DNA from: Candidatus Pacearchaeota archaeon
Lineage (GTDB): Archaea > Nanobdellota > Nanobdellia > Pacearchaeales > GW2011-AR1
Length of the DNA: 44,632 nt
Direction of reading: 5' to 3'
NCBI GenBank assembly: GCA_038874355.1
Contig: JAVZCO010000001.1
Span: 108,913-153,544, forward strand
Shown here: piece after piece, positions 1 through 44,632 of the stretch
How positions within the stretch are numbered: position 1 is the stretch's first letter
Layout: every line of letters begins with the position of its first letter
Translations under genes and position numbers: made by a program
The notes under the pieces: model-generated
What the model was told of the DNA's origin: nothing
Database searches by the model: none
What the model saw: the letters and a program-made list of their open reading frames with translations, nothing else

Positions 1-531
1 GAAGTTACAGAGATAATCATGGGACAATCGCCTCCTGGAAATTCTTACAATGAGAGAAAAAAAGGAATGCCTTTTTTTCAAGGAAAAGCAGAATTTACTG
101 AAAAGTATCCCATAGTAAAAAAATGGACAACTTATCCTTTAAAAATTGCAGAACCTAATTCAATTTTAATCTCAGTAAGAGCACCTGTAGGTGATGTGAA
201 TATTAATAAAATTAAATCTTGTATTGGTCGAGGTTTAGCATCAATAAAACCATCAAAAAATATATCTGTTGAGTATTTATTTTATTTTTTTATTTATAAA
301 AAAAATCAGATTGAAAATTTAGGAGCAGGCAGCACGTTTAAAGCGATAACTTCAAAACAATTAAAATCAATAAAAATCCCTCTCCCGCCCATCGAGCTTC
401 AGCAAAAATTTGCCTCGATAGTTGAGAAGGTTGAAAAGCTAAAAGAAAAACAGCTTGAAAGCAAGAAGAAAATTGATGAAATGTTTAATTCTCTAATGCA
501 AAAAGCATTTAGGGGGGAGCTGGTAAAATGA
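1..531 (+). CDS. hsdS: Type I restriction enzyme specificity subunit HsdS, C-terminal part (5' partial)
   Basis: HsdS gives a type I restriction-modification complex its DNA target. The reading frame is open from the first base of the window, and the residues before the first ATG (EVTEII, then MGQSPPGNSYN) match the usual start of a target-recognition domain, so the gene begins outside the window. What remains is one target-recognition domain followed by the conserved hydrophobic/coiled spacer (IPLPPIELQQKFASIVEKVE, then a Lys/Glu-rich helix ending LMQKAFRGEL), which is typical of the HsdS C-terminus. The stop overlaps the next ATG by four bases (ATGA), so the genes are translationally coupled. 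hsdR is not in the window and may lie upstream. The DNA target cannot be read from sequence. Confidence 0.9.
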   Translation, partial: EVTEIIMGQSPPGNSYNERKKGMPFFQGKAEFTEKYPIVKKWTTYPLKIAEPNSILISVRAPVGDVNINKIKSCIGRGLASIKPSKNISVEYLFYFFIYKKNQIENLGAGSTFKAITSKQLKSIKIPLPPIELQQKFASIVEKVEKLKEKQLESKKKIDEMFNSLMQKAFRGELVK

Positions 532-1442
532 AAATGAAGGAGATTGATAAACAAAAAGAAACGGATTGGAATAAGATAAGAGATTCATTGAACAGTTTAA
601 TGCCGGAGGGTACTAAAATAGACGATTCACAACAAATAAATATAATGAAATTTATAAACTCCTTTAGTAATTTAAGGTTTGACTGTAATAAAATCAAACT
701 CGCAAAAGATTTTTTAAATAGTGCAAAAGACAACTTAATTTTATACAAAGTCGCATATCAAAAAAAGAGATATGCTACGGCAATATTTAACCTTGTTTTA
801 GCAACTGAGAAAATAATTAAATCTTATGGTTTGGCAACTTTTGGAATTGAAAAAAAGGATTTATTCAATATTGGTCATGATTCTCCAATAACTTTTAAGA
901 TATTAATGGAAAAAGAACCGTACAAGTCTTATCTTGAAATTCTTAATACCTTACAGCCCAATATTATTAATAAGGACCCCAAAGAGATCAAAGAATTTGT
1001 CAGTGATAATACAAAAATTAATGAAATATTAAAAGCAAGTGAGGAAAAAATTAATTTATTGATAAATTCTTATGAAAAGGCGGATAAAATATTTGATGAA
1101 AACATAAATAAAAAAATAAGTAACGTTGTAAATAAATCTCTTTCATTAATATCGGAGAAATCTCAATCATTAAAAGATAGATTAGATTTTTCAATAATGC
1201 CTCAATTAGTCAGTTCATTTACTAAATTAGCTTGTGTTTCATTTATAACATTTCCGCATTACTTTACATCAAATTATCCGGATACTGATAAAATAGGTTA
1301 TTCAAATTATAATAAAAATTTGGGAATAGTAAAAGCTTCCCCAAGAATTTATAAAATTTTAAATTCAGCTATAGAACATTTAGAAGTATATCTTGATAAA
1401 GTAGATTCTGTAAATAAACCTAATAATGTAGGAGGAAAATAA
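528..1442 (+). CDS. HEPN-like helical protein embedded in the type I RM operon
   Basis: I do not recognise a named family for this 304-residue protein. Residues about 57-130 look like a HEPN-type helical bundle: a helix with RYATAIFNLVLATEKIIKSY is followed by a loop with NIGHDSP, a common HEPN layout. The catalytic R-x4-6-H motif of RNase HEPN proteins is not evident, so it may be a non-catalytic or divergent member. The rest is mostly helical and charged. It starts inside the hsdS stop (ATGA overlap) and ends two bases before hsdM, after a GGAGG that serves hsdM, so it is an integral member of the operon. An accessory defence or toxin-like role is inference from position. Confidence 0.6.
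   Translation: MKMKEIDKQKETDWNKIRDSLNSLMPEGTKIDDSQQINIMKFINSFSNLRFDCNKIKLAKDFLNSAKDNLILYKVAYQKKRYATAIFNLVLATEKIIKSYGLATFGIEKKDLFNIGHDSPITFKILMEKEPYKSYLEILNTLQPNIINKDPKEIKEFVSDNTKINEILKASEEKINLLINSYEKADKIFDENINKKISNVVNKSLSLISEKSQSLKDRLDFSIMPQLVSSFTKLACVSFITFPHYFTSNYPDTDKIGYSNYNKNLGIVKASPRIYKILNSAIEHLEVYLDKVDSVNKPNNVGGK
1431..1435 (+). promoter_or_regulatory. Shine-Dalgarno GGAGG for hsdM
   Basis: GGAGG lies nine bases before the hsdM ATG at 1445 and within the last codons of the preceding gene. It supports that start and internal translation initiation within the operon. Confidence 0.75.
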
Positions 1443-1444
1443 AA

Positions 1445-2896
1445 ATGCTCGACGCACAGCTTAAATCGCAAATAAGAAAGTTATGGGATAGGTTTTGGTC
1501 AGGAGGATTAGTTAATCCAATAACTGCAATTGAACAAATGAGTTATCTTCTTTTTATGAAAAGACTTGAAGATGAAGATAATAAAAGAAAGCAAGAGGCG
1601 GATTTTGCTGGCCTAAAATATAAATCTATATTTGAAGGACATGAAGATTGTAAATGGAGCTATTGGAGCAACTTGCCTGCTGAAGAGATACTAGATCATG
1701 TAAGAGACAAAGTATTTCCGTTTATGAGAAACCTTGGAGATGGAGATTCTTTATATAAAGAGTATATGAAAAATGCAAACTTCTCAATACCGACTGCTTC
1801 TTTGCTTATAGAAGCTGTTAAAATAATTGATGACATGCACATCAAAGAAAGAAATAGAGACACACAAGGAGATATTTATGAGTATTTATTGAGCGAGCTA
1901 CAAATCTCTGGGAAAAACGGACAATTTAGAACACCAAGACATATAATTAAAATGATGATAGAACTAGCAAAACCAAAGTATGGCGAAACAATATTAGATC
2001 CTGCTTGTGGAACAGGAGGTTTTCTTGTTACAGCATATGAATATATTCTTGATAAAAACAAAAAAGAAGGAGTAAGCACATTAACAGCAAAACAAAAACA
2101 AATTCTAGACGAGGAATCAATTTATGGTTATGATATAGATGAAACAATGACAAGAATAGCTCTAATGAATTTAATGATGCACGGAATAAAAAAACCAAAT
2201 ATAAAAAGGTTGAATTCATTATCAAGAGCAGGAGATGAAGAAATACCAGAAAACAGATATGACTTAATTCTTGCTAATCCGCCATTTAAAGGAAGTATAA
2301 ATGAAGCAGAGATAAGTGATAGGTTTAGTGTTAAGACAAAAAAGACCGAGCTTTTATTCTTAGAATTAATGATTTTAGCACTTGCTCCTCAAGGAAGATG
2401 CGCGGTAATTGTTCCAGATGGAGTTTTGTTTGGAAATTCAAAAGCGCATAAGGCAATAAGAAAAATGATATTAGAAAAATGCAGATTAGATGCAGTTATC
2501 TCAATGCCTTCAGGAGTTTTCAAACCTTATGCAGGAGTTTCAACTGCTGTTTTATTCTTTACAAAAGGAGAACCAACAGAAAAAGTTTGGTTTTATGATA
2601 TGGAGAATGATGGTTTTAGTTTAGATGATAAAAGAGTAGAGATTGATAAAAATGATATTCCTGATATATTAGAAAGATTTGAAAAAAGAAAAGAAGAACC
2701 TAATGAAGACAGAAGAAAAAAGCATTTCTTTGTTCCAGTTGAAGAGATAAAAGCAAATGATTATGACTTAAGTATTTCTAAATATAGAGAAGTTGAATAT
2801 GAAGAAGTTAAATATGAAAAACCGGAGATCTTAAAGAAAAAAATTTTAGAGCTAGAAGAGGAAATTATTGCTGGGCTAAAAGAAATAAATCTCTAA
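1445..2896 (+). CDS. hsdM: Type I restriction-modification DNA methyltransferase HsdM (N6-adenine)
   Basis: HsdM transfers a methyl group from S-adenosylmethionine to adenine in the target set by HsdS, and is also needed for restriction by HsdR. The 483-residue length is normal for the family. An N-terminal helical HsdM_N domain covers about residues 5-135. The catalytic domain has the FRTPRHI segment (161-167), the AdoMet-binding motif DPACGTGGF (185-193) and the catalytic NPPF (278-281). The C-terminus is a Lys/Glu-rich helix, as is common for contacts with HsdS. The gene order hsdS - HEPN-like - hsdM is unusual; hsdM normally precedes hsdS. Confidence 0.95.
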   Translation: MLDAQLKSQIRKLWDRFWSGGLVNPITAIEQMSYLLFMKRLEDEDNKRKQEADFAGLKYKSIFEGHEDCKWSYWSNLPAEEILDHVRDKVFPFMRNLGDGDSLYKEYMKNANFSIPTASLLIEAVKIIDDMHIKERNRDTQGDIYEYLLSELQISGKNGQFRTPRHIIKMMIELAKPKYGETILDPACGTGGFLVTAYEYILDKNKKEGVSTLTAKQKQILDEESIYGYDIDETMTRIALMNLMMHGIKKPNIKRLNSLSRAGDEEIPENRYDLILANPPFKGSINEAEISDRFSVKTKKTELLFLELMILALAPQGRCAVIVPDGVLFGNSKAHKAIRKMILEKCRLDAVISMPSGVFKPYAGVSTAVLFFTKGEPTEKVWFYDMENDGFSLDDKRVEIDKNDIPDILERFEKRKEEPNEDRRKKHFFVPVEEIKANDYDLSISKYREVEYEEVKYEKPEILKKKILELEEEIIAGLKEINL

Positions 2897-2903
2897 AAGC
2901 GGA

Positions 2904-3110
2904 ATGACGGCAAAAGATGCGAAAGCAAAAGCTGAAGCATTGCAAAAATACATAAAAGAACAAAGCAGAAAGGGTAAAAAATTAATTGGTGGTATTTTGG
3001 CGCAAAAAAGAAAAGGTGATGAAATACTCTACTTAAATGACAAAGATATTTATGAGTTTAATCAAAATGATTTCTCAAAGTGGAAAGTTTTAGATTTAAA
3101 CGAGTTGTGA
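2904..3110 (+). CDS. Small hypothetical protein after hsdM
   Basis: This is a 68-residue protein of unknown function, seven bases after the hsdM stop. It has a basic, lysine-rich N-terminal helix (KDAKAKAEALQKYIKEQSRK), a short glycine-containing turn and an acidic C-terminal half with aromatic residues. There is no signal peptide or membrane segment. Position suggests it is the last gene of the RM operon. No function can be assigned. Confidence 0.55.
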   Translation: MTAKDAKAKAEALQKYIKEQSRKGKKLIGGILAQKRKGDEILYLNDKDIYEFNQNDFSKWKVLDLNEL

Positions 3111-3190
3111 AAGAGTATTTTTTTAAAAGTTGATATCACTAAGAAATTATTGGGATCTTAATCCTTAGGATTTCTATTCTCAAACGAAAG

Positions 3191-3216
3191 GTTTATATAT
3201 TGATGTATATCAATAT
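3191..3216 (+). promoter_or_regulatory. TATA box overlapped by a palindromic ArsR-type operator
   Basis: A perfect inverted repeat with 8-base arms, ATATTGAT-GTAT-ATCAATAT (3197-3216), lies directly before the arsR ATG at 3222. It overlaps the TATA-like TTTATATAT (3192-3200), which is centred 26 bases before the ATG, so the mRNA is probably leaderless. A repressor bound here would block TBP/TFB or the polymerase. The natural candidate is the ArsR encoded just downstream (inference). Confidence 0.7.
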
Positions 3217-3221
3217 GTTTT

Positions 3222-3482
3222 ATGGTTGAAGAAAATCTTAATATCTTGAAATCCTTAGCAGATGAAACAAGACTAAAAATAGTTAAAATTCTAATGAATG
3301 GTGAGAGATGTGTCTGTGAAATATTTCCTTATGTTAAGAGAACACAATCAACTGTTTCTATTCATTTGAATAATTTAGAAAAAAATGGAATATTAGAATC
3401 GAGAAGAGAAGGCAAAAAAATTTATTATAAAATTAAGGACAATCGAGTAACTAAATTAATAAAATTATTGGAGGAAAAATGA
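3222..3482 (+). CDS. ArsR/SmtB-family metal-responsive repressor
   Basis: This 86-residue winged-helix protein has the ArsR layout: NILKSLADETRLKIVKIL, then the helix-turn-helix around QSTVSIHLNNLEKNGIL and the wing RREGKKIYYKI. ERCVCEI (Cys30, Cys32) matches the ELCVCDL metal/metalloid-sensing motif of ArsR/CadC-type repressors, in which bound thiophilic ions release the protein from DNA. A perfect palindrome lies just upstream, and the gene overlaps the next by four bases, so it probably represses its own operon of a thioredoxin-like protein and a permease. The sensed ion (arsenite or a soft metal) is not determined by the sequence. Confidence 0.9.
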   Translation: MVEENLNILKSLADETRLKIVKILMNGERCVCEIFPYVKRTQSTVSIHLNNLEKNGILESRREGKKIYYKIKDNRVTKLIKLLEEK

Positions 3483-3721
3483 AAATTAAAGTTATTGGCT
3501 CTGGATGTCCAACATGCAAAAAACTTTATCAATTGGTTATGAAACTTAAAGATGAAGGAAAAATTAAGGCAGATATCGAGTATTCTGAAGACATCAATGA
3601 ACTAATTGAACTTGGAGTGATGGGAAGTCCTGTTTTATTTATTAATGGAAAAGTTGCTAATGTTGGAATGCCACCAAATGAAGAAAGACTTCTTGAAATA
3701 ATTAAAAAGGGTTCTAAATAA
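3479..3721 (+). CDS. Thioredoxin-like small redox protein (redox-active disulfide protein 2 family)
   Basis: This 80-residue glutaredoxin/thioredoxin-fold protein has the active site Cys10-Pro-Thr-Cys13 in KVIGSGCPTCKKL. The cis-proline region is GVMGSPVLFINGK, and the end is MPPNEERLLEII. Small proteins of this type are often encoded next to ArsP-like permeases, where they may reduce or pass on the substrate or the permease cysteines. A GGAGG before the ATG lies inside the end of arsR, and the start overlaps the arsR stop. The permease starts one base after its stop. Confidence 0.9.
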   Translation: MKIKVIGSGCPTCKKLYQLVMKLKDEGKIKADIEYSEDINELIELGVMGSPVLFINGKVANVGMPPNEERLLEIIKKGSK

Positions 3722-3722
3722 T

Positions 3723-4838
3723 ATGGAAAGAAAAGATTGGAATATACTTATCTGGATTGTAGTTATCTTTAGCTTGCTATACTTTGTTCCTTCGGATACA
3801 GAATGGTTCAGAAATTCAATTTTATCAGCTTTTGATTTGTTACATGATTATGCAAAGAAACACGTTTTAACTTGTTTGTTGCCTGCTTTGTTTATTGCTG
3901 GGGCGATTTCTGTTTTTATTAAGAAAGAAAAAGTTATGAAATATTTAGGGCATGAAGCAAAAAAATATGTTTCTTATTGTGTTGCTTCTGTTTCAGGTGC
4001 ATTATTGACTGTATGTTCATGTACAATCTTGCCGCTATTTGCTGGAATTAGAAAAAGAGGAGCGGGTTTAGGCCCGGCAATAACTTTTCTTTTCGCAGGT
4101 CCTGCAATAAATATTACCGCAATTTTTTTGACAATGTCTGTTTTAGGAATAAAAATTGGTTTAGCAAGAATATTTTTTGTTATTCTCATATCGATTCTTA
4201 CTGGTTTAACTATGCAATTCATATTTAAAGAAAAGGTTGAAAAAGAAAAGCTAATAATTTATGAAAAAGAAGAATCAAAAATTTCTAACATTGTTTTAAC
4301 CGCTTTCTTTCTTATGCTTATTGGAATTCTCGTTGTAAATGGCTTAAAAATAAACACTTTGCTTAAATATTTTTTAATGTTTTCTTTTACATTAGGAGTA
4401 GTTCTTATTATTTTGTTTAAGTTCAAAAAAAATTCAACAAAATTGTGGTTAGAGGAAACTTGGAATTTTGCTAAAATTCTTTTGCCATTATTATTTATAG
4501 GAGTTTTTATTGCAGGATTTATAATGTCTTTGCTACCTAAAACATTAATAGAAGGTTTAGTAGGCAGCAACACGATATTTGGAAACCTGATTGCTTCAAT
4601 ATTTGGAGCATTTATGTACTTTTCAACTTTAACTGAAATTCCAATAATTCAGGCGTTGATTGCTAAAGGTATGGCTTCTGGTCCTGCTCTTACATTGCTT
4701 CTTTCTGGTCCGAGTTTAAGTTTACCGAATATGTTAGTTATAAGAAAAGTTTTAGGAACAAAGAAAACAATAACATATGTTGGTTTAGTGATTGTTTATT
4801 CAACAATTGCTGGATTGATTTTTGGTTTATTTTTTTAA
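3723..4838 (+). CDS. ArsP/DUF318-family permease
   Basis: This 371-residue integral membrane protein has about ten predicted hydrophobic segments in two halves. The family signature is LTVCSCTILPLFAGIRKRGA (about 94-113), with Cys98 and Cys100, followed by GPAITFLFAGPAINITAI. A second, related half carries LLLSGPSLSLPNMLVI near the C-terminus. ArsP-like members export trivalent organoarsenicals through the paired cysteines; others have no known substrate. With ArsR and a CPTC redox protein in the same operon, a metalloid or thiophilic-metal efflux role is likely but inferred. The approximately 60-residue hydrophilic stretch between the halves is normal. Confidence 0.87.
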   Translation: MERKDWNILIWIVVIFSLLYFVPSDTEWFRNSILSAFDLLHDYAKKHVLTCLLPALFIAGAISVFIKKEKVMKYLGHEAKKYVSYCVASVSGALLTVCSCTILPLFAGIRKRGAGLGPAITFLFAGPAINITAIFLTMSVLGIKIGLARIFFVILISILTGLTMQFIFKEKVEKEKLIIYEKEESKISNIVLTAFFLMLIGILVVNGLKINTLLKYFLMFSFTLGVVLIILFKFKKNSTKLWLEETWNFAKILLPLLFIGVFIAGFIMSLLPKTLIEGLVGSNTIFGNLIASIFGAFMYFSTLTEIPIIQALIAKGMASGPALTLLLSGPSLSLPNMLVIRKVLGTKKTITYVGLVIVYSTIAGLIFGLFF

Positions 4839-4946
4839 AATGTTCGTTATAAGGTTTTGCATCTATCCTTCATTCTCTTTAAAATTGTCTCTTAACCATA
4901 ATTAAAAAACCTTAAATATAAAAAGCCAAATTAATGTTATATAATT

Positions 4947-5471
4947 ATGAAAAAATTTAAAATTATATTTACAGGAAATTCTTGTTATAGTAATTGTAGC
5001 GAGGCTTTTACTCTTTATGAAAAATCATGGTTTGGAGAAAAAAAAGAAGGAAAAATAATATATTCTATATTTGAAACTTTATATTTGCTTGAAAAAGAAA
5101 AAATAGAATTAATATTTGAAAATAAAAAAATAAATTTTGAAAATTTTTTTTCGATTATATCAAAAAAAGACAAAAAAATACCTATTAAGTATATAGTTTT
5201 TAAAGATTTAAGAAGTAAAGGCTATGTTGTAAAAACCGCATTAAAGTTTGGGGCTGAGTTTAGAGTTTATGAAAAAGGAACTAAACCCCACAAAAATAAA
5301 GAGCACGCAAAATGGATTTTATATCCTTTAAAAGAATCAGATAAAATAACAATGCAAGAGTTATCTGCTAAAAGTAGAATAGCTCATTCTACAAAAAAGA
5401 ATTTATTAATAGCAGTAGTTGATGAAGAAGAAGATGTAACTTATTATGAAGTAAGCTGGATAAAAATATAA
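4947..5471 (+). CDS. endA: tRNA-splicing endonuclease EndA (short, homotetramer-type)
   Basis: EndA cleaves bulge-helix-bulge introns from archaeal precursor tRNAs and rRNAs. The C-terminal catalytic half is clear: YIVFKDLRSKGYVVKTALKF, then FRVYEKG with the catalytic Tyr108, HAKWILYPL with the candidate catalytic His120, and AHSTKKNLLIAVVDEE with the catalytic lysine (150 or 151), ending YYEVSWIKI. The 174 residues match the single-domain homotetrameric type rather than the fused double-length type. A TATA-like TTAAATATA sits about 29 bases upstream, so the mRNA is nearly leaderless. None of the nine tRNAs in the window has an intron, so the substrates lie elsewhere. Confidence 0.9.
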   Translation: MKKFKIIFTGNSCYSNCSEAFTLYEKSWFGEKKEGKIIYSIFETLYLLEKEKIELIFENKKINFENFFSIISKKDKKIPIKYIVFKDLRSKGYVVKTALKFGAEFRVYEKGTKPHKNKEHAKWILYPLKESDKITMQELSAKSRIAHSTKKNLLIAVVDEEEDVTYYEVSWIKI

Positions 5472-5494
5472 ACTCGCTCACTTCGTTAACTCGC
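5471..5494 (+). repeat. Short direct repeat AACTCGC x2 after endA
   Basis: AACTCGC occurs at 5471-5477 (overlapping the endA stop) and 5488-5494, separated by CTCACTTCGTT-like sequence. The block is noticeably richer in GC than the surrounding intergenic DNA. Its role is unknown; it may be a fragment of a dispersed intergenic repeat. Confidence 0.35.
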
Positions 5495-5578
5495 AAGATA
5501 ATTTTAAAAAGCTAACTTTAACTATTTATATCAAATTATAACAACAAAATTTATAACTATCTTCTTACATAATGAATT

Positions 5579-6541
5579 ATGGTAGAAAAAGTTAATGGAG
5601 AAGAAATAAAAAATAGGATTATAGAATTTTTAAAAAATAATGGACCTAGTTTACCTATTCATATTTCAAAAGCAATAAATCTTAATACATTATTTACTTC
5701 AGCTTTTCTTTCTGAATTATCCTCTGAAAAAAGAATAAAGATAAGTAATTTAAAAATAGGTGGAAGCCCTCTTTATTATTTAGAAGAAAATGTTAGTATG
5801 TTAGAAAATTTTTCTAATTACCTAATAGGAAAAGAAAAAGAAGCATTCTTATTATTAAAATCAAATTTAGTATTACAAGACAATGAATTACCTCCAGCGA
5901 TAAGAGTTGCTTTAAGAAGTTTGAAAGACTTTGCAATTTCATTTACTATAAAAATAGATTCTCAAGAAGTCTTATTTTGGAGATACTTTAAGACCACAGA
6001 AGATGAATCAATAGAAAAAGCAAAAGAAATAATAAGAAAGAAAAGCATTCCATCAACAAGCATTGTTGAAAAAGGGATTAAATCAGAATATACATCTAAA
6101 GAATCAAAAGAAGAATTTAAAGAAAAAATAATAGAAAAAGAAGAGAAGAAAAAAGAAGAGAAAATAATAGAAGATACACAAGAAAAAATAAAGAGAAAAA
6201 AAGATAGGGTTATAGAAGAATCTACTTTCATTAAAGAGATAAAAGAAAAATTACATGAAGCAAATATAGAAATAATAGAACAAAAAGAAATTGGAAAAAA
6301 AGAATTAGAAGCTATTGTTAGAATCGATTCTAATATAGGAAAAATAATGTTTTACTGTGTTTTTAAATCAAAAAAAACTATATCAGAAGTAGATTTAGCA
6401 TTTTATTTACAAAAAGCACAAGGACATAGATTGCCTCTTTTATTTATTTCAGATGGGAAGTTAAATAAAAAGGCTCTTTATTATTTACAAGAATGGAAAA
6501 CTTTAATTAAATTTAAAGAGCTAAAAGATTTAGTAAATTAA
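5579..6541 (+). CDS. Winged-helix protein with charged linker and possible nuclease-fold C-terminal domain
   Basis: I do not recognise a named family for this 320-residue protein. Residues 5-70 look like a winged helix (IIEFLKNNGPSLPIHISKAI and a following wing). A middle domain spans about 75-140. Residues about 145-215 are an almost pure Glu/Lys linker or coiled coil. The C-terminal domain (216-320) has the strand pattern ELEAIVRID, GKIMFYCVFKSKKT, then EVDLAFYLQKA and LPLLFISDGKLNKKA, which resembles the Mrr/PD-(D/E)xK core but lacks an unambiguous catalytic triad. The TATA box TTTATAAC about 26 bases upstream supports this ATG. A DNA- or RNA-binding role is inferred. Confidence 0.65.
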   Translation: MVEKVNGEEIKNRIIEFLKNNGPSLPIHISKAINLNTLFTSAFLSELSSEKRIKISNLKIGGSPLYYLEENVSMLENFSNYLIGKEKEAFLLLKSNLVLQDNELPPAIRVALRSLKDFAISFTIKIDSQEVLFWRYFKTTEDESIEKAKEIIRKKSIPSTSIVEKGIKSEYTSKESKEEFKEKIIEKEEKKKEEKIIEDTQEKIKRKKDRVIEESTFIKEIKEKLHEANIEIIEQKEIGKKELEAIVRIDSNIGKIMFYCVFKSKKTISEVDLAFYLQKAQGHRLPLLFISDGKLNKKALYYLQEWKTLIKFKELKDLVN

Positions 6542-6581
6542 AATAGAAATATTTAAATATTTTAAAATTGACTAAAGAAAA

Positions 6582-6764
6582 ATGGGAAGAATAAAAACAT
6601 CTCTTATTAAAAGAACGGCAAAGGAATTAAAAAAAATATTCAATTTCGATGAAGATTTTGAGAAAAATAAAATATTATTAAATGGTATTATAGAAAGTAA
6701 AAGGTTAAGAAATATGATTTCTGGTTATATTACAAGATTAAAGAAAGAAGAAAAGCAAAGATAA
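6582..6764 (+). CDS. rps17e: 30S ribosomal protein S17e
   Basis: This 60-residue protein has the S17e pattern MGRIKTSLIKRTAKEL, an acidic middle (DEDFEKNKILLN), and the highly conserved SKRLRNMISGYITRLKKEEK. It is a small-subunit protein specific to archaea and eukaryotes, binding in the head/beak region. The length is typical for archaeal forms. ATTTAAATA is centred about 27 bases before the ATG, giving a leaderless mRNA with its own promoter. Confidence 0.92.
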   Translation: MGRIKTSLIKRTAKELKKIFNFDEDFEKNKILLNGIIESKRLRNMISGYITRLKKEEKQR

Positions 6765-6795
6765 AATTTATAAATAAATAATTCATTAAGAAAAG

Positions 6796-7431
6796 ATGAA
6801 TAAATTAAAAATAGGTGCTATTTTTGGATTAATTGCAAAGATTTTATCAATTTTTTCCTCTATATTTATCCTTTACTATTATTTAAAAATTATTATTTAT
6901 GAAGAAGAAGTCAGTAATATATTTTCAAATCAATTATTCTTTATTTTCTTAAATATTATCATTTATTTTGGAATATTATTTTATTATATAGCTTTTTTAG
7001 AAATTGGAAAAAGGTATAAAAATAATTTATTAAAAGTAGTTTCTTGGATTTTCATAGTTAGTTATATAATTATAATTTTTTTGATGTTTATTTCATTAAT
7101 AACATCTTCTATTAGCTTAGCGAGTGCTCAAAATAATATTAATATAGATAATGAACCTTATTTAATAATGCTTAGTTTCATAATATTAATATTATTATTT
7201 ATTGTTTTTGTAATAGCTTCTATTTTATCTATATTATTTGGTGTTGGAATAAAGAATTTAAAAGAAGTTAAATATTCTAAAATTACTGGAATTTTATACA
7301 TAATTGGAGGAGCAACAATGATTTTTATTATAGGGTTTATTTTAAACACTATTGCTTTTTTCTTTTCTATTGCTCTATTATTTAATGAAAGTAAGAAAAG
7401 AAATAAAAAAAATATTCGCTCTAAAAGATAA
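6796..7431 (+). CDS. DUF996-like multi-pass membrane protein
   Basis: This 211-residue protein has about five or six hydrophobic segments. The N-terminus LKIGAIFGLIAKILSIFSSI, a repeated small-residue pattern in the middle, and a C-terminal GILYIIGGATMIFIIGF segment fit the archaeal DUF996 family of uncharacterised membrane proteins. It ends in a basic tail (KKRNKKNIRSKR) that is probably cytoplasmic. TTTATAAA lies 26 bases upstream of the ATG, so it has its own leaderless promoter. Function unknown. Confidence 0.7.
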   Translation: MNKLKIGAIFGLIAKILSIFSSIFILYYYLKIIIYEEEVSNIFSNQLFFIFLNIIIYFGILFYYIAFLEIGKRYKNNLLKVVSWIFIVSYIIIIFLMFISLITSSISLASAQNNINIDNEPYLIMLSFIILILLFIVFVIASILSILFGVGIKNLKEVKYSKITGILYIIGGATMIFIIGFILNTIAFFFSIALLFNESKKRNKKNIRSKR

Positions 7432-7518
7432 AGATTATTACTTGTATTCTTAAAGAAATAAAATATAAAGATAAATAAAAATAATAAATTTTTAAAATAT
7501 GTTTTTATTCTTAATTTT

Positions 7519-7591
7519 GGCTGTGTAGCTTAGTGGTTAGAGCGCGGCTCTCATAAGGCCGAGGTCGGGAGTTCAATTCTCCCCACAGCCA
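7519..7591 (+). tRNA. tRNA-Met (CAT anticodon), elongator-type
   Basis: It folds as a full cloverleaf: acceptor GGCTGTG/CACAGCC, anticodon loop CTCATAA, T arm GGGAG-TTCAATT-CTCCC and discriminator A. The anticodon stem CGGCT/GGCCG lacks the three consecutive G:C pairs of initiators, so it is an elongator Met tRNA, or possibly the CAT-anticodon Ile2 tRNA that is modified to read ATA. No intron and no encoded CCA. Confidence 0.88.
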
Positions 7592-7617
7592 TTAAATAAA
7601 AAAATTGAGAAATTTTA

Positions 7618-7983
7618 CTAATGTAATTTAACATTATCTCCTTTTCTTCTTGGTATGATATGAAAATGTAAATGCATAATTACTTGTCCTGCTGCTGGCT
7701 TTGTATTAACAATAAGATTAAAACCTTCAGCCCCTTCTTTTAATTTTTTTTCTCCAACCTCTTTAATTATCTTTAACAACTCTTCTCCTAGTTTTTCGTC
7801 TATTTCTAATAAATCTATATAATGTTTTTTAGGAATTATTAAAGTATGTCCTTTAGAGATAGGATTTGCATCAGGAAAAGCATAAAAATTATTTGTTTCT
7901 GCAATATTTTCTGTTTTTATTTCTTTTTTTGCAATTTTACAAAATATACATTCTTTTTCTTTTATCATATTTTCTTTTATCAT
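7618..7983 (-). CDS. HIT-family nucleotide hydrolase/transferase
   Basis: HIT proteins hydrolyse or transfer nucleotides from substrates such as AMP-phosphoramidate or dinucleotide polyphosphates. The N-terminal CIFCKI motif and the C-terminal catalytic histidine triad HLHFHIIPRR are clear. The start at 7983 (MIKENMIKEKECIFCKI) was chosen because a TATA-like sequence (8005-8013) lies 26 bases upstream. The frame extends to an ATG at 8004, but that lies on the TATA box itself; an internal ATG at 7968 is also possible. Its promoter is back-to-back with that of tRNA-Ala. The 121-residue length is normal. Confidence 0.9.
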   Translation of the reverse strand: MIKENMIKEKECIFCKIAKKEIKTENIAETNNFYAFPDANPISKGHTLIIPKKHYIDLLEIDEKLGEELLKIIKEVGEKKLKEGAEGFNLIVNTKPAAGQVIMHLHFHIIPRRKGDNVKLH

Positions 7984-7990
7984 AAAATTT

Positions 7991-8013
7991 AAAATATAAA
8001 ACAATATTTAAAT
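7991..8013. promoter_or_regulatory. Compact divergent promoter for the HIT gene and tRNA-Ala
   Basis: Only 37 bases separate the HIT start (7983) from the first base of tRNA-Ala (8021). AAAATATAAA at 7991-8000 is centred 26 bases before the tRNA. TTTAAATAT on the reverse strand at 8005-8013 is centred 26 bases before the HIT ATG. The two TATA boxes are a few bases apart, so the two transcription complexes may exclude each other. Confidence 0.6.
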
Positions 8014-8020
8014 TTTATTA

Positions 8021-8092
8021 GGGCCTATAGTATAATGGTTATTACACCTGGCTGGCAGTCAGGAGATTCGGGTTCGATTCCCGATGGGTCCA
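8021..8092 (+). tRNA. tRNA-Ala (GGC anticodon)
   Basis: The anticodon stem CCTGG/TCAGG encloses CTGGCAG (anticodon GGC). The acceptor GGGCCTA pairs with TGGGTCC and contains the G3:U70 wobble pair that is the alanine identity element. Discriminator A, no intron, no encoded CCA. The next gene starts only 19 bases after its 3' end. Confidence 0.95.
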
Positions 8093-8111
8093 TAAAAAAT
8101 TAATTAATAAA

Positions 8112-8687
8112 ATGTTAGAAAGAGATTTATTTACTTTTTTAATAAAAGAAGAAGAAAGAATAGCAAAAAAAATAGCTAAGGATATGCCAGAAATTGCAAG
8201 AGATTATAAAAATGGACTTTCTCAAAGAGAAATTGTCATTAAATATGATATAATGAAGAATTATTTTCCTTTAAATGTATCAATTAAAGTGGGTATGTCT
8301 ACTGTAGGTAAAGCTTTAAAATTACTAATTCCTGAAAAAGAAAGAAGAATTTTGAAAGAAAAAATTCAAAAAAAGTGGGCTGGTGTTGGAGGTCTTACTG
8401 CATATCTTAATCAAAAAGGAATACATAATAAAAATTATAATAATTATGAAAAAAGGATTAAAGCTACATTGAAAGGATTACAAGCTAGAGATAAAAAACC
8501 ATTTAAAAATTTAGAAAAGAAAATGATTCTAGCCATGGCAAAAGATCATCGGTATTTACATCAAAAAATAAAAAAAGGACATCCCGATTTTAAAAAAATA
8601 CAAGCTACACTAAAAGAAGTTTTTGGATATGAGAGATCAATAAAATCTTTAGAAAGAGAATATTTAATATTAAAGAAGAATTATTAA
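8112..8687 (+). CDS. Hypothetical helix-turn-helix protein directly behind tRNA-Ala
   Basis: I do not recognise a named family for this 191-residue basic protein. It is mainly helical. Residues about 22-70 contain a likely helix-turn-helix (MPEIARDYKNGLSQREIVIK, then a second helix around STVGKALKLLIPEKERR), and a GVGGLTAYL segment follows. The C-terminal half is rich in Lys, Arg and aromatic residues (AMAKDHRYLHQKIKKGHPDF). It starts 19 bases after the tRNA-Ala 3' end, which leaves no room for its own TATA box, so it is probably co-transcribed with the tRNA. Its stop overlaps the convergent glyS stop. A nucleic-acid-binding role is inferred. Confidence 0.6.
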   Translation: MLERDLFTFLIKEEERIAKKIAKDMPEIARDYKNGLSQREIVIKYDIMKNYFPLNVSIKVGMSTVGKALKLLIPEKERRILKEKIQKKWAGVGGLTAYLNQKGIHNKNYNNYEKRIKATLKGLQARDKKPFKNLEKKMILAMAKDHRYLHQKIKKGHPDFKKIQATLKEVFGYERSIKSLEREYLILKKNY

Positions 8688-10348
8688 ATTTTTTTTCTTG
8701 TATTAACAATTTTACCAGCATCTTCAAATTTAATTTCTTTTTCAATTAATTTCTTTAAGGTATTTTTTAAATCTTTTATATCTACTCTAATCTGTTGTGT
8801 TGTATCTCTATCACGAATAGTGCAATCTTTTTTAGTTATAGACTCTTCATCAACAGTCACACAATATGGTGTTCCTATTTCATCTTGTCTTGCATATCTT
8901 CTTCCTATACTAGCACTATCATCATAAAAAACATTAAATTCTTTTTTTAATTCTTTATATATTTCTTTTGCTAATTTTTCATAATTTTCATTTTTTACTA
9001 TAGGAAAAATTGCTGCTTTTATCGGAGCCAAATAAGATGGAATTTTCAAAACTATATTTTCTCTTTTTTCATCATATTCATAACCTTTACATATTATAGC
9101 TAAGAATATTCTATCCATACCAAAAGTCGGTTCTATTACTTTAGGTATTATTTTTAATTTTGTTTTTTCATCATAAATACTTAATTTTTCTTTACTTTCT
9201 TTTTCGTGTTGTGTTAAATCATATTGTCCTCTATTTGCAATTCCCGCTATTTCTAAAATTCCGAATGGAAATTCGTAATCTATATCAAAAGTTGCTGAAG
9301 AATAATGAGATAATTCATCTTTTTTATGTTCTCTTACTCTAATATTATCTATTAAGTTTAGTTTATTGAACCACATTATTTGTTCTGCAAGCCAATAAGC
9401 ATGCCATTCTTCTAATCTTTTTTCTTTTATCATCTCTTTAATAGTTACTTCTCTAATCTCTTCTTTTCCAGCCTCTTGAGTTTCTTTGTCAAGTAATTTT
9501 AATCTTAAATTTAAATGTTCTTCATCTAATAGATTACATTTATTCTCATTAGGATTAATAAAAAATTCAAATTCTCCTATAGTAAATTCTCTGCTTCTGA
9601 AAATAAAATCTCTAGGAGAAATTTCATTTCTAAAACATTTCCCTATTTGTAATATACCAAAAGGTAATTTTACTCTGCTAGTTTCGTAGATATTTTTAAA
9701 ATTAAGGAACATTCCTTGAGCTGTTTCTGGTCTTAAATAAGTTTCTATAGGATTTAAGGCTCCAACATTAGTTTTAAACATTAAATTAAAATTTCCCAAT
9801 AATTCATAATTGCCACCACAATCACATTTTTTGTTATTTATTTCTGATTTATCTAATTTAATTGCTTTTTTGCATTTTTTGCATACAGCAGCAAAATCTT
9901 GAAAATTTGATACATGCCCAGAGGCATACCAAGTTTTTGGATGACTTATAATTGACGCTTCTATAAAAACCATATCATCTCTATTATACAAAAAAAATTT
10001 TAGAAAATCTTTTTTTAAGTTATTAAAAAGCTCTGCTCCTAACGGCCCATAATCCCAAAAACCAGATAAACCCCCATAAATTTCACTTGATTTAAAAATA
10101 AAACTTTTTCTCTTACAAAAACTAGCTAATTCTTCTATAGTTAATTTTATTTTATTTTCTTTTTCTATTTCTTCCATTTTATTTTTTTCATTAAATTCTT
10201 TTAAAATTTTTTGGAAATTTTTTTCTGCTTCTTCTTTTGTTTTACCTAAATAAGCGATTGTTATTGATTTAATTTTTCCTTTTTCTCTTTTACTAGTTCT
10301 TGCATAATAATATTCTTTTCCATTTATTCTTTTCTTAACAATAAACAT
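8684..10348 (-). CDS. glyS: Glycyl-tRNA synthetase with an extra N-terminal domain
   Basis: This class II synthetase of the archaeal/eukaryotic type charges tRNA-Gly. The core begins around residue 60 (KLTIEELASFCKRKSFIFKS) with SGFWDYGPLG, the zinc-like CKKCKKAI...CDCGG insertion, RPETAQGMFLNFKNI, motif 2 IGKCFRNEISPR, motif 3 EPTFGMDRIFLAI, and the anticodon-binding domain (APIKAAIFPI, then SIGRRYARQDEIGTP). The start at 10348 gives 554 residues and sits 26 bases after TTTATAAA. It adds about 55 residues (MFIVKKRINGKEYYYARTSK ... TIAYLGKTKEEAEK) resembling the small beta module found at the N-terminus of some archaeal Fic-like and transposase-like proteins. An ATG further upstream (10471) lies inside the trpS coding sequence and is unlikely. 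Confidence 0.93.
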   Translation of the reverse strand: MFIVKKRINGKEYYYARTSKREKGKIKSITIAYLGKTKEEAEKNFQKILKEFNEKNKMEEIEKENKIKLTIEELASFCKRKSFIFKSSEIYGGLSGFWDYGPLGAELFNNLKKDFLKFFLYNRDDMVFIEASIISHPKTWYASGHVSNFQDFAAVCKKCKKAIKLDKSEINNKKCDCGGNYELLGNFNLMFKTNVGALNPIETYLRPETAQGMFLNFKNIYETSRVKLPFGILQIGKCFRNEISPRDFIFRSREFTIGEFEFFINPNENKCNLLDEEHLNLRLKLLDKETQEAGKEEIREVTIKEMIKEKRLEEWHAYWLAEQIMWFNKLNLIDNIRVREHKKDELSHYSSATFDIDYEFPFGILEIAGIANRGQYDLTQHEKESKEKLSIYDEKTKLKIIPKVIEPTFGMDRIFLAIICKGYEYDEKRENIVLKIPSYLAPIKAAIFPIVKNENYEKLAKEIYKELKKEFNVFYDDSASIGRRYARQDEIGTPYCVTVDEESITKKDCTIRDRDTTQQIRVDIKDLKNTLKKLIEKEIKFEDAGKIVNTRKKI

Positions 10349-10369
10349 ATATGTAGTGGTTAAATCAAT

Positions 10370-10377
10370 TTTATAAA
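10370..10377 (-). promoter_or_regulatory. TATA box of glyS
   Basis: TTTATAAA on the reverse strand is centred about 26 bases before the ATG at 10348, in the 46-base gap behind trpS. It fixes the glyS start so that the extra N-terminal domain is included. Confidence 0.65.
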
Positions 10378-10394
10378 TCTTATTAAAATAAATT

Positions 10395-11522
10395 TTATAT
10401 CTTAAAAATAAACTTCTCAATAAGATTTTTTGCTTCCTTTCTTTTCTTTTGATGTTCTTTAAGAAAAGCATTTATCTTTTCTATTAAATAAGCTTTTAAT
10501 TCGCTTGTTGACATTTTTCCCCTTCTATAATTATCTTCAATTTCTTTTAGTTTTTTATCATCTGGCTCAAAAAACATTTTTAAATATTGAAAACTTATAT
10601 CAACATCAGGATTGCCTCCAAGTTTTCTGTGTAATTCTATTGTTGGCTGGCCACCAGAGAAAGCATATTTTTTTATTTTTCTTTCAACTTCTTCTGGAGT
10701 ATCAGTTGTAAGTATTGCATCTCTATCTTTATTCCCACTACTATCCATTTTCCCAGAAACCCCTGATAATGGTGGAAGAAAAATACCATGAATCAATGAT
10801 GGTTTGTAAAATCCTAATTTAGGATAAACATCTCTGGCAACTCTGAAATGAGGGTCTTGATCTATTGCTAGAGGTATCAAACAAGGTATATTTTTTCCTT
10901 TTAGTATGCTAGGAATAATTGCAGGAACAGCTTGCATACTTGTATAGAAAATTTGTCCAATATTGTTAGAATCATTAAATCCAAAGGCAGCTTTTACAGT
11001 AGATAAAGTTATTTTTTTGGCAAATTTTATTGCTTCTGGATAAATTAAGTTAGCATGTTTAGTATCTATTAAAAAATGAGTTTTATCAGGATTAAATCCA
11101 ACAGCTATAACATCCAACATGTTTTCATAAGTCCATTTTTGTATTTCCTCGAAAGATTTTTCTTTAAACAGGAATTTTTCATCATCTGTAAATTGGAATA
11201 ATAATTCTACATTAAATTTATCTTGGAGCCATTTAGTGAATATCCATGTTCCTAAATGCCCTAAGTGTACAGGCCCGGATGGTCCTCTTCCAGTATATAA
11301 AAAAAATTTATTTCCTTTTTCATATTCGTCTAAAAGCCAATTTAGATCTCTATGAGCAAAAAATATCTTTCTTCTTAACATTGGATGTAATTCGCCTGTA
11401 TGCTTTTTAATTCTTTCAAGGAGTTTATTATTAATTTTTGAAATTCCAAATTCTTTTATAAACTCATCATAATTAATTTTACCAGAGACTTCCCAAGGTG
11501 TAACTTTAAAATCTCTTTGCAT
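10395..11522 (-). CDS. trpS: Tryptophanyl-tRNA synthetase
   Basis: This class I synthetase charges tRNA-Trp. YTGRGPSGPVHLGHLGTWIF carries the HIGH-type motif (HLGH), and GVSGKMDSSG is the KMSKS-type loop of the archaeal/eukaryotic form. DQDPHFRVARDV and TSMQAVPAIIPSIL are also typical. At 375 residues the length is normal. TTTATAAA 26 bases upstream (11545-11552) gives a leaderless mRNA. Its product and GlyRS are encoded in tandem, but GlyRS has its own TATA box in the gap. Confidence 0.95.
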   Translation of the reverse strand: MQRDFKVTPWEVSGKINYDEFIKEFGISKINNKLLERIKKHTGELHPMLRRKIFFAHRDLNWLLDEYEKGNKFFLYTGRGPSGPVHLGHLGTWIFTKWLQDKFNVELLFQFTDDEKFLFKEKSFEEIQKWTYENMLDVIAVGFNPDKTHFLIDTKHANLIYPEAIKFAKKITLSTVKAAFGFNDSNNIGQIFYTSMQAVPAIIPSILKGKNIPCLIPLAIDQDPHFRVARDVYPKLGFYKPSLIHGIFLPPLSGVSGKMDSSGNKDRDAILTTDTPEEVERKIKKYAFSGGQPTIELHRKLGGNPDVDISFQYLKMFFEPDDKKLKEIEDNYRRGKMSTSELKAYLIEKINAFLKEHQKKRKEAKNLIEKFIFKI

Positions 11523-11544
11523 ATTAAAATTTAAACTAACTTTA

Positions 11545-11552
11545 TTTATAAA
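11545..11552 (-). promoter_or_regulatory. TATA box of trpS
   Basis: TTTATAAA is centred 26 bases before the trpS ATG, so transcription would begin at the start codon. Confidence 0.65.
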
Positions 11553-11696
11553 GTTACTTATTATGAAAAATACCTTTATTATAATGTATACTTAATTTAT
11601 TTTTTCTTAATAAAATTCTTTTTTAAAATTAGAATATCTATGCTTTTTTCTTTGCTTCTTCTATAATTTGTTTTCTTTTCTCTAATATTATTCTTA

Positions 11697-11768
11697 AGCG
11701 TGGGGAGGGAATCGAACCCCCGAAAAGCAGCTCTGCAGGCTGCCGCAGTACCACTGTGCCACCCACGC
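11697..11768 (-). tRNA. tRNA-Cys (GCA anticodon)
   Basis: On the reverse strand: acceptor GCGTGGG/CCCACGC, anticodon stem GCAGC/GCTGC with loop CTGCAGA (anticodon GCA), and T arm GGGGG-TTCGATT-CCCTC. The discriminator base is U, the expected cysteine identity element. No intron. Confidence 0.95.
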
Positions 11769-11912
11769 CTAATTAATAAAACTAATTAGTTATTTTAAAT
11801 ATTTCCTTTTTCCTAAAATGAAAAAAATTTATAAACTATTTATAATAATAACTTTTTAGTTAGTTAAATAATTAAGGGTTAATATAAAATTTTTTATTTA
11901 ATTTTATAGAAA

Positions 11913-12248
11913 ATGAAAAAAGAAATAATAATAGAAGTGAATGAAAATAATTTTAAAGAAAAAGTTATAAATAAAAGCAAAGAAATTCCAATAGTCGTTG
12001 ATTTTTGGGCTGATTGGTGTATGCCTTGTTTAATGTTATCCCCTATATTAGAATCTTTAGCAAAAAAATTTAATGGAAAATTTATTTTAGCAAAAGCTAA
12101 TATAGATGACACACCTTATATAGCAAAAAAATATAATATTACAACTATACCTTCAGTAAAAATGATAAAAAATGGCGAGATTACTGACGAATTTATAGGT
12201 CTAATTCCGGAAGAAGAAATAGAAAAATGGATAAATAAAAATTTATAA
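11913..12248 (+). CDS. trxA: Thioredoxin
   Basis: This 111-residue thioredoxin has the active site WADWCMPCLMLSP (the CxxC is CMPC rather than the common CGPC), the cis-proline loop TTIPSVKMIKNGE and a C-terminal helix. It reduces protein disulfides in the cytoplasm and is recharged by the reductase encoded 22 bases downstream. AATATAAAA lies about 28 bases before the ATG. The methionine between the cysteines may change its redox potential (inference). Confidence 0.95.
   Translation: MKKEIIIEVNENNFKEKVINKSKEIPIVVDFWADWCMPCLMLSPILESLAKKFNGKFILAKANIDDTPYIAKKYNITTIPSVKMIKNGEITDEFIGLIPEEEIEKWINKNL
12241..12248 (+). promoter_or_regulatory. TATA box of the thioredoxin reductase gene
   Basis: TTTATAAG overlaps the end of trxA and is centred about 26 bases before the next ATG at 12271, so trxB and the following gene can be transcribed without trxA. 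Confidence 0.5.
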
Positions 12249-12270
12249 GTATATTTTTTCTTATTTAAAC

Positions 12271-13176
12271 ATGGTAATTTATGACTTGATTATAATTGGT
12301 GCTGGTCCCGCTGGTTTAACAGCTTCTCTATATGCTGGAAGGTATAAATTAAAATGTTTACTTATATATTCTTTATTAGGCGGGACTATGACAGAAGCTT
12401 ACAACATAGAAAATTTTCCTTCTTATAAAAATATTTCTGGTATTGAATTAACAAAAAGAATTTATGAACAAATAAAAAATTTAAAAGTAGAGGAAAAATT
12501 AGAGGTTGTAAAAAAAATAGAAAAAGAGAAAAAATTTTTTTCTATTTTAACAGATAAAAATAGATATTATTCAAAAACAATAATAATAGCAACAGGAAGA
12601 GAAAAAGCAAAATTAAATTTAAAAAATGAAGATAAATTTTTAGGAAAGGGAATTCATTATTGCGCTAGTTGTGATGCTCCTTTTTATAAAAATAAAATTG
12701 TTGCTGTCGTAGGAGGGGGGAATTGCGCATTAAATTCATCTTTATTACTAAGCAAATATGCTAAAAAAGTTTATATAATATACAGAAAAAAAGATTTCAT
12801 TAGAGCGGATAAAATTTTAGTAGATAAAATAAAGAAAAATAAAAAAATTAAAATTTTATTCAATAGGAATATAGAAGAATTAATTGGAAAAGAAAAATTA
12901 GAACAAATAAGATTAGATAATAATAAAAAAATTAAAGTTGATGGTTTATTTATAGAAATAGGATATGTTCCTAATAAAGAAATATTTAAAAATTTGAAAA
13001 TAAAATTTGAAAATAATTATATCAAAGTAAATAATAAACAAGAAACAAATATTAAAGGTATTTTCGCAGCTGGTGATATAACTTCAAACAATTTAAAACA
13101 AATAATTACAGCATGTGGAGAGGGAGCAATTGCTGCTTTTTCTGCTTATAACTTTATAAAAGAAAAGGAAAAATAA
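12271..13176 (+). CDS. trxB: Thioredoxin reductase
   Basis: This flavoprotein passes electrons from a nicotinamide cofactor to thioredoxin. The FAD-binding GAGPAGLTASLYAGR is at the N-terminus, followed by the redox-active CASCDAPF (usual form CATCDGPF) and the second nucleotide-binding site VVGGGNCALNSSLLLSKYA. GIFAAGDI is near the C-terminus. The NADPH-type HRRxxxR pattern is replaced by YRKKDFIRA, so cofactor preference is uncertain. The 301 residues are normal. It lies just after trxA and 15 bases before the diadenylate cyclase gene. Confidence 0.95.
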   Translation: MVIYDLIIIGAGPAGLTASLYAGRYKLKCLLIYSLLGGTMTEAYNIENFPSYKNISGIELTKRIYEQIKNLKVEEKLEVVKKIEKEKKFFSILTDKNRYYSKTIIIATGREKAKLNLKNEDKFLGKGIHYCASCDAPFYKNKIVAVVGGGNCALNSSLLLSKYAKKVYIIYRKKDFIRADKILVDKIKKNKKIKILFNRNIEELIGKEKLEQIRLDNNKKIKVDGLFIEIGYVPNKEIFKNLKIKFENNYIKVNNKQETNIKGIFAAGDITSNNLKQIITACGEGAIAAFSAYNFIKEKEK

Positions 13177-13191
13177 AAGAAAAATAGAAAA

Positions 13192-13809
13192 ATGAAAGCA
13201 AAAAAAAGTGAAAATAAAAGAAAAAAAATAGAAGAAATTTTAATAAAAGTAGGAATAGAAATAGCAAGAAAAGGCGGAGGTGCTTTATTTATAATTAGTG
13301 ATAGCTGTAAATACAAAAGATTATTAAAACAAAAAATAAAACCATTTTCAATTTTTGAAAAAGGAGCGGAAAAGATATTAATGTCTATTGGAACAATAGA
13401 TGGAGCTGTAATAGTAAATTCAAAAGGGATGATAAAAGATTATGGAGCTTTTATTAAATCAAAAAAAATATTTAAAGGTTTTGGTACAAGACACATTGCT
13501 GCTTATAATGCTTCATTAAATAAAGATACAATTGCAATTCTTGTTTCAGAAGAAGAAAAAAAAGTTAAAATATTTAAGGAAGGAAAGATAATATTACAAT
13601 TTGACACTTTAGAAAAAAATATACAAAAAAACGTAAATGAAACTTTTAAGCTATTAGAAAGTTTAGGGTTTGGAACATTATCTTCTGTAAGTATATCTAC
13701 TTTAATCCCTGGTCTTGGAGTATCTATTTTTCCTGGAATAATTTTATTTGCAGCTCCTTATTACATATTCAGAAAAATACAAGAAAAAAGAAAAACAAAG
13801 AAATTTTAA
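13192..13809 (+). CDS. Predicted diadenylate cyclase (c-di-AMP synthase) with a C-terminal membrane segment
   Basis: The two signatures of the DAC domain are present in order: TIDGAVIVNSKG (DGA at 70-72) and GFGTRHIAAYNASLNKDTIA (Arg100-His101, followed by Ile instead of the third basic residue of RHR), then VSEEEKKVKIFKEG. The domain joins two ATP into cyclic di-AMP, a second messenger that in archaea has been tied to osmotic balance. Residues about 165-196 are hydrophobic (TLIPGLGVSIFPGIILFAAP) and may anchor it by a hairpin, leaving a basic tail. There is no N-terminal extra domain as in euryarchaeal DacZ. It has no TATA box of its own and is probably co-transcribed with trxB. Confidence 0.82.
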   Translation: MKAKKSENKRKKIEEILIKVGIEIARKGGGALFIISDSCKYKRLLKQKIKPFSIFEKGAEKILMSIGTIDGAVIVNSKGMIKDYGAFIKSKKIFKGFGTRHIAAYNASLNKDTIAILVSEEEKKVKIFKEGKIILQFDTLEKNIQKNVNETFKLLESLGFGTLSSVSISTLIPGLGVSIFPGIILFAAPYYIFRKIQEKRKTKKF

Positions 13810-13833
13810 ATATAAAAAAATAGTATAATATAT

Positions 13834-13908
13834 GCTCCCGTAGCTCAGTCTGGATAGAGCACCGCACTTCTAATGCGGGGGTCGAGGGTTCAAATCCTTC
13901 CGGGAGCA
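13834..13908 (+). tRNA. tRNA-Arg (TCT anticodon)
   Basis: Acceptor GCTCCCG/CGGGAGC, anticodon stem CCGCA/TGCGG with loop CTTCTAA (anticodon TCT), and T arm GAGGG-TTCAAAT-CCTTC. Discriminator A. It reads AGA/AGG, the main arginine codons in this AT-rich genome. Confidence 0.95.
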
Positions 13909-13979
13909 TTTTAGTAATATTTTAATAAAATATTTTATAAAATAGATAATTTCTTAAAATATAATTTATTATATTAAAT

Positions 13980-14879
13980 ATGAAAATACCGATATATTTT
14001 TTAGGAACATCCCATGCAATTCCAACAGAAAAAAGAAATCATACAGCAATATGGTTAAATTATAAAGCAGAAAATATATTAATAGATTGCGGAGAGGGAA
14101 CTCAAAGACAAATAAGAAAAATGAAATTAAATCCTTGTTCTTTAACAAAAATACTAATTACTCACTGGCACGGAGATCATATTTTAGGTTTACCAGGATT
14201 ACTTCAAACTCTTGTATTAAATGGTTATAATAAAAAATTAGATATATATGGCCCAAAAGGAACCTATAATTTCTTAAATCTTATTCTAAAGATGTTTGTT
14301 TTTAAAGGAAAAATTAATTTAGAAATTCATGAAGTTGACGAAGGAATTATAATAAATGAAAAAGATTATTATATAGAAGCAAAAAGAATGAAACACGCTA
14401 CTTATTGCTTAGCATATTCCTTCATAGAAAAAGATAAAATTAGAATAGATAAAGAAAAATTAAAGAAATTAAAAATAAAAGAATGTAAAGAATTAGCAAA
14501 ATTAAAAGAAGGAAAAGATATAATTCTAAATGGGAAGAAAGTAAAAGCATCTTATCTTACTTACAAAGAGAAAGGTAAAAAAATAACTTTTGTTTTGGAT
14601 AGTTCTTTTAATAATAATATGATAGAAATTGCAAAAAATTCTAATTTGTTGATCTGTGAAGCAAGTTATAGTAAAATTGATAAAGAAAAAGCGATAAATT
14701 ATTATCACCTTACTTCTGAAGAAGCTGCTTTAATTGCAAAAAAAGCTAAATGTAAAAGATTAATTTTATTACATATAAGTCAAAGATATGAAAATAAAGA
14801 GAAAATATTGTTAAATGAAGCAAGAAAAATATTTAAAGAAACAAAATTAGCAAATGATTTAGAAAAAATAGAAATATAG
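13980..14879 (+). CDS. rnz: Ribonuclease Z (tRNA 3'-processing endonuclease)
   Basis: RNase Z cuts precursor tRNAs just after the discriminator base so that CCA can be added, which fits the lack of encoded CCA in all tRNAs here. FLGTSHAIPTEKRNHTAIWL, DCGEGTQRQIRKM and the metallo-beta-lactamase motif THWHGDH are diagnostic, with further metal ligands at CEASY...HLTSEEAA and LLHISQRYE. The 299-residue short form is the usual archaeal homodimer. A TATA-like CTTAAAATA lies about 23-27 bases upstream. Confidence 0.95.
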   Translation: MKIPIYFLGTSHAIPTEKRNHTAIWLNYKAENILIDCGEGTQRQIRKMKLNPCSLTKILITHWHGDHILGLPGLLQTLVLNGYNKKLDIYGPKGTYNFLNLILKMFVFKGKINLEIHEVDEGIIINEKDYYIEAKRMKHATYCLAYSFIEKDKIRIDKEKLKKLKIKECKELAKLKEGKDIILNGKKVKASYLTYKEKGKKITFVLDSSFNNNMIEIAKNSNLLICEASYSKIDKEKAINYYHLTSEEAALIAKKAKCKRLILLHISQRYENKEKILLNEARKIFKETKLANDLEKIEI

Positions 14880-14925
14880 TTCTTACTATAGATATTTTCT
14901 TTATGCGAAAATTTAATAATAACGC

Positions 14926-15162
14926 TTAAACTTTAGAAGGAGATATATAAATTATTGTATCTCCTCTTAGAAAAGTAAGTCCAAGATTTTTTTTAACTTC
15001 TCCATTCTCTATTTCTTTCGAATTATCTAGAACGATGTTTACATGTATATCAAATGCTAACAAAGTTCCAACCAATTGTTTGTCATTTTTCAATTGAACT
15101 AAAATTTCTTTTCCCTTGCTATTATTCAATAAGTCCAAAGGTCTTTCAATTTCGTTAACCAT
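14926..15162 (-). CDS. Sm-like archaeal protein (SmAP/LSm)
   Basis: This 78-residue protein has an N-terminal helix and Sm1 motif (KQLVGTLLAFDIHVNIVLDN) and the Sm2 motif LRGDTIIYISP. Such proteins form hexameric or heptameric rings that bind U-rich RNA. TTTTTAAATA lies about 25 bases upstream, giving a leaderless mRNA. It is convergent with rnz. Confidence 0.93.
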   Translation of the reverse strand: MVNEIERPLDLLNNSKGKEILVQLKNDKQLVGTLLAFDIHVNIVLDNSKEIENGEVKKNLGLTFLRGDTIIYISPSKV

Positions 15163-15251
15163 AAAAGAAAATTAATTTTTTTATTTAAAAAGTTTTTGTT
15201 TTTTATGTTAAAAAAAGAAAAATATATAAACTATGATTAAAAAGAAAAAAT

Positions 15252-15620
15252 ATGAAAACAGGAAGAAAAATAACTGGAGGAAAATATCATCATTATAGAA
15301 AAAAAAGAAAATCAGAAAGATCAAGAAATATTAGATTAGTAAAACTTGGAGAACCAAAAAAGAAAAAAATAAGGATGTATGGAGGTAAATATAAAACAGT
15401 TTTACTTTCTTCTAATGTTATAAATGTTATAGTTGGAAAAAAATGTAAAAAAGTTAAAATAAAAAATGTCCTTGAAACTCCAAATAATAAATTCTTAGCA
15501 AGACAAAATCTAATGACTAAAGGAACAATAGTTGAAACAGAACTTGGAAAAGTAAAAATAACAAATAGACCTGGCCAAGAAGGACAAATTAATGGAATCT
15601 TAATTGAAAAACAAAAATAA
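15252..15620 (+). CDS. rps8e: 30S ribosomal protein S8e
   Basis: The start MKTGRKITGGKYHHYRKKRK is diagnostic of S8e, followed by VLETPNNKFLARQNLMTKGT and NRPGQEGQINGILI at the end. The 122 residues match the archaeal length, shorter than the eukaryotic S8e. AATATATAAAC lies 26 bases before the ATG. The protein binds 16S rRNA in the small-subunit body. Confidence 0.95.
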   Translation: MKTGRKITGGKYHHYRKKRKSERSRNIRLVKLGEPKKKKIRMYGGKYKTVLLSSNVINVIVGKKCKKVKIKNVLETPNNKFLARQNLMTKGTIVETELGKVKITNRPGQEGQINGILIEKQK

Positions 15621-15727
15621 TAATATTGATATTTCAAAATATTGTATTTTAAATTTCTAAAAAGTATGTAAGAAGAATTAATATACAATAATAATAGAAT
15701 AAATAGATATTCTAAAAATAGAAAGAT

Positions 15728-15752
15728 TTATATATACGAAAAGATTTAAAAA
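15728..15752 (+). promoter_or_regulatory. Tandem TATA-like elements before the TFB gene
   Basis: TTTATATATA (15728-15735 region) and TTTAAAAA (15745-15752) lie one after the other. The second is about 24 bases before the ATG at 15771, matching a leaderless start, and the first is preceded by the purine-rich GAAAGA that could serve as a BRE. Two alternative start sites are possible. Confidence 0.5.
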
Positions 15753-15770
15753 TTTTACGATATCTTAAAA

Positions 15771-16691
15771 ATGAAATATATAAAAAAATGTCCGGAATGT
15801 AATAGTAGCGATTTAACTTACGATTCTCATAAAGGAGAAATAATATGTAATAATTGTGGCCTGATAATAGAAGAAAAAATGATTTATACAGGCCAAGACA
15901 CAGGCGGTACTTTTGACAAAACAGAAAAAAAAGGAAGAGGTGGTGCTCCTTTATCCTTACAAAAATTTGATAAAGGATTAACAACAAATATAGGAGAAAG
16001 TTCTGATATCTATAAATTAGATAATACTAAATTAAGAAAGTATATGAGATTAAAAAAATGGCAAGAAAGAGTTTCTACATCTATTGAAAGAAATTTAAGA
16101 TTAGCAATGGCCGATTTAAGAAGAGTTGCTTCTTATTTAGATTTGCCGACTGTTGTTAGAGATGAGGCAGCGCGTATATATAATTATGTCCTACAAAGGG
16201 GATATGTAAGAGGTAGAAGTATGGAATCTGTAATAGCAGCTTGTATTTATTCTGCATGTAGAAGTTATAATATTCCAAGAACATTAGATGAGATAGCAAA
16301 TGCTTCTGATGTAGAAAGAAAAGAAATTGGAAGAACTTACAGATTTATTATGAGAAAAATGGGGGTAAAAACAAAACCCTCTTCTCCTAAAGATTACATT
16401 TCAAGATTTGGTTCTATATTGCATTTATCTCCGAAAACGCAATCTGATGCTATAAGAATTTTACAAAAAGCAGATATATCTGAATTAACAAGTGGAAGAG
16501 GACCGGCAGGAATTGCTGCTGCAGCATTATATGTTGCTGCATTATTAAATGACGAGAAAAAAACACAAAGAGAAGTAGCAGATGTTGCTGGAATCACAGA
16601 AGTTACTATAAGAAATAGATATAAAGAATTAATTGAAAGATTAAATTTGGAAGATAAATTAAAGATTAAAGAAAAAGAAAAAAATAAATAA
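15771..16691 (+). CDS. tfb: Transcription initiation factor B (TFB)
   Basis: TFB binds the BRE and the TBP-TATA complex and recruits RNA polymerase. The N-terminal zinc ribbon has CPEC and CNNC (Cys7, 10, 26, 29). The B-finger/linker region is LSLQKFDKGLTTNIG. Two cyclin-like repeats follow (around VASYLDLPTVVRDEAARIYN and ISRFGSILHLSPKTQSDAIR), with the DNA-binding EVTIRNRYKEL near the end. The 306 residues are normal. It is the only TFB in this window and is encoded about 7 kb from TBP. Confidence 0.96.
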   Translation: MKYIKKCPECNSSDLTYDSHKGEIICNNCGLIIEEKMIYTGQDTGGTFDKTEKKGRGGAPLSLQKFDKGLTTNIGESSDIYKLDNTKLRKYMRLKKWQERVSTSIERNLRLAMADLRRVASYLDLPTVVRDEAARIYNYVLQRGYVRGRSMESVIAACIYSACRSYNIPRTLDEIANASDVERKEIGRTYRFIMRKMGVKTKPSSPKDYISRFGSILHLSPKTQSDAIRILQKADISELTSGRGPAGIAAAALYVAALLNDEKKTQREVADVAGITEVTIRNRYKELIERLNLEDKLKIKEKEKNK

Positions 16692-16789
16692 TATCTGAAA
16701 AATAAATTTATTTATATTCTAAATTCTCTAAATTTTGATTTATTAATTAATAAGATTTATTAAATATAATAGCTTTATTTTAAATGTAA

Positions 16790-16873
16790 GCAGGGATACC
16801 GAAGCGGTCAAACGGGCATGGCTTAGGACCATGCGGCTTAGTGCCTTCAGAGGTTCGAATCCTCTTCCCTGCA
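16790..16873 (+). tRNA. tRNA-Leu (TAG anticodon)
   Basis: This is a type II tRNA with a long variable arm (CGGCTTAGTGCCTTCAG region). Acceptor GCAGGGA/TCCCTGC, anticodon stem CATGG/CCATG, loop CTTAGGA (anticodon TAG). Discriminator A. No intron, although archaeal Leu tRNAs often carry one. Confidence 0.95.
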
Positions 16874-16943
16874 TATCAATAACTATAAATAACCATAAGA
16901 AATAGAATCTATATTAAAAAATTAAAAATAATTTTAAGAAGTA

Positions 16944-17330
16944 TCAACAAAACATCTGAACAAATCTTTTTCCTTTATTTTTTACTAAATCTAAAGTTAT
17001 AACAAAATTTTTTTTACTTTTTTCTAACTGTTCTAGTTCTATAAAAAACCATCCTTCTCTGTTAAACCTTATTGCTATAACAGGTTTTAGCCCGAATATT
17101 TCAGAAAAAATTAAAAATTCTTCTATTTGTTTTTTTGTTATATATTTATATTTTGATTTTGATGACTTGCATTCAATAGCATATTTCCCTTTTTTGTTTC
17201 CTGCAATTAAATCACACGCTGTATTTTTCATTAAACCAGAACCTGCGACTCTTACAGCTCTAAAACCATGATCAAGAAATATCTTATAAAGTTCTCTTTC
17301 TGCATTTGAACCCTTTTCCTTATTTCCCAT
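16944..17330 (-). CDS. hjc: Holliday junction resolvase Hjc
   Basis: Hjc cuts four-way DNA junctions during recombination. The catalytic PD-(D/E)xK residues are visible: Glu11 in NAERELY, Asp40 in ACDLIAGN, Glu53 and Lys55 in YAIECKSSK, with the conserved RVAGSG between. At 128 residues it matches archaeal Hjc. It stands alone between tRNA-Leu and the LysRS operon. Confidence 0.95.
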   Translation of the reverse strand: MGNKEKGSNAERELYKIFLDHGFRAVRVAGSGLMKNTACDLIAGNKKGKYAIECKSSKSKYKYITKKQIEEFLIFSEIFGLKPVIAIRFNREGWFFIELEQLEKSKKNFVITLDLVKNKGKRFVQMFC

Positions 17331-17396
17331 TTTTATTTTATTTCTATAATTTATACTTACAAATAAGTATTAACAAAAATATTAGATAATTTAAAA

Positions 17397-17564
17397 TTAT
17401 AAATCTCTTGCTTGTAAAGTTTTTCTTCCATTAGCCTTTGCTCTTGCAACTGCTTTTTGTAAAATTTCTTCAACAACTTTATCTAAAGCAGGGCCAACTT
17501 CTTCTGCTACATTTAAATCTTTTACATATTCTTTTATTTTACTTCTAACAACTAGTCCTGTCAT
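17397..17564 (-). CDS. Tiny histone-fold-like protein (55 residues)
   Basis: This short frame reads MTGLVVRSKIKEYVKDLNVA, then EEVGPALDKVVEEIL, then QKAVARAKANGRKTLQARDL. The long central helix followed by ANGRKTLQARDL strongly resembles the histone-fold ending of archaeal histones and of DUF1931-like proteins (the common form is NGRKTVxxxDL). It overlaps the stop of the preceding small membrane protein gene by ATGA and has a GGAGGT 9 bases upstream, so it is a real member of the lysS operon. It has a partial first helix and may dimerise with itself or another histone-fold partner (inference). Confidence 0.8.
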   Translation of the reverse strand: MTGLVVRSKIKEYVKDLNVAEEVGPALDKVVEEILQKAVARAKANGRKTLQARDL

Positions 17565-17770
17565 TTTTTCTTACCTCCTTTTTTTGATTTATTTTTTAGT
17601 TTTCTTTTATTTGTCAACAAAATTATTATACCTAAAATAAAAATAAAAAATCCAATTAAGTCTATATCTAAATTCCATAGACTATAATTTATTATATTTA
17701 AAAATTGAAAAATTACTCCTATAATTATTAGAATAATTCCAATTATTTTAATTTTCATTTTTTTCTTCAT
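17561..17770 (-). CDS. Small two-span membrane protein
   Basis: This 69-residue protein has two hydrophobic segments (IIGIILIIIGVIFQFLNII and DLIGFFIFILGIIILL) and a very basic C-terminal tail (NKRKLKNKSKKGGKKK). It overlaps the end of lysS by 23 bases and the next gene by four. No function can be assigned; the tail is probably cytoplasmic. Confidence 0.65.
   Translation of the reverse strand: MKKKMKIKIIGIILIIIGVIFQFLNIINYSLWNLDIDLIGFFIFILGIIILLTNKRKLKNKSKKGGKKK
17574..17579 (-). promoter_or_regulatory. Shine-Dalgarno GGAGGT for the histone-fold-like gene
   Basis: GGAGGT on the reverse strand lies nine bases before the ATG at 17564, within the last codons of the upstream gene. It decides the start of a frame that is otherwise too short to be noticed. 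Confidence 0.75.
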
Positions 17771-19244
17771 TTTTATTTAATGGTTTCATAAAAGGAAATA
17801 AAATAACATCTCTTATTGATGGTGAATTAGTAAACAGCATAACCATTCTGTCTATACCTAAACCAACTCCACCTGTAGGTGGCATTCCATATTCTAAAGC
17901 ATTTATAAAATCTTCATCTAAAGGGTTTGCTTCTTCATTACCCCTTTTTAATTCTTGAGCTTGAGCTTCTAATAATAATCTTTGTCTTATAGGATCATTT
18001 AATTCTGAATAACCATTTCCAACCTCCATTCCAGCTATATATGGTTCAAATCTTTCAATATAGCCTGGTGAGCCTCTTTTTTCTTTGCATAAAGGAGTTG
18101 TTTCTTGGGGGTGGTCTATAATAAAAGTTGGTTGTATTAAATATTTTTCACAAAAATTTTCAAATATAGAAGTAATTAACATTCCTTCTGTTTTTCCTTT
18201 TATTTTAACATTATTTTTCTCTGCAAAAGATAATAATTCTTTTTGATCCATATTTATAACATCTATACCAGCATATTTTTTAATTGCATCTATCATTTTC
18301 AATCTTTTCCAAGGTCTTTTTAAGTTTATTTTATTTCCTTGATATTCAAATTCTAATTTACCTAAGATTTTCTTTGCTACATAACAATAAATTTCTTCTG
18401 TTAGATTCATTATATCATTATAATCAGAATAGGCTTCATATAACTCTACTTGAGTAAATTCTGGATTATGTATTCTGTCAATTCCTTCATTCCTAAAATC
18501 TTTTGCAAATTCATAAATTTTTTCAAAACCACCAACTAATAATCTTTTTAAATATAATTCATTACTTATTCTTAAATATAAAGTCATGTTTAAAGCGTTT
18601 AATTTTGTTATAAATGGTTTTGCTGAAGCTCCTCCATAAATAGGTTGTAATATTGGAGTATCTACTTCTAAATAACCTTTATTGTTAAGAAATTCTTTTA
18701 TTGCTTGAATAATCTTTGTTCTTTTAATAAAGACCTCTTTTATCGAAGGATTCATTATTAAATCAAGATATCTTTTTCTGTACCTTTCTTCTTTATCCTG
18801 TAGCCCATGCCATTTTTCTGGTAAAGGAGCAATACTTTTTGTTAATAAGACTATATCATCTACAAGAATTGTTAATTCTCCTCTTTTTGTTTTTATTATT
18901 TTTCCTTCTACTCCAACAAAATCTCCTATATCTATAAATTTTTTAAAAAAATTAAATATTTTCTCTGGTGTTTTATTTTTTTGCAATTGTAATTGTATTT
19001 TTCCTGTTCCGTCAATCAAATCTACAAAAATTAATTTTCCTATATCTCTTATAGATATAATTCTTCCAGCAGTTTTAGCTTTAAATTTTGTTTCACCTCC
19101 TTTTTTTAATTTAGAATATTTTTCTTGTAATTCTAAACAAGAATCTTTCTTTTCATAAGAATAAGGATAAGGATTTATTCCTAATTTTACAAGTTCTTCT
19201 ATTTTTTTTAATCTTTCTTTTAGTATTTCTTCTCTCCTTGACAT
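17748..19244 (-). CDS. lysS: Lysyl-tRNA synthetase, class II
   Basis: This class II synthetase charges tRNA-Lys. An OB-fold anticodon-binding domain covers about residues 45-150 (TAGRIISIRDIGKLIFVDLI, LQLQLQKNK-type). The catalytic domain has RYRKRYLDLIMNPSIKE, TPILQPIYGGASAKPFIT, motif 2 DFRNEGIDRIHNPEFTQVEL and motif 3 GVGLGIDRMVML. The 498 residues are the usual bacterial-like length; many archaea use a class I LysRS instead, so this is the alternative type. It heads an operon with a small membrane protein and a histone-fold-like protein. Confidence 0.96.
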   Translation of the reverse strand: MSRREEILKERLKKIEELVKLGINPYPYSYEKKDSCLELQEKYSKLKKGGETKFKAKTAGRIISIRDIGKLIFVDLIDGTGKIQLQLQKNKTPEKIFNFFKKFIDIGDFVGVEGKIIKTKRGELTILVDDIVLLTKSIAPLPEKWHGLQDKEERYRKRYLDLIMNPSIKEVFIKRTKIIQAIKEFLNNKGYLEVDTPILQPIYGGASAKPFITKLNALNMTLYLRISNELYLKRLLVGGFEKIYEFAKDFRNEGIDRIHNPEFTQVELYEAYSDYNDIMNLTEEIYCYVAKKILGKLEFEYQGNKINLKRPWKRLKMIDAIKKYAGIDVINMDQKELLSFAEKNNVKIKGKTEGMLITSIFENFCEKYLIQPTFIIDHPQETTPLCKEKRGSPGYIERFEPYIAGMEVGNGYSELNDPIRQRLLLEAQAQELKRGNEEANPLDEDFINALEYGMPPTGGVGLGIDRMVMLFTNSPSIRDVILFPFMKPLNKNEEKNEN

Positions 19245-19288
19245 TTTGGTATTTTTTATTTAGTATTTATTTATTAAAATTTTTTTAT

Positions 19289-19564
19289 TTAAAAATAAAT
19301 TATTTTAAATTCTTTAAAATTTTGGAATTTTTCTTCTATTTTATCTATTCTTTTTATTACAGCATCTTTATGTTGAGTACTACAGATTTCTATAAGTTTT
19401 TCAACTTTATCTATATCCCCTTCAAACCAACATTCAACAGATCCATCTTCTTTATTTCTTACATATCCCTTCACACCAACTTCGTCTGCTTTTTCTTTAA
19501 TAAAATTTCTAAAAAAAATTCCTTGCACATTACCAAAAATGTAAAGTTTTATTGCTTTTTTCAT
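19289..19564 (-). CDS. acyP: Acylphosphatase
   Basis: This 91-residue enzyme hydrolyses acyl phosphates. The phosphate-binding loop and catalytic arginine are in GNVQGIFFRNFI (usual form GxVQGVGFR), and the catalytic asparagine is in GYVRNKEDGSVECWFEG. It overlaps the end of the upstream protease gene by four bases, so they are one operon. The 45-base gap before lysS has only a weak TATA-like sequence. Confidence 0.93.
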   Translation of the reverse strand: MKKAIKLYIFGNVQGIFFRNFIKEKADEVGVKGYVRNKEDGSVECWFEGDIDKVEKLIEICSTQHKDAVIKRIDKIEEKFQNFKEFKIIYF

Positions 19565-20367
19565 TTTTCTTTAAAATATCTTAATGCTTCTGTTATATTT
19601 TCTACCTCAATTATAGTAAGTCCTAATTCTTTTGAAACATTTACTTTTTTTATTTTAGTTTCTGTTGTGCATATTTTTGTTGTACCAAATGTTTGACAAT
19701 GTTCTTTTGTTTCTGGAATAAAATCAAAAGATTGTGATAATGGAACTAAAAATATTCTAGCATTAGATTCTTTTGCTGCCTTTGCCTTTTCTAATATATC
19801 TGAAATAGGGCCTATACTACCATCATGATTTATGGTTCCTGTTATAATTACATCTTCTCTTGGTTTTTCTCCATTTAATGCAAAAATTGTTGCAATTGTT
19901 ATTGCTGCGCCTGCACTTGGGCCTCCTATTATACTAGCATTCTTTACTTTTACTGAAAAGATTAAATCATATTGAGAAACATTTTTATTTGATATAGAAC
20001 TTGCAACATATCTTGCCATTCTTATACTTTGTTGCGTGTCTGCCCAAAATAATAAGTTCTCTATATCAACTAATGTTTTTCCAGTTCCTTTCTTTGCTTC
20101 TACTGATAAAATTGTAGGAACACCTTTACCTTCAGAATCTACCGCAGGAACTTTTAATTCTACTAATATTGAGTTATCATCAGAAAAAAATTTTGTTTTT
20201 GTATCAAAAATAATATTTTCTTGATAAATATTTTCTTCTGTAATATTTTTTTTATCTTTAATTTCGTTTAAAAGTAATAAAAATAAATTTAGAGATACTA
20301 AAATAAATAATATAAGTAGTAAATTCTTAACAATCTTTCTTCTTTCATATTCGTATTTTTTTTCCAT
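19561..20367 (-). CDS. Membrane-anchored Lon-type (S16) Ser-Lys protease without AAA domain
   Basis: This 268-residue protein has one N-terminal membrane segment (about 14-34) and then a soluble Lon protease domain. Ser151 in GGPSAGAAIT and Lys194 in ILEKAKAAKE are 43 residues apart, the same spacing as Ser679/Lys722 of E. coli Lon, so the catalytic dyad is intact. ITGTINHDGSIGPISDILEK is also diagnostic. There is no ATPase module, so it must work without ATP or with a partner. It begins only 10 bases after the 3' end of tRNA-Ile on the same strand. Confidence 0.9.
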   Translation of the reverse strand: MEKKYEYERRKIVKNLLLILFILVSLNLFLLLLNEIKDKKNITEENIYQENIIFDTKTKFFSDDNSILVELKVPAVDSEGKGVPTILSVEAKKGTGKTLVDIENLLFWADTQQSIRMARYVASSISNKNVSQYDLIFSVKVKNASIIGGPSAGAAITIATIFALNGEKPREDVIITGTINHDGSIGPISDILEKAKAAKESNARIFLVPLSQSFDFIPETKEHCQTFGTTKICTTETKIKKVNVSKELGLTIIEVENITEALRYFKEK

Positions 20368-20377
20368 TTTTTTTAAA

Positions 20378-20452
20378 TGAGCCTGCTCGGATTTGAACCG
20401 AGGACCCCCACCTTATCAGAGTGGTGCTCTAACCTGGCTGAGCTACAGGCTC
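20378..20452 (-). tRNA. tRNA-Ile (GAT anticodon)
   Basis: On the reverse strand: acceptor GAGCCTG/CAGGCTC, anticodon stem CCACT/GGTGG with loop CTGATAA (anticodon GAT), and T arm CTCGG-TTCAAAT-CCGAG. Discriminator A. No intron. It lies immediately upstream of the Lon-like protease gene. Confidence 0.95.
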
Positions 20453-20626
20453 ATATAAGATTATACTTATCTTAGTTTTAAAAATTTATGTAATTCTAAT
20501 ATTATATATATTCATGTAAAATATGTATAAAAAATTATATTAATAATATTGATTAATTTTATTTTTTTCTTTATTCAAAGATATAAAAATAAGAAGATTT
20601 AAAAATACTTAACTATAAATTCAAAT

Positions 20627-21124
20627 ATGACAAATGCATATGATTACATTAAGGAAAGTTTAAGAAAAAATTTAAAAGAAAAATTAATAGAATTCAGAAA
20701 ACAAAAATCTATAATTAGAGTAGAAAAACCTACAGATATAGGAAGGGCTAGAAAACTTGGATATAAGGATAAAAAAGGATTTATTATTGTAAGAGTAAGA
20801 TTAAAAAGAGGGAAACATAAAAGACCTAGGCCTAATAAAGGAAGAAAAACAAGAAATTTAACTACAGAAAAATCCTTAAAAATGAATTATCGATGGATAG
20901 CGGAAATAAGAGCACAAAAAAAATATCCTTCTTTAGAGGTTTTGAATTCTTATAAAGTTGCAAAAGATGGAAAATATTATTGGTTTGAAGTTATTATGGT
21001 AGATCCTAATAGAGATGAAATAAAAAAAGACAAAATAATAAATTGGATATGTTCTAATAAAAATAGAAAAAGAGCATTGAGAGGTTTAACTTCTGCTGCA
21101 AAAAAAGCAAGAGGTCTAAGATAA
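20627..21124 (+). CDS. rpl15e: 50S ribosomal protein L15e
   Basis: The diagnostic parts are MTNAYDYIKESLRKN at the start, IGRARKLGYKDKKGFIIVRV, RGKHKRPRPNKGRKTRNL, and the end RALRGLTSAAKKARGLR. The 165 residues are somewhat shorter than the usual ~190, a compact form. TTTAAAAAT is centred 26 bases before the ATG. It is an archaeal/eukaryotic large-subunit protein. Confidence 0.95.
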   Translation: MTNAYDYIKESLRKNLKEKLIEFRKQKSIIRVEKPTDIGRARKLGYKDKKGFIIVRVRLKRGKHKRPRPNKGRKTRNLTTEKSLKMNYRWIAEIRAQKKYPSLEVLNSYKVAKDGKYYWFEVIMVDPNRDEIKKDKIINWICSNKNRKRALRGLTSAAKKARGLR

Positions 21125-21261
21125 AAGAGAATAAAAAATATTTCCGAATCTGTTAATATTGATTTAAATTCTAAATCCTCTTAAATATATTCTTTTCTAA
21201 ATGCTTTAAAGAGTTTAAAATATATAGTTAAGTTTAAATTCTTTATTTAATTTATATTGTC

Positions 21262-22959
21262 ATGTTATATTCAAAATTATGTGATATATATGAAAAATTA
21301 GAAAAAACCTCTAAAAGATTAGAAAAAACAGAAATTTTATCTGATTTTATTAAAAAATTAAATATAGAAGAAAAAGAAATAATTTATTTATTACAAGGGA
21401 GAGTTTTTCCAGACTATGATAGTAGAGAAATAGGAATTTCTACTCAACTTGTTATTAAATCATTAGAAAAATCTAGCGGAACGAAAAATGAAGAAATAGT
21501 AAAATTATGGAAAAAATTAGGTGACTTAGGAGAAGTAGCTTCATTGATAATAAAAAGAAAAAAACAAGCTACTCTTTTTTCTAAAAGATTGGAAGCAGAA
21601 AAAGTTTTAAGCAATATAAGAAAATTAACAGAATTCGAAGGAAAAGGCACAATAGAAAAAAAAATATCTTTAATAACAGAACTTCTAAATTTTTCTAATG
21701 AAAAAGAAGCAAAATATGTTGTAAGAACATTATTACAAGATTTAAGAATAGGAATAGGAGAAGGAATTTTAAGAGATGCTATACTATACGCTTTTTTTGG
21801 TAAAGAAGATAAAGAAGCTTTACAATTAATACAAGAAGCATATGATAAAACTCTAGATTTCGCAAAGGTTTTTGAACTTTCTATTAAAGGAAAAGAAAAA
21901 TTAAAAAATATAGAGCTTATTCCTGGAAAACCTGTTAAAGTCATGCTTGCTTTAAAAGTTAAAGATATAAAAGAAGGATTTGAAGTTACTGGTAAACCGG
22001 CTGCTTTTGAATTTAAATATGACGGCTTCAGAATGTTGATCAGTAAAGATGAAAAAAATGAAGTAAGAATATTTACTAGACGATTAGAAGATGTAACTAA
22101 TCAATTTCCTGAAGTTAAAGAATATGTAAAGAAATTTGTTAATGCAAAAACTTTTATTATAGATGCAGAAGCTGTTGGTTATGATAGCAAAACAAAAAAA
22201 TACAGACCTTTCCAAGAAATATCTCAAAGAATTAAAAGAAAATATGAGATTTCTAAATTAGAAAAAGAACTTCCTGTAGAGATAAATGTTTTCGATATTC
22301 TTTATTATAATGGAAAAAATCTTTTGAATATTCCTTTTTTAGAAAGAAGAAAAATTTTAGAGAAAATAATCAAACCAGAAAAATACAAATTAAAATTAGC
22401 AGAACAAATTATAACAGATAAAGAAAAAGAAGCAGAATTATTTTATAAAAAAGCATTGCAAAACGGACAAGAAGGTTTAATGATAAAAAATATTAACGGA
22501 ATATATAAACCTGGTGCAAGAGTTGGTTATATGGTTAAATTAAAACCAACACAAAAAGAACTTGATTTAGTAATAACAGAAGCGGAATTTGGAACAGGAA
22601 AAAGAGCTGGTTGGTTAACAAGTTTTAATGTGGCTTGCAAAGACAAAGAAGGTTTAAGAGAAGTTGGGAAAGTATCTACCGGATTAAAAGAAAAATCTGG
22701 AGAAGGAACAACATTTGAAGAGATAACAAAAATTTTAAAGCCATTAATAATAAAAGAAAAAGGTAGAAAAGTAGAATTAAAACCAAAAATAGTGATAACT
22801 GTTACATACCAAGAGATACAAAAATCTCCTTCTTATAATTCTGGATATGCTTTGAGATTTCCTCGCTTTATTGCTTTAAGAATAGATAAAAGTATAGATG
22901 ATATTGCCACATTAGAAGAAATTGAAAAAGAATATTTAAAACAAGAAAGAAGTATTTAA
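21262..22959 (+). CDS. lig: ATP-dependent DNA ligase
   Basis: This replicative ligase joins Okazaki fragments. The N-terminal DNA-binding domain spans about residues 1-220, the adenylation domain contains the nucleophile Lys252 in FEFKYDGFRM, and further nucleotidyltransferase motifs include FTRRLEDVTNQFPEV, DAEAVGYD, QEGLMIKNI and YMVKLKP. The C-terminal OB domain follows (VGKVSTGLKEKSGEG; LRFPRFIALRIDKSI). The 565 residues are typical for archaeal LigI-type enzymes. A TATA-like AGTTTAAATT lies about 26 bases upstream. Confidence 0.96.
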   Translation: MLYSKLCDIYEKLEKTSKRLEKTEILSDFIKKLNIEEKEIIYLLQGRVFPDYDSREIGISTQLVIKSLEKSSGTKNEEIVKLWKKLGDLGEVASLIIKRKKQATLFSKRLEAEKVLSNIRKLTEFEGKGTIEKKISLITELLNFSNEKEAKYVVRTLLQDLRIGIGEGILRDAILYAFFGKEDKEALQLIQEAYDKTLDFAKVFELSIKGKEKLKNIELIPGKPVKVMLALKVKDIKEGFEVTGKPAAFEFKYDGFRMLISKDEKNEVRIFTRRLEDVTNQFPEVKEYVKKFVNAKTFIIDAEAVGYDSKTKKYRPFQEISQRIKRKYEISKLEKELPVEINVFDILYYNGKNLLNIPFLERRKILEKIIKPEKYKLKLAEQIITDKEKEAELFYKKALQNGQEGLMIKNINGIYKPGARVGYMVKLKPTQKELDLVITEAEFGTGKRAGWLTSFNVACKDKEGLREVGKVSTGLKEKSGEGTTFEEITKILKPLIIKEKGRKVELKPKIVITVTYQEIQKSPSYNSGYALRFPRFIALRIDKSIDDIATLEEIEKEYLKQERSI

Positions 22960-23055
22960 TAAAAATGAAGGGAGCTAAAAATAATTAAATAAATATATTT
23001 CTAACAATAATTTAAAAAGAAAAAACTTTATAAATATAGAAAAATTTAAAAAGCT

Positions 23056-23610
23056 ATGGCAAAAACAAAAGATTTAAAAATACAAAATATTGTAGCAACG
23101 AGCTCTTTAAATGCGCAAGTTCCTTTAAATAAACTTGCTCGAACGCAGTCAGAAATAGAATATAATCCAGAAACATTTCCTGGATTAGTTTTAAGAATAA
23201 AAAAACCTAAATCCGCTGTTCTTGTTTTCTCTTCAGGAAATTTAGTTTGTACAGGAACAAAGAGTATAGCACAAGTAAAAAAAGTAATAGAAGAAGTAAT
23301 AAAAAAAGTAAAAAAAATTGGAGTTAAAGTAACAAAAAAACCTAAAATAAATGTACAAAATATTGTAGCAAGTGGAAGTATAGATTTAATGCTTAACTTA
23401 AATTTACTTGCTTTAGAATTAGAAAATACAGAATATGAACCTGAACAATTTCCAGGATTAGTATATAAATTAGTAGAACCTCCTGCAACTTTTTTATTAT
23501 TTACAAATGGAAAACTTGTATGTACAGGAACAAAAAATAAAGAGCAGCTTGAAGAAAGCATGAAAAATCTTACAAAGAATGTTAAAGAAGCATTAAAAAA
23601 GATAAAATAA
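23056..23610 (+). CDS. tbp: TATA-box-binding protein (TBP)
   Basis: TBP recognises the A-box and, with TFB, recruits RNA polymerase. Two direct repeats form the saddle: residues about 8-88 (NIVATSSLN ... ETFPGLVLRI ... LVCTGTKS) and 97-175 (NIVASGSID ... EQFPGLVYKL ... LVCTGTKN). The 184 residues are the archaeal norm. Its own promoter contains TTTATAAAT about 24 bases before the ATG. A basic tail ends the protein. Confidence 0.97.
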   Translation: MAKTKDLKIQNIVATSSLNAQVPLNKLARTQSEIEYNPETFPGLVLRIKKPKSAVLVFSSGNLVCTGTKSIAQVKKVIEEVIKKVKKIGVKVTKKPKINVQNIVASGSIDLMLNLNLLALELENTEYEPEQFPGLVYKLVEPPATFLLFTNGKLVCTGTKNKEQLEESMKNLTKNVKEALKKIK

Positions 23611-23993
23611 AAAAATATTTTAAATTTAAATTTTTATTTTTTATATTTTTTTAGTAAGCAATAATAATCTTTTTTCTATATTAATTATTCTTCAATAAGA
23701 TTTTTCATAATTTTAGCGTATAATTTAAACTTCTCAAAATCTTCTTTATCTTAATATTTTTTTGCTTTATCTATTCTTTTATTTATTTTATTAATTAAAA
23801 AAATTTTTCTTCTAGAGATTCTCTTTTAATCATTTCTAAAATTTATTTTCATCATCTCTTAAATTATAATCTTTTTCATAATTTTCTTTTTTTATTTCTT
23901 GTTCAATTTTTATTAATAGGTTTCGTATAAATCGAATAAATCTTCTATTGAATAATTTTTATCAAATTTTTTTCATATTATTATTTTTTAAAA
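23611..23993. other. Gene-poor stretch between tbp and the giant surface gene
   Basis: No intact gene is seen on either strand. The only structure is the broken reverse-strand reading frame at 23685-23976. The remainder is A/T runs. Confidence 0.6.
23685..23976 (-). pseudogene. Decayed small gene, several frameshifts
   Basis: On the reverse strand, coding-like segments follow one another in different frames: M-K-K then FDKNYSIEDLFDLYE, next RNLLIKIEQEIKKENYEK and DYNLRDDENKF, then LEMIKRESLEEKFF, then LINKINKRIDKAKKY, an in-frame stop, and DKEDFEKFKLYAKIMKNLIEE with a final stop at 23685. About three single-base shifts, mostly at A/T runs, and one stop interrupt what reads as a charged helical protein of about 95 residues. 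A relic gene is most likely; assembly errors in homopolymers are the alternative. The original function is unknown. Confidence 0.45.
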
Positions 23994-26900
23994 TTAAGAA
24001 AGTTCTTTCTCTATTTCTTTTAACTTTTCATACCTACTCCATACTTGCTCTACATATTTATCTTGTTCTGGGTATTTTGGATTACATTTCCAACCATTAT
24101 ATCCTCTTAAAGCAGCTTGCCATCCATAATATATCTTTGATCTATATTCCTCGCTGCATGCATTACTAAATTGTTTTCCATTTTTATATGCATCATACAT
24201 TTCCTTCAAAATTGCTGTTCCTATTTTTATATTTATTTCAGTATCTTTCAATTCTTCTTTAGATTTCAAATTAAATTTATCTTTCCATTTATTAAAACTA
24301 ATTTGCATTAAACCATAAGAAGAACCGATAGAAACATCTTTTTTACATTCGGATTCTTGTATTATTACTGCAAGTGTTAATAAAGGATCAATTCCATTTT
24401 CTTTTGAATATTTTAATATATTTTCAGAAATATCTTCACAATAATCAACACATTTACATTTTTTATTATCACCATCTATTCCATAGTTCTTTACATTTTC
24501 TATTATTTTTTTAATTCTTTCTTTTTCTTCATTAGATATTTCGTTTTCTTCTTCTGAAGAAGAAGTTTTTTTCTTATTAGAACAAAAATAATCCCTATAA
24601 ATTCCTGAATAATCAATAATTCTTAAACTATAAAAATATAATAGATTTTTATCTTTTATTTCTCCTTGGCTTAGTTTATATTTAAATATATAAATTATAC
24701 AAAAAGCTTTTTGGTATTCATCTTTTAAATTAGAGCATTGGTTATATAAGTAATAACTATTTTTTCCTTCAAAAGCACTTTTTAATTCAGAAGATAACAG
24801 TGATAATTGTGAATCTGGTCCTTTGTTAATTGTGTTTTTATAACCAGCAAAATGTGTATCATTTTTAATATATATTGCTTTATTTTTGTTGCTTTTTTCT
24901 AAATCTAATTGATAACCCATCTTAGATTCTGCTGAAACAATAGCAGCTAATAAAGCTTTAAAAGATTCTTCATCAAAACCTTCTGGAAGATTTTTCTTTG
25001 CATATTTATTAAAATATTCTTTATACTCTTCATATCTTTTTTTATATACAGAATTAAGTTCATAATTACTTTTACATCCTTCACTACATTTTAAACAAAA
25101 TTTTTTTTCTTTATTTTGTGTTGTAGAAGAAATTGCATAACCAACAATAACATTATTTGTAATATAATTATAATCTGGTTCTAATGGATAATAAAGAGGT
25201 TCTTCTTCTAAAAAGCATTTTTCTTGAATATATAGGTTATATACACTTTCTAAATCTTTTTTAATTAAATCTAAATTTTTTAATTCTTTTTCATAATCTT
25301 TTATTAAATTTAAATTTCCTATGATATCAAAATATCCTATTTGAACATCCTCTACAAAGAAATCTGTTCCTAAAAATTTTCTATCTAAATATAAGTCTCC
25401 AGCAGGATAATTAAAGTATAATCCAGTTTCTTTTCTTGATTTCAATATTTTTATTTTTTCACCATTATTCTTTTCATCTTCATAAGATAATTGATTATTG
25501 TCTAGGCTTGTTTGGCCATTCTGACTTTTGCCTTCTTTTATATCTTCTGCAATAACGCTAACTATTTTTCTTAAAGTATACTTTTTATATTCTTCTTTTA
25601 CTAAATTTTCATATATTTTATATGTATTATATAATAATTCTGCTTTTCTATTGTCTAAAGAAGATTTTTGCAAGAATTCTTTTAATTTTTGTAAATAATC
25701 ATTAGAAGGTTCTTTTGATTTATCTTTTTCTTTTAATTCTTTATAATTTTGTTCTTCATTAAAAACTATTCCTTCTTGTTGTTTTAATTTTTCAAAAACT
25801 TCCTTTTCATATTCTTGTAAGGTTTTTATTGTTTGATTTCTTAGTTCTATGTTTTGTATAGCGTTTTTTACAGATTCTGTGTCAAGCCAGCATTTTATGT
25901 TCTTACTTTTATCACACCAGCCTACAGCAATCCATCTTCCTTCTTTTGAAGCACTAGAATAAATATCTTTAGAAGGTTCTCCTGTAGAACAAACTCTTAT
26001 TATTCCTATATTTGAAATATCAGGATTAGTATAAGATGAAATTCCTTCTTGTAAATTTAAATTAGCTAAACTATAATAACTTGAAGTTCCATAAACACAT
26101 TCTTCTTCTGAATTAATCTCTTTATTTTTAACTTGTTGTTCTACATATTTATCTTTTAAATAATTTATTGTAAAATCTGTTGTCACTTGCTTAAAACCAC
26201 ATTTTTCTTGGTTATTTATTTTTACACATAATTCATCATATCCAGCTGGTCCTAAGAAATCTTTCGTCTCAGAAGCATATTCTCCTTGCTTTACGTATCC
26301 TGTTGTTACTAACATGGTTTCTTTTAAATTAAAGAATTGTGTTGATGCAGAAGTTGCCTTTAAGTAAATAGAATAATAAACTCCTGAATCTTTTCCTGCA
26401 TAAATATGATAATAAACTTTATAATGTGTTGTTTCTGTTGTTGTAACATCTGTATAAGGTATTTGATCTAAAGTAGCATAAAATTGTACAGGACTTGGTG
26501 GTTCTGCCAATTTATCAAAAACATCTGAAACAGAAGGATAATTAGCAGAAATAAAACTTTTGCATATCTCTGTTTGTATATTTTTTGTTGTTCTTTCTTT
26601 AAACGCTTGCATAACATTTATTCCATAATAATTAGTGAAATAATTAAAAGAATTTTCCATATTTTTCCATGCGTCATTTATGGTTAGATATTCTCCTCCA
26701 CCATAAGATGTTGATTTTCCTGCTAATAATCCTAAGAATTTAGGAAAACCATATCTTAAAAGAGGAACTAGTTGTCTCCATGTTAAATCACATAAATAAA
26801 TACTGTATATTTCATCACACATCCCTACCATTCTTCCTGTATTTAAATTTTCTTGTAAACAATCCCTATGTGCTTTTAATAAAGAAGAATATGCTTGTAA

Positions 26901-29900
26901 TCCTGCATTAACTCCTGTCAAACATACAGGAACTAAAACCTTTCCTTCAGAAGGAGAACCAAAATTAGGTAAACACAAAACTAAACTTCCTATTATTCCT
27001 TCTTGGATAACATTTTGTGTTGGCCATGTTCCACCTAAATTACATCTTGAAGCAGGACACATAACAGGATCACAGACATTAAATAATATAGCACAATCTT
27101 CAACAGACATATAATCATAGCAGTTCCCATTTGGAATATTTACAGCTCTTTCAAAAACAAAATAATTTCCATCAATGATTATACCTTTTTCTCCATTTAG
27201 ATAAGCTTTTGATACTTTTTCTACTGTATTTATTCCTTTTATTATTAATTGTTTTGCTTCATTTTGACTTAATGCACATGGTAATTGATCTAATGGCTGA
27301 TTTGAGTTCATGTCTATTCTCGTACATATATCATCACCACCAGATTCAAATTCTTCTTTTCCATTAGATCCAACATTACATAAATAAAATGTTGATAACA
27401 TTCCTGAACTTGAATAAGGTTTAGAAGAAGTTGCTCCTAAAAAAGATAAAGAAGGTTTTGTTGCAATATACCAACCTTGCTTTAAATCAAAAGGAACTAA
27501 TTTAGGCATTCCTTTAAATGGCTCTGTATCATAAACAGCAATTTTTTTGTTTATTATTTGATAAGTATTTTTACACTCTCCTGAAGAAACAAAAATTATA
27601 TCTTTTATATCATTATACTTTAATTTTTCACAACTTGTATTTATTGAAGATAATTCGCCATTATTAAATTCATTTGAATTAATAATATATTCGCTACTTC
27701 CTTCACCTAGCAATCTCACAGGAACAGCATATAAACAATTATTTTTTACAATTGTTACATATTTACTTTCATTTTTTTCTATTATCTTTGCATTAATTTT
27801 TCTAGCATTATCAGACAAAAATATAGGTATTGCTCCTTTATAACCAACGTTTTCAAATTCTTTTGAAATACTATTTTCTCTTTCATCATTTTCTTTTAAT
27901 TTTTTTATTTGCTCAACCAAAGAATTAATTTTATTCTCTTCTAAAGGAATACTAGCATTTTTTGTTTTTGAATAAAAAATAATTTCTCTCATATCATAAA
28001 CTGTTAAATATCCTTTTTCTATTAAATCATTAATAGTATTTATTGAATTAAAGGTTTGATTTAGGTTATTATCATTTTTTATTTCTTGATAGAAATATTG
28101 TGTTAAATTTTTAGCAATTTCTTTTTGGGTATTTCCTGAAGATTGTGCTGATTCTATCTTTTGATTTATTTCATTTATTATTTCTGTAACTTTTTCAACA
28201 TCTTTATTTATTTTATCTTTATTTTTATAAAAACACTCATCTAAACTTTTGTGTTCTCCTTTTACAACTAATTCTGCACATCTTTCATTCCAACCTCCCT
28301 TTGAAGTCATAACATATGTTCTTGCTGTTGCTTTTCCTCCTATGTTTGCAAACATATTTTTTATGTTTAATATAGTAGCTGTAGCAATACAAGTCTTTGT
28401 CCATGTTTTAACAACATTGTTTAAGTTATTAGAAATTTTTTCAACTTGCTCTAATGTTTTATTTATATTTTCTATTCTTTCTTTTGTTTTTTCTGGTGTT
28501 AATTTTATTGCTCTTTTTTCTATTCCTATAGAAACAGCAAAATTGGTTTCGGTTCTTCCAAAATTTGTTTTAGGAATTAATTTTATTTTTGCTAGATAAT
28601 TTGCATTTATATCAACTAATTTTATTTTTATATTTCCTTCTTGTATAAGTTTTGGATTTTGTTCATTTAAATTTACTTTTATTTCTTTTTCTATCCACTC
28701 ATTTTCTTTCGTTTTGTATTTATAAGAAATTTTTGCAGATTCTTTTTCTATACTTCCTAATATAATAGAAATATTTTCATCCTGATAAATAATTTCTCCT
28801 AATCCAACTAACCCGATATCTGTATATGATTTTTTTATTCTTCCTTCATTATCATAAATATCAAATTTTGCGCTTACTTCTTCTTTATTAGGATATTTTA
28901 TGTTTTTCAATGTTATAAGATGCGTTTCTCCTTGGTGTTCAAAAAATAAACTTGATGAAGAAAAATCTAATAAAGAAGATTTCGCTATTTCATCTTGGAC
29001 TTTATTTACCAATTTAGAATCTGAATATTGATCTATTAATTTATTCAATAATTCTATTTGTGTTTTTTGCTTTCCAATAATTTTCGCTGTTTCTGCTAAT
29101 TCATATAAAGCTAGTGCCCCATAATATTCTCCTGCATATTCTCCTGCATCTATTTTTTCCTTTCCATAATCCTTAACGATTATGTCAACATAATCCTTTG
29201 CTTTTGAAAAATAATCATTAATATTATTTGTATTTTCTTCATAATCTGCTTTTTCTATTATGACTGGTTCATTAAAGGTATAACTTTCTTCTGTTTTTGA
29301 TTTTTCTATTATAAGGATATTATTCTGTTGAATTCCTAATTCTGTTGCTGTATCTTTTTTTATTGCTTCTTTAAATTTTTCCCATTCTAACTTTGTTTTT
29401 GAATTTATTCCTTTTTTTATTGATTCGAGTTTTTCTGTTTTTATTTTTCCATCTTTTATATTAATATCAGAAACATTTTTTGCTATAACTATAAATTCTT
29501 TTTGTTGGTTATTTTCTTTTTTTATTCCATAATATAATAGAAAATCCTTTTCTTTTAAATTCTGGCCAATTTTCTTTTCTTCATTATTTATTTTAACATA
29601 ATTTGAAAATCCTATAGATAAAAAATAATTTTTTCCTGCACATCTTAATTCTATTTGATTTAAGTTTCTATCAATTTTATTAATTGTACATTCTCCTACT
29701 TTTTCATTTTCATATACCCATGTTTCAATACCATCATATTCTATTAGAGCCCTTTCTTTTGGTAATTCCTGGTCGATATATTTTATAATTAATCCTGCTT
29801 TACAATAAAAACCTGGAATATATATTATAGAAGATTCCTTTCCTTTATCTAAAGTTATTTTTTTATAGACATTGCTTTTATCAGAATATATAGAAACCAT

Positions 29901-30644
29901 TGCTTTATTTTCATTAATATCTTCCAATCTTAAATAACCCTTTCCCTTCCAAAAACCATAATTAGTATATTCTGAATTCCATTCTTCATTTTCTAATAAA
30001 GGTAAATAATAAGTGTTATCTTTTCCTATACCTAAAGCATTTTCTACATCATATTCTATTATTGCTGTTAAACTAGCATTAACTTCATTTGGCATATCCT
30101 TTTCTGATTTCTGTTTTTTTAAGTTAATAACCACATATCCTAAATCTGTAAAAATTGGATTAGTTATTGTATTAGTAGTAGCACCTATAGAGGATTTAGA
30201 AGGAAAATAACTTGCTCCAGCTATTATATTACTTTGATTATTAACTTTTATTCTTACACTTTTTATCTTATCTGTCTTTATTAAAGGATTTATTTTTGTT
30301 GCAACAATCTTACAAAAAACAGGAACATTTTGCTCTTCTAATAAATCACTTCTCACAACAGAAGGCATGCAACTTCCAGGAACAACATTAACAATAAAAT
30401 CTTGGGTAGCTTCACATTTTTCTGTATCTCCATAATAAGGCCAAACTTCTTTGTAATCAAAACCGATTTTAGAATAATAATTTATTAAATCTGGTTGAGA
30501 AAATTCTACTTGATTTGGATTAGAAAGAGAATATGCTTTTATTAAGTCTATATTTAAAAAAACGAATAGAAGTACAAATAAATAAATTAATATCTTATTT
30601 TCTGTATTCTTTCTTTCTCTTTCTTTATCATAATTACATTTCAT
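23994..30644 (-). CDS. Giant exported protein with C-terminal lysozyme/transglycosylase-like domains
   Basis: This 2216-residue protein starts with a basic stretch and a hydrophobic signal or anchor (ILIYLFVLLFVFLNIDLIKA, about 22-42). The long body alternates beta-rich, Glu/Lys-rich helical and cysteine-rich parts (for example DVCDPVMCPASRCN-type clusters in the middle), suggesting disulfides outside the cell. The C-terminal 130 residues form an SLT-like domain: NGIDPLLTLAVIIQESECKK with the candidate catalytic Glu near 2097, GSSYGLMQISFNKW, and LRGYNGW. A second lysozyme-like region precedes it (about 1871-2020, AAIVSAESKMGYQ). Archaea lack murein, so the substrate is unknown: pseudomurein, a surface glycan or a bacterial neighbour's wall. 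It overlaps the previous gene by ATGA. Confidence 0.8.
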   Translation of the reverse strand: MKCNYDKERERKNTENKILIYLFVLLFVFLNIDLIKAYSLSNPNQVEFSQPDLINYYSKIGFDYKEVWPYYGDTEKCEATQDFIVNVVPGSCMPSVVRSDLLEEQNVPVFCKIVATKINPLIKTDKIKSVRIKVNNQSNIIAGASYFPSKSSIGATTNTITNPIFTDLGYVVINLKKQKSEKDMPNEVNASLTAIIEYDVENALGIGKDNTYYLPLLENEEWNSEYTNYGFWKGKGYLRLEDINENKAMVSIYSDKSNVYKKITLDKGKESSIIYIPGFYCKAGLIIKYIDQELPKERALIEYDGIETWVYENEKVGECTINKIDRNLNQIELRCAGKNYFLSIGFSNYVKINNEEKKIGQNLKEKDFLLYYGIKKENNQQKEFIVIAKNVSDINIKDGKIKTEKLESIKKGINSKTKLEWEKFKEAIKKDTATELGIQQNNILIIEKSKTEESYTFNEPVIIEKADYEENTNNINDYFSKAKDYVDIIVKDYGKEKIDAGEYAGEYYGALALYELAETAKIIGKQKTQIELLNKLIDQYSDSKLVNKVQDEIAKSSLLDFSSSSLFFEHQGETHLITLKNIKYPNKEEVSAKFDIYDNEGRIKKSYTDIGLVGLGEIIYQDENISIILGSIEKESAKISYKYKTKENEWIEKEIKVNLNEQNPKLIQEGNIKIKLVDINANYLAKIKLIPKTNFGRTETNFAVSIGIEKRAIKLTPEKTKERIENINKTLEQVEKISNNLNNVVKTWTKTCIATATILNIKNMFANIGGKATARTYVMTSKGGWNERCAELVVKGEHKSLDECFYKNKDKINKDVEKVTEIINEINQKIESAQSSGNTQKEIAKNLTQYFYQEIKNDNNLNQTFNSINTINDLIEKGYLTVYDMREIIFYSKTKNASIPLEENKINSLVEQIKKLKENDERENSISKEFENVGYKGAIPIFLSDNARKINAKIIEKNESKYVTIVKNNCLYAVPVRLLGEGSSEYIINSNEFNNGELSSINTSCEKLKYNDIKDIIFVSSGECKNTYQIINKKIAVYDTEPFKGMPKLVPFDLKQGWYIATKPSLSFLGATSSKPYSSSGMLSTFYLCNVGSNGKEEFESGGDDICTRIDMNSNQPLDQLPCALSQNEAKQLIIKGINTVEKVSKAYLNGEKGIIIDGNYFVFERAVNIPNGNCYDYMSVEDCAILFNVCDPVMCPASRCNLGGTWPTQNVIQEGIIGSLVLCLPNFGSPSEGKVLVPVCLTGVNAGLQAYSSLLKAHRDCLQENLNTGRMVGMCDEIYSIYLCDLTWRQLVPLLRYGFPKFLGLLAGKSTSYGGGEYLTINDAWKNMENSFNYFTNYYGINVMQAFKERTTKNIQTEICKSFISANYPSVSDVFDKLAEPPSPVQFYATLDQIPYTDVTTTETTHYKVYYHIYAGKDSGVYYSIYLKATSASTQFFNLKETMLVTTGYVKQGEYASETKDFLGPAGYDELCVKINNQEKCGFKQVTTDFTINYLKDKYVEQQVKNKEINSEEECVYGTSSYYSLANLNLQEGISSYTNPDISNIGIIRVCSTGEPSKDIYSSASKEGRWIAVGWCDKSKNIKCWLDTESVKNAIQNIELRNQTIKTLQEYEKEVFEKLKQQEGIVFNEEQNYKELKEKDKSKEPSNDYLQKLKEFLQKSSLDNRKAELLYNTYKIYENLVKEEYKKYTLRKIVSVIAEDIKEGKSQNGQTSLDNNQLSYEDEKNNGEKIKILKSRKETGLYFNYPAGDLYLDRKFLGTDFFVEDVQIGYFDIIGNLNLIKDYEKELKNLDLIKKDLESVYNLYIQEKCFLEEEPLYYPLEPDYNYITNNVIVGYAISSTTQNKEKKFCLKCSEGCKSNYELNSVYKKRYEEYKEYFNKYAKKNLPEGFDEESFKALLAAIVSAESKMGYQLDLEKSNKNKAIYIKNDTHFAGYKNTINKGPDSQLSLLSSELKSAFEGKNSYYLYNQCSNLKDEYQKAFCIIYIFKYKLSQGEIKDKNLLYFYSLRIIDYSGIYRDYFCSNKKKTSSSEEENEISNEEKERIKKIIENVKNYGIDGDNKKCKCVDYCEDISENILKYSKENGIDPLLTLAVIIQESECKKDVSIGSSYGLMQISFNKWKDKFNLKSKEELKDTEINIKIGTAILKEMYDAYKNGKQFSNACSEEYRSKIYYGWQAALRGYNGWKCNPKYPEQDKYVEQVWSRYEKLKEIEKELS

Positions 30645-32494
30645 TTTGCTTCTAAATTTAAAGGATTGCTTTCTATTATATAATAAATTTCTTGTAATTC
30701 TTCTAAATTAGACGGCACTTTTAAAGAACCTACATCTATTTTTATTCTTCCTGCTTCTAATTCTGATTCTGTTACATATTGATTTAATTTTCCTCCCCCA
30801 ATTACAACATTGTTTATTGTTTGGGCAGGAATTACAACATCATAACATTCTTTTTTTGTTATTCCGAAAATTCCTCCTATAACACTAGAAGGAACTTCTA
30901 CACATTTTTCTGTTTTTGATTCTGGTATATTTATACTTGTATTTTTATAAACATAAACAGTTATATTATACATTCCTTCTGTTAAATTAAAAGATTTTTG
31001 ATATGGATAATAAATAACAGTATTTTCTTCATTAGAAACAAAATAGATTATAGCGTTATCAGTTATATCTTTATTATTTGATTCTATTTTTAAATTGACT
31101 GGATATTTCTTTCTTAGCATAATATAAGCTTCATCTTCTTCGTTAGTAGAAATAATATCACTAGAATCACCATAACCTTCTGCTTTTGCAGTTAATATTC
31201 CATTTATACAATTAGGAACTTTTGTTTCTAATATAGCATCTATTCCTTTTATTTTTGTTTTTCCTAAATCGCATATTTCATTTAAACACTTAAAAGAAAT
31301 ATCTGCTTCTACTGGATTTAAATTAGAATCATAAGTATAAACTTTTAAATCTTGTGTTCTATATTTACATATTTGTTCCTCTAAAATAATATTTTCCGCT
31401 TCTTTAATAGCTTCTTTTGGATTATTTCCTTTTATTATTACAAGTATAGGAAATTGAAAAAATTCTTCTTCATTATAAATTTGTATTAAAACAGGAAAGG
31501 TTAAGTCATAAACATAATGATAATTAAGAATACAAAAACCTAATAAACCCATTCCTTGCTGTAAACCTATAGGCTCTGCTATAAGCATATTATTTTTTGA
31601 ATTTTTATTTTCTAATTTAGTTATCCATTCTTTTGAATAAAGTATTCTAAAATCATTTTTAGTATTAATATTAATTGTAAAATATTTATCAAGTTCTTTA
31701 TTTTCTCTTTTTATATTACTTCCTTTTATGAAAATGAAATTATTTTCTATTGCAAGTTTTATTTCACTAGTTATATTGTCTAAATTCCATACTTTCGGGG
31801 AACAAGAAAATTCTATTCCATTGACAGGAGCATAACTATACAAAATGTCTAAAGTATAATTTTCTAAAAAAGATTCTTCTTTTTCCTTATTATAAATTTT
31901 TAAAGCATCTTCATAAAAATTGCCAAGGTTAGAATTTATGTTTTTTTTATGGGAAGAAATTTTTATTGTTTTATCTTCTCTTGAAATAATTAAATCTGCT
32001 TGTAAAGTTATTTCTATTTTATTATTTAAAATTTTTACTTCGGTTTTTGATTTATTTAAAGATATTTTAAAATCTTTTTCTTCAAATTCCGAAAAATCAC
32101 ATTTTAAATTTTCATCAATAAAATTAGCGAGTTGTTCTTCCATGTTCTTTTTAGATGGCACTTGTGTTTTAATTAAATTTCCTGCAGATACATAATACCA
32201 ATAAGGAATTCCTGTTCCTGAATAATCTAACATATTTGAAAAAGGAATATTTTTATTTCCTGGTTCAAATTTCGGTAATTCAATATAACCCCCTTGAATT
32301 TCTAAAGTATTTATTCCAATTTTTGCTGTTTCTTCTATACAAGATAAATATTTATCTTCTACTTGCTGAAAATCGCTAGGAATTATAAATGAAGTTTTAT
32401 TTTTTATCAAAAGAAAAGTTGTAATTCCTGCAACAAGTAAAATACCAACAATGACAAAAATTGTTAATTGTCCCCTTTTTGATTTTTTTAACAT
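30641..32494 (-). CDS. Exported protein with class III (pilin-like) signal, partner of the giant protein
   Basis: This 617-residue protein begins MLKKSKRGQLTIFVIVGILL, a short basic head, a Gly-Gln junction and a hydrophobic helix, like the class III signal peptides of archaeal pilins that are cut before the glutamine. The body is beta-rich with paired cysteines (EQICKYRTQDL, FKCLNEICDLGKT) and Ig/carboxypeptidase-regulatory-like segments (YPVNLKIESNNKDITDNAII; EGMYNITVYVYKN). It ends four bases inside the giant gene's start, so the two are coupled and likely act together at the cell surface. A TATA box (TATATAAA, centred 26 bases upstream) sets the start. Function unknown. Confidence 0.7.
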   Translation of the reverse strand: MLKKSKRGQLTIFVIVGILLVAGITTFLLIKNKTSFIIPSDFQQVEDKYLSCIEETAKIGINTLEIQGGYIELPKFEPGNKNIPFSNMLDYSGTGIPYWYYVSAGNLIKTQVPSKKNMEEQLANFIDENLKCDFSEFEEKDFKISLNKSKTEVKILNNKIEITLQADLIISREDKTIKISSHKKNINSNLGNFYEDALKIYNKEKEESFLENYTLDILYSYAPVNGIEFSCSPKVWNLDNITSEIKLAIENNFIFIKGSNIKRENKELDKYFTININTKNDFRILYSKEWITKLENKNSKNNMLIAEPIGLQQGMGLLGFCILNYHYVYDLTFPVLIQIYNEEEFFQFPILVIIKGNNPKEAIKEAENIILEEQICKYRTQDLKVYTYDSNLNPVEADISFKCLNEICDLGKTKIKGIDAILETKVPNCINGILTAKAEGYGDSSDIISTNEEDEAYIMLRKKYPVNLKIESNNKDITDNAIIYFVSNEENTVIYYPYQKSFNLTEGMYNITVYVYKNTSINIPESKTEKCVEVPSSVIGGIFGITKKECYDVVIPAQTINNVVIGGGKLNQYVTESELEAGRIKIDVGSLKVPSNLEELQEIYYIIESNPLNLEAK

Positions 32495-32583
32495 TAAAAA
32501 AATAATAAATATATGTATATAAATTTTGTTAAACTATGTCATATAATTATTTATTTTTAAAATTTTCTTTTTTAATAAAGAGA

Positions 32584-32655
32584 TGGGCCCACAAGGAATC
32601 GAACCTTGAACCTCTTCCACGTCAAGGAAGCGTTCTGCCATTGAACTATAGGCCC
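32584..32655 (-). tRNA. tRNA-Val (GAC anticodon)
   Basis: On the reverse strand: acceptor GGGCCTA/TGGGCCC, anticodon stem CTTCC/GGAAG with loop TTGACGT (anticodon GAC), and T arm CAAGG-TTCGATT-CCTTG. Discriminator A. No intron. Confidence 0.95.
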
Positions 32656-32726
32656 TTTTTATTTACAAAATATAAAGATTTAAAAATATATATAAATTTT
32701 ATTTTTATTAATTAAAGTTTTTAAAA

Positions 32727-33050
32727 ATGAAAAAACCAAAAAAAATTAATAGATATTGCCCTTATTGTAATAAAAAAACAGAACATAAAGTTATTTTAAT
32801 TAGCTCTGGCCATAAAAGAGGTGCAATGAAAAGAGGAGCAATAGAAAGAGCTAGAAAACGTGGTTTAGGTAGAGGATATGGTAATTTAGGAAAATATGGT
32901 TCTAAGCCAGCTGTAACAAAATTTAAAAGAAAAACAAAATCAACAAAAAAAACAAATTTTATGTATACTTGTACTATTTGTAACAAAAGTCATTACCAAA
33001 AAAAAGGAAAAAGATCTGGAAAAATACAAGTAGGAGAAGGAGGAAAATAA
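32727..33050 (+). CDS. rpl44e: 50S ribosomal protein L44e
   Basis: This 107-residue protein has the start MKKPKKINRYCPYCNKKTEH, the basic middle KRGAMKRGAIERARKRGLGR, and the second zinc knuckle CTICNKSHYQKKGKRSGKIQ. The four cysteines bind zinc. L44e sits near the E site of the large subunit. In most archaea it is followed by S27e, but here S3Ae follows four bases later. Confidence 0.95.
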   Translation: MKKPKKINRYCPYCNKKTEHKVILISSGHKRGAMKRGAIERARKRGLGRGYGNLGKYGSKPAVTKFKRKTKSTKKTNFMYTCTICNKSHYQKKGKRSGKIQVGEGGK

Positions 33051-33054
33051 AAAA

Positions 33055-33567
33055 ATGGCGCAAAAAATAAAATTCATAAAAATAAAACTTCCGCTTCTAA
33101 ATGAAGAAGTTTTTATTATTAATAGAGAAAGATTTAATAACGTTTCTTTAAAATTAGATATAACAAGAAAATTGAAAGGGAAAGGATGTGAGATAATTTT
33201 TAAAATAGATTCTGTAAAAGATGGATTAAAAATAGATCCTAAGAGAATTCGTATATATGGCTTTTTTATAAGGAGGTTAATAAGAAAAGGTACAGATTAC
33301 GTTGAAGATTCTTTTGATGCAAAATGTAAAAATGCGGATTTAAGAGTAAAGCCTTTATTAATAACTAGAAGAAAAGTTCATAAAAATGTTAAAAAATCTT
33401 TAAGAAAAAAAGTAAAAGAAGAAATAATAAATTATTTTAAAGATAAAAATTATGAGGAAATATTTTCTGATTTATTAAAAGATAATTTTCAAAAAAATTT
33501 GAGCAAAAGATTAAGAAAAATTTATCCTTTATCTTTTTGTGATATAAGAGATGTATATGTAAAATAA
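33055..33567 (+). CDS. rps3ae: 30S ribosomal protein S3Ae
   Basis: This 170-residue protein matches the S3Ae core: KLDITRKLKGKGCEIIFKID, RIYGFFIRRLIRKGTDYVED, the conserved RVKPLLITRRKVHKNVKKSL, and the end RKIYPLSFCDIRDVYVK. It is about 30 residues shorter than usual, mainly at the N-terminus. A GGAGG inside the end of rpl44e serves the start. In many archaea S3Ae instead follows S15 and the RecJ-like nuclease. Confidence 0.87.
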   Translation: MAQKIKFIKIKLPLLNEEVFIINRERFNNVSLKLDITRKLKGKGCEIIFKIDSVKDGLKIDPKRIRIYGFFIRRLIRKGTDYVEDSFDAKCKNADLRVKPLLITRRKVHKNVKKSLRKKVKEEIINYFKDKNYEEIFSDLLKDNFQKNLSKRLRKIYPLSFCDIRDVYVK

Positions 33568-33608
33568 ATTAAAAAATTTTATAAATAAAAATATTCTGTA
33601 TAAATTAT

Positions 33609-33680
33609 GCCTGTGTAGCTCAGTGGTAGAGCGGCTGCCTTGTAAGCAGTAGGTCGCAGGTTCAATCCCTGCCACAGGCT
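33609..33680 (+). tRNA. tRNA-Thr (TGT anticodon)
   Basis: Acceptor GCCTGTG/CACAGGC, anticodon stem GCTGC/GCAGT with loop CTTGTAA (anticodon TGT), and T arm GCAGG-TTCAATC-CCTGC. Discriminator U, often seen in archaeal threonine tRNAs. No intron. Confidence 0.95.
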
Positions 33681-33820
33681 TTTTTATTTATTAATTAAAG
33701 TAGTATTGGCATGTAAAATAATATCTTATTATATCAATAAAGAATAAATATATAAAAAATTTAGTCTTATCTATTCCCTAATCCTCATTTTCATTCTGTT
33801 TTTTTCTCTATAAAATAATT

Positions 33821-34375
33821 TTATTCTACTTCCTCTACCTTTCCTGCTTCAATTAAAATTTTTGCTATTTCTACTGGAATATTTGCAATTTCTCCTTTAG
33901 TAAAAGGTCCGAGTTTTTCTCCTTCTTCTGTTAAAAATTCTCCAACTTCTTCTTTAAATAAAACAAAAATATTCTTTTTGGTTTCTTTTTTTTCTTTATT
34001 ATTTATTAATTCTTTAATTTTTTTATTTTCTTCTTCTATCGCTTTAACAATACTATCAAACATTTCTTTTTCAAAATCTAACATGCTTTCATAATCTCTT
34101 TTACTTATTCCTGTCTCGACTGCAATAAAAGCCAAATTAAGTATTTTCTTTTTTCTTCTATTCATTAATTCTTTAAAGATAGAAATAGCACTCTCTAATT
34201 GTTTTTTTGTTTTTATTATTTGCTCTGAAAATATATCATCACTTTTTTCAGTTAATTTAGATTTTTCTTCAAAGTATTCATAAACTTCCTGTATAAAATT
34301 TTTTTGTAATGTTTGTAGCTGTTCGGAATATTTTTCTTTTCTTGCTATTTCTAAAAGATCATTAAAAGTTATCAT
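33821..34375 (-). CDS. GINS complex subunit (Gins51-like)
   Basis: GINS joins MCM and the GAN/Cdc45-like nuclease in the archaeal replicative helicase. The 184 residues have a helical A domain (MITFNDLLEIARKEKYSEQL, then QLESAISIFKELMNRRKKKI and LNLAFIAVETGISKRDYESM). A charged linker leads to a small B domain at the C-terminus (FKEEVGEFLTEEGEKLGPFT and IANIPVEIAKILIEAGK), the order expected for the Gins51/Sld5 type. It lies 17 bases behind apgM on the same strand. The predicted partner nuclease GAN is encoded at 41165. Confidence 0.87.
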   Translation of the reverse strand: MITFNDLLEIARKEKYSEQLQTLQKNFIQEVYEYFEEKSKLTEKSDDIFSEQIIKTKKQLESAISIFKELMNRRKKKILNLAFIAVETGISKRDYESMLDFEKEMFDSIVKAIEEENKKIKELINNKEKKETKKNIFVLFKEEVGEFLTEEGEKLGPFTKGEIANIPVEIAKILIEAGKVEEVE

Positions 34376-34392
34376 TTTATTAATTTAATAAA

Positions 34393-35643
34393 TTATGTAA
34401 ATCCTGTTTTTTTTAATAATTCTTTTCCATATAGTTTTCCTAAATCTCCTTTTTTTGAATCTTTTTCTGTGAATCTTTGTTCTTTTTCTATTTGTATTTC
34501 TTTATTATAATATAAAACAGGCACCGCATCATCAGAATGGCCTCTTAAAGAACATGGTGTTGAATGATCTGCTGTAACTAATAATTTAACATTAAATTTA
34601 TTTAAAAATTTAACAATATAGGAAAAAAAGTTTTTATCTAAAATCTCAATCATTGCTTTTTTTTCTAATGGCTTATTGTCATGACCAGGAACATCTATTT
34701 CCTTAAAATGAATATATAAATAATCATATTTCTTAAATTGTTTTTTTATTACCTTTATTGCATAATTACATGCTATTTTTAAAGCATTATTTAAATTTTC
34801 ATAAACATCATAACTTTTTAATTCAGGATAACTAAATGTAAATGGTATAATGTTTAAAGCCTTGCTTATTCCAATTTCTAATGGCATATAAACCATAGAT
34901 GCCCATTTTTTTAATTTTTTTACATTAGGTAAATCAATAGAAGCGTCTCTTGTTAAAATTATATTTGCAGGCAGTAATCCTTTCTTTTTTCTTTCTTTGT
35001 TAATAAGATGTTCTTCTAATACCTTATGAGATTTTTCTATAAAATCATTTACTATGTTTGCTGTAAAATGAGTTATATCTTCTTCATCTAATGGCATAGA
35101 AAATTTAAATTTATTTGATAGTTGAGATTTTCCTTCTTTATGATATGCGGGATCTGTATTTGTTATATTATCAGAAAAACCTCCTTTTAATACTAAAACT
35201 CCTCTATGCTGAATAGTTGGTTTAAAAATAAATTTACACTGCAACTTTACTTTTTTATTTATTTCTTTTGCTAAAATTAAAGCTTCTTTTGTTGTTAAAT
35301 TTCTTCCCGCTCTTCTATCTACTATCTCTTTATTTTCTAAATTATCTATAGTTGCAAAATTAGTTCTTATTGCTAAATCACCATGTTTTATCTCTATATC
35401 AGAACCTAAAGCTTCTAAGCTTCCTCTATAACCAACATAATAATCGCAACCAAACAAAGAAAGAATAGCAGAATCTGACTCAGGAACAACCCCTTCTTTT
35501 ATGCTATACATATATCCTAATTTGCTCTTTCTTGCTATAATATCTAAATTAGGAGTTCTAGCTGCTTCTAATGGAGTTTTATTATTTAATAAAATACAAG
35601 GTAAATCTCCTAAACCATCTATTATTATAAATATTCCTTTCAT
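34393..35643 (-). CDS. apgM: Cofactor-independent phosphoglycerate mutase, archaeal type (ApgM)
   Basis: ApgM interconverts 3- and 2-phosphoglycerate. The metal-binding start MKGIFIIIDGLGDLP, the catalytic serine in VPESDSAILSLFGCDYYVGY, RTNFATID, DRRAGRNLTTKEA, and the C-terminal metal site HFKEIDVPGHDNKP and TADHSTPCSLRGHSDDAVPV are all present. The 416 residues are normal for the archaeal family of the alkaline-phosphatase superfamily. TTTATATAG 26 bases upstream gives a leaderless mRNA, and the gins gene follows in the same operon. Confidence 0.95.
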   Translation of the reverse strand: MKGIFIIIDGLGDLPCILLNNKTPLEAARTPNLDIIARKSKLGYMYSIKEGVVPESDSAILSLFGCDYYVGYRGSLEALGSDIEIKHGDLAIRTNFATIDNLENKEIVDRRAGRNLTTKEALILAKEINKKVKLQCKFIFKPTIQHRGVLVLKGGFSDNITNTDPAYHKEGKSQLSNKFKFSMPLDEEDITHFTANIVNDFIEKSHKVLEEHLINKERKKKGLLPANIILTRDASIDLPNVKKLKKWASMVYMPLEIGISKALNIIPFTFSYPELKSYDVYENLNNALKIACNYAIKVIKKQFKKYDYLYIHFKEIDVPGHDNKPLEKKAMIEILDKNFFSYIVKFLNKFNVKLLVTADHSTPCSLRGHSDDAVPVLYYNKEIQIEKEQRFTEKDSKKGDLGKLYGKELLKKTGFT

Positions 35644-35767
35644 ATATATTTTAATTAAAATAACTATATAAATGTTTTTTTATTTTATTATATAAATGAT
35701 ATTTAAAGAGAAATAAATTTTATTTTATTAACAAAAGTATTTTAAATAAAAAAATTCTATTTTTATA

Positions 35768-36826
35768 ATGTTTAATAAATTTAAAGAGAAATTAAAAAAC
35801 TTTTTTTCAAAAGTAAGAAAAGAAGAGAAAGAAGAAAAAACTTTAATTATCGACGAGAAAGAAGAAAAGAAAGAGAAGGAAATAATAAAAAAAGAAGAAA
35901 AAGAGATAGGAGAAAAAATATTTCAAGATATAGAAAAAGAAGATAAAAAAACGGGTATTTTTACTAAGTTTAAGGAAAGATTCAAAAGAAAAATAACAGA
36001 AGAAAAATTTGATATTATTTGGCAAAATTTAGAAGAAATTTTAATAGAAAATAATGTTGCTTTTTCTGTTGTAAGAAAAATAAAAGAAGATTTGAAAAAA
36101 AACTTAATAGAAAAAGAAATAAAAAAATCAATAGAGGAAGATATAAAAGAAGCTTTAAAAGAATCTATAAAAGGAATATTAAAAGAAGAAAAAGATATTA
36201 TTGAAAAAATAAAAAACAGATTGAAAGAAAAAAAACCTTATGTTATTGTTTTTTTTGGTATTAATGGAACAGGAAAAACAACAACAATAGCAAAATTATC
36301 TTACTTATTACAAAAAAATAAATTATCTTGTGTTTTATCTGCTTCTGATACATTTAGAGCTGCCTCTATAGAACAACTATCTTATCATGCTTCTAAATTG
36401 AAAGTACCTATAATAAAATCATCTTATGGGGCAGATCCAGCTTCTGTTGCCTTTGATGCTATACAATATGCCAAAGCTCATAATATAGATGTTGTTTTGA
36501 TTGATACAGCTGGAAGAATGCATACACAAACAAACTTAATAAGAGAAATGGAAAAAATAGTTAGAGTGTCTAAACCAGATTTAAAATTGTTTGTAGGAGA
36601 AGCAATAGCAGGAAATGATATTGTTGAGCAAGTTAAAATATTTGATAGCCATATTGGAATAGATGGAATAATATTAAGCAAAGCAGATGTTGACGAAAAA
36701 AGTGGTTCTGTTTTATCTGTAAGTTATATTACAAATAAACCAATATTATTTTTAGGAACAGGCCAAAAATATGATGATTTAGAAATCTTTGAAAAAGAAA
36801 AAATAATAAAAAGGATATTTGAATAA
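35768..36826 (+). CDS. ftsY: Signal recognition particle receptor FtsY
   Basis: FtsY docks SRP-ribosome complexes at the membrane. Residues 1-70 form a highly charged Lys/Glu acidic-basic A region, and then the N domain leads into the G domain with the P-loop FFGINGTGKTTTIAKL (164-171 core), SASDTFRAASIEQL, the IDTAGRMHTQTNLIREM motif, the SKAD specificity motif and FLGTGQKYDDLEIF at the end. The 352 residues are typical. TTTAAATAA about 25 bases upstream supports this start. It is encoded about 0.4 kb before its partner SRP54. Confidence 0.95.
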   Translation: MFNKFKEKLKNFFSKVRKEEKEEKTLIIDEKEEKKEKEIIKKEEKEIGEKIFQDIEKEDKKTGIFTKFKERFKRKITEEKFDIIWQNLEEILIENNVAFSVVRKIKEDLKKNLIEKEIKKSIEEDIKEALKESIKGILKEEKDIIEKIKNRLKEKKPYVIVFFGINGTGKTTTIAKLSYLLQKNKLSCVLSASDTFRAASIEQLSYHASKLKVPIIKSSYGADPASVAFDAIQYAKAHNIDVVLIDTAGRMHTQTNLIREMEKIVRVSKPDLKLFVGEAIAGNDIVEQVKIFDSHIGIDGIILSKADVDEKSGSVLSVSYITNKPILFLGTGQKYDDLEIFEKEKIIKRIFE

Positions 36827-37190
36827 AAAATAAATATAAAGAATAAAAAGTTTTTAGAAAAATATTTTCTTTATAGAATAGAGAAAGATTATCTTATTGA
36901 TTTTATTTATTTTATTAATCTAATAATATTTTTTAAATTAAATCCTTTAAATCCTATATTTACTTTTTTATTCCTTAAATATTAAAAGAAATAATATCTT
37001 TTTACTCTCTTTTTATCTTTTCTTTTTTTTAGGCTCTTCTTCCTTCTCTTCTTTGTTTTTCTTTTTTGCTTTTTTCTTAATATATCTTTCATTTAGGAAG
37101 AAAAATAGATAATTTTTTAAGTTCTAATTAGATATTTTTCCATATTTCTAAAACAACAAAACTTATAATACCTTCTAAATTTATATTAAA
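36827..37190. other. Stretch between ftsY and srp54 with gene fragments
   Basis: No intact gene is visible in these 364 bases. On the plus strand, directly after the ftsY stop, an open frame without a start reads a membrane-like peptide (YLIDFIYFINLIIFFKLNPL, then NPIFTFLFLKY). Near 37040-37113 another frame ends FFLIYLSFRKKNR, matching the C-terminus of the membrane protein encoded after srp54. On the minus strand the same stretch could give a Lys/Glu-rich tail (NKEEKEEEPKKKKR). These look like decayed copies, not a working gene. Confidence 0.4.
37069..37104 (+). repeat. 36-bp exact direct repeat, copy 1 (upstream of srp54)
   Basis: This is identical over 36 bases to 39091-39126. It begins CTTTTTTCTTAATATATC and ends ATTTAGGAAGAAAA. 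In this copy the frame reads FFLIYLSFRKKNR-stop, so it looks like the 3' end of a lost paralogue of the membrane protein gene downstream of srp54. Confidence 0.8.
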
Positions 37191-38561
37191 ATGTTAAGCG
37201 GATTATCAAACACATTGAGAAAAATAAAAGACAAGATAGCAAATGCCATATTTCTAGATAGAAAAATAATAGAAGAAGCGGCAGAAGAACTAAAATATGC
37301 TTTAATAGAAGCAGATGTTGATTTAGATTTGGTTAAAGAAATAACAAACAAAATAAAAGAACAAGCAAAAGAAGAAAAAATTAAAAGCATAGAAAAAAAA
37401 GACCAGCTAATAAAATTCATTTATGATGAAATAATAAAAATTTTAGGAAAAGAAGAATACGAATTAAAATTAGAAAAAGGAAAATCACAAAAAATAATGT
37501 TTATAGGTTTGTATGGAAGCGGTAAAACTACTGTAATTGCTAAACTTGCAAACTATTATTCAAAAAGAGGATTTAAAGTATGTGTGTTAGGATTAGATGT
37601 GCATAGACCAGCAGCTCCTGAACAGCTCGAACAACTTTCTAAAAAAATAAATGTTTCTTGCTTTATAGACAAACAAGAAAAAAATCCTCTAACAATATAT
37701 GAGAAATACAAAAATGATATAAAAAAATATGATTTGTGTTTTATAGATACAGCTGGTCGACACGACTTAGATTCTGAACTTATAAAAGAAATAAAGAAAC
37801 TAGAAAAAACAATAATGCCAAATTATACTTTATTAGTAATTCCTGCTGATATAGGCCAAGCAGCAAAAAAGCAAGTTTTAGAATTCAAAAAATCCTGTAC
37901 TATTCATGGAATCATAGTTAATAGAATGGATTCTTCTGCTAAAGGAGGTGGTGCACTAACAGCATCTTACTTAACAAATACAAGAGTTTATTTTATTGGA
38001 ACTGGCGAACATATAGTAGATATAGAAAAATTTTCTCCTCAAAGTTTTGTTTCTCGTTTATTAGGAATGGGCGACTTAAAAACATTAATAGAAAAAATAG
38101 AAACAGCAACAGAAAAAAAAGAAATAAAAAAAGAAAAATTTACTTTATTGGATTTCTATAATCAAATAGAGAGTATGCAAAATTTAGGCCCTTTTTCTAA
38201 ATTAACAGAAATGATACCGGGAATTTCTGCATTAAAAGAAAAATTGAAATCAGAAACTATAGATGAACAACAAGAAAAAACAAAGAGATGGAAATATGCA
38301 ATACAAAGCATGACAAAAGCAGAAATAGAAAACCCTGAACTATTAGAAAAACAACCTTCTAGAATAACAAGAATAAGCAAAGGCAGCGGAGTAAAAACTT
38401 CTGAAATAAAAGAATTATTAACTCAATACAAAATGATAAAAGGATTTGCAAAAACAGAAAAAGAAATTGATATAGAAAAATTGCAAAAAGGACAAATACC
38501 TAGCGGCATATCAAGAAAACAATTAATGAAACTTGCTAAAAAATACAGAGGAAAAATTTAA
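37191..38561 (+). CDS. srp54: Signal recognition particle 54 kDa protein (SRP54)
   Basis: SRP54 binds signal peptides and SRP RNA and forms a GTPase pair with FtsY. The N domain precedes the P-loop FIGLYGSGKTTVIAKLANYY (106-113 core). LGLDVHRPAAPEQLEQL, IDTAGRHDLDSELI, the VNRMDSSAKGGGALTASYLT region and FIGTGEHIVDIEKF complete the G domain. The C-terminal M domain runs from about 315 (TLLDFYNQIESMQNLGPFSK; PSRITRISKGSGVKTSEIKE). The 456 residues are typical, though the M domain contains few methionines. The 7S RNA gene was not found in the window. Confidence 0.96.
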   Translation: MLSGLSNTLRKIKDKIANAIFLDRKIIEEAAEELKYALIEADVDLDLVKEITNKIKEQAKEEKIKSIEKKDQLIKFIYDEIIKILGKEEYELKLEKGKSQKIMFIGLYGSGKTTVIAKLANYYSKRGFKVCVLGLDVHRPAAPEQLEQLSKKINVSCFIDKQEKNPLTIYEKYKNDIKKYDLCFIDTAGRHDLDSELIKEIKKLEKTIMPNYTLLVIPADIGQAAKKQVLEFKKSCTIHGIIVNRMDSSAKGGGALTASYLTNTRVYFIGTGEHIVDIEKFSPQSFVSRLLGMGDLKTLIEKIETATEKKEIKKEKFTLLDFYNQIESMQNLGPFSKLTEMIPGISALKEKLKSETIDEQQEKTKRWKYAIQSMTKAEIENPELLEKQPSRITRISKGSGVKTSEIKELLTQYKMIKGFAKTEKEIDIEKLQKGQIPSGISRKQLMKLAKKYRGKI

Positions 38562-38585
38562 AAAATAAAGTAAATTTATTATCAC

Positions 38586-39137
38586 ATGATTGAGTATAGT
38601 ATTAGAAGAACTATTCAAATAATAATAAATTATTCATTATTATATTTACTTCCATTCGCTCTTGTTTTAATTTGTATAATTCTTTTTTTTAAGAATTATA
38701 AAAAATTTGACAGATGGATGAAAGTTACAGGGTCAATTCTAATATTTTTAATGTTTATTAATTGGGTGTTTTCATTAATTGAATGGATTAATTATAGATT
38801 AAATCCCAATAGCTATGGATATGAGTGTTGTGATTGGATAATTTTACTTTATTTTGCATTTGTAATTGGAATAAGTGTTTTTTTATTTTTATTTACCTTC
38901 TTTATTCATAAATTTATAAAAAGAAATATTAAAATAGCAAGAATTTTGTCTGTAATTTTTTCTTTAATTTCTTTTTATATATTTATTGTTTTTTATATTA
39001 TTGATAAAAAGGAAATTAAGTGTCCTGATATTTATTTTTGTACTTTTAATTTTATAATTTATATCCTTCCAATTTTATTAATTTTCTATTCTTTTTTCTT
39101 AATATATCTTTCATTTAGGAAGAAAATACATTATTGA
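38586..39137 (+). CDS. Hypothetical five-span membrane protein after srp54
   Basis: This 183-residue protein has about five hydrophobic segments (YSLLYLLPFALVLICIILFF; TGSILIFLMFINWVFSLI; IILLYFAFVIGISVFLFLF; and two near the C-terminus) with short basic loops. A cysteine pair in GYECCDW and two more in IKCPDIYFC lie in loops. It starts 24 bases after srp54. The last 36 bases but eleven are the second copy of a direct repeat. I do not recognise the family. Confidence 0.6.
   Translation: MIEYSIRRTIQIIINYSLLYLLPFALVLICIILFFKNYKKFDRWMKVTGSILIFLMFINWVFSLIEWINYRLNPNSYGYECCDWIILLYFAFVIGISVFLFLFTFFIHKFIKRNIKIARILSVIFSLISFYIFIVFYIIDKKEIKCPDIYFCTFNFIIYILPILLIFYSFFLIYLSFRKKIHY
39091..39126 (+). repeat. 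36-bp exact direct repeat, copy 2 (3' end of membrane protein gene)
   Basis: This is identical over 36 bases to 37069-37104. It encodes FFLIYLSFRKK, the last part of the membrane protein ending at 39137. The two copies bracket srp54 at a distance of 2022 bases. Confidence 0.8.
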
Positions 39138-39185
39138 AAAAATAAAAAATGAAAAAAGAGAAAAAAAATAAAAAAATAGAAATTT

Positions 39186-39659
39186 CTAAGCTAAACAATA
39201 AGTTACATATTTCTTTACTCCAAGTGCTAAATCAAGTAGCATTTTATGATCTGATTCTGATATTTTTCCATCTGAATTTAGATCAATACAACAAATATTT
39301 GTTGTAGTTATAAATCTTCCGGAAAGAACATTTTCCATTATTACCGAATCAGATATATCAATTTTTCCATCTGAATTTAAATCTCCGATTCGCTGTCCTT
39401 TATAACAACTAACAACTTTAGTATCATTACGCCAAATATACAAAGTATCAACATATTTTATTAAATCACCAATAGTTAATTTGACAGGAGAAATCATATT
39501 ATCAATCTCTTCTTTGGTGTATACCTCATATTTTCCAAGCGTATTTGCATTAACTCTTATTACATTTCCTGTTATCTTGTTTGTTATTAAAGTAACTGCA
39601 ACTGATACTACAATAACTATTAGAATTATTGCCAAGATATTTAAATTGTTTTTTTCCAT
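39186..39659 (-). CDS. Membrane-anchored protein with a dockerin-like calcium-binding domain
   Basis: This 157-residue protein has an N-terminal membrane anchor (residues 7-26, NILAIILIVIVVSVAVTLIT) and a coiled or helical middle. The C-terminus (about 90-150) has two copies of the dockerin type I calcium loop, DLNSDGKIDISDSVIMENVL (93-112) and DLNSDGKISESDHKMLLDLA (126-145), with Asp, Asn, Asp and Asp at the calcium-ligand positions. Cysteines at 85, 123, 124 and 155 could pair outside the cell. Dockerins bind cohesins; no cohesin is seen in the window. A strong GGAGGT lies eight bases before the ATG. Confidence 0.85.
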   Translation of the reverse strand: MEKNNLNILAIILIVIVVSVAVTLITNKITGNVIRVNANTLGKYEVYTKEEIDNMISPVKLTIGDLIKYVDTLYIWRNDTKVVSCYKGQRIGDLNSDGKIDISDSVIMENVLSGRFITTTNICCIDLNSDGKISESDHKMLLDLALGVKKYVTYCLA

Positions 39660-39667
39660 TGTTTTTT

Positions 39668-39673
39668 ACCTCC
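39668..39673 (-). promoter_or_regulatory. Shine-Dalgarno GGAGGT for the dockerin-like gene
   Basis: GGAGGT on the reverse strand lies eight bases before the ATG at 39659. It is one of the few first-in-transcript genes here with a leader and a ribosome binding site. Confidence 0.75.
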
Positions 39674-39704
39674 TTTCAAATCTTTTTCTTTCAAAAATTA
39701 AACG

Positions 39705-39719
39705 ATATATATATATATA
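39705..39719. promoter_or_regulatory. Alternating TA tract shared by divergent dockerin and bud32 genes
   Basis: A run of alternating A and T is centred about 30 bases before the bud32 ATG (39743) and about 50 bases before the dockerin ATG (39659). As TATA sequence is nearly symmetrical, it may be the TBP site for both directions. Confidence 0.5.
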
Positions 39720-39742
39720 CTTTTCTATTCTTCTTTATTAAA

Positions 39743-40354
39743 ATGACAGATGAAAAAATTCTTGCAAGAGGGGCAGAAGCAATTCTTATTAAAAAAGATA
39801 ATTTGCTAATAAAAAGAAGAATAAAAAAATCTTATAGAATTCCAGAAATAGATGAAAGATTAAGAAAATTAAGAACAAGAGCAGAAGGAAGAATAATGAA
39901 AAAACTTTATGGAAAAATAAATATTCCTAAAATTATCTCTGATGATGAAAAAAATAAAGAGATAATTATGGAATATATAGAAGGAAAAAAATTATCAGAG
40001 CATTTAGATAACTTTTCTTTAGAAAGACAAAAAAAGATATGTGAAAAAATTGGAAATATAGTTGCAATACTACATGAAAATGATATTATTCATAATGATT
40101 TAACAACAAGCAACATGATATTAAAAAATAATAAAATTTATTTTATTGATTTTGGTTTATCTTTTTTCAGCAAAAGAATAGAGGATAAAGCAGTAGATTT
40201 GCATTTGTTTAAACAAGCTCTTGAATCAAAGCATTACAAAAATTTTGATTCTCTTTGGAATTCTTTTTTGCAAGGTTATAAAATTAATAAAGATTTTGAA
40301 AAAATAATGGAACAATTTAAAAAAGTAGAAAAAAGAGGAAGATACAAACATTGA
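39743..40354 (+). CDS. bud32: KEOPS complex kinase/ATPase Bud32
   Basis: Bud32 is the small RIO-like kinase of KEOPS, which makes threonylcarbamoyl-adenosine 37 in tRNAs. The start MTDEKILARGAEAILIKKDN, ATP-binding lysine in IKRRIKKSYRIPEID, EYIEGKKLSEHL, the catalytic HNDLTTSNMIL and metal-binding DFGLSFFSKRIEDKAVDLHL, and the end KVEKRGRYKH are diagnostic. At 203 residues it is the stand-alone form, not fused to Kae1 as in many archaea. This ATG was preferred over one at 39629 because the extension is hydrophobic and crosses the TA-rich promoter. Confidence 0.95.
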   Translation: MTDEKILARGAEAILIKKDNLLIKRRIKKSYRIPEIDERLRKLRTRAEGRIMKKLYGKINIPKIISDDEKNKEIIMEYIEGKKLSEHLDNFSLERQKKICEKIGNIVAILHENDIIHNDLTTSNMILKNNKIYFIDFGLSFFSKRIEDKAVDLHLFKQALESKHYKNFDSLWNSFLQGYKINKDFEKIMEQFKKVEKRGRYKH

Positions 40355-40421
40355 CCAAACTTAAATAATAAATTTAATATTAAAGGAAATTTTATAAACT
40401 AACTGTAATTAAAATATCTAT

Positions 40422-40494
40422 AGCCCTGTCGTCCAGCGGTCAAGGATATGAGGCTTTGGACCTCAGGACCCAGGTTCGAATCCTGGCAGGGCTA
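40422..40494 (+). tRNA. tRNA-Gln (TTG anticodon)
   Basis: Acceptor AGCCCTG/CAGGGCT (A1:U72), anticodon stem TGAGG/CCTCA with loop CTTTGGA (anticodon TTG), and T arm CCAGG-TTCGAAT-CCTGG. Discriminator A. No intron. Confidence 0.95.
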
Positions 40495-40538
40495 TAAATT
40501 ACTTTTTAATAAAATAGAACTTTTATAATACAATAAAA

Positions 40539-40765
40539 ATGCATAAAAAAATATTCTTAGAAAGTAATTAAAGATGCTAAAATAAAAATTAATTTTAAAA
40601 AAGGATTATCAAAATAAAAAAATTTGTCTTTATCCAGAGGACATTAGAAGAATTATTGTTAAATTAATAAAAATGAATTATAAAAAATATAAAACAAACA
40701 TAGTAAGAATAAAAATTTCTTTAAAAAATAGCAATATCATAACATTTAAAAATGAAAAAAAATAA
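40539..40765 (+). pseudogene. Possible relic gene before rps15
   Basis: After an ATG at 40539, coding-like segments appear in changing frames: MHKKIFLES, then VIKDAKIKINFKKGLSK-stop, then, one base shifted, NKKICLYPEDIRRIIVKLIK and MNYKKYKTNIVRIKISLKNS, ending NIITFKNEKK-stop at 40765. About two frameshifts would restore a basic protein of about 75 residues. It may equally be non-coding A-rich DNA whose frame is open by chance. Confidence 0.35.
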
Positions 40766-40780
40766 AAAAGAATATAAAAA

Positions 40781-41146
40781 ATGGCAAGACAAAAAAAATT
40801 AGAAGTAGAAGATAAAATAGAAGAAAAAAAAGAAATTAAAGGAAAAAAAGAAATAGAAAAAATTATAATTGAATTAGCTAAATCTGGTCTTACAGCAGAA
40901 AAAATAGGATTAGTTTTAAAACAAAAATATAACATAAATAATGTAAAAAAAGAGACTGGAAAAAAAATTTCCCAGATTTTAAAAGAAAATAATTTATACA
41001 TTGATCCTGATATTAAAAATCTTAAAGAAAAAAAAGAAAGATTAGAAAAACATATAGCAAAACATAAACATGATTATACAGCAAAAAGAATTTTACCAAT
41101 AGTTGCATCAAAGGTAAAAAAATTAGAAAAAATTAAAGAAAAATAA
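40781..41146 (+). CDS. rps15: 30S ribosomal protein S15
   Basis: The 121-residue protein has the archaeal S15 core: ELAKSGLTAEKIGLVLKQKY, KKETGKKISQILKENNL, the helix around RLEKHIAKHKHDYTAKRILP and VASKVKKLEKIKEK. The N-terminus is a Lys/Glu-rich extension instead of the usual MARMHSRRKGKS stretch, and the whole is about 30 residues shorter than typical archaeal S15. It is followed 18 bases later by the GAN nuclease gene, a common archaeal pair. Confidence 0.9.
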   Translation: MARQKKLEVEDKIEEKKEIKGKKEIEKIIIELAKSGLTAEKIGLVLKQKYNINNVKKETGKKISQILKENNLYIDPDIKNLKEKKERLEKHIAKHKHDYTAKRILPIVASKVKKLEKIKEK

Positions 41147-41164
41147 TTTTCTTTTTACTTTAAA

Positions 41165-42487
41165 ATGAAGAATGAAATAAAAAATATAGCAAATATTTTT
41201 TTAGAAAAAATAAAAAATAGTAGAGCTTATATAATAACCCACTTTGATACCGATGGAATTACTTCTGCTGCTATATTTTCTCTTTTTCTGAAAAAAATTG
41301 ATGTACCTTTTAAGATAAAAATAGTTCCTTATCTAGAAAAAGAATTTATAAAAAATTTAAATAAAGAAACTAAAGAAAAAGATATTATAATTTTTTTAGA
41401 TTTAGGCAGCTCTTATATAGAAGAATTAGAAAACTTAAACAAAGATGTTTTTATTTTAGATCATCATGAAACTGAAAAAAGGAAAAAATACGAGAGGGTT
41501 TTTTTTATTAATCCCCATCTTTTCGGTCAAGAGCAAATAAGTGCTGCTGGTCTATGTTATTTTTTTTCAAAGGCATTAAATAAAGAAGATAAAGAAATGG
41601 CAAATCTTGCTGTTATAGGTATGGTTGGAGATGTCTTAGAAAGAGAGATAAGTAAAATGAATAATGAAATATTGAATGATGCTGAAGTAGTAATAAAAAA
41701 AGGATTAATGCTTTATCCTTCAACAAGGCCGATTAATAAAACTTTGGAATATTCAAACATATTTATACCAGGAGTTACAGGAGATTCTTTAGGTGTGATT
41801 AGATTATTAAATGAATGTGGAATAAAAAAAGAAAACGGATCTTATAAAACTTTACTAGAATTGAATAAAGAAGAAGTTTCTAAATTGATAACATCTATAT
41901 TATTAAGAACAAATATAGAAGAAAAAGAATTAATAGGAAATATCTATTTAATAAAATTTTTTAATAAATTAAGTGATGCTAGAGATATAAGTTCAATGAT
42001 AAATGCTTGTTCTAGATTAGGTTATAGTGAAACTGCTCTTTTGCTATGTTTACAAAAAGAAAAAGCTATAAAAAAAGCAGAAGAAATATATGCTAAATAC
42101 AAACAAGAAATAATTAACGGCTTACAATTTATACAAGAAAATAAAATTGAAGGAAAAAATTATATTATAATAAATGCAAAAAGTAGAATAAGAAGTTCAT
42201 TAATTGGAACAATAACAAGTATATTAATTCATTCTATAAGCAAAGAAAAAGATTTAATTATTGTTGGAATGGCTTACGATTCAAAAAATATTAAAGTTTC
42301 TGTAAGAGTCTCTAATGGATTAAAAGAAATAAATGCTAAAGAAATTTTAGAAAAAATTGTTAAAGTGGTTGGTGGCGAGTATGGCGGCCACAAAAAAGCT
42401 GCTGGTTGTATAATTAATAAAAATGATGAAGATAAATTTTTAGAAATTTTAAAGAAGAATCTTGAGATAGAAGTCATAAAGATTTAA
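41165..42487 (+). CDS. DHH-family RecJ-like nuclease (GAN, GINS-associated)
   Basis: The DHH phosphoesterase motifs are present: THFDTDGITSAAIFSLFLKK, FLDLGSS, the signature FILDHHET, and AVIGMVGDVLE. The C-terminal DHHA1 domain ends with GGEYGGHKKAAGCII. The 440 residues match archaeal GAN, a single-strand-specific 5' exonuclease that joins GINS and MCM as a Cdc45-like partner. Its gene neighbours S15 as in many archaea. A GINS subunit is encoded at 33821. Confidence 0.93.
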   Translation: MKNEIKNIANIFLEKIKNSRAYIITHFDTDGITSAAIFSLFLKKIDVPFKIKIVPYLEKEFIKNLNKETKEKDIIIFLDLGSSYIEELENLNKDVFILDHHETEKRKKYERVFFINPHLFGQEQISAAGLCYFFSKALNKEDKEMANLAVIGMVGDVLEREISKMNNEILNDAEVVIKKGLMLYPSTRPINKTLEYSNIFIPGVTGDSLGVIRLLNECGIKKENGSYKTLLELNKEEVSKLITSILLRTNIEEKELIGNIYLIKFFNKLSDARDISSMINACSRLGYSETALLLCLQKEKAIKKAEEIYAKYKQEIINGLQFIQENKIEGKNYIIINAKSRIRSSLIGTITSILIHSISKEKDLIIVGMAYDSKNIKVSVRVSNGLKEINAKEILEKIVKVVGGEYGGHKKAAGCIINKNDEDKFLEILKKNLEIEVIKI

Positions 42488-42492
42488 ATATA
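42483..42492 (+). promoter_or_regulatory. TATA box for aif2a inside the end of the GAN gene
   Basis: TTTAAATATA is centred about 25 bases before the aIF2alpha ATG at 42512 and overlaps the GAN stop, so aif2a and nop10 can be transcribed independently as a leaderless mRNA. Confidence 0.55.
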
Positions 42493-42511
42493 GAATAATT
42501 TTCTTTTCTTT

Positions 42512-43210
42512 ATGGAAGAAAATGATCTTGTTATGTGTGTCGTAGAAAAAATAGAAGGAACAGCAGTATTTGTAAAAATAAATAACAACATAGATGGCAC
42601 TATAAACTTTTCTGAAATTGCAGCTGGAAGAATAAGAAATATAAGAGATTACGTATTTCCTGGAAAAAGAATAGTATGTAAGGTATTAAGAATTAATCCA
42701 AATGGTGTAATAAATTTAAGTTTGAGAAGGGTAACAGAAAAAGAGAGAAAAGATTTTTTAGAAAAATATCAAAAGGAAAATGCTTCTATTAATATAATAA
42801 AAAAAATAGCTTTAAGTGAAGCTGATAAAATAATTTCTGAAATAAAAAAAGAAAATGAAAATATATATGAATTTTTACAAAAATCGAAAGAAAACCCTTC
42901 TCTTTTAGATAAATATTTTACAAAAGAACAAGCAAATGAAATATTAGAAATATTAAAAGAAAAAAAAGAAAAGGAAAAAGAGATAAAGAAAAATTTTTAT
43001 CTTAAAACTAAAAGAAGTGACGGAATAGAAGTTATAAAAAAAATATTATTTCCTTATAAAGATTATATAATTTATTTAGGATCTTCTAAATTTAGAATAG
43101 CAAAAAAATCCTCTAATTACAAACAAACAGAAAAAGAAATAGATTCTATGTTAGAAAGTATAGAAAAAGAAGCAAAAAAAGAAAAATGCGAATTCTTAAT
43201 TGAAAAATGA
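42512..43210 (+). CDS. Translation initiation factor 2 alpha subunit (aIF2alpha)
   Basis: aIF2 brings initiator Met-tRNA to the ribosome. The N-terminal S1 domain covers residues about 5-80 (VEKIEGTAVFVKINNNIDGT, INFSEIAAGRIRNIRDYVFP, VLRINPNGVINLSLRRV). A helical domain and a C-terminal alpha/beta domain (KDYIIYLGSSKFRIA) follow. The 232 residues are slightly short of the usual ~260. Its stop overlaps the nop10 ATG by four bases. Confidence 0.94.
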   Translation: MEENDLVMCVVEKIEGTAVFVKINNNIDGTINFSEIAAGRIRNIRDYVFPGKRIVCKVLRINPNGVINLSLRRVTEKERKDFLEKYQKENASINIIKKIALSEADKIISEIKKENENIYEFLQKSKENPSLLDKYFTKEQANEILEILKEKKEKEKEIKKNFYLKTKRSDGIEVIKKILFPYKDYIIYLGSSKFRIAKKSSNYKQTEKEIDSMLESIEKEAKKEKCEFLIEK

Positions 43211-43326
43211 AGATGAAAAAATGTTTAAAATGTAATATTTATACTCTAAAGAATAATTGCCCAAAATGTAATAATAAAACTATATCTGCTCATTATAAAT
43301 TTATAAAAATAATTATTAATGAATAA
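43207..43326 (+). CDS. nop10: H/ACA ribonucleoprotein Nop10 (39 residues)
   Basis: This very short frame starts MKMKKCLKCNIYTLKNNCPK and continues CNNKTISAHYKFIKIIINE. The zinc ribbon Cys6-x2-Cys9...Cys18-x2-Cys21 with the YTL and CPKC core is the archaeal Nop10 signature. Nop10 holds the pseudouridine synthase Cbf5 and box H/ACA guide RNAs together. The start overlaps the aIF2alpha stop by ATGA, the usual archaeal gene order. The C-terminal tail is shorter than the usual FSPxDxYxxYR ending and more hydrophobic. Confidence 0.85.
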   Translation: MKMKKCLKCNIYTLKNNCPKCNNKTISAHYKFIKIIINE

Positions 43327-43349
43327 ATTTATAAAGATGTATTAAAAAA

Positions 43350-44632
43350 TTATTCTGGTTCTTCTAGACGGGGTATTTTTTTAATTTTTTCTTTTAATAA
43401 ATTATATAACTTAATTCCTTTGGGGTAAAATTTCTTTTTATAATCTAAAGATAAATCTTTATATATATTTCTTACTTCTTCATATTTATTTTTAGCATCT
43501 TCTAATTCATTTTTCTTATAATGAATTATACTTTCATTCGTTAATTCATTTAACTTATTAATTAAGATTAAATTTCTTTTTCTTTCAATTTCTTCTCTTT
43601 CTTTTAGCTCATCTTTTAATTCTCCAACTGCGGTCTTCATTTTTAAACTTCTGATTCTTTCTGTCTTTTTTCTTCTGTTTCTTATTAGCAGTATTATAAG
43701 AATTAAAAAAATAAGGCCAATTAAAGCTAAGATTAAAATCCAAAAAGGATTCATAACAACATAAAAGTTATCATGACCAATTAAAGTTATATTATTATAG
43801 GTCATTAAAGTATTAAAAGTATATTCCCCTCTTTTTATATTGTCTGGCAAAGTTAATTCTTCTAACAATTCTAATTTTGTTTCTACCGCAACCCACTTGC
43901 TTTGACTTAAAATCTCTTCATTACTTCCTTTTTTTGTTATATAGCTTTTTACATAAACATCTACTCTTCCATAACCCATATTTATTAATTCTACTCTTGC
44001 TCTTACATCTTTTCCCGGATAAATTTTCTTGTATTGTGGTAATACCCTAACAACAACGTCAAATAAAGCTCCTGAAATAACATTTAGAGTAACTGGAATT
44101 TTTTTATCTTTTCCTTCTGTCATTATGGTTATATTTTCTTTATATATTCCAATATCTTTAGGTCCAATTATATCAAGAGAAACATTTTCCATTTCTTTAT
44201 TTAAAAGATATAAAGAACTTGGAGCCTTTATATTTTCTGTGTCTGAAATAAAAAGAAGATTAATATCTTTTGATCCATTATTTATTATAGTTAAATTAAA
44301 TTTCTTTAATTCTTTTTGTTTTAATTCTAAGTTTATTTCTTCTGGAATAACAAAATATAAGATTTCTTCTTTTTCTCTTTGTTTTTCTTTATTATCTCCA
44401 GCAGAACTTTCTCCACCACCTCCGCCAGAACCATATAGATAAACAAAACTCTGATTTTGAAATTTTCTATCAATAGATTCATTGCAAATTGGTGTGCAGC
44501 TTGTGCATAATCCGGTTTTAGGATCACATGTATTTTGACATGAACTTATGCTTCCATCAGGACATTTTATCTCGCTGTTATTACATTTTACATTTAAGCA
44601 TAAATCTTTGCATGTATTTACTGGAGTGCAGC
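43350..44632 (-). CDS. Cysteine-rich membrane-anchored surface protein (5' partial)
   Basis: The frame is open to the edge of the window, so the start is missing. The visible part begins with a cysteine-rich region of repeated short units (CTPVNTCKDLCLNVKC, CQNTCDPKTGLCTSCTPIC), then a Gly/Ser linker (YLYGSGGGGESSAGDN), a Glu/Lys stretch, and beta-rich domains with asparagines in NxS/T sites (FNLTIINNGSKDINLLFI). One membrane segment (NPFWILILALIGLIFLILII) lies near 140 residues before the C-terminus, followed by a basic stop-transfer RNRRKK and a cytoplasmic coiled coil (about 110 residues). Orientation with the cysteine part outside is inferred. I do not recognise the family. Confidence 0.7.
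   Translation of the reverse strand, partial: CTPVNTCKDLCLNVKCNNSEIKCPDGSISSCQNTCDPKTGLCTSCTPICNESIDRKFQNQSFVYLYGSGGGGGESSAGDNKEKQREKEEILYFVIPEEINLELKQKELKKFNLTIINNGSKDINLLFISDTENIKAPSSLYLLNKEMENVSLDIIGPKDIGIYKENITIMTEGKDKKIPVTLNVISGALFDVVVRVLPQYKKIYPGKDVRARVELINMGYGRVDVYVKSYITKKGSNEEILSQSKWVAVETKLELLEELTLPDNIKRGEYTFNTLMTYNNITLIGHDNFYVVMNPFWILILALIGLIFLILIILLIRNRRKKTERIRSLKMKTAVGELKDELKEREEIERKRNLILINKLNELTNESIIHYKKNELEDAKNKYEEVRNIYKDLSLDYKKKFYPKGIKLYNLLKEKIKKIPRLEEPE

What the first reader, a model, noticed from the sequence alone, without database searches (positions are those of the whole stretch)
13192..13809. Predicted c-di-AMP synthase with a C-terminal membrane hairpin, in a thioredoxin operon
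The DGA and GTRH motifs mark a DAC domain, but the third basic residue of RHR is isoleucine, the N-terminal extra domain of DacZ is absent, and a hydrophobic hairpin is appended. The gene follows trxB by 15 bases without a promoter. It suggests second-messenger signalling in a minimal archaeon, perhaps linked to redox or membrane state.
Basis: partly seen in the sequence, partly recalled or inferred. Interest (0 to 1): 0.6.

Follow-up and report, generated by a model that had tools for sequence, protein, structure and literature searches.

The report
Archaeal membrane-tailed c-di-AMP cyclase gene
A tiny archaeon carries a gene for a probable c-di-AMP-making enzyme that ends in a greasy membrane tail instead of starting with one, a design shared by many related archaea and apparently used beside a second, DNA-linked cyclase.

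Summary
Window 13192-13809 encodes a 205-residue diadenylate cyclase (DAC) domain protein (PF02457, 61.2 bits against a cut-off of 27) with DGA, GTRH and SEE motifs, no N-terminal domain, and a C-terminal stretch of 37 uncharged residues. It lies 15 bases after trxB.

The context changes the reading. (1) It belongs to a conserved archaeal family with the same layout, mainly Pacearchaeota and other Nanoarchaeota, with weaker relatives in Micrarchaeota and Methanoperedenaceae. (2) The odd third RHR residue is a family trait: serine, alanine or, here alone, isoleucine, never arginine, in 66 of 66 distinct relatives. (3) The trxB link is not conserved: a trxB homologue lies near the gene in 1 of 60 relatives and is adjacent in none. 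(4) The genome has a second cyclase, a bacterial-type DisA, three bases upstream of a DHH-DHHA1 gene; that pairing recurs in 24 of 30 related DisA loci. (5) TrkA_C, Usp, TrkH, MscS and the c-di-AMP riboswitch give no hit in this genome; only stand-alone CBS proteins remain as receptor candidates.

Most likely it is a membrane-anchored c-di-AMP synthase working like bacterial CdaA with the anchor at the other end. Activity is unproven, and neither structure model resolves the tail.

The parts
13192..13809 (+). Gene for a 205-aa DAC protein with a C-terminal hydrophobic tail
   Evidence: PF02457 61.2 bits, cut-off 27; full-length relatives
13399..13407 (+). DGA motif, residues 70-72 (D70 and G71 invariant in 58 relatives)
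13483..13497 (+). GTRH-I motif, residues 98-102; the RHR motif with its third arginine replaced by isoleucine
13546..13554 (+). SEE motif, residues 119-121 (S119 invariant in 58 relatives)
13660..13770 (+). 37 uncharged residues (157-193), the proposed membrane hairpin, followed by a basic C terminus
   Evidence: low confidence in the structure models at 158-184
12271..13176 (+). trxB, thioredoxin reductase (TIGR01292 332.9 bits, cut-off 343.45), 15 bases upstream; local neighbour, not a conserved partner
11913..12248 (+). trxA, thioredoxin (TIGR01068 103.2 bits, cut-off 96.8); a T-rich spacer separates it from trxB
13833..13909 (+). tRNA-Arg (tct), 23 bases after the DAC stop codon

Best explanation
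The gene encodes a membrane-anchored diadenylate cyclase. The N-terminal DAC domain sits in the cytoplasm and joins two ATP into c-di-AMP when two domains meet face to face. The C-terminal hydrophobic hairpin, with the basic end inside, holds it at the membrane and probably sets its oligomeric state or senses membrane or osmotic state. It works like bacterial CdaA or CdaM with the anchor at the other end of the protein. A second cyclase, DisA, probably made together with a DHH-DHHA1 phosphoesterase, supplies and removes c-di-AMP elsewhere in the cell. Shown by computation: the domain, the conserved motifs, the conserved tail, the second cyclase and its neighbour. Inferred: activity, membrane insertion, topology, the sensing role and the DHH protein's substrate.
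For: PF02457 match. All 21 solved-structure sequences matched at over 20 bits are DAC proteins (CdaA, CdaM/DacM, DisA, or deposited under general names), and the 50 fold matches shown are DAC structures. Invariant columns of 58 relatives are few and include D70, G71, G98, T99, R100, H101 and S119. All 66 distinct relatives have their hydropathy peak, over 1.6, in the last 35% of the protein; the uncharged run has median 37 residues against 8 in the DAC part; net charge after it is positive in 65 of 66. In 12 of 12 class-level relatives the run is 29-32 residues. In 6 of 54 carrier genomes it is the only DAC found, though those genomes are 74-87% complete.
Against: The third RHR arginine is missing throughout the family. 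Changing all three RHR residues to alanine kills M. tuberculosis DacA and M. bovis CdaM (PMC3328451, PMC13022847, passages), but that does not test the third residue alone. The tail is not confidently modelled. No receptor of the kinds tested except CBS domains was found.
Confidence: 0.72

Rival explanations
1. The DAC domain binds ATP or c-di-AMP but no longer makes it; the protein is a membrane receptor or channel-like effector whose hairpins assemble when the domains dimerise, reading the c-di-AMP made by DisA.
For: Third RHR arginine absent in 66 of 66; glycine- and proline-rich tail; another DAC match present in 48 of 54 carrier genomes; known receptor families tested mostly absent.
Against: The other catalytic motifs are invariant or nearly so. 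The third position is also variable in CdaZ-like archaeal proteins: R 9, L 3, N 1, S 1, T 1, no motif 1, of 16. In 6 of 54 carriers no other DAC was found.
Confidence: 0.12
2. It is a redox-linked cyclase that works with thioredoxin reductase.
For: 15-base gap to trxB, same strand. A few relatives have redox or Fe-S neighbours: Pyr_redox_2 in 1, DUF1858 in 3 and NifU_N in 2 of 47 close co-directional neighbours.
Against: A trxB homologue at high similarity lies within the fetched flanks in 1 of 60 relatives, about 2.2 kb away, and is adjacent in none. Neighbours are otherwise ordinary and varied. The protein has one cysteine (C39), not in a conserved column.
Confidence: 0.06
3. A soluble cyclase whose hydrophobic tail packs into its own oligomer and does not enter the membrane.
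For: The tail is rich in Gly, Pro, Ser and Thr, and AlphaFold does not build a clear two-helix hairpin in either model.
Against: Runs of 19 to 46 uncharged residues (median 37) followed by a basic end in 65 of 66 relatives are a usual membrane signature.
Confidence: 0.1

Closest known systems
CdaA (DacA), bacterial membrane diadenylate cyclase
   Same: DAC domain, membrane anchoring, no other domain; closest solved structures by profile and fold
   Different: The CdaA anchor is N-terminal (PMC8573169, abstract, passages); here it is C-terminal. TIGR00159 gives 33.7 bits against a cut-off of 188.8; GTRHR in CdaA against GTRHI here
DacZ / CdaZ, archaeal diadenylate cyclase
   Same: Best NCBIfam match, DAC part only, 41 bits; archaeal
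   Different: Cut-off is 430 bits; lacks the N-terminal PK_C-like domain described in PMC6741144 (passages); CdaZ-like proteins from related archaea have no C-terminal tail
CdaM, mycoplasma diadenylate cyclase
   Same: Small membrane DAC (32.6 bits)
   Different: The M. [quoted passage not shown] that its anchor is N-terminal is recalled; cut-off 225 not met
DisA, DNA-scanning diadenylate cyclase
   Same: DAC domain; the genome carries a true DisA elsewhere (346.9 bits, cut-off 201)
   Different: No DisA linker or HhH domain; separate branch of the DAC tree, DisA group 100/100

Membership tests
DAC domain (PF02457) | Score above Pfam's gathering cut-off | tested here: met
   61.2 bits against 27
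DAC domain (PF02457) | DGA and GTRH motifs | tested here: met
   Residues 70-72 and 98-101
DAC domain (PF02457) | Complete RHR motif | tested here: not met
   RHI; the third residue is never R in 66 distinct relatives; also variable in CdaZ-like proteins, so it does not define all DACs
DAC domain (PF02457) | DAC fold | tested here: met
   Foldseek E 5.3e-09 to CdaA, TM by query 0.50 with the tail included
DAC domain (PF02457) | c-di-AMP synthesis | not testable with these tools
   Needs an enzyme assay
DacZ/CdaZ | NCBIfam DacZ model cut-off (430 bits) | tested here: not met
   41 bits over the DAC part
DacZ/CdaZ | N-terminal PK_C-like domain | tested here: not met
   Only 23 residues precede the DAC match
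CdaA | TIGR00159 cut-off (188.8 bits) | tested here: not met
   33.7 bits
CdaA | N-terminal transmembrane region | tested here: not met
   Hydropathy peak is C-terminal in 66 of 66
CdaM | NF038327 cut-off (225 bits) | tested here: not met
   32.6 bits
CdaS | NF038328 cut-off (225 bits) | tested here: not met
   25.7 bits
DisA | DisA linker and HhH domain | tested here: not met
   Only DAC found in Pfam; separate branch

The most novel reading that the evidence does not exclude
This is an unnamed archaeal class of diadenylate cyclase, anchored by a C-terminal hairpin, found across Pacearchaeota, other Nanoarchaeota, Micrarchaeota and Methanoperedenaceae. It works beside a DisA-DHH operon in 0.6-Mb archaea that lack the common receptors, so its c-di-AMP must act through receptors not yet known, perhaps stand-alone CBS proteins.
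Probability: 0.4. Interest if true: 0.6.

Novelty: new variant of a known kind. Interest (0 to 1): 0.42.

Why it matters
The archaeal c-di-AMP work seen here concerns Haloferax DacZ and Methanocaldococcus CdaZ (PMC6741144, passages). A conserved membrane-tailed cyclase together with a DisA-DHH pair in archaea of about 0.6 Mb suggests that c-di-AMP signalling is kept under strong genome reduction. It opens a search for the receptor, since TrkA_C, Usp, TrkH, MscS and the c-di-AMP riboswitch gave no hit in this genome.

Tried and rejected
Rejected: that isoleucine marks a decayed enzyme (the third position is never arginine in 66 relatives). Rejected: a conserved thioredoxin operon. Rejected: a shortened DisA paralogue (separate branches). 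Rejected: a known defence or phage protein (PADLOC 0 families for 3 of 3 proteins; PHROGs only weak matches, best E 0.0083). A weak NCBIfam hit to anti-phage DS2_3 (17.4 bits, cut-off 630) reflects the shared DAC domain; PMC13092281 (passage) describes a DAC in system DS-2.

Led nowhere: the single-protein scan of genome contigs found no relatives; the promoter scan is a bacterial sigma-70 pattern and does not fit an archaeon; the second structure model left the tail unresolved too. The Galperin 2023 survey of DAC architectures is not held (I saw only its citation), so I cannot say whether it lists this architecture. No held paper combined c-di-AMP with Pacearchaeota; diadenylate with Nanoarchaeota gave 1 paper, which I did not open; c-di-AMP with DPANN gave 3 and DisA with Woesearchaeota 2. 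Of these I read passages of PMC8646023 and PMC10086821 only, and those passages do not describe this protein.

Limits: my gene calls in relatives are ORF-based, with ATG starts except at contig ends. 'CdaZ-like' is my label: 3 of 16 were scored against the DacZ model; the rest are named by resemblance. For the tree I chose 45 rows from those in hand (DisA rows limited to nine with a recognisable motif, plus one reference); its CdaA row has a very long branch. Hairpin proteins need two changes on that tree; a single origin appears in 8% of bootstrap trees and is neither shown nor ruled out. The 48-of-54 count was made by eye from the tables.

Full report
What is there. The ORF at 13192-13809 (+) encodes 205 residues. 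Pfam finds one domain, DAC, at 61.2 bits (cut-off 27) over residues 24-133. The catalytic motifs are DGA (70-72), GTRH (98-101) and SEE (119-121); residue 102, arginine in the bacterial RHR motif, is isoleucine. Residues 157-193 hold no D, E, K, R, H, Q or N, and a basic end follows. The gene follows trxB by 15 bases and precedes a tRNA-Arg by 23. Every stated feature is present, except that absence of a promoter cannot be shown: TTTATAAA lies at 13153-13160, but the pattern class TTTAWAWA occurs 157 times in the window against 188 expected.

Family. The same layout recurs. A search with the protein found relatives over 80 bits, aligned over most of their length, in 54 of 180 genomes of the order, the window's own included (61 had any match at E 1e-5, the other 7 being weak hits to other DAC proteins). 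A profile search of 371 genomes of the phylum had 61 with a match at 1e-10; 37 of these matches, all over 90 bits, run through the tail, 12 of them outside the order. In named genomes the profile found 60 loci, titled Pacearchaeota, Nanoarchaeota, Woesearchaeota or uncultured archaea, one each Diapherotrites, Aenigmarchaeum and Micrarchaeota, and two Methanoperedenaceae at 26-30% identity; titles of such assemblies can be wrong. Among 66 distinct proteins the third RHR position was S in 48, A in 17 and I in 1 (ours); the motif before it was GTRH in 61 and GTKH in 5; DGA was found in 63 by a simple pattern, the other 3 reading DGC, EGN or none. In an alignment of 58, the invariant columns are G30, D70, G71, G79, Y84, G98, T99, R100, H101, A103 and S119. 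Keeping the active-site motifs while the rest drifts to 25% identity argues for an active enzyme.

Third arginine. Mutants in the literature change all three RHR residues at once (M. tuberculosis DacA, PMC3328451; M. bovis CdaM, PMC13022847; passages read), so they do not show that the third is needed. Archaeal CdaZ-like proteins vary there too: R 9, L 3, N 1, S 1, T 1, no motif 1, of 16. DisA proteins of these archaea mostly have K: 27 of 33 distinct, with R in 2, Q in 1 (the window's genome) and 3 without a recognised motif.

Tail. All 66 distinct relatives peak in hydropathy (window 19, over 1.6) in the last 35% of the protein; the longest uncharged run has median 37 (19-46) against median 8 and maximum 11 in the DAC part; charge after it is positive in 65 of 66. 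The 12 class-level relatives have runs of 29-32; 16 CdaZ-like proteins have none. Near-invariant G159, G161, G167, P173, G176, P181, G182, F186, G187 and Y190 suggest two segments with a Pro-Gly turn. AlphaFold gave a confident DAC domain (pLDDT mostly in the 90s) but under 50 at 158-184 and one C-terminal helix, 183-203; a second model on a relative was similar. Two helices are thus inferred, not shown.

Structure and tree. Fold search returns DAC structures, best CdaA at E 5.3e-09; profile search of PDB sequences gives CdaA at 1.9e-10 and DisA at 2.6e-05. In a 45-row tree the window protein sits in a Pacearchaeal hairpin clade (99/94) and DisA forms its own branch (100/100); hairpin proteins as a whole are not shown to be one clade.

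The rest of the genome. The assembly is 593 kb, 95.8% complete. It has a second DAC protein, 377 aa, with DAC and DisA-linker domains, 346.9 bits to the DisA model (cut-off 201), and 202 bits to T. maritima DisA. Three bases after it comes a DHH-DHHA1 protein, the domain set of known c-di-AMP and pApA phosphodiesterases (recalled); its closest solved chain is weak (7bhi, E 0.0057). Among the 30 best DAC loci of relatives, all DisA-type, 24 have the DHH gene within 1.5 kb, and one of the six misses is cut short. Of 54 genomes with the window-type gene, 48 have a second DAC match and 6 do not (counted by eye). PF02080 TrkA_C, PF00582 Usp, PF02386 TrkH, PF00924 MscS and RF00379 gave 0 hits here while controls rang (RF00379 rang in 2 of 14 controls, the others in 11 to 14). 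CBS domains gave 6 hits in 3 places, one an open frame of 126 aa.

Neighbours. In 60 relatives, a trxB homologue of high similarity was found in L071 only, about 2.2 kb upstream; L065 has a weaker one (30% over 140 aa) 90 bases upstream. Of 58 with an upstream gene, 34 are co-directional, 25 within 100 bases. Among 47 close co-directional neighbours no Pfam family occurs more than three times: DUF1858 3, then NifU_N, MFS_1, dUTPase, VTT_dom and DCD 2 each. So the gene moves between contexts and the thioredoxin link is local.

Judgement. Most likely a membrane-anchored c-di-AMP synthase, working like CdaA with the anchor at the other end. It is a member of the DAC domain family, not of CdaA, CdaM, CdaS, DacZ or DisA by their models. 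The architecture may already be listed in Galperin 2023, which I could not read. Interest is moderate: a conserved, unassayed variant, plus a DisA-DHH operon in tiny archaea with no known receptor found.

Noticed in passing
L125:6187-7320 (-) and L125:5122-6183 (-), i.e. G000:C1 90186-91319 and 89121-90182: Bacterial-type DisA three bases upstream of a DHH-DHHA1 gene; the pair recurs in 24 of 30 related DisA loci.
   Followed up: partly
L001:865-1998 (-), DisA motif GSRHQAA: The window genome's DisA has Q at the third RHR position where 27 of 33 distinct DisA proteins in hand have K.
   Followed up: no
window 12249-12270: T-rich spacer (a run of six T) between trxA and trxB; could be an archaeal terminator, which would split trxA from trxB and the DAC gene.
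   Followed up: no
L098:1192-2292 (-) and 2420-3010 (+): A second DAC gene of DisA length and the hairpin-type gene lie side by side and divergent in one archaeon.
   Followed up: no
G500 and G501 (loci L156, L157, L159, L160, L161): Methanoperedenaceae assemblies carry both CdaZ-like and tailed DAC genes.
   Followed up: partly
window 23994-30644 (-): A 2216-aa ORF whose C-terminal part reads like a lytic transglycosylase (my reading, no search done).
   Followed up: no
G000:C1:315432-315767, C1:422695-423048, C4:185-541: Three small proteins with paired CBS domains, possible nucleotide receptors.
   Followed up: no

What the first reader, a model, noticed from the sequence alone, without database searches (positions are those of the whole stretch)
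23994..32494. Two-gene surface operon: pilin-signal protein plus a 2216-residue protein with tandem lysozyme-like domains
The 617-residue protein has a KRGQLTIFVIV class III signal and overlaps the giant gene by ATGA. The giant protein ends in an SLT-like domain (QES, GLMQI, RGYNGW) preceded by a second lysozyme-like region (AAIVSAESKMGYQ). Archaea have no murein, so such an enzyme or binder at the surface of a small archaeon could act on a host glycan, on bacterial walls or in attachment. Coupled translation suggests a single machine. This is the strongest candidate for an undescribed system here.
Basis: partly seen in the sequence, partly recalled or inferred. Interest (0 to 1): 0.72.

Follow-up and report, generated by a model that had tools for sequence, protein, structure and literature searches.

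The report
Archaeal surface pair with swappable wall-cutters
A tiny archaeon carries two neighbouring genes for a membrane-anchored protein and a giant secreted protein, a pair kept throughout its lineage, and the giant often carries one of several unrelated enzymes that cut bacterial cell walls, which suggests these archaea act on bacteria.

Summary
The genes are real and correctly placed: P0002 (617 aa, class III signal KRG|Q) overlaps P0001 (2216 aa) by ATGA. P0001 residues 2066-2201 are a true lytic-transglycosylase (SLT/GH23) domain with intact catalytic Glu2097. The second "lysozyme-like" region is a recurrent module, but its Glu is not conserved and it shows no lysozyme relationship.

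The pair is strikingly conserved: a giant follows the partner in 98 of 98 checkable loci, including distant families. The partner's N-domain occurs in 316 of 371 genomes of the phylum. The giant's core (about 1690 aa) is conserved and has no recognisable fold. SLT is an exchangeable add-on: other giants carry SLT elsewhere, Amidase_3, M23, NlpC/P60 or DUF2272. These enzymes cut different bonds of the same polymer, so bacterial peptidoglycan is the likeliest target; the genome has no detectable Mur ligase.

The SLT-bearing giant is already described (Castelle 2021, fam00969, very probably this family). I found no earlier report of the invariant partner, the two-gene unit, the module exchange, or the parallel pairs (260-aa partner plus Cys-rich protein). 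Pilus-tip deployment is possible but unproven: the partner shows no pilin fold, and one single-contig genome with the pair has no detected pilus platform protein.

The parts
30641..32494 (-). Partner gene P0002, 617 aa: class III (prepilin-type) signal, about 210-aa N-domain, then Ig-like beta domains; 10 Cys, most of them invariant
32396..32494 (-). Class III signal and hydrophobic helix (residues 1-33, KRG|QLTIFVIVG); +5 residue is Phe, not Glu
31865..32494 (-). N-domain (about residues 1-210) shared with 250-290-aa proteins that precede other large secreted proteins
30641..30644 (-). ATGA stop/start overlap between partner and giant
   Evidence: exact -4 overlap in 29 of 78 related loci
23994..30644 (-). 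Giant gene P0001, 2216 aa, secreted
30522..30599 (-). N-terminal hydrophobic export signal of the giant (residues 16-41); no C-terminal anchor in 55 of 55 complete relatives
29595..30557 (-). Conserved core A (residues 30-350)
28095..28727 (-). Conserved core M (residues 640-850), predicted largely helical
25575..27557 (-). Conserved core B (residues 1030-1690), Cys-rich, no recognisable solved or viral fold
24537..25046 (-).
24042..24449 (-). SLT/GH23 lytic-transglycosylase domain (residues 2066-2201)
24354..24356 (-). Codon of catalytic Glu2097 (QES)
32516..32523 (-). TATA-like box TTTATATA, about 26 nt before the partner's start codon (read by eye; fits a leaderless transcript)

Best explanation
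This is a conserved two-gene cell-surface unit of Pacearchaeota/Woesearchaeota-type archaea. Step 1 (inferred): the partner is inserted in the membrane through its class III signal helix, processed by the genome's prepilin peptidase, and displays Ig-like domains. Step 2 (inferred): the giant, exported by its N-terminal signal and made from the same message by coupled translation, is held at the surface by the partner. Step 3 (shown by comparison): the giant is a conserved core plus exchangeable modules at its C-terminus or between cores A and M. Step 4 (domain shown, activity inferred): in this genome the module is an intact lytic transglycosylase that cuts MurNAc-GlcNAc strands of bacterial peptidoglycan at cell contact, to attach to, breach or feed on a bacterium.
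For: Pair adjacency in 98 of 98 loci, including seven distant loci where core B is faint or undetectable but a 1520-2238-aa ORF sits in the same place. SLT domain with intact catalytic motifs, nearest solved relative MltC at 1e-16. Exchange: of 55 complete giants, 17 have SLT, 2 Amidase_3 (one also M23), 2 DUF2272 and 8 a Cys/His NlpC-like module, 29 in all. In 56 relatives, 15 genomes have SLT, Amidase_3, M23 or NLPC_P60 inside the giant ORF on the partner's contig. At least 17 module changes on the core tree against a shuffle mean of 26. DUF2272 belongs to the NlpC/P60-CHAP-amidase group and includes the peptidoglycan amidase Tse1 (PMC10318531). No Mur ligase in the own genome. No C-terminal anchor on giants, a membrane helix on the partner. 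The genome has a prepilin peptidase and pilus ATPase/platform genes.
Against: About half of complete giants (26 of 55) have no recognised lytic module, so wall cutting cannot be the function of the conserved core. Some tails carry ankyrin or leucine-rich repeats (L121, L079). No contact between the two proteins was tested. The NlpC-like module is recognised from its Cys/His pattern only and has no Pfam or PDB hit. All related genomes are metagenome assemblies. No activity or localisation data exist.
Confidence: 0.6

Rival explanations
1. Pilus-tip reading: the partner is a minor pilin that the genome's type IV pilus machine assembles at a filament tip, and the giant is the exposed tip protein with variable domains, as minor pilins with PilY1 or the interchangeable Tips of the Myxococcus Kil pilus.
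For: Class III signal; prepilin peptidase in 52 of 56 and T2SSF platform in 53 of 56 relatives; pilus ATPase, two platform proteins and pilin-like genes in the own genome; the N-domain lacks Glu at +5, as tip pseudopilins may (own knowledge); variable-tip precedent PMC12075869.
Against: The partner model shows no pilin among the 50 listed PDB matches, only weak Ig/adhesin-like ones. The pair is about 200 kb from the pilus locus. Genome G036, a single contig (estimated 77% complete), has the pair and a prepilin peptidase but no detected T2SSF platform. The machinery is so common that co-occurrence says little.
Confidence: 0.25
2. Adhesion only: the giant is an attachment protein and the SLT and other domains serve as binders of wall material without cutting it.
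For: Half of giants lack recognised enzymes; some carry protein-binding repeats; a W-rich repeat module recurs in tails and A-M inserts; the second module has lost a putative Glu in two copies.
Against: The catalytic Glu is present in 20 of 20 SLT domains, and GLMQ and the Y of YNG are almost always kept; enzymes of unrelated folds are exchanged at the same place.
Confidence: 0.2
3. The enzyme acts on a glycan of an archaeal host or of the cell itself (pseudomurein, S-layer glycan), not on bacterial peptidoglycan.
For: Cultivated DPANN archaea live on archaeal hosts (PMC11291902, abstract); substrate cannot be read from sequence alone.
Against: GH23, Amidase_3, M23 and NlpC/P60-group enzymes share peptidoglycan as substrate; pseudomurein lacks muramic acid and D-amino acids (own knowledge); no Mur ligase in the own genome.
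Confidence: 0.08

Closest known systems
[quoted passage not shown] 2021, PMC8204110)
   Same: Same lineages, same size range (up to 3,000 aa), lytic-transglycosylase domain, extracellular; very probably the same family
   Different: That report names one domain and no partner gene; here the conserved core, the invariant partner and the exchange of SLT for amidase, M23, NlpC/P60 or DUF2272 are shown. Sequence identity with fam00969 could not be tested
GH23 / SLT lytic transglycosylases (MltC type)
   Same: Domain family by profile, catalytic Glu, GLMQ and YNG motifs
   Different: Sits at the end of, or inside, a giant archaeal surface protein in a genome without detectable Mur ligase
Archaeal peptidoglycan hydrolases that kill bacteria (Strock et al. 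2025 PLoS Biol, PMC12352652)
   Same: Peptidoglycan hydrolases in archaea, prominent in Nanoarchaeota, aimed at bacteria
   Different: That survey lists modular enzymes and does not describe this two-gene surface unit in its main text as searched
Minor-pilin/PilY1 and Kil 'Tip' complexes (PMC12075869, PMC7541494)
   Same: Signal-bearing pilin-like protein coupled to a large variable surface protein; interchangeable exposed domains, disulfide-rich
   Different: No pilin fold detected for the partner; not encoded with the pilus machine; no sequence relationship known
Nanohaloarchaeal giant surface (SPEARE) proteins (PMC10266531)
   Same: Giant membrane-associated DPANN surface proteins proposed in host contact
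   Different: Those are 8,900-9,400 aa with a VirB4/TraG-like ATPase domain and Ig repeats; Pfam finds only SLT in P0001

Membership tests
SLT/GH23 lytic transglycosylase | Pfam SLT profile above curated cut-off | tested here: met
   45.2 bits against cut-off 21.3
SLT/GH23 lytic transglycosylase | Catalytic Glu and GLMQ / YNG motifs | tested here: met
   Glu2097, 2111-2115, 2182-2184
SLT/GH23 lytic transglycosylase | Cleavage of peptidoglycan with 1,6-anhydro product | not testable with these tools
   needs enzyme assay
   hhalign probability 0.8%, no PDB hit, Glu replaced by Asn in two copies
fam00969 of Castelle 2021 | Up to about 3,000 aa with a lytic-transglycosylase domain, widespread in Pacearchaeota/Woesearchaeota | tested here: met
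   55 complete giants of 1561-3246 aa; loci titled Pacearchaeota/Nanoarchaeota
fam00969 of Castelle 2021 | Same sequence cluster | not testable with these tools
Type IV pilin / class III signal protein | Class III signal before a hydrophobic helix | tested here: met
   KRG|QLTIFVIV, residues 6-33
Type IV pilin / class III signal protein | Glu at +5 of the mature protein | tested here: not met
   Phe13 in P0002; Phe or Tyr in the aligned family
Type IV pilin / class III signal protein | Pilin fold | tested here: inconclusive
   model of mean pLDDT 86 with a broken N-terminal helix pair; no pilin among the 50 listed PDB hits; N-domain not searched alone
Minor-pilin/PilY1 or Kil tip complex | Encoded with or dependent on a T4P/Tad machine | tested here: inconclusive
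   machine present in nearly all relatives but not linked; pair without detected T2SSF in G036 (estimated 77% complete)
SPEARE/nanohaloarchaeal giant proteins | VirB4/TraG-like ATPase domain | tested here: not met
   only SLT found by Pfam in P0001

The most novel reading that the evidence does not exclude
A lineage-wide archaeal contact machine with interchangeable warheads: a class III-signal partner and a giant core of unknown fold, maintained across Pacearchaeota and Woesearchaeota, onto which chemically unrelated peptidoglycan hydrolases are repeatedly swapped, so that these archaea attach to or prey on bacteria. It would be one member of a wider set of 'N-domain partner plus large secreted protein' pairs in the same genomes.
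Probability: 0.4. Interest if true: 0.82.

Novelty: new variant of a known kind. Interest (0 to 1): 0.6.

Why it matters
Whether Pacearchaeota and Woesearchaeota live on bacteria or on archaea is open, because almost none are cultured. A conserved surface unit that repeatedly acquires different enzymes against one bacterial polymer is the kind of genomic trace that a bacterial target should leave, and it gives two concrete proteins and several small enzyme modules to test. If confirmed, it would add a class-wide route of archaea-bacteria antagonism or symbiosis and a protein core of unknown fold to study.

Tried and rejected
1) Tandem lysozymes: rejected on Glu loss and lack of profile relation. 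2) Phage tape-measure or tail protein carrying SLT: the core has no viral fold match at E<=0.001 and is a conserved gene of the lineage. 3) Foldseek matches of the core to diphtheria toxin chains (E about 0.03, probability up to 0.14, TM to the query below 0.1): chance. 4) Homology of the giant with the about 1290-aa Cys-rich proteins beside 260-aa partners: not found by hhalign; only the partners share a domain. 5) Solved relatives for core B, partner, W-rich repeat or NlpC-like module: none significant by sequence. 7) Recent acquisition of the SLT module by composition: its G+C (0.263) lies within the range of the other parts of the gene (0.216-0.278).

Full report
WHAT IS THERE. A tRNA-Val gene (32584-32655) and a TATA-like TTTATATA about 26 nt before the first start codon (by eye) lie upstream, so the pair looks like its own transcription unit. 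P0002 has a class III signal (KRG|Q) and one hydrophobic helix. P0001 has an N-terminal export signal and no other predicted anchor. Pfam finds one domain in P0001, SLT at 2075-2183, E 8e-12. P0002 has no significant family match.

THE TRANSGLYCOSYLASE IS REAL; THE SECOND LYSOZYME IS NOT SHOWN. A profile of 20 related SLT domains finds MltC first in the PDB (1e-16), then MltE, Slt70 and goose lysozymes. The catalytic Glu (Glu2097 here) is present in all 20: 18 within the alignment and two just upstream of the aligned piece; GLMQ and the YNG tyrosine are nearly invariant. The upstream stretch with AAIVSAESKMGYQ is a genuine repeated module (L114 once, L132 twice). In both L132 copies the Glu is Asn, the profile does not align with SLT (probability 0.8%) and no solved lysozyme appears. 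Its fold was not predicted, so it remains unassigned.

THE PAIR IS A UNIT. A profile-guided scan of one-genome-per-species contigs found 163 relatives of P0002 and kept the best 80, nearly all titled Pacearchaeota or Nanoarchaeota. In 78 of 78 loci where the contig continues, a giant homologue follows on the same strand; 29 have the exact 4-base overlap. Twenty further loci chosen from distant families of the class all have a 1520-2740-aa ORF directly downstream; in seven of them core B is faint or no longer detectable. P0002-type sequences, at least the N-domain, occur in 316 of 371 genomes sampled over the phylum, with near-full-length matches in many.

CORE PLUS EXCHANGEABLE MODULES. Complete giants are 1561-3246 aa (median 2148). 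Three conserved blocks (A, M, B; window residues 30-350, 640-850, 1030-1690) make the core. The tail after B (1-1389 aa) and the A-M interval vary. SLT is found in 17 of 55 complete giants, mostly in the tail; in L074, L148, L151 and L155 it lies between A and M. Other tails carry Amidase_3 (L113, E 2.9e-40; L129, 6.9e-24), M23 (L129, 6.3e-9), DUF2272 (L114, 9.7e-18; L100, 1.5e-12), ankyrin repeats (L121) or leucine-rich repeats (L079). Eight tails share a module with an invariant Cys and His that resembles NlpC/P60 but has no Pfam or PDB match; I treat that as inference. In all, 29 of 55 giants have at least one candidate peptidoglycan hydrolase. Independently, in 56 relatives, Pfam hits to SLT, Amidase_3, M23 or NLPC_P60 fall inside the giant ORF on the partner's contig in 15 genomes, sometimes two in one giant (against the coordinates). 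On a tree of 58 core B sequences the module state changes at least 17 times (shuffle mean 26, minimum 20; two rows with truncated tails left out); SLT presence is close to unstructured (13 against a mean of 16). L082 and L103 have closely related cores, but only L103 has SLT. The tree is a FastTree with many weak forks, so the counts are approximate.

WHY PEPTIDOGLYCAN. The exchanged enzymes have different folds and cut different bonds (glycan strand, amide, cross-link peptide). Their common substrate is peptidoglycan, from established knowledge of these families; DUF2272 belongs to the NlpC/P60-CHAP-amidase group and includes Tse1 (PMC10318531). The own genome, 95.8% complete, has no Mur ligase match while 12 of 14 control genomes do. 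That argues for bacterial walls and against a self or archaeal-host glycan, but is not an activity test.

THE PARTNER. AlphaFold gives a confident model (mean pLDDT 86): helices 6-32 and 40-66, then a mostly beta body. The best PDB matches are weak, Ig-like adhesin and shaft proteins; no type IV pilin is in the 50 listed. The N-domain also occurs as stand-alone 250-290-aa proteins with the same kind of signal. In 15 of 15 examined cases these directly precede a 489-1373-aa protein, 14 of them rich in Cys; two such pairs lie in the own genome (L053). Those large proteins are not homologous to P0001 by hhalign. So the N-domain seems to mark a general partner for large secreted proteins.

THE CORE. 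Residues 640-1690 were modelled with moderate confidence (pLDDT 74). No PDB or viral fold matches at E<=0.001. What the core does is unknown; it must matter by itself, because it is kept where no lytic module is recognised.

PILUS CONNECTION. The own genome has a pilus ATPase, two platform proteins, pilin-like genes and a prepilin peptidase, as do nearly all relatives. However, G036, a single contig estimated 77% complete, has the pair and the peptidase but no detected T2SSF. Tip display as in the Myxococcus Kil pilus (PMC12075869) is a rival, not the main claim.

PRIOR KNOWLEDGE. Castelle et al. 2021 (PMC8204110) reported proteins up to 3,000 aa with a transglycosylase domain in these lineages and proposed attachment to bacterial walls; later papers take this up or report similar genes (PMC9723730, PMC10936187, PMC11537232). 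In the main text of the 2021 paper I found no mention of a pilin or surface partner. The library holds open-licence papers only, so an earlier description elsewhere is possible.

VERDICT. The transglycosylase giant is a new member of a described kind. The invariant two-gene unit, the module exchange and the wider set of partner/giant pairs are what is new, hence 'new variant of a known kind'.

Noticed in passing
L053:2433-3224 with 3449-7324 and L053:7370-8125 with 8336-11956 (own genome G000:C1 about 290-300 kb): Two tandem pairs of a class III-signal 260-aa protein followed by a 1206-1291-aa Cys-rich protein (66-68 Cys); the same arrangement recurs in relatives (L054-L060).
   Followed up: partly
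L061:7138-7944 (own genome G000:C1:493542): A second SLT-domain protein, 268 aa with a hydrophobic stretch, outside the giant; a further exported transglycosylase candidate.
   Followed up: no
L061:4022-5921: By eye, bacterial-type GroES and GroEL genes next to each other in this archaeon, followed by a small heat-shock-like protein.
   Followed up: no
L059:13926-16337 and L069:8297-10293: Runs of four small proteins, each starting with a class III-like or hydrophobic N-terminal signal; possible pilin-like operons of unknown role.
   Followed up: no
L067:13776-15047: By eye, a RuBisCO large-subunit-like gene (423 aa) near the pilus locus of the own genome, as reported for Pacearchaeota.
   Followed up: no
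L118:16264-16935 and tails or A-M inserts of many giants: A W-rich repeat module (conserved Trp, Phe and Gly) occurring once to several times per giant, no PDB sequence match; a candidate binding module.
   Followed up: partly
L041:8513-9988 and 10082-15310 (G007): The giant is split into two ORFs just where SLT is inserted between cores A and M; real gene split or assembly error.
   Followed up: no
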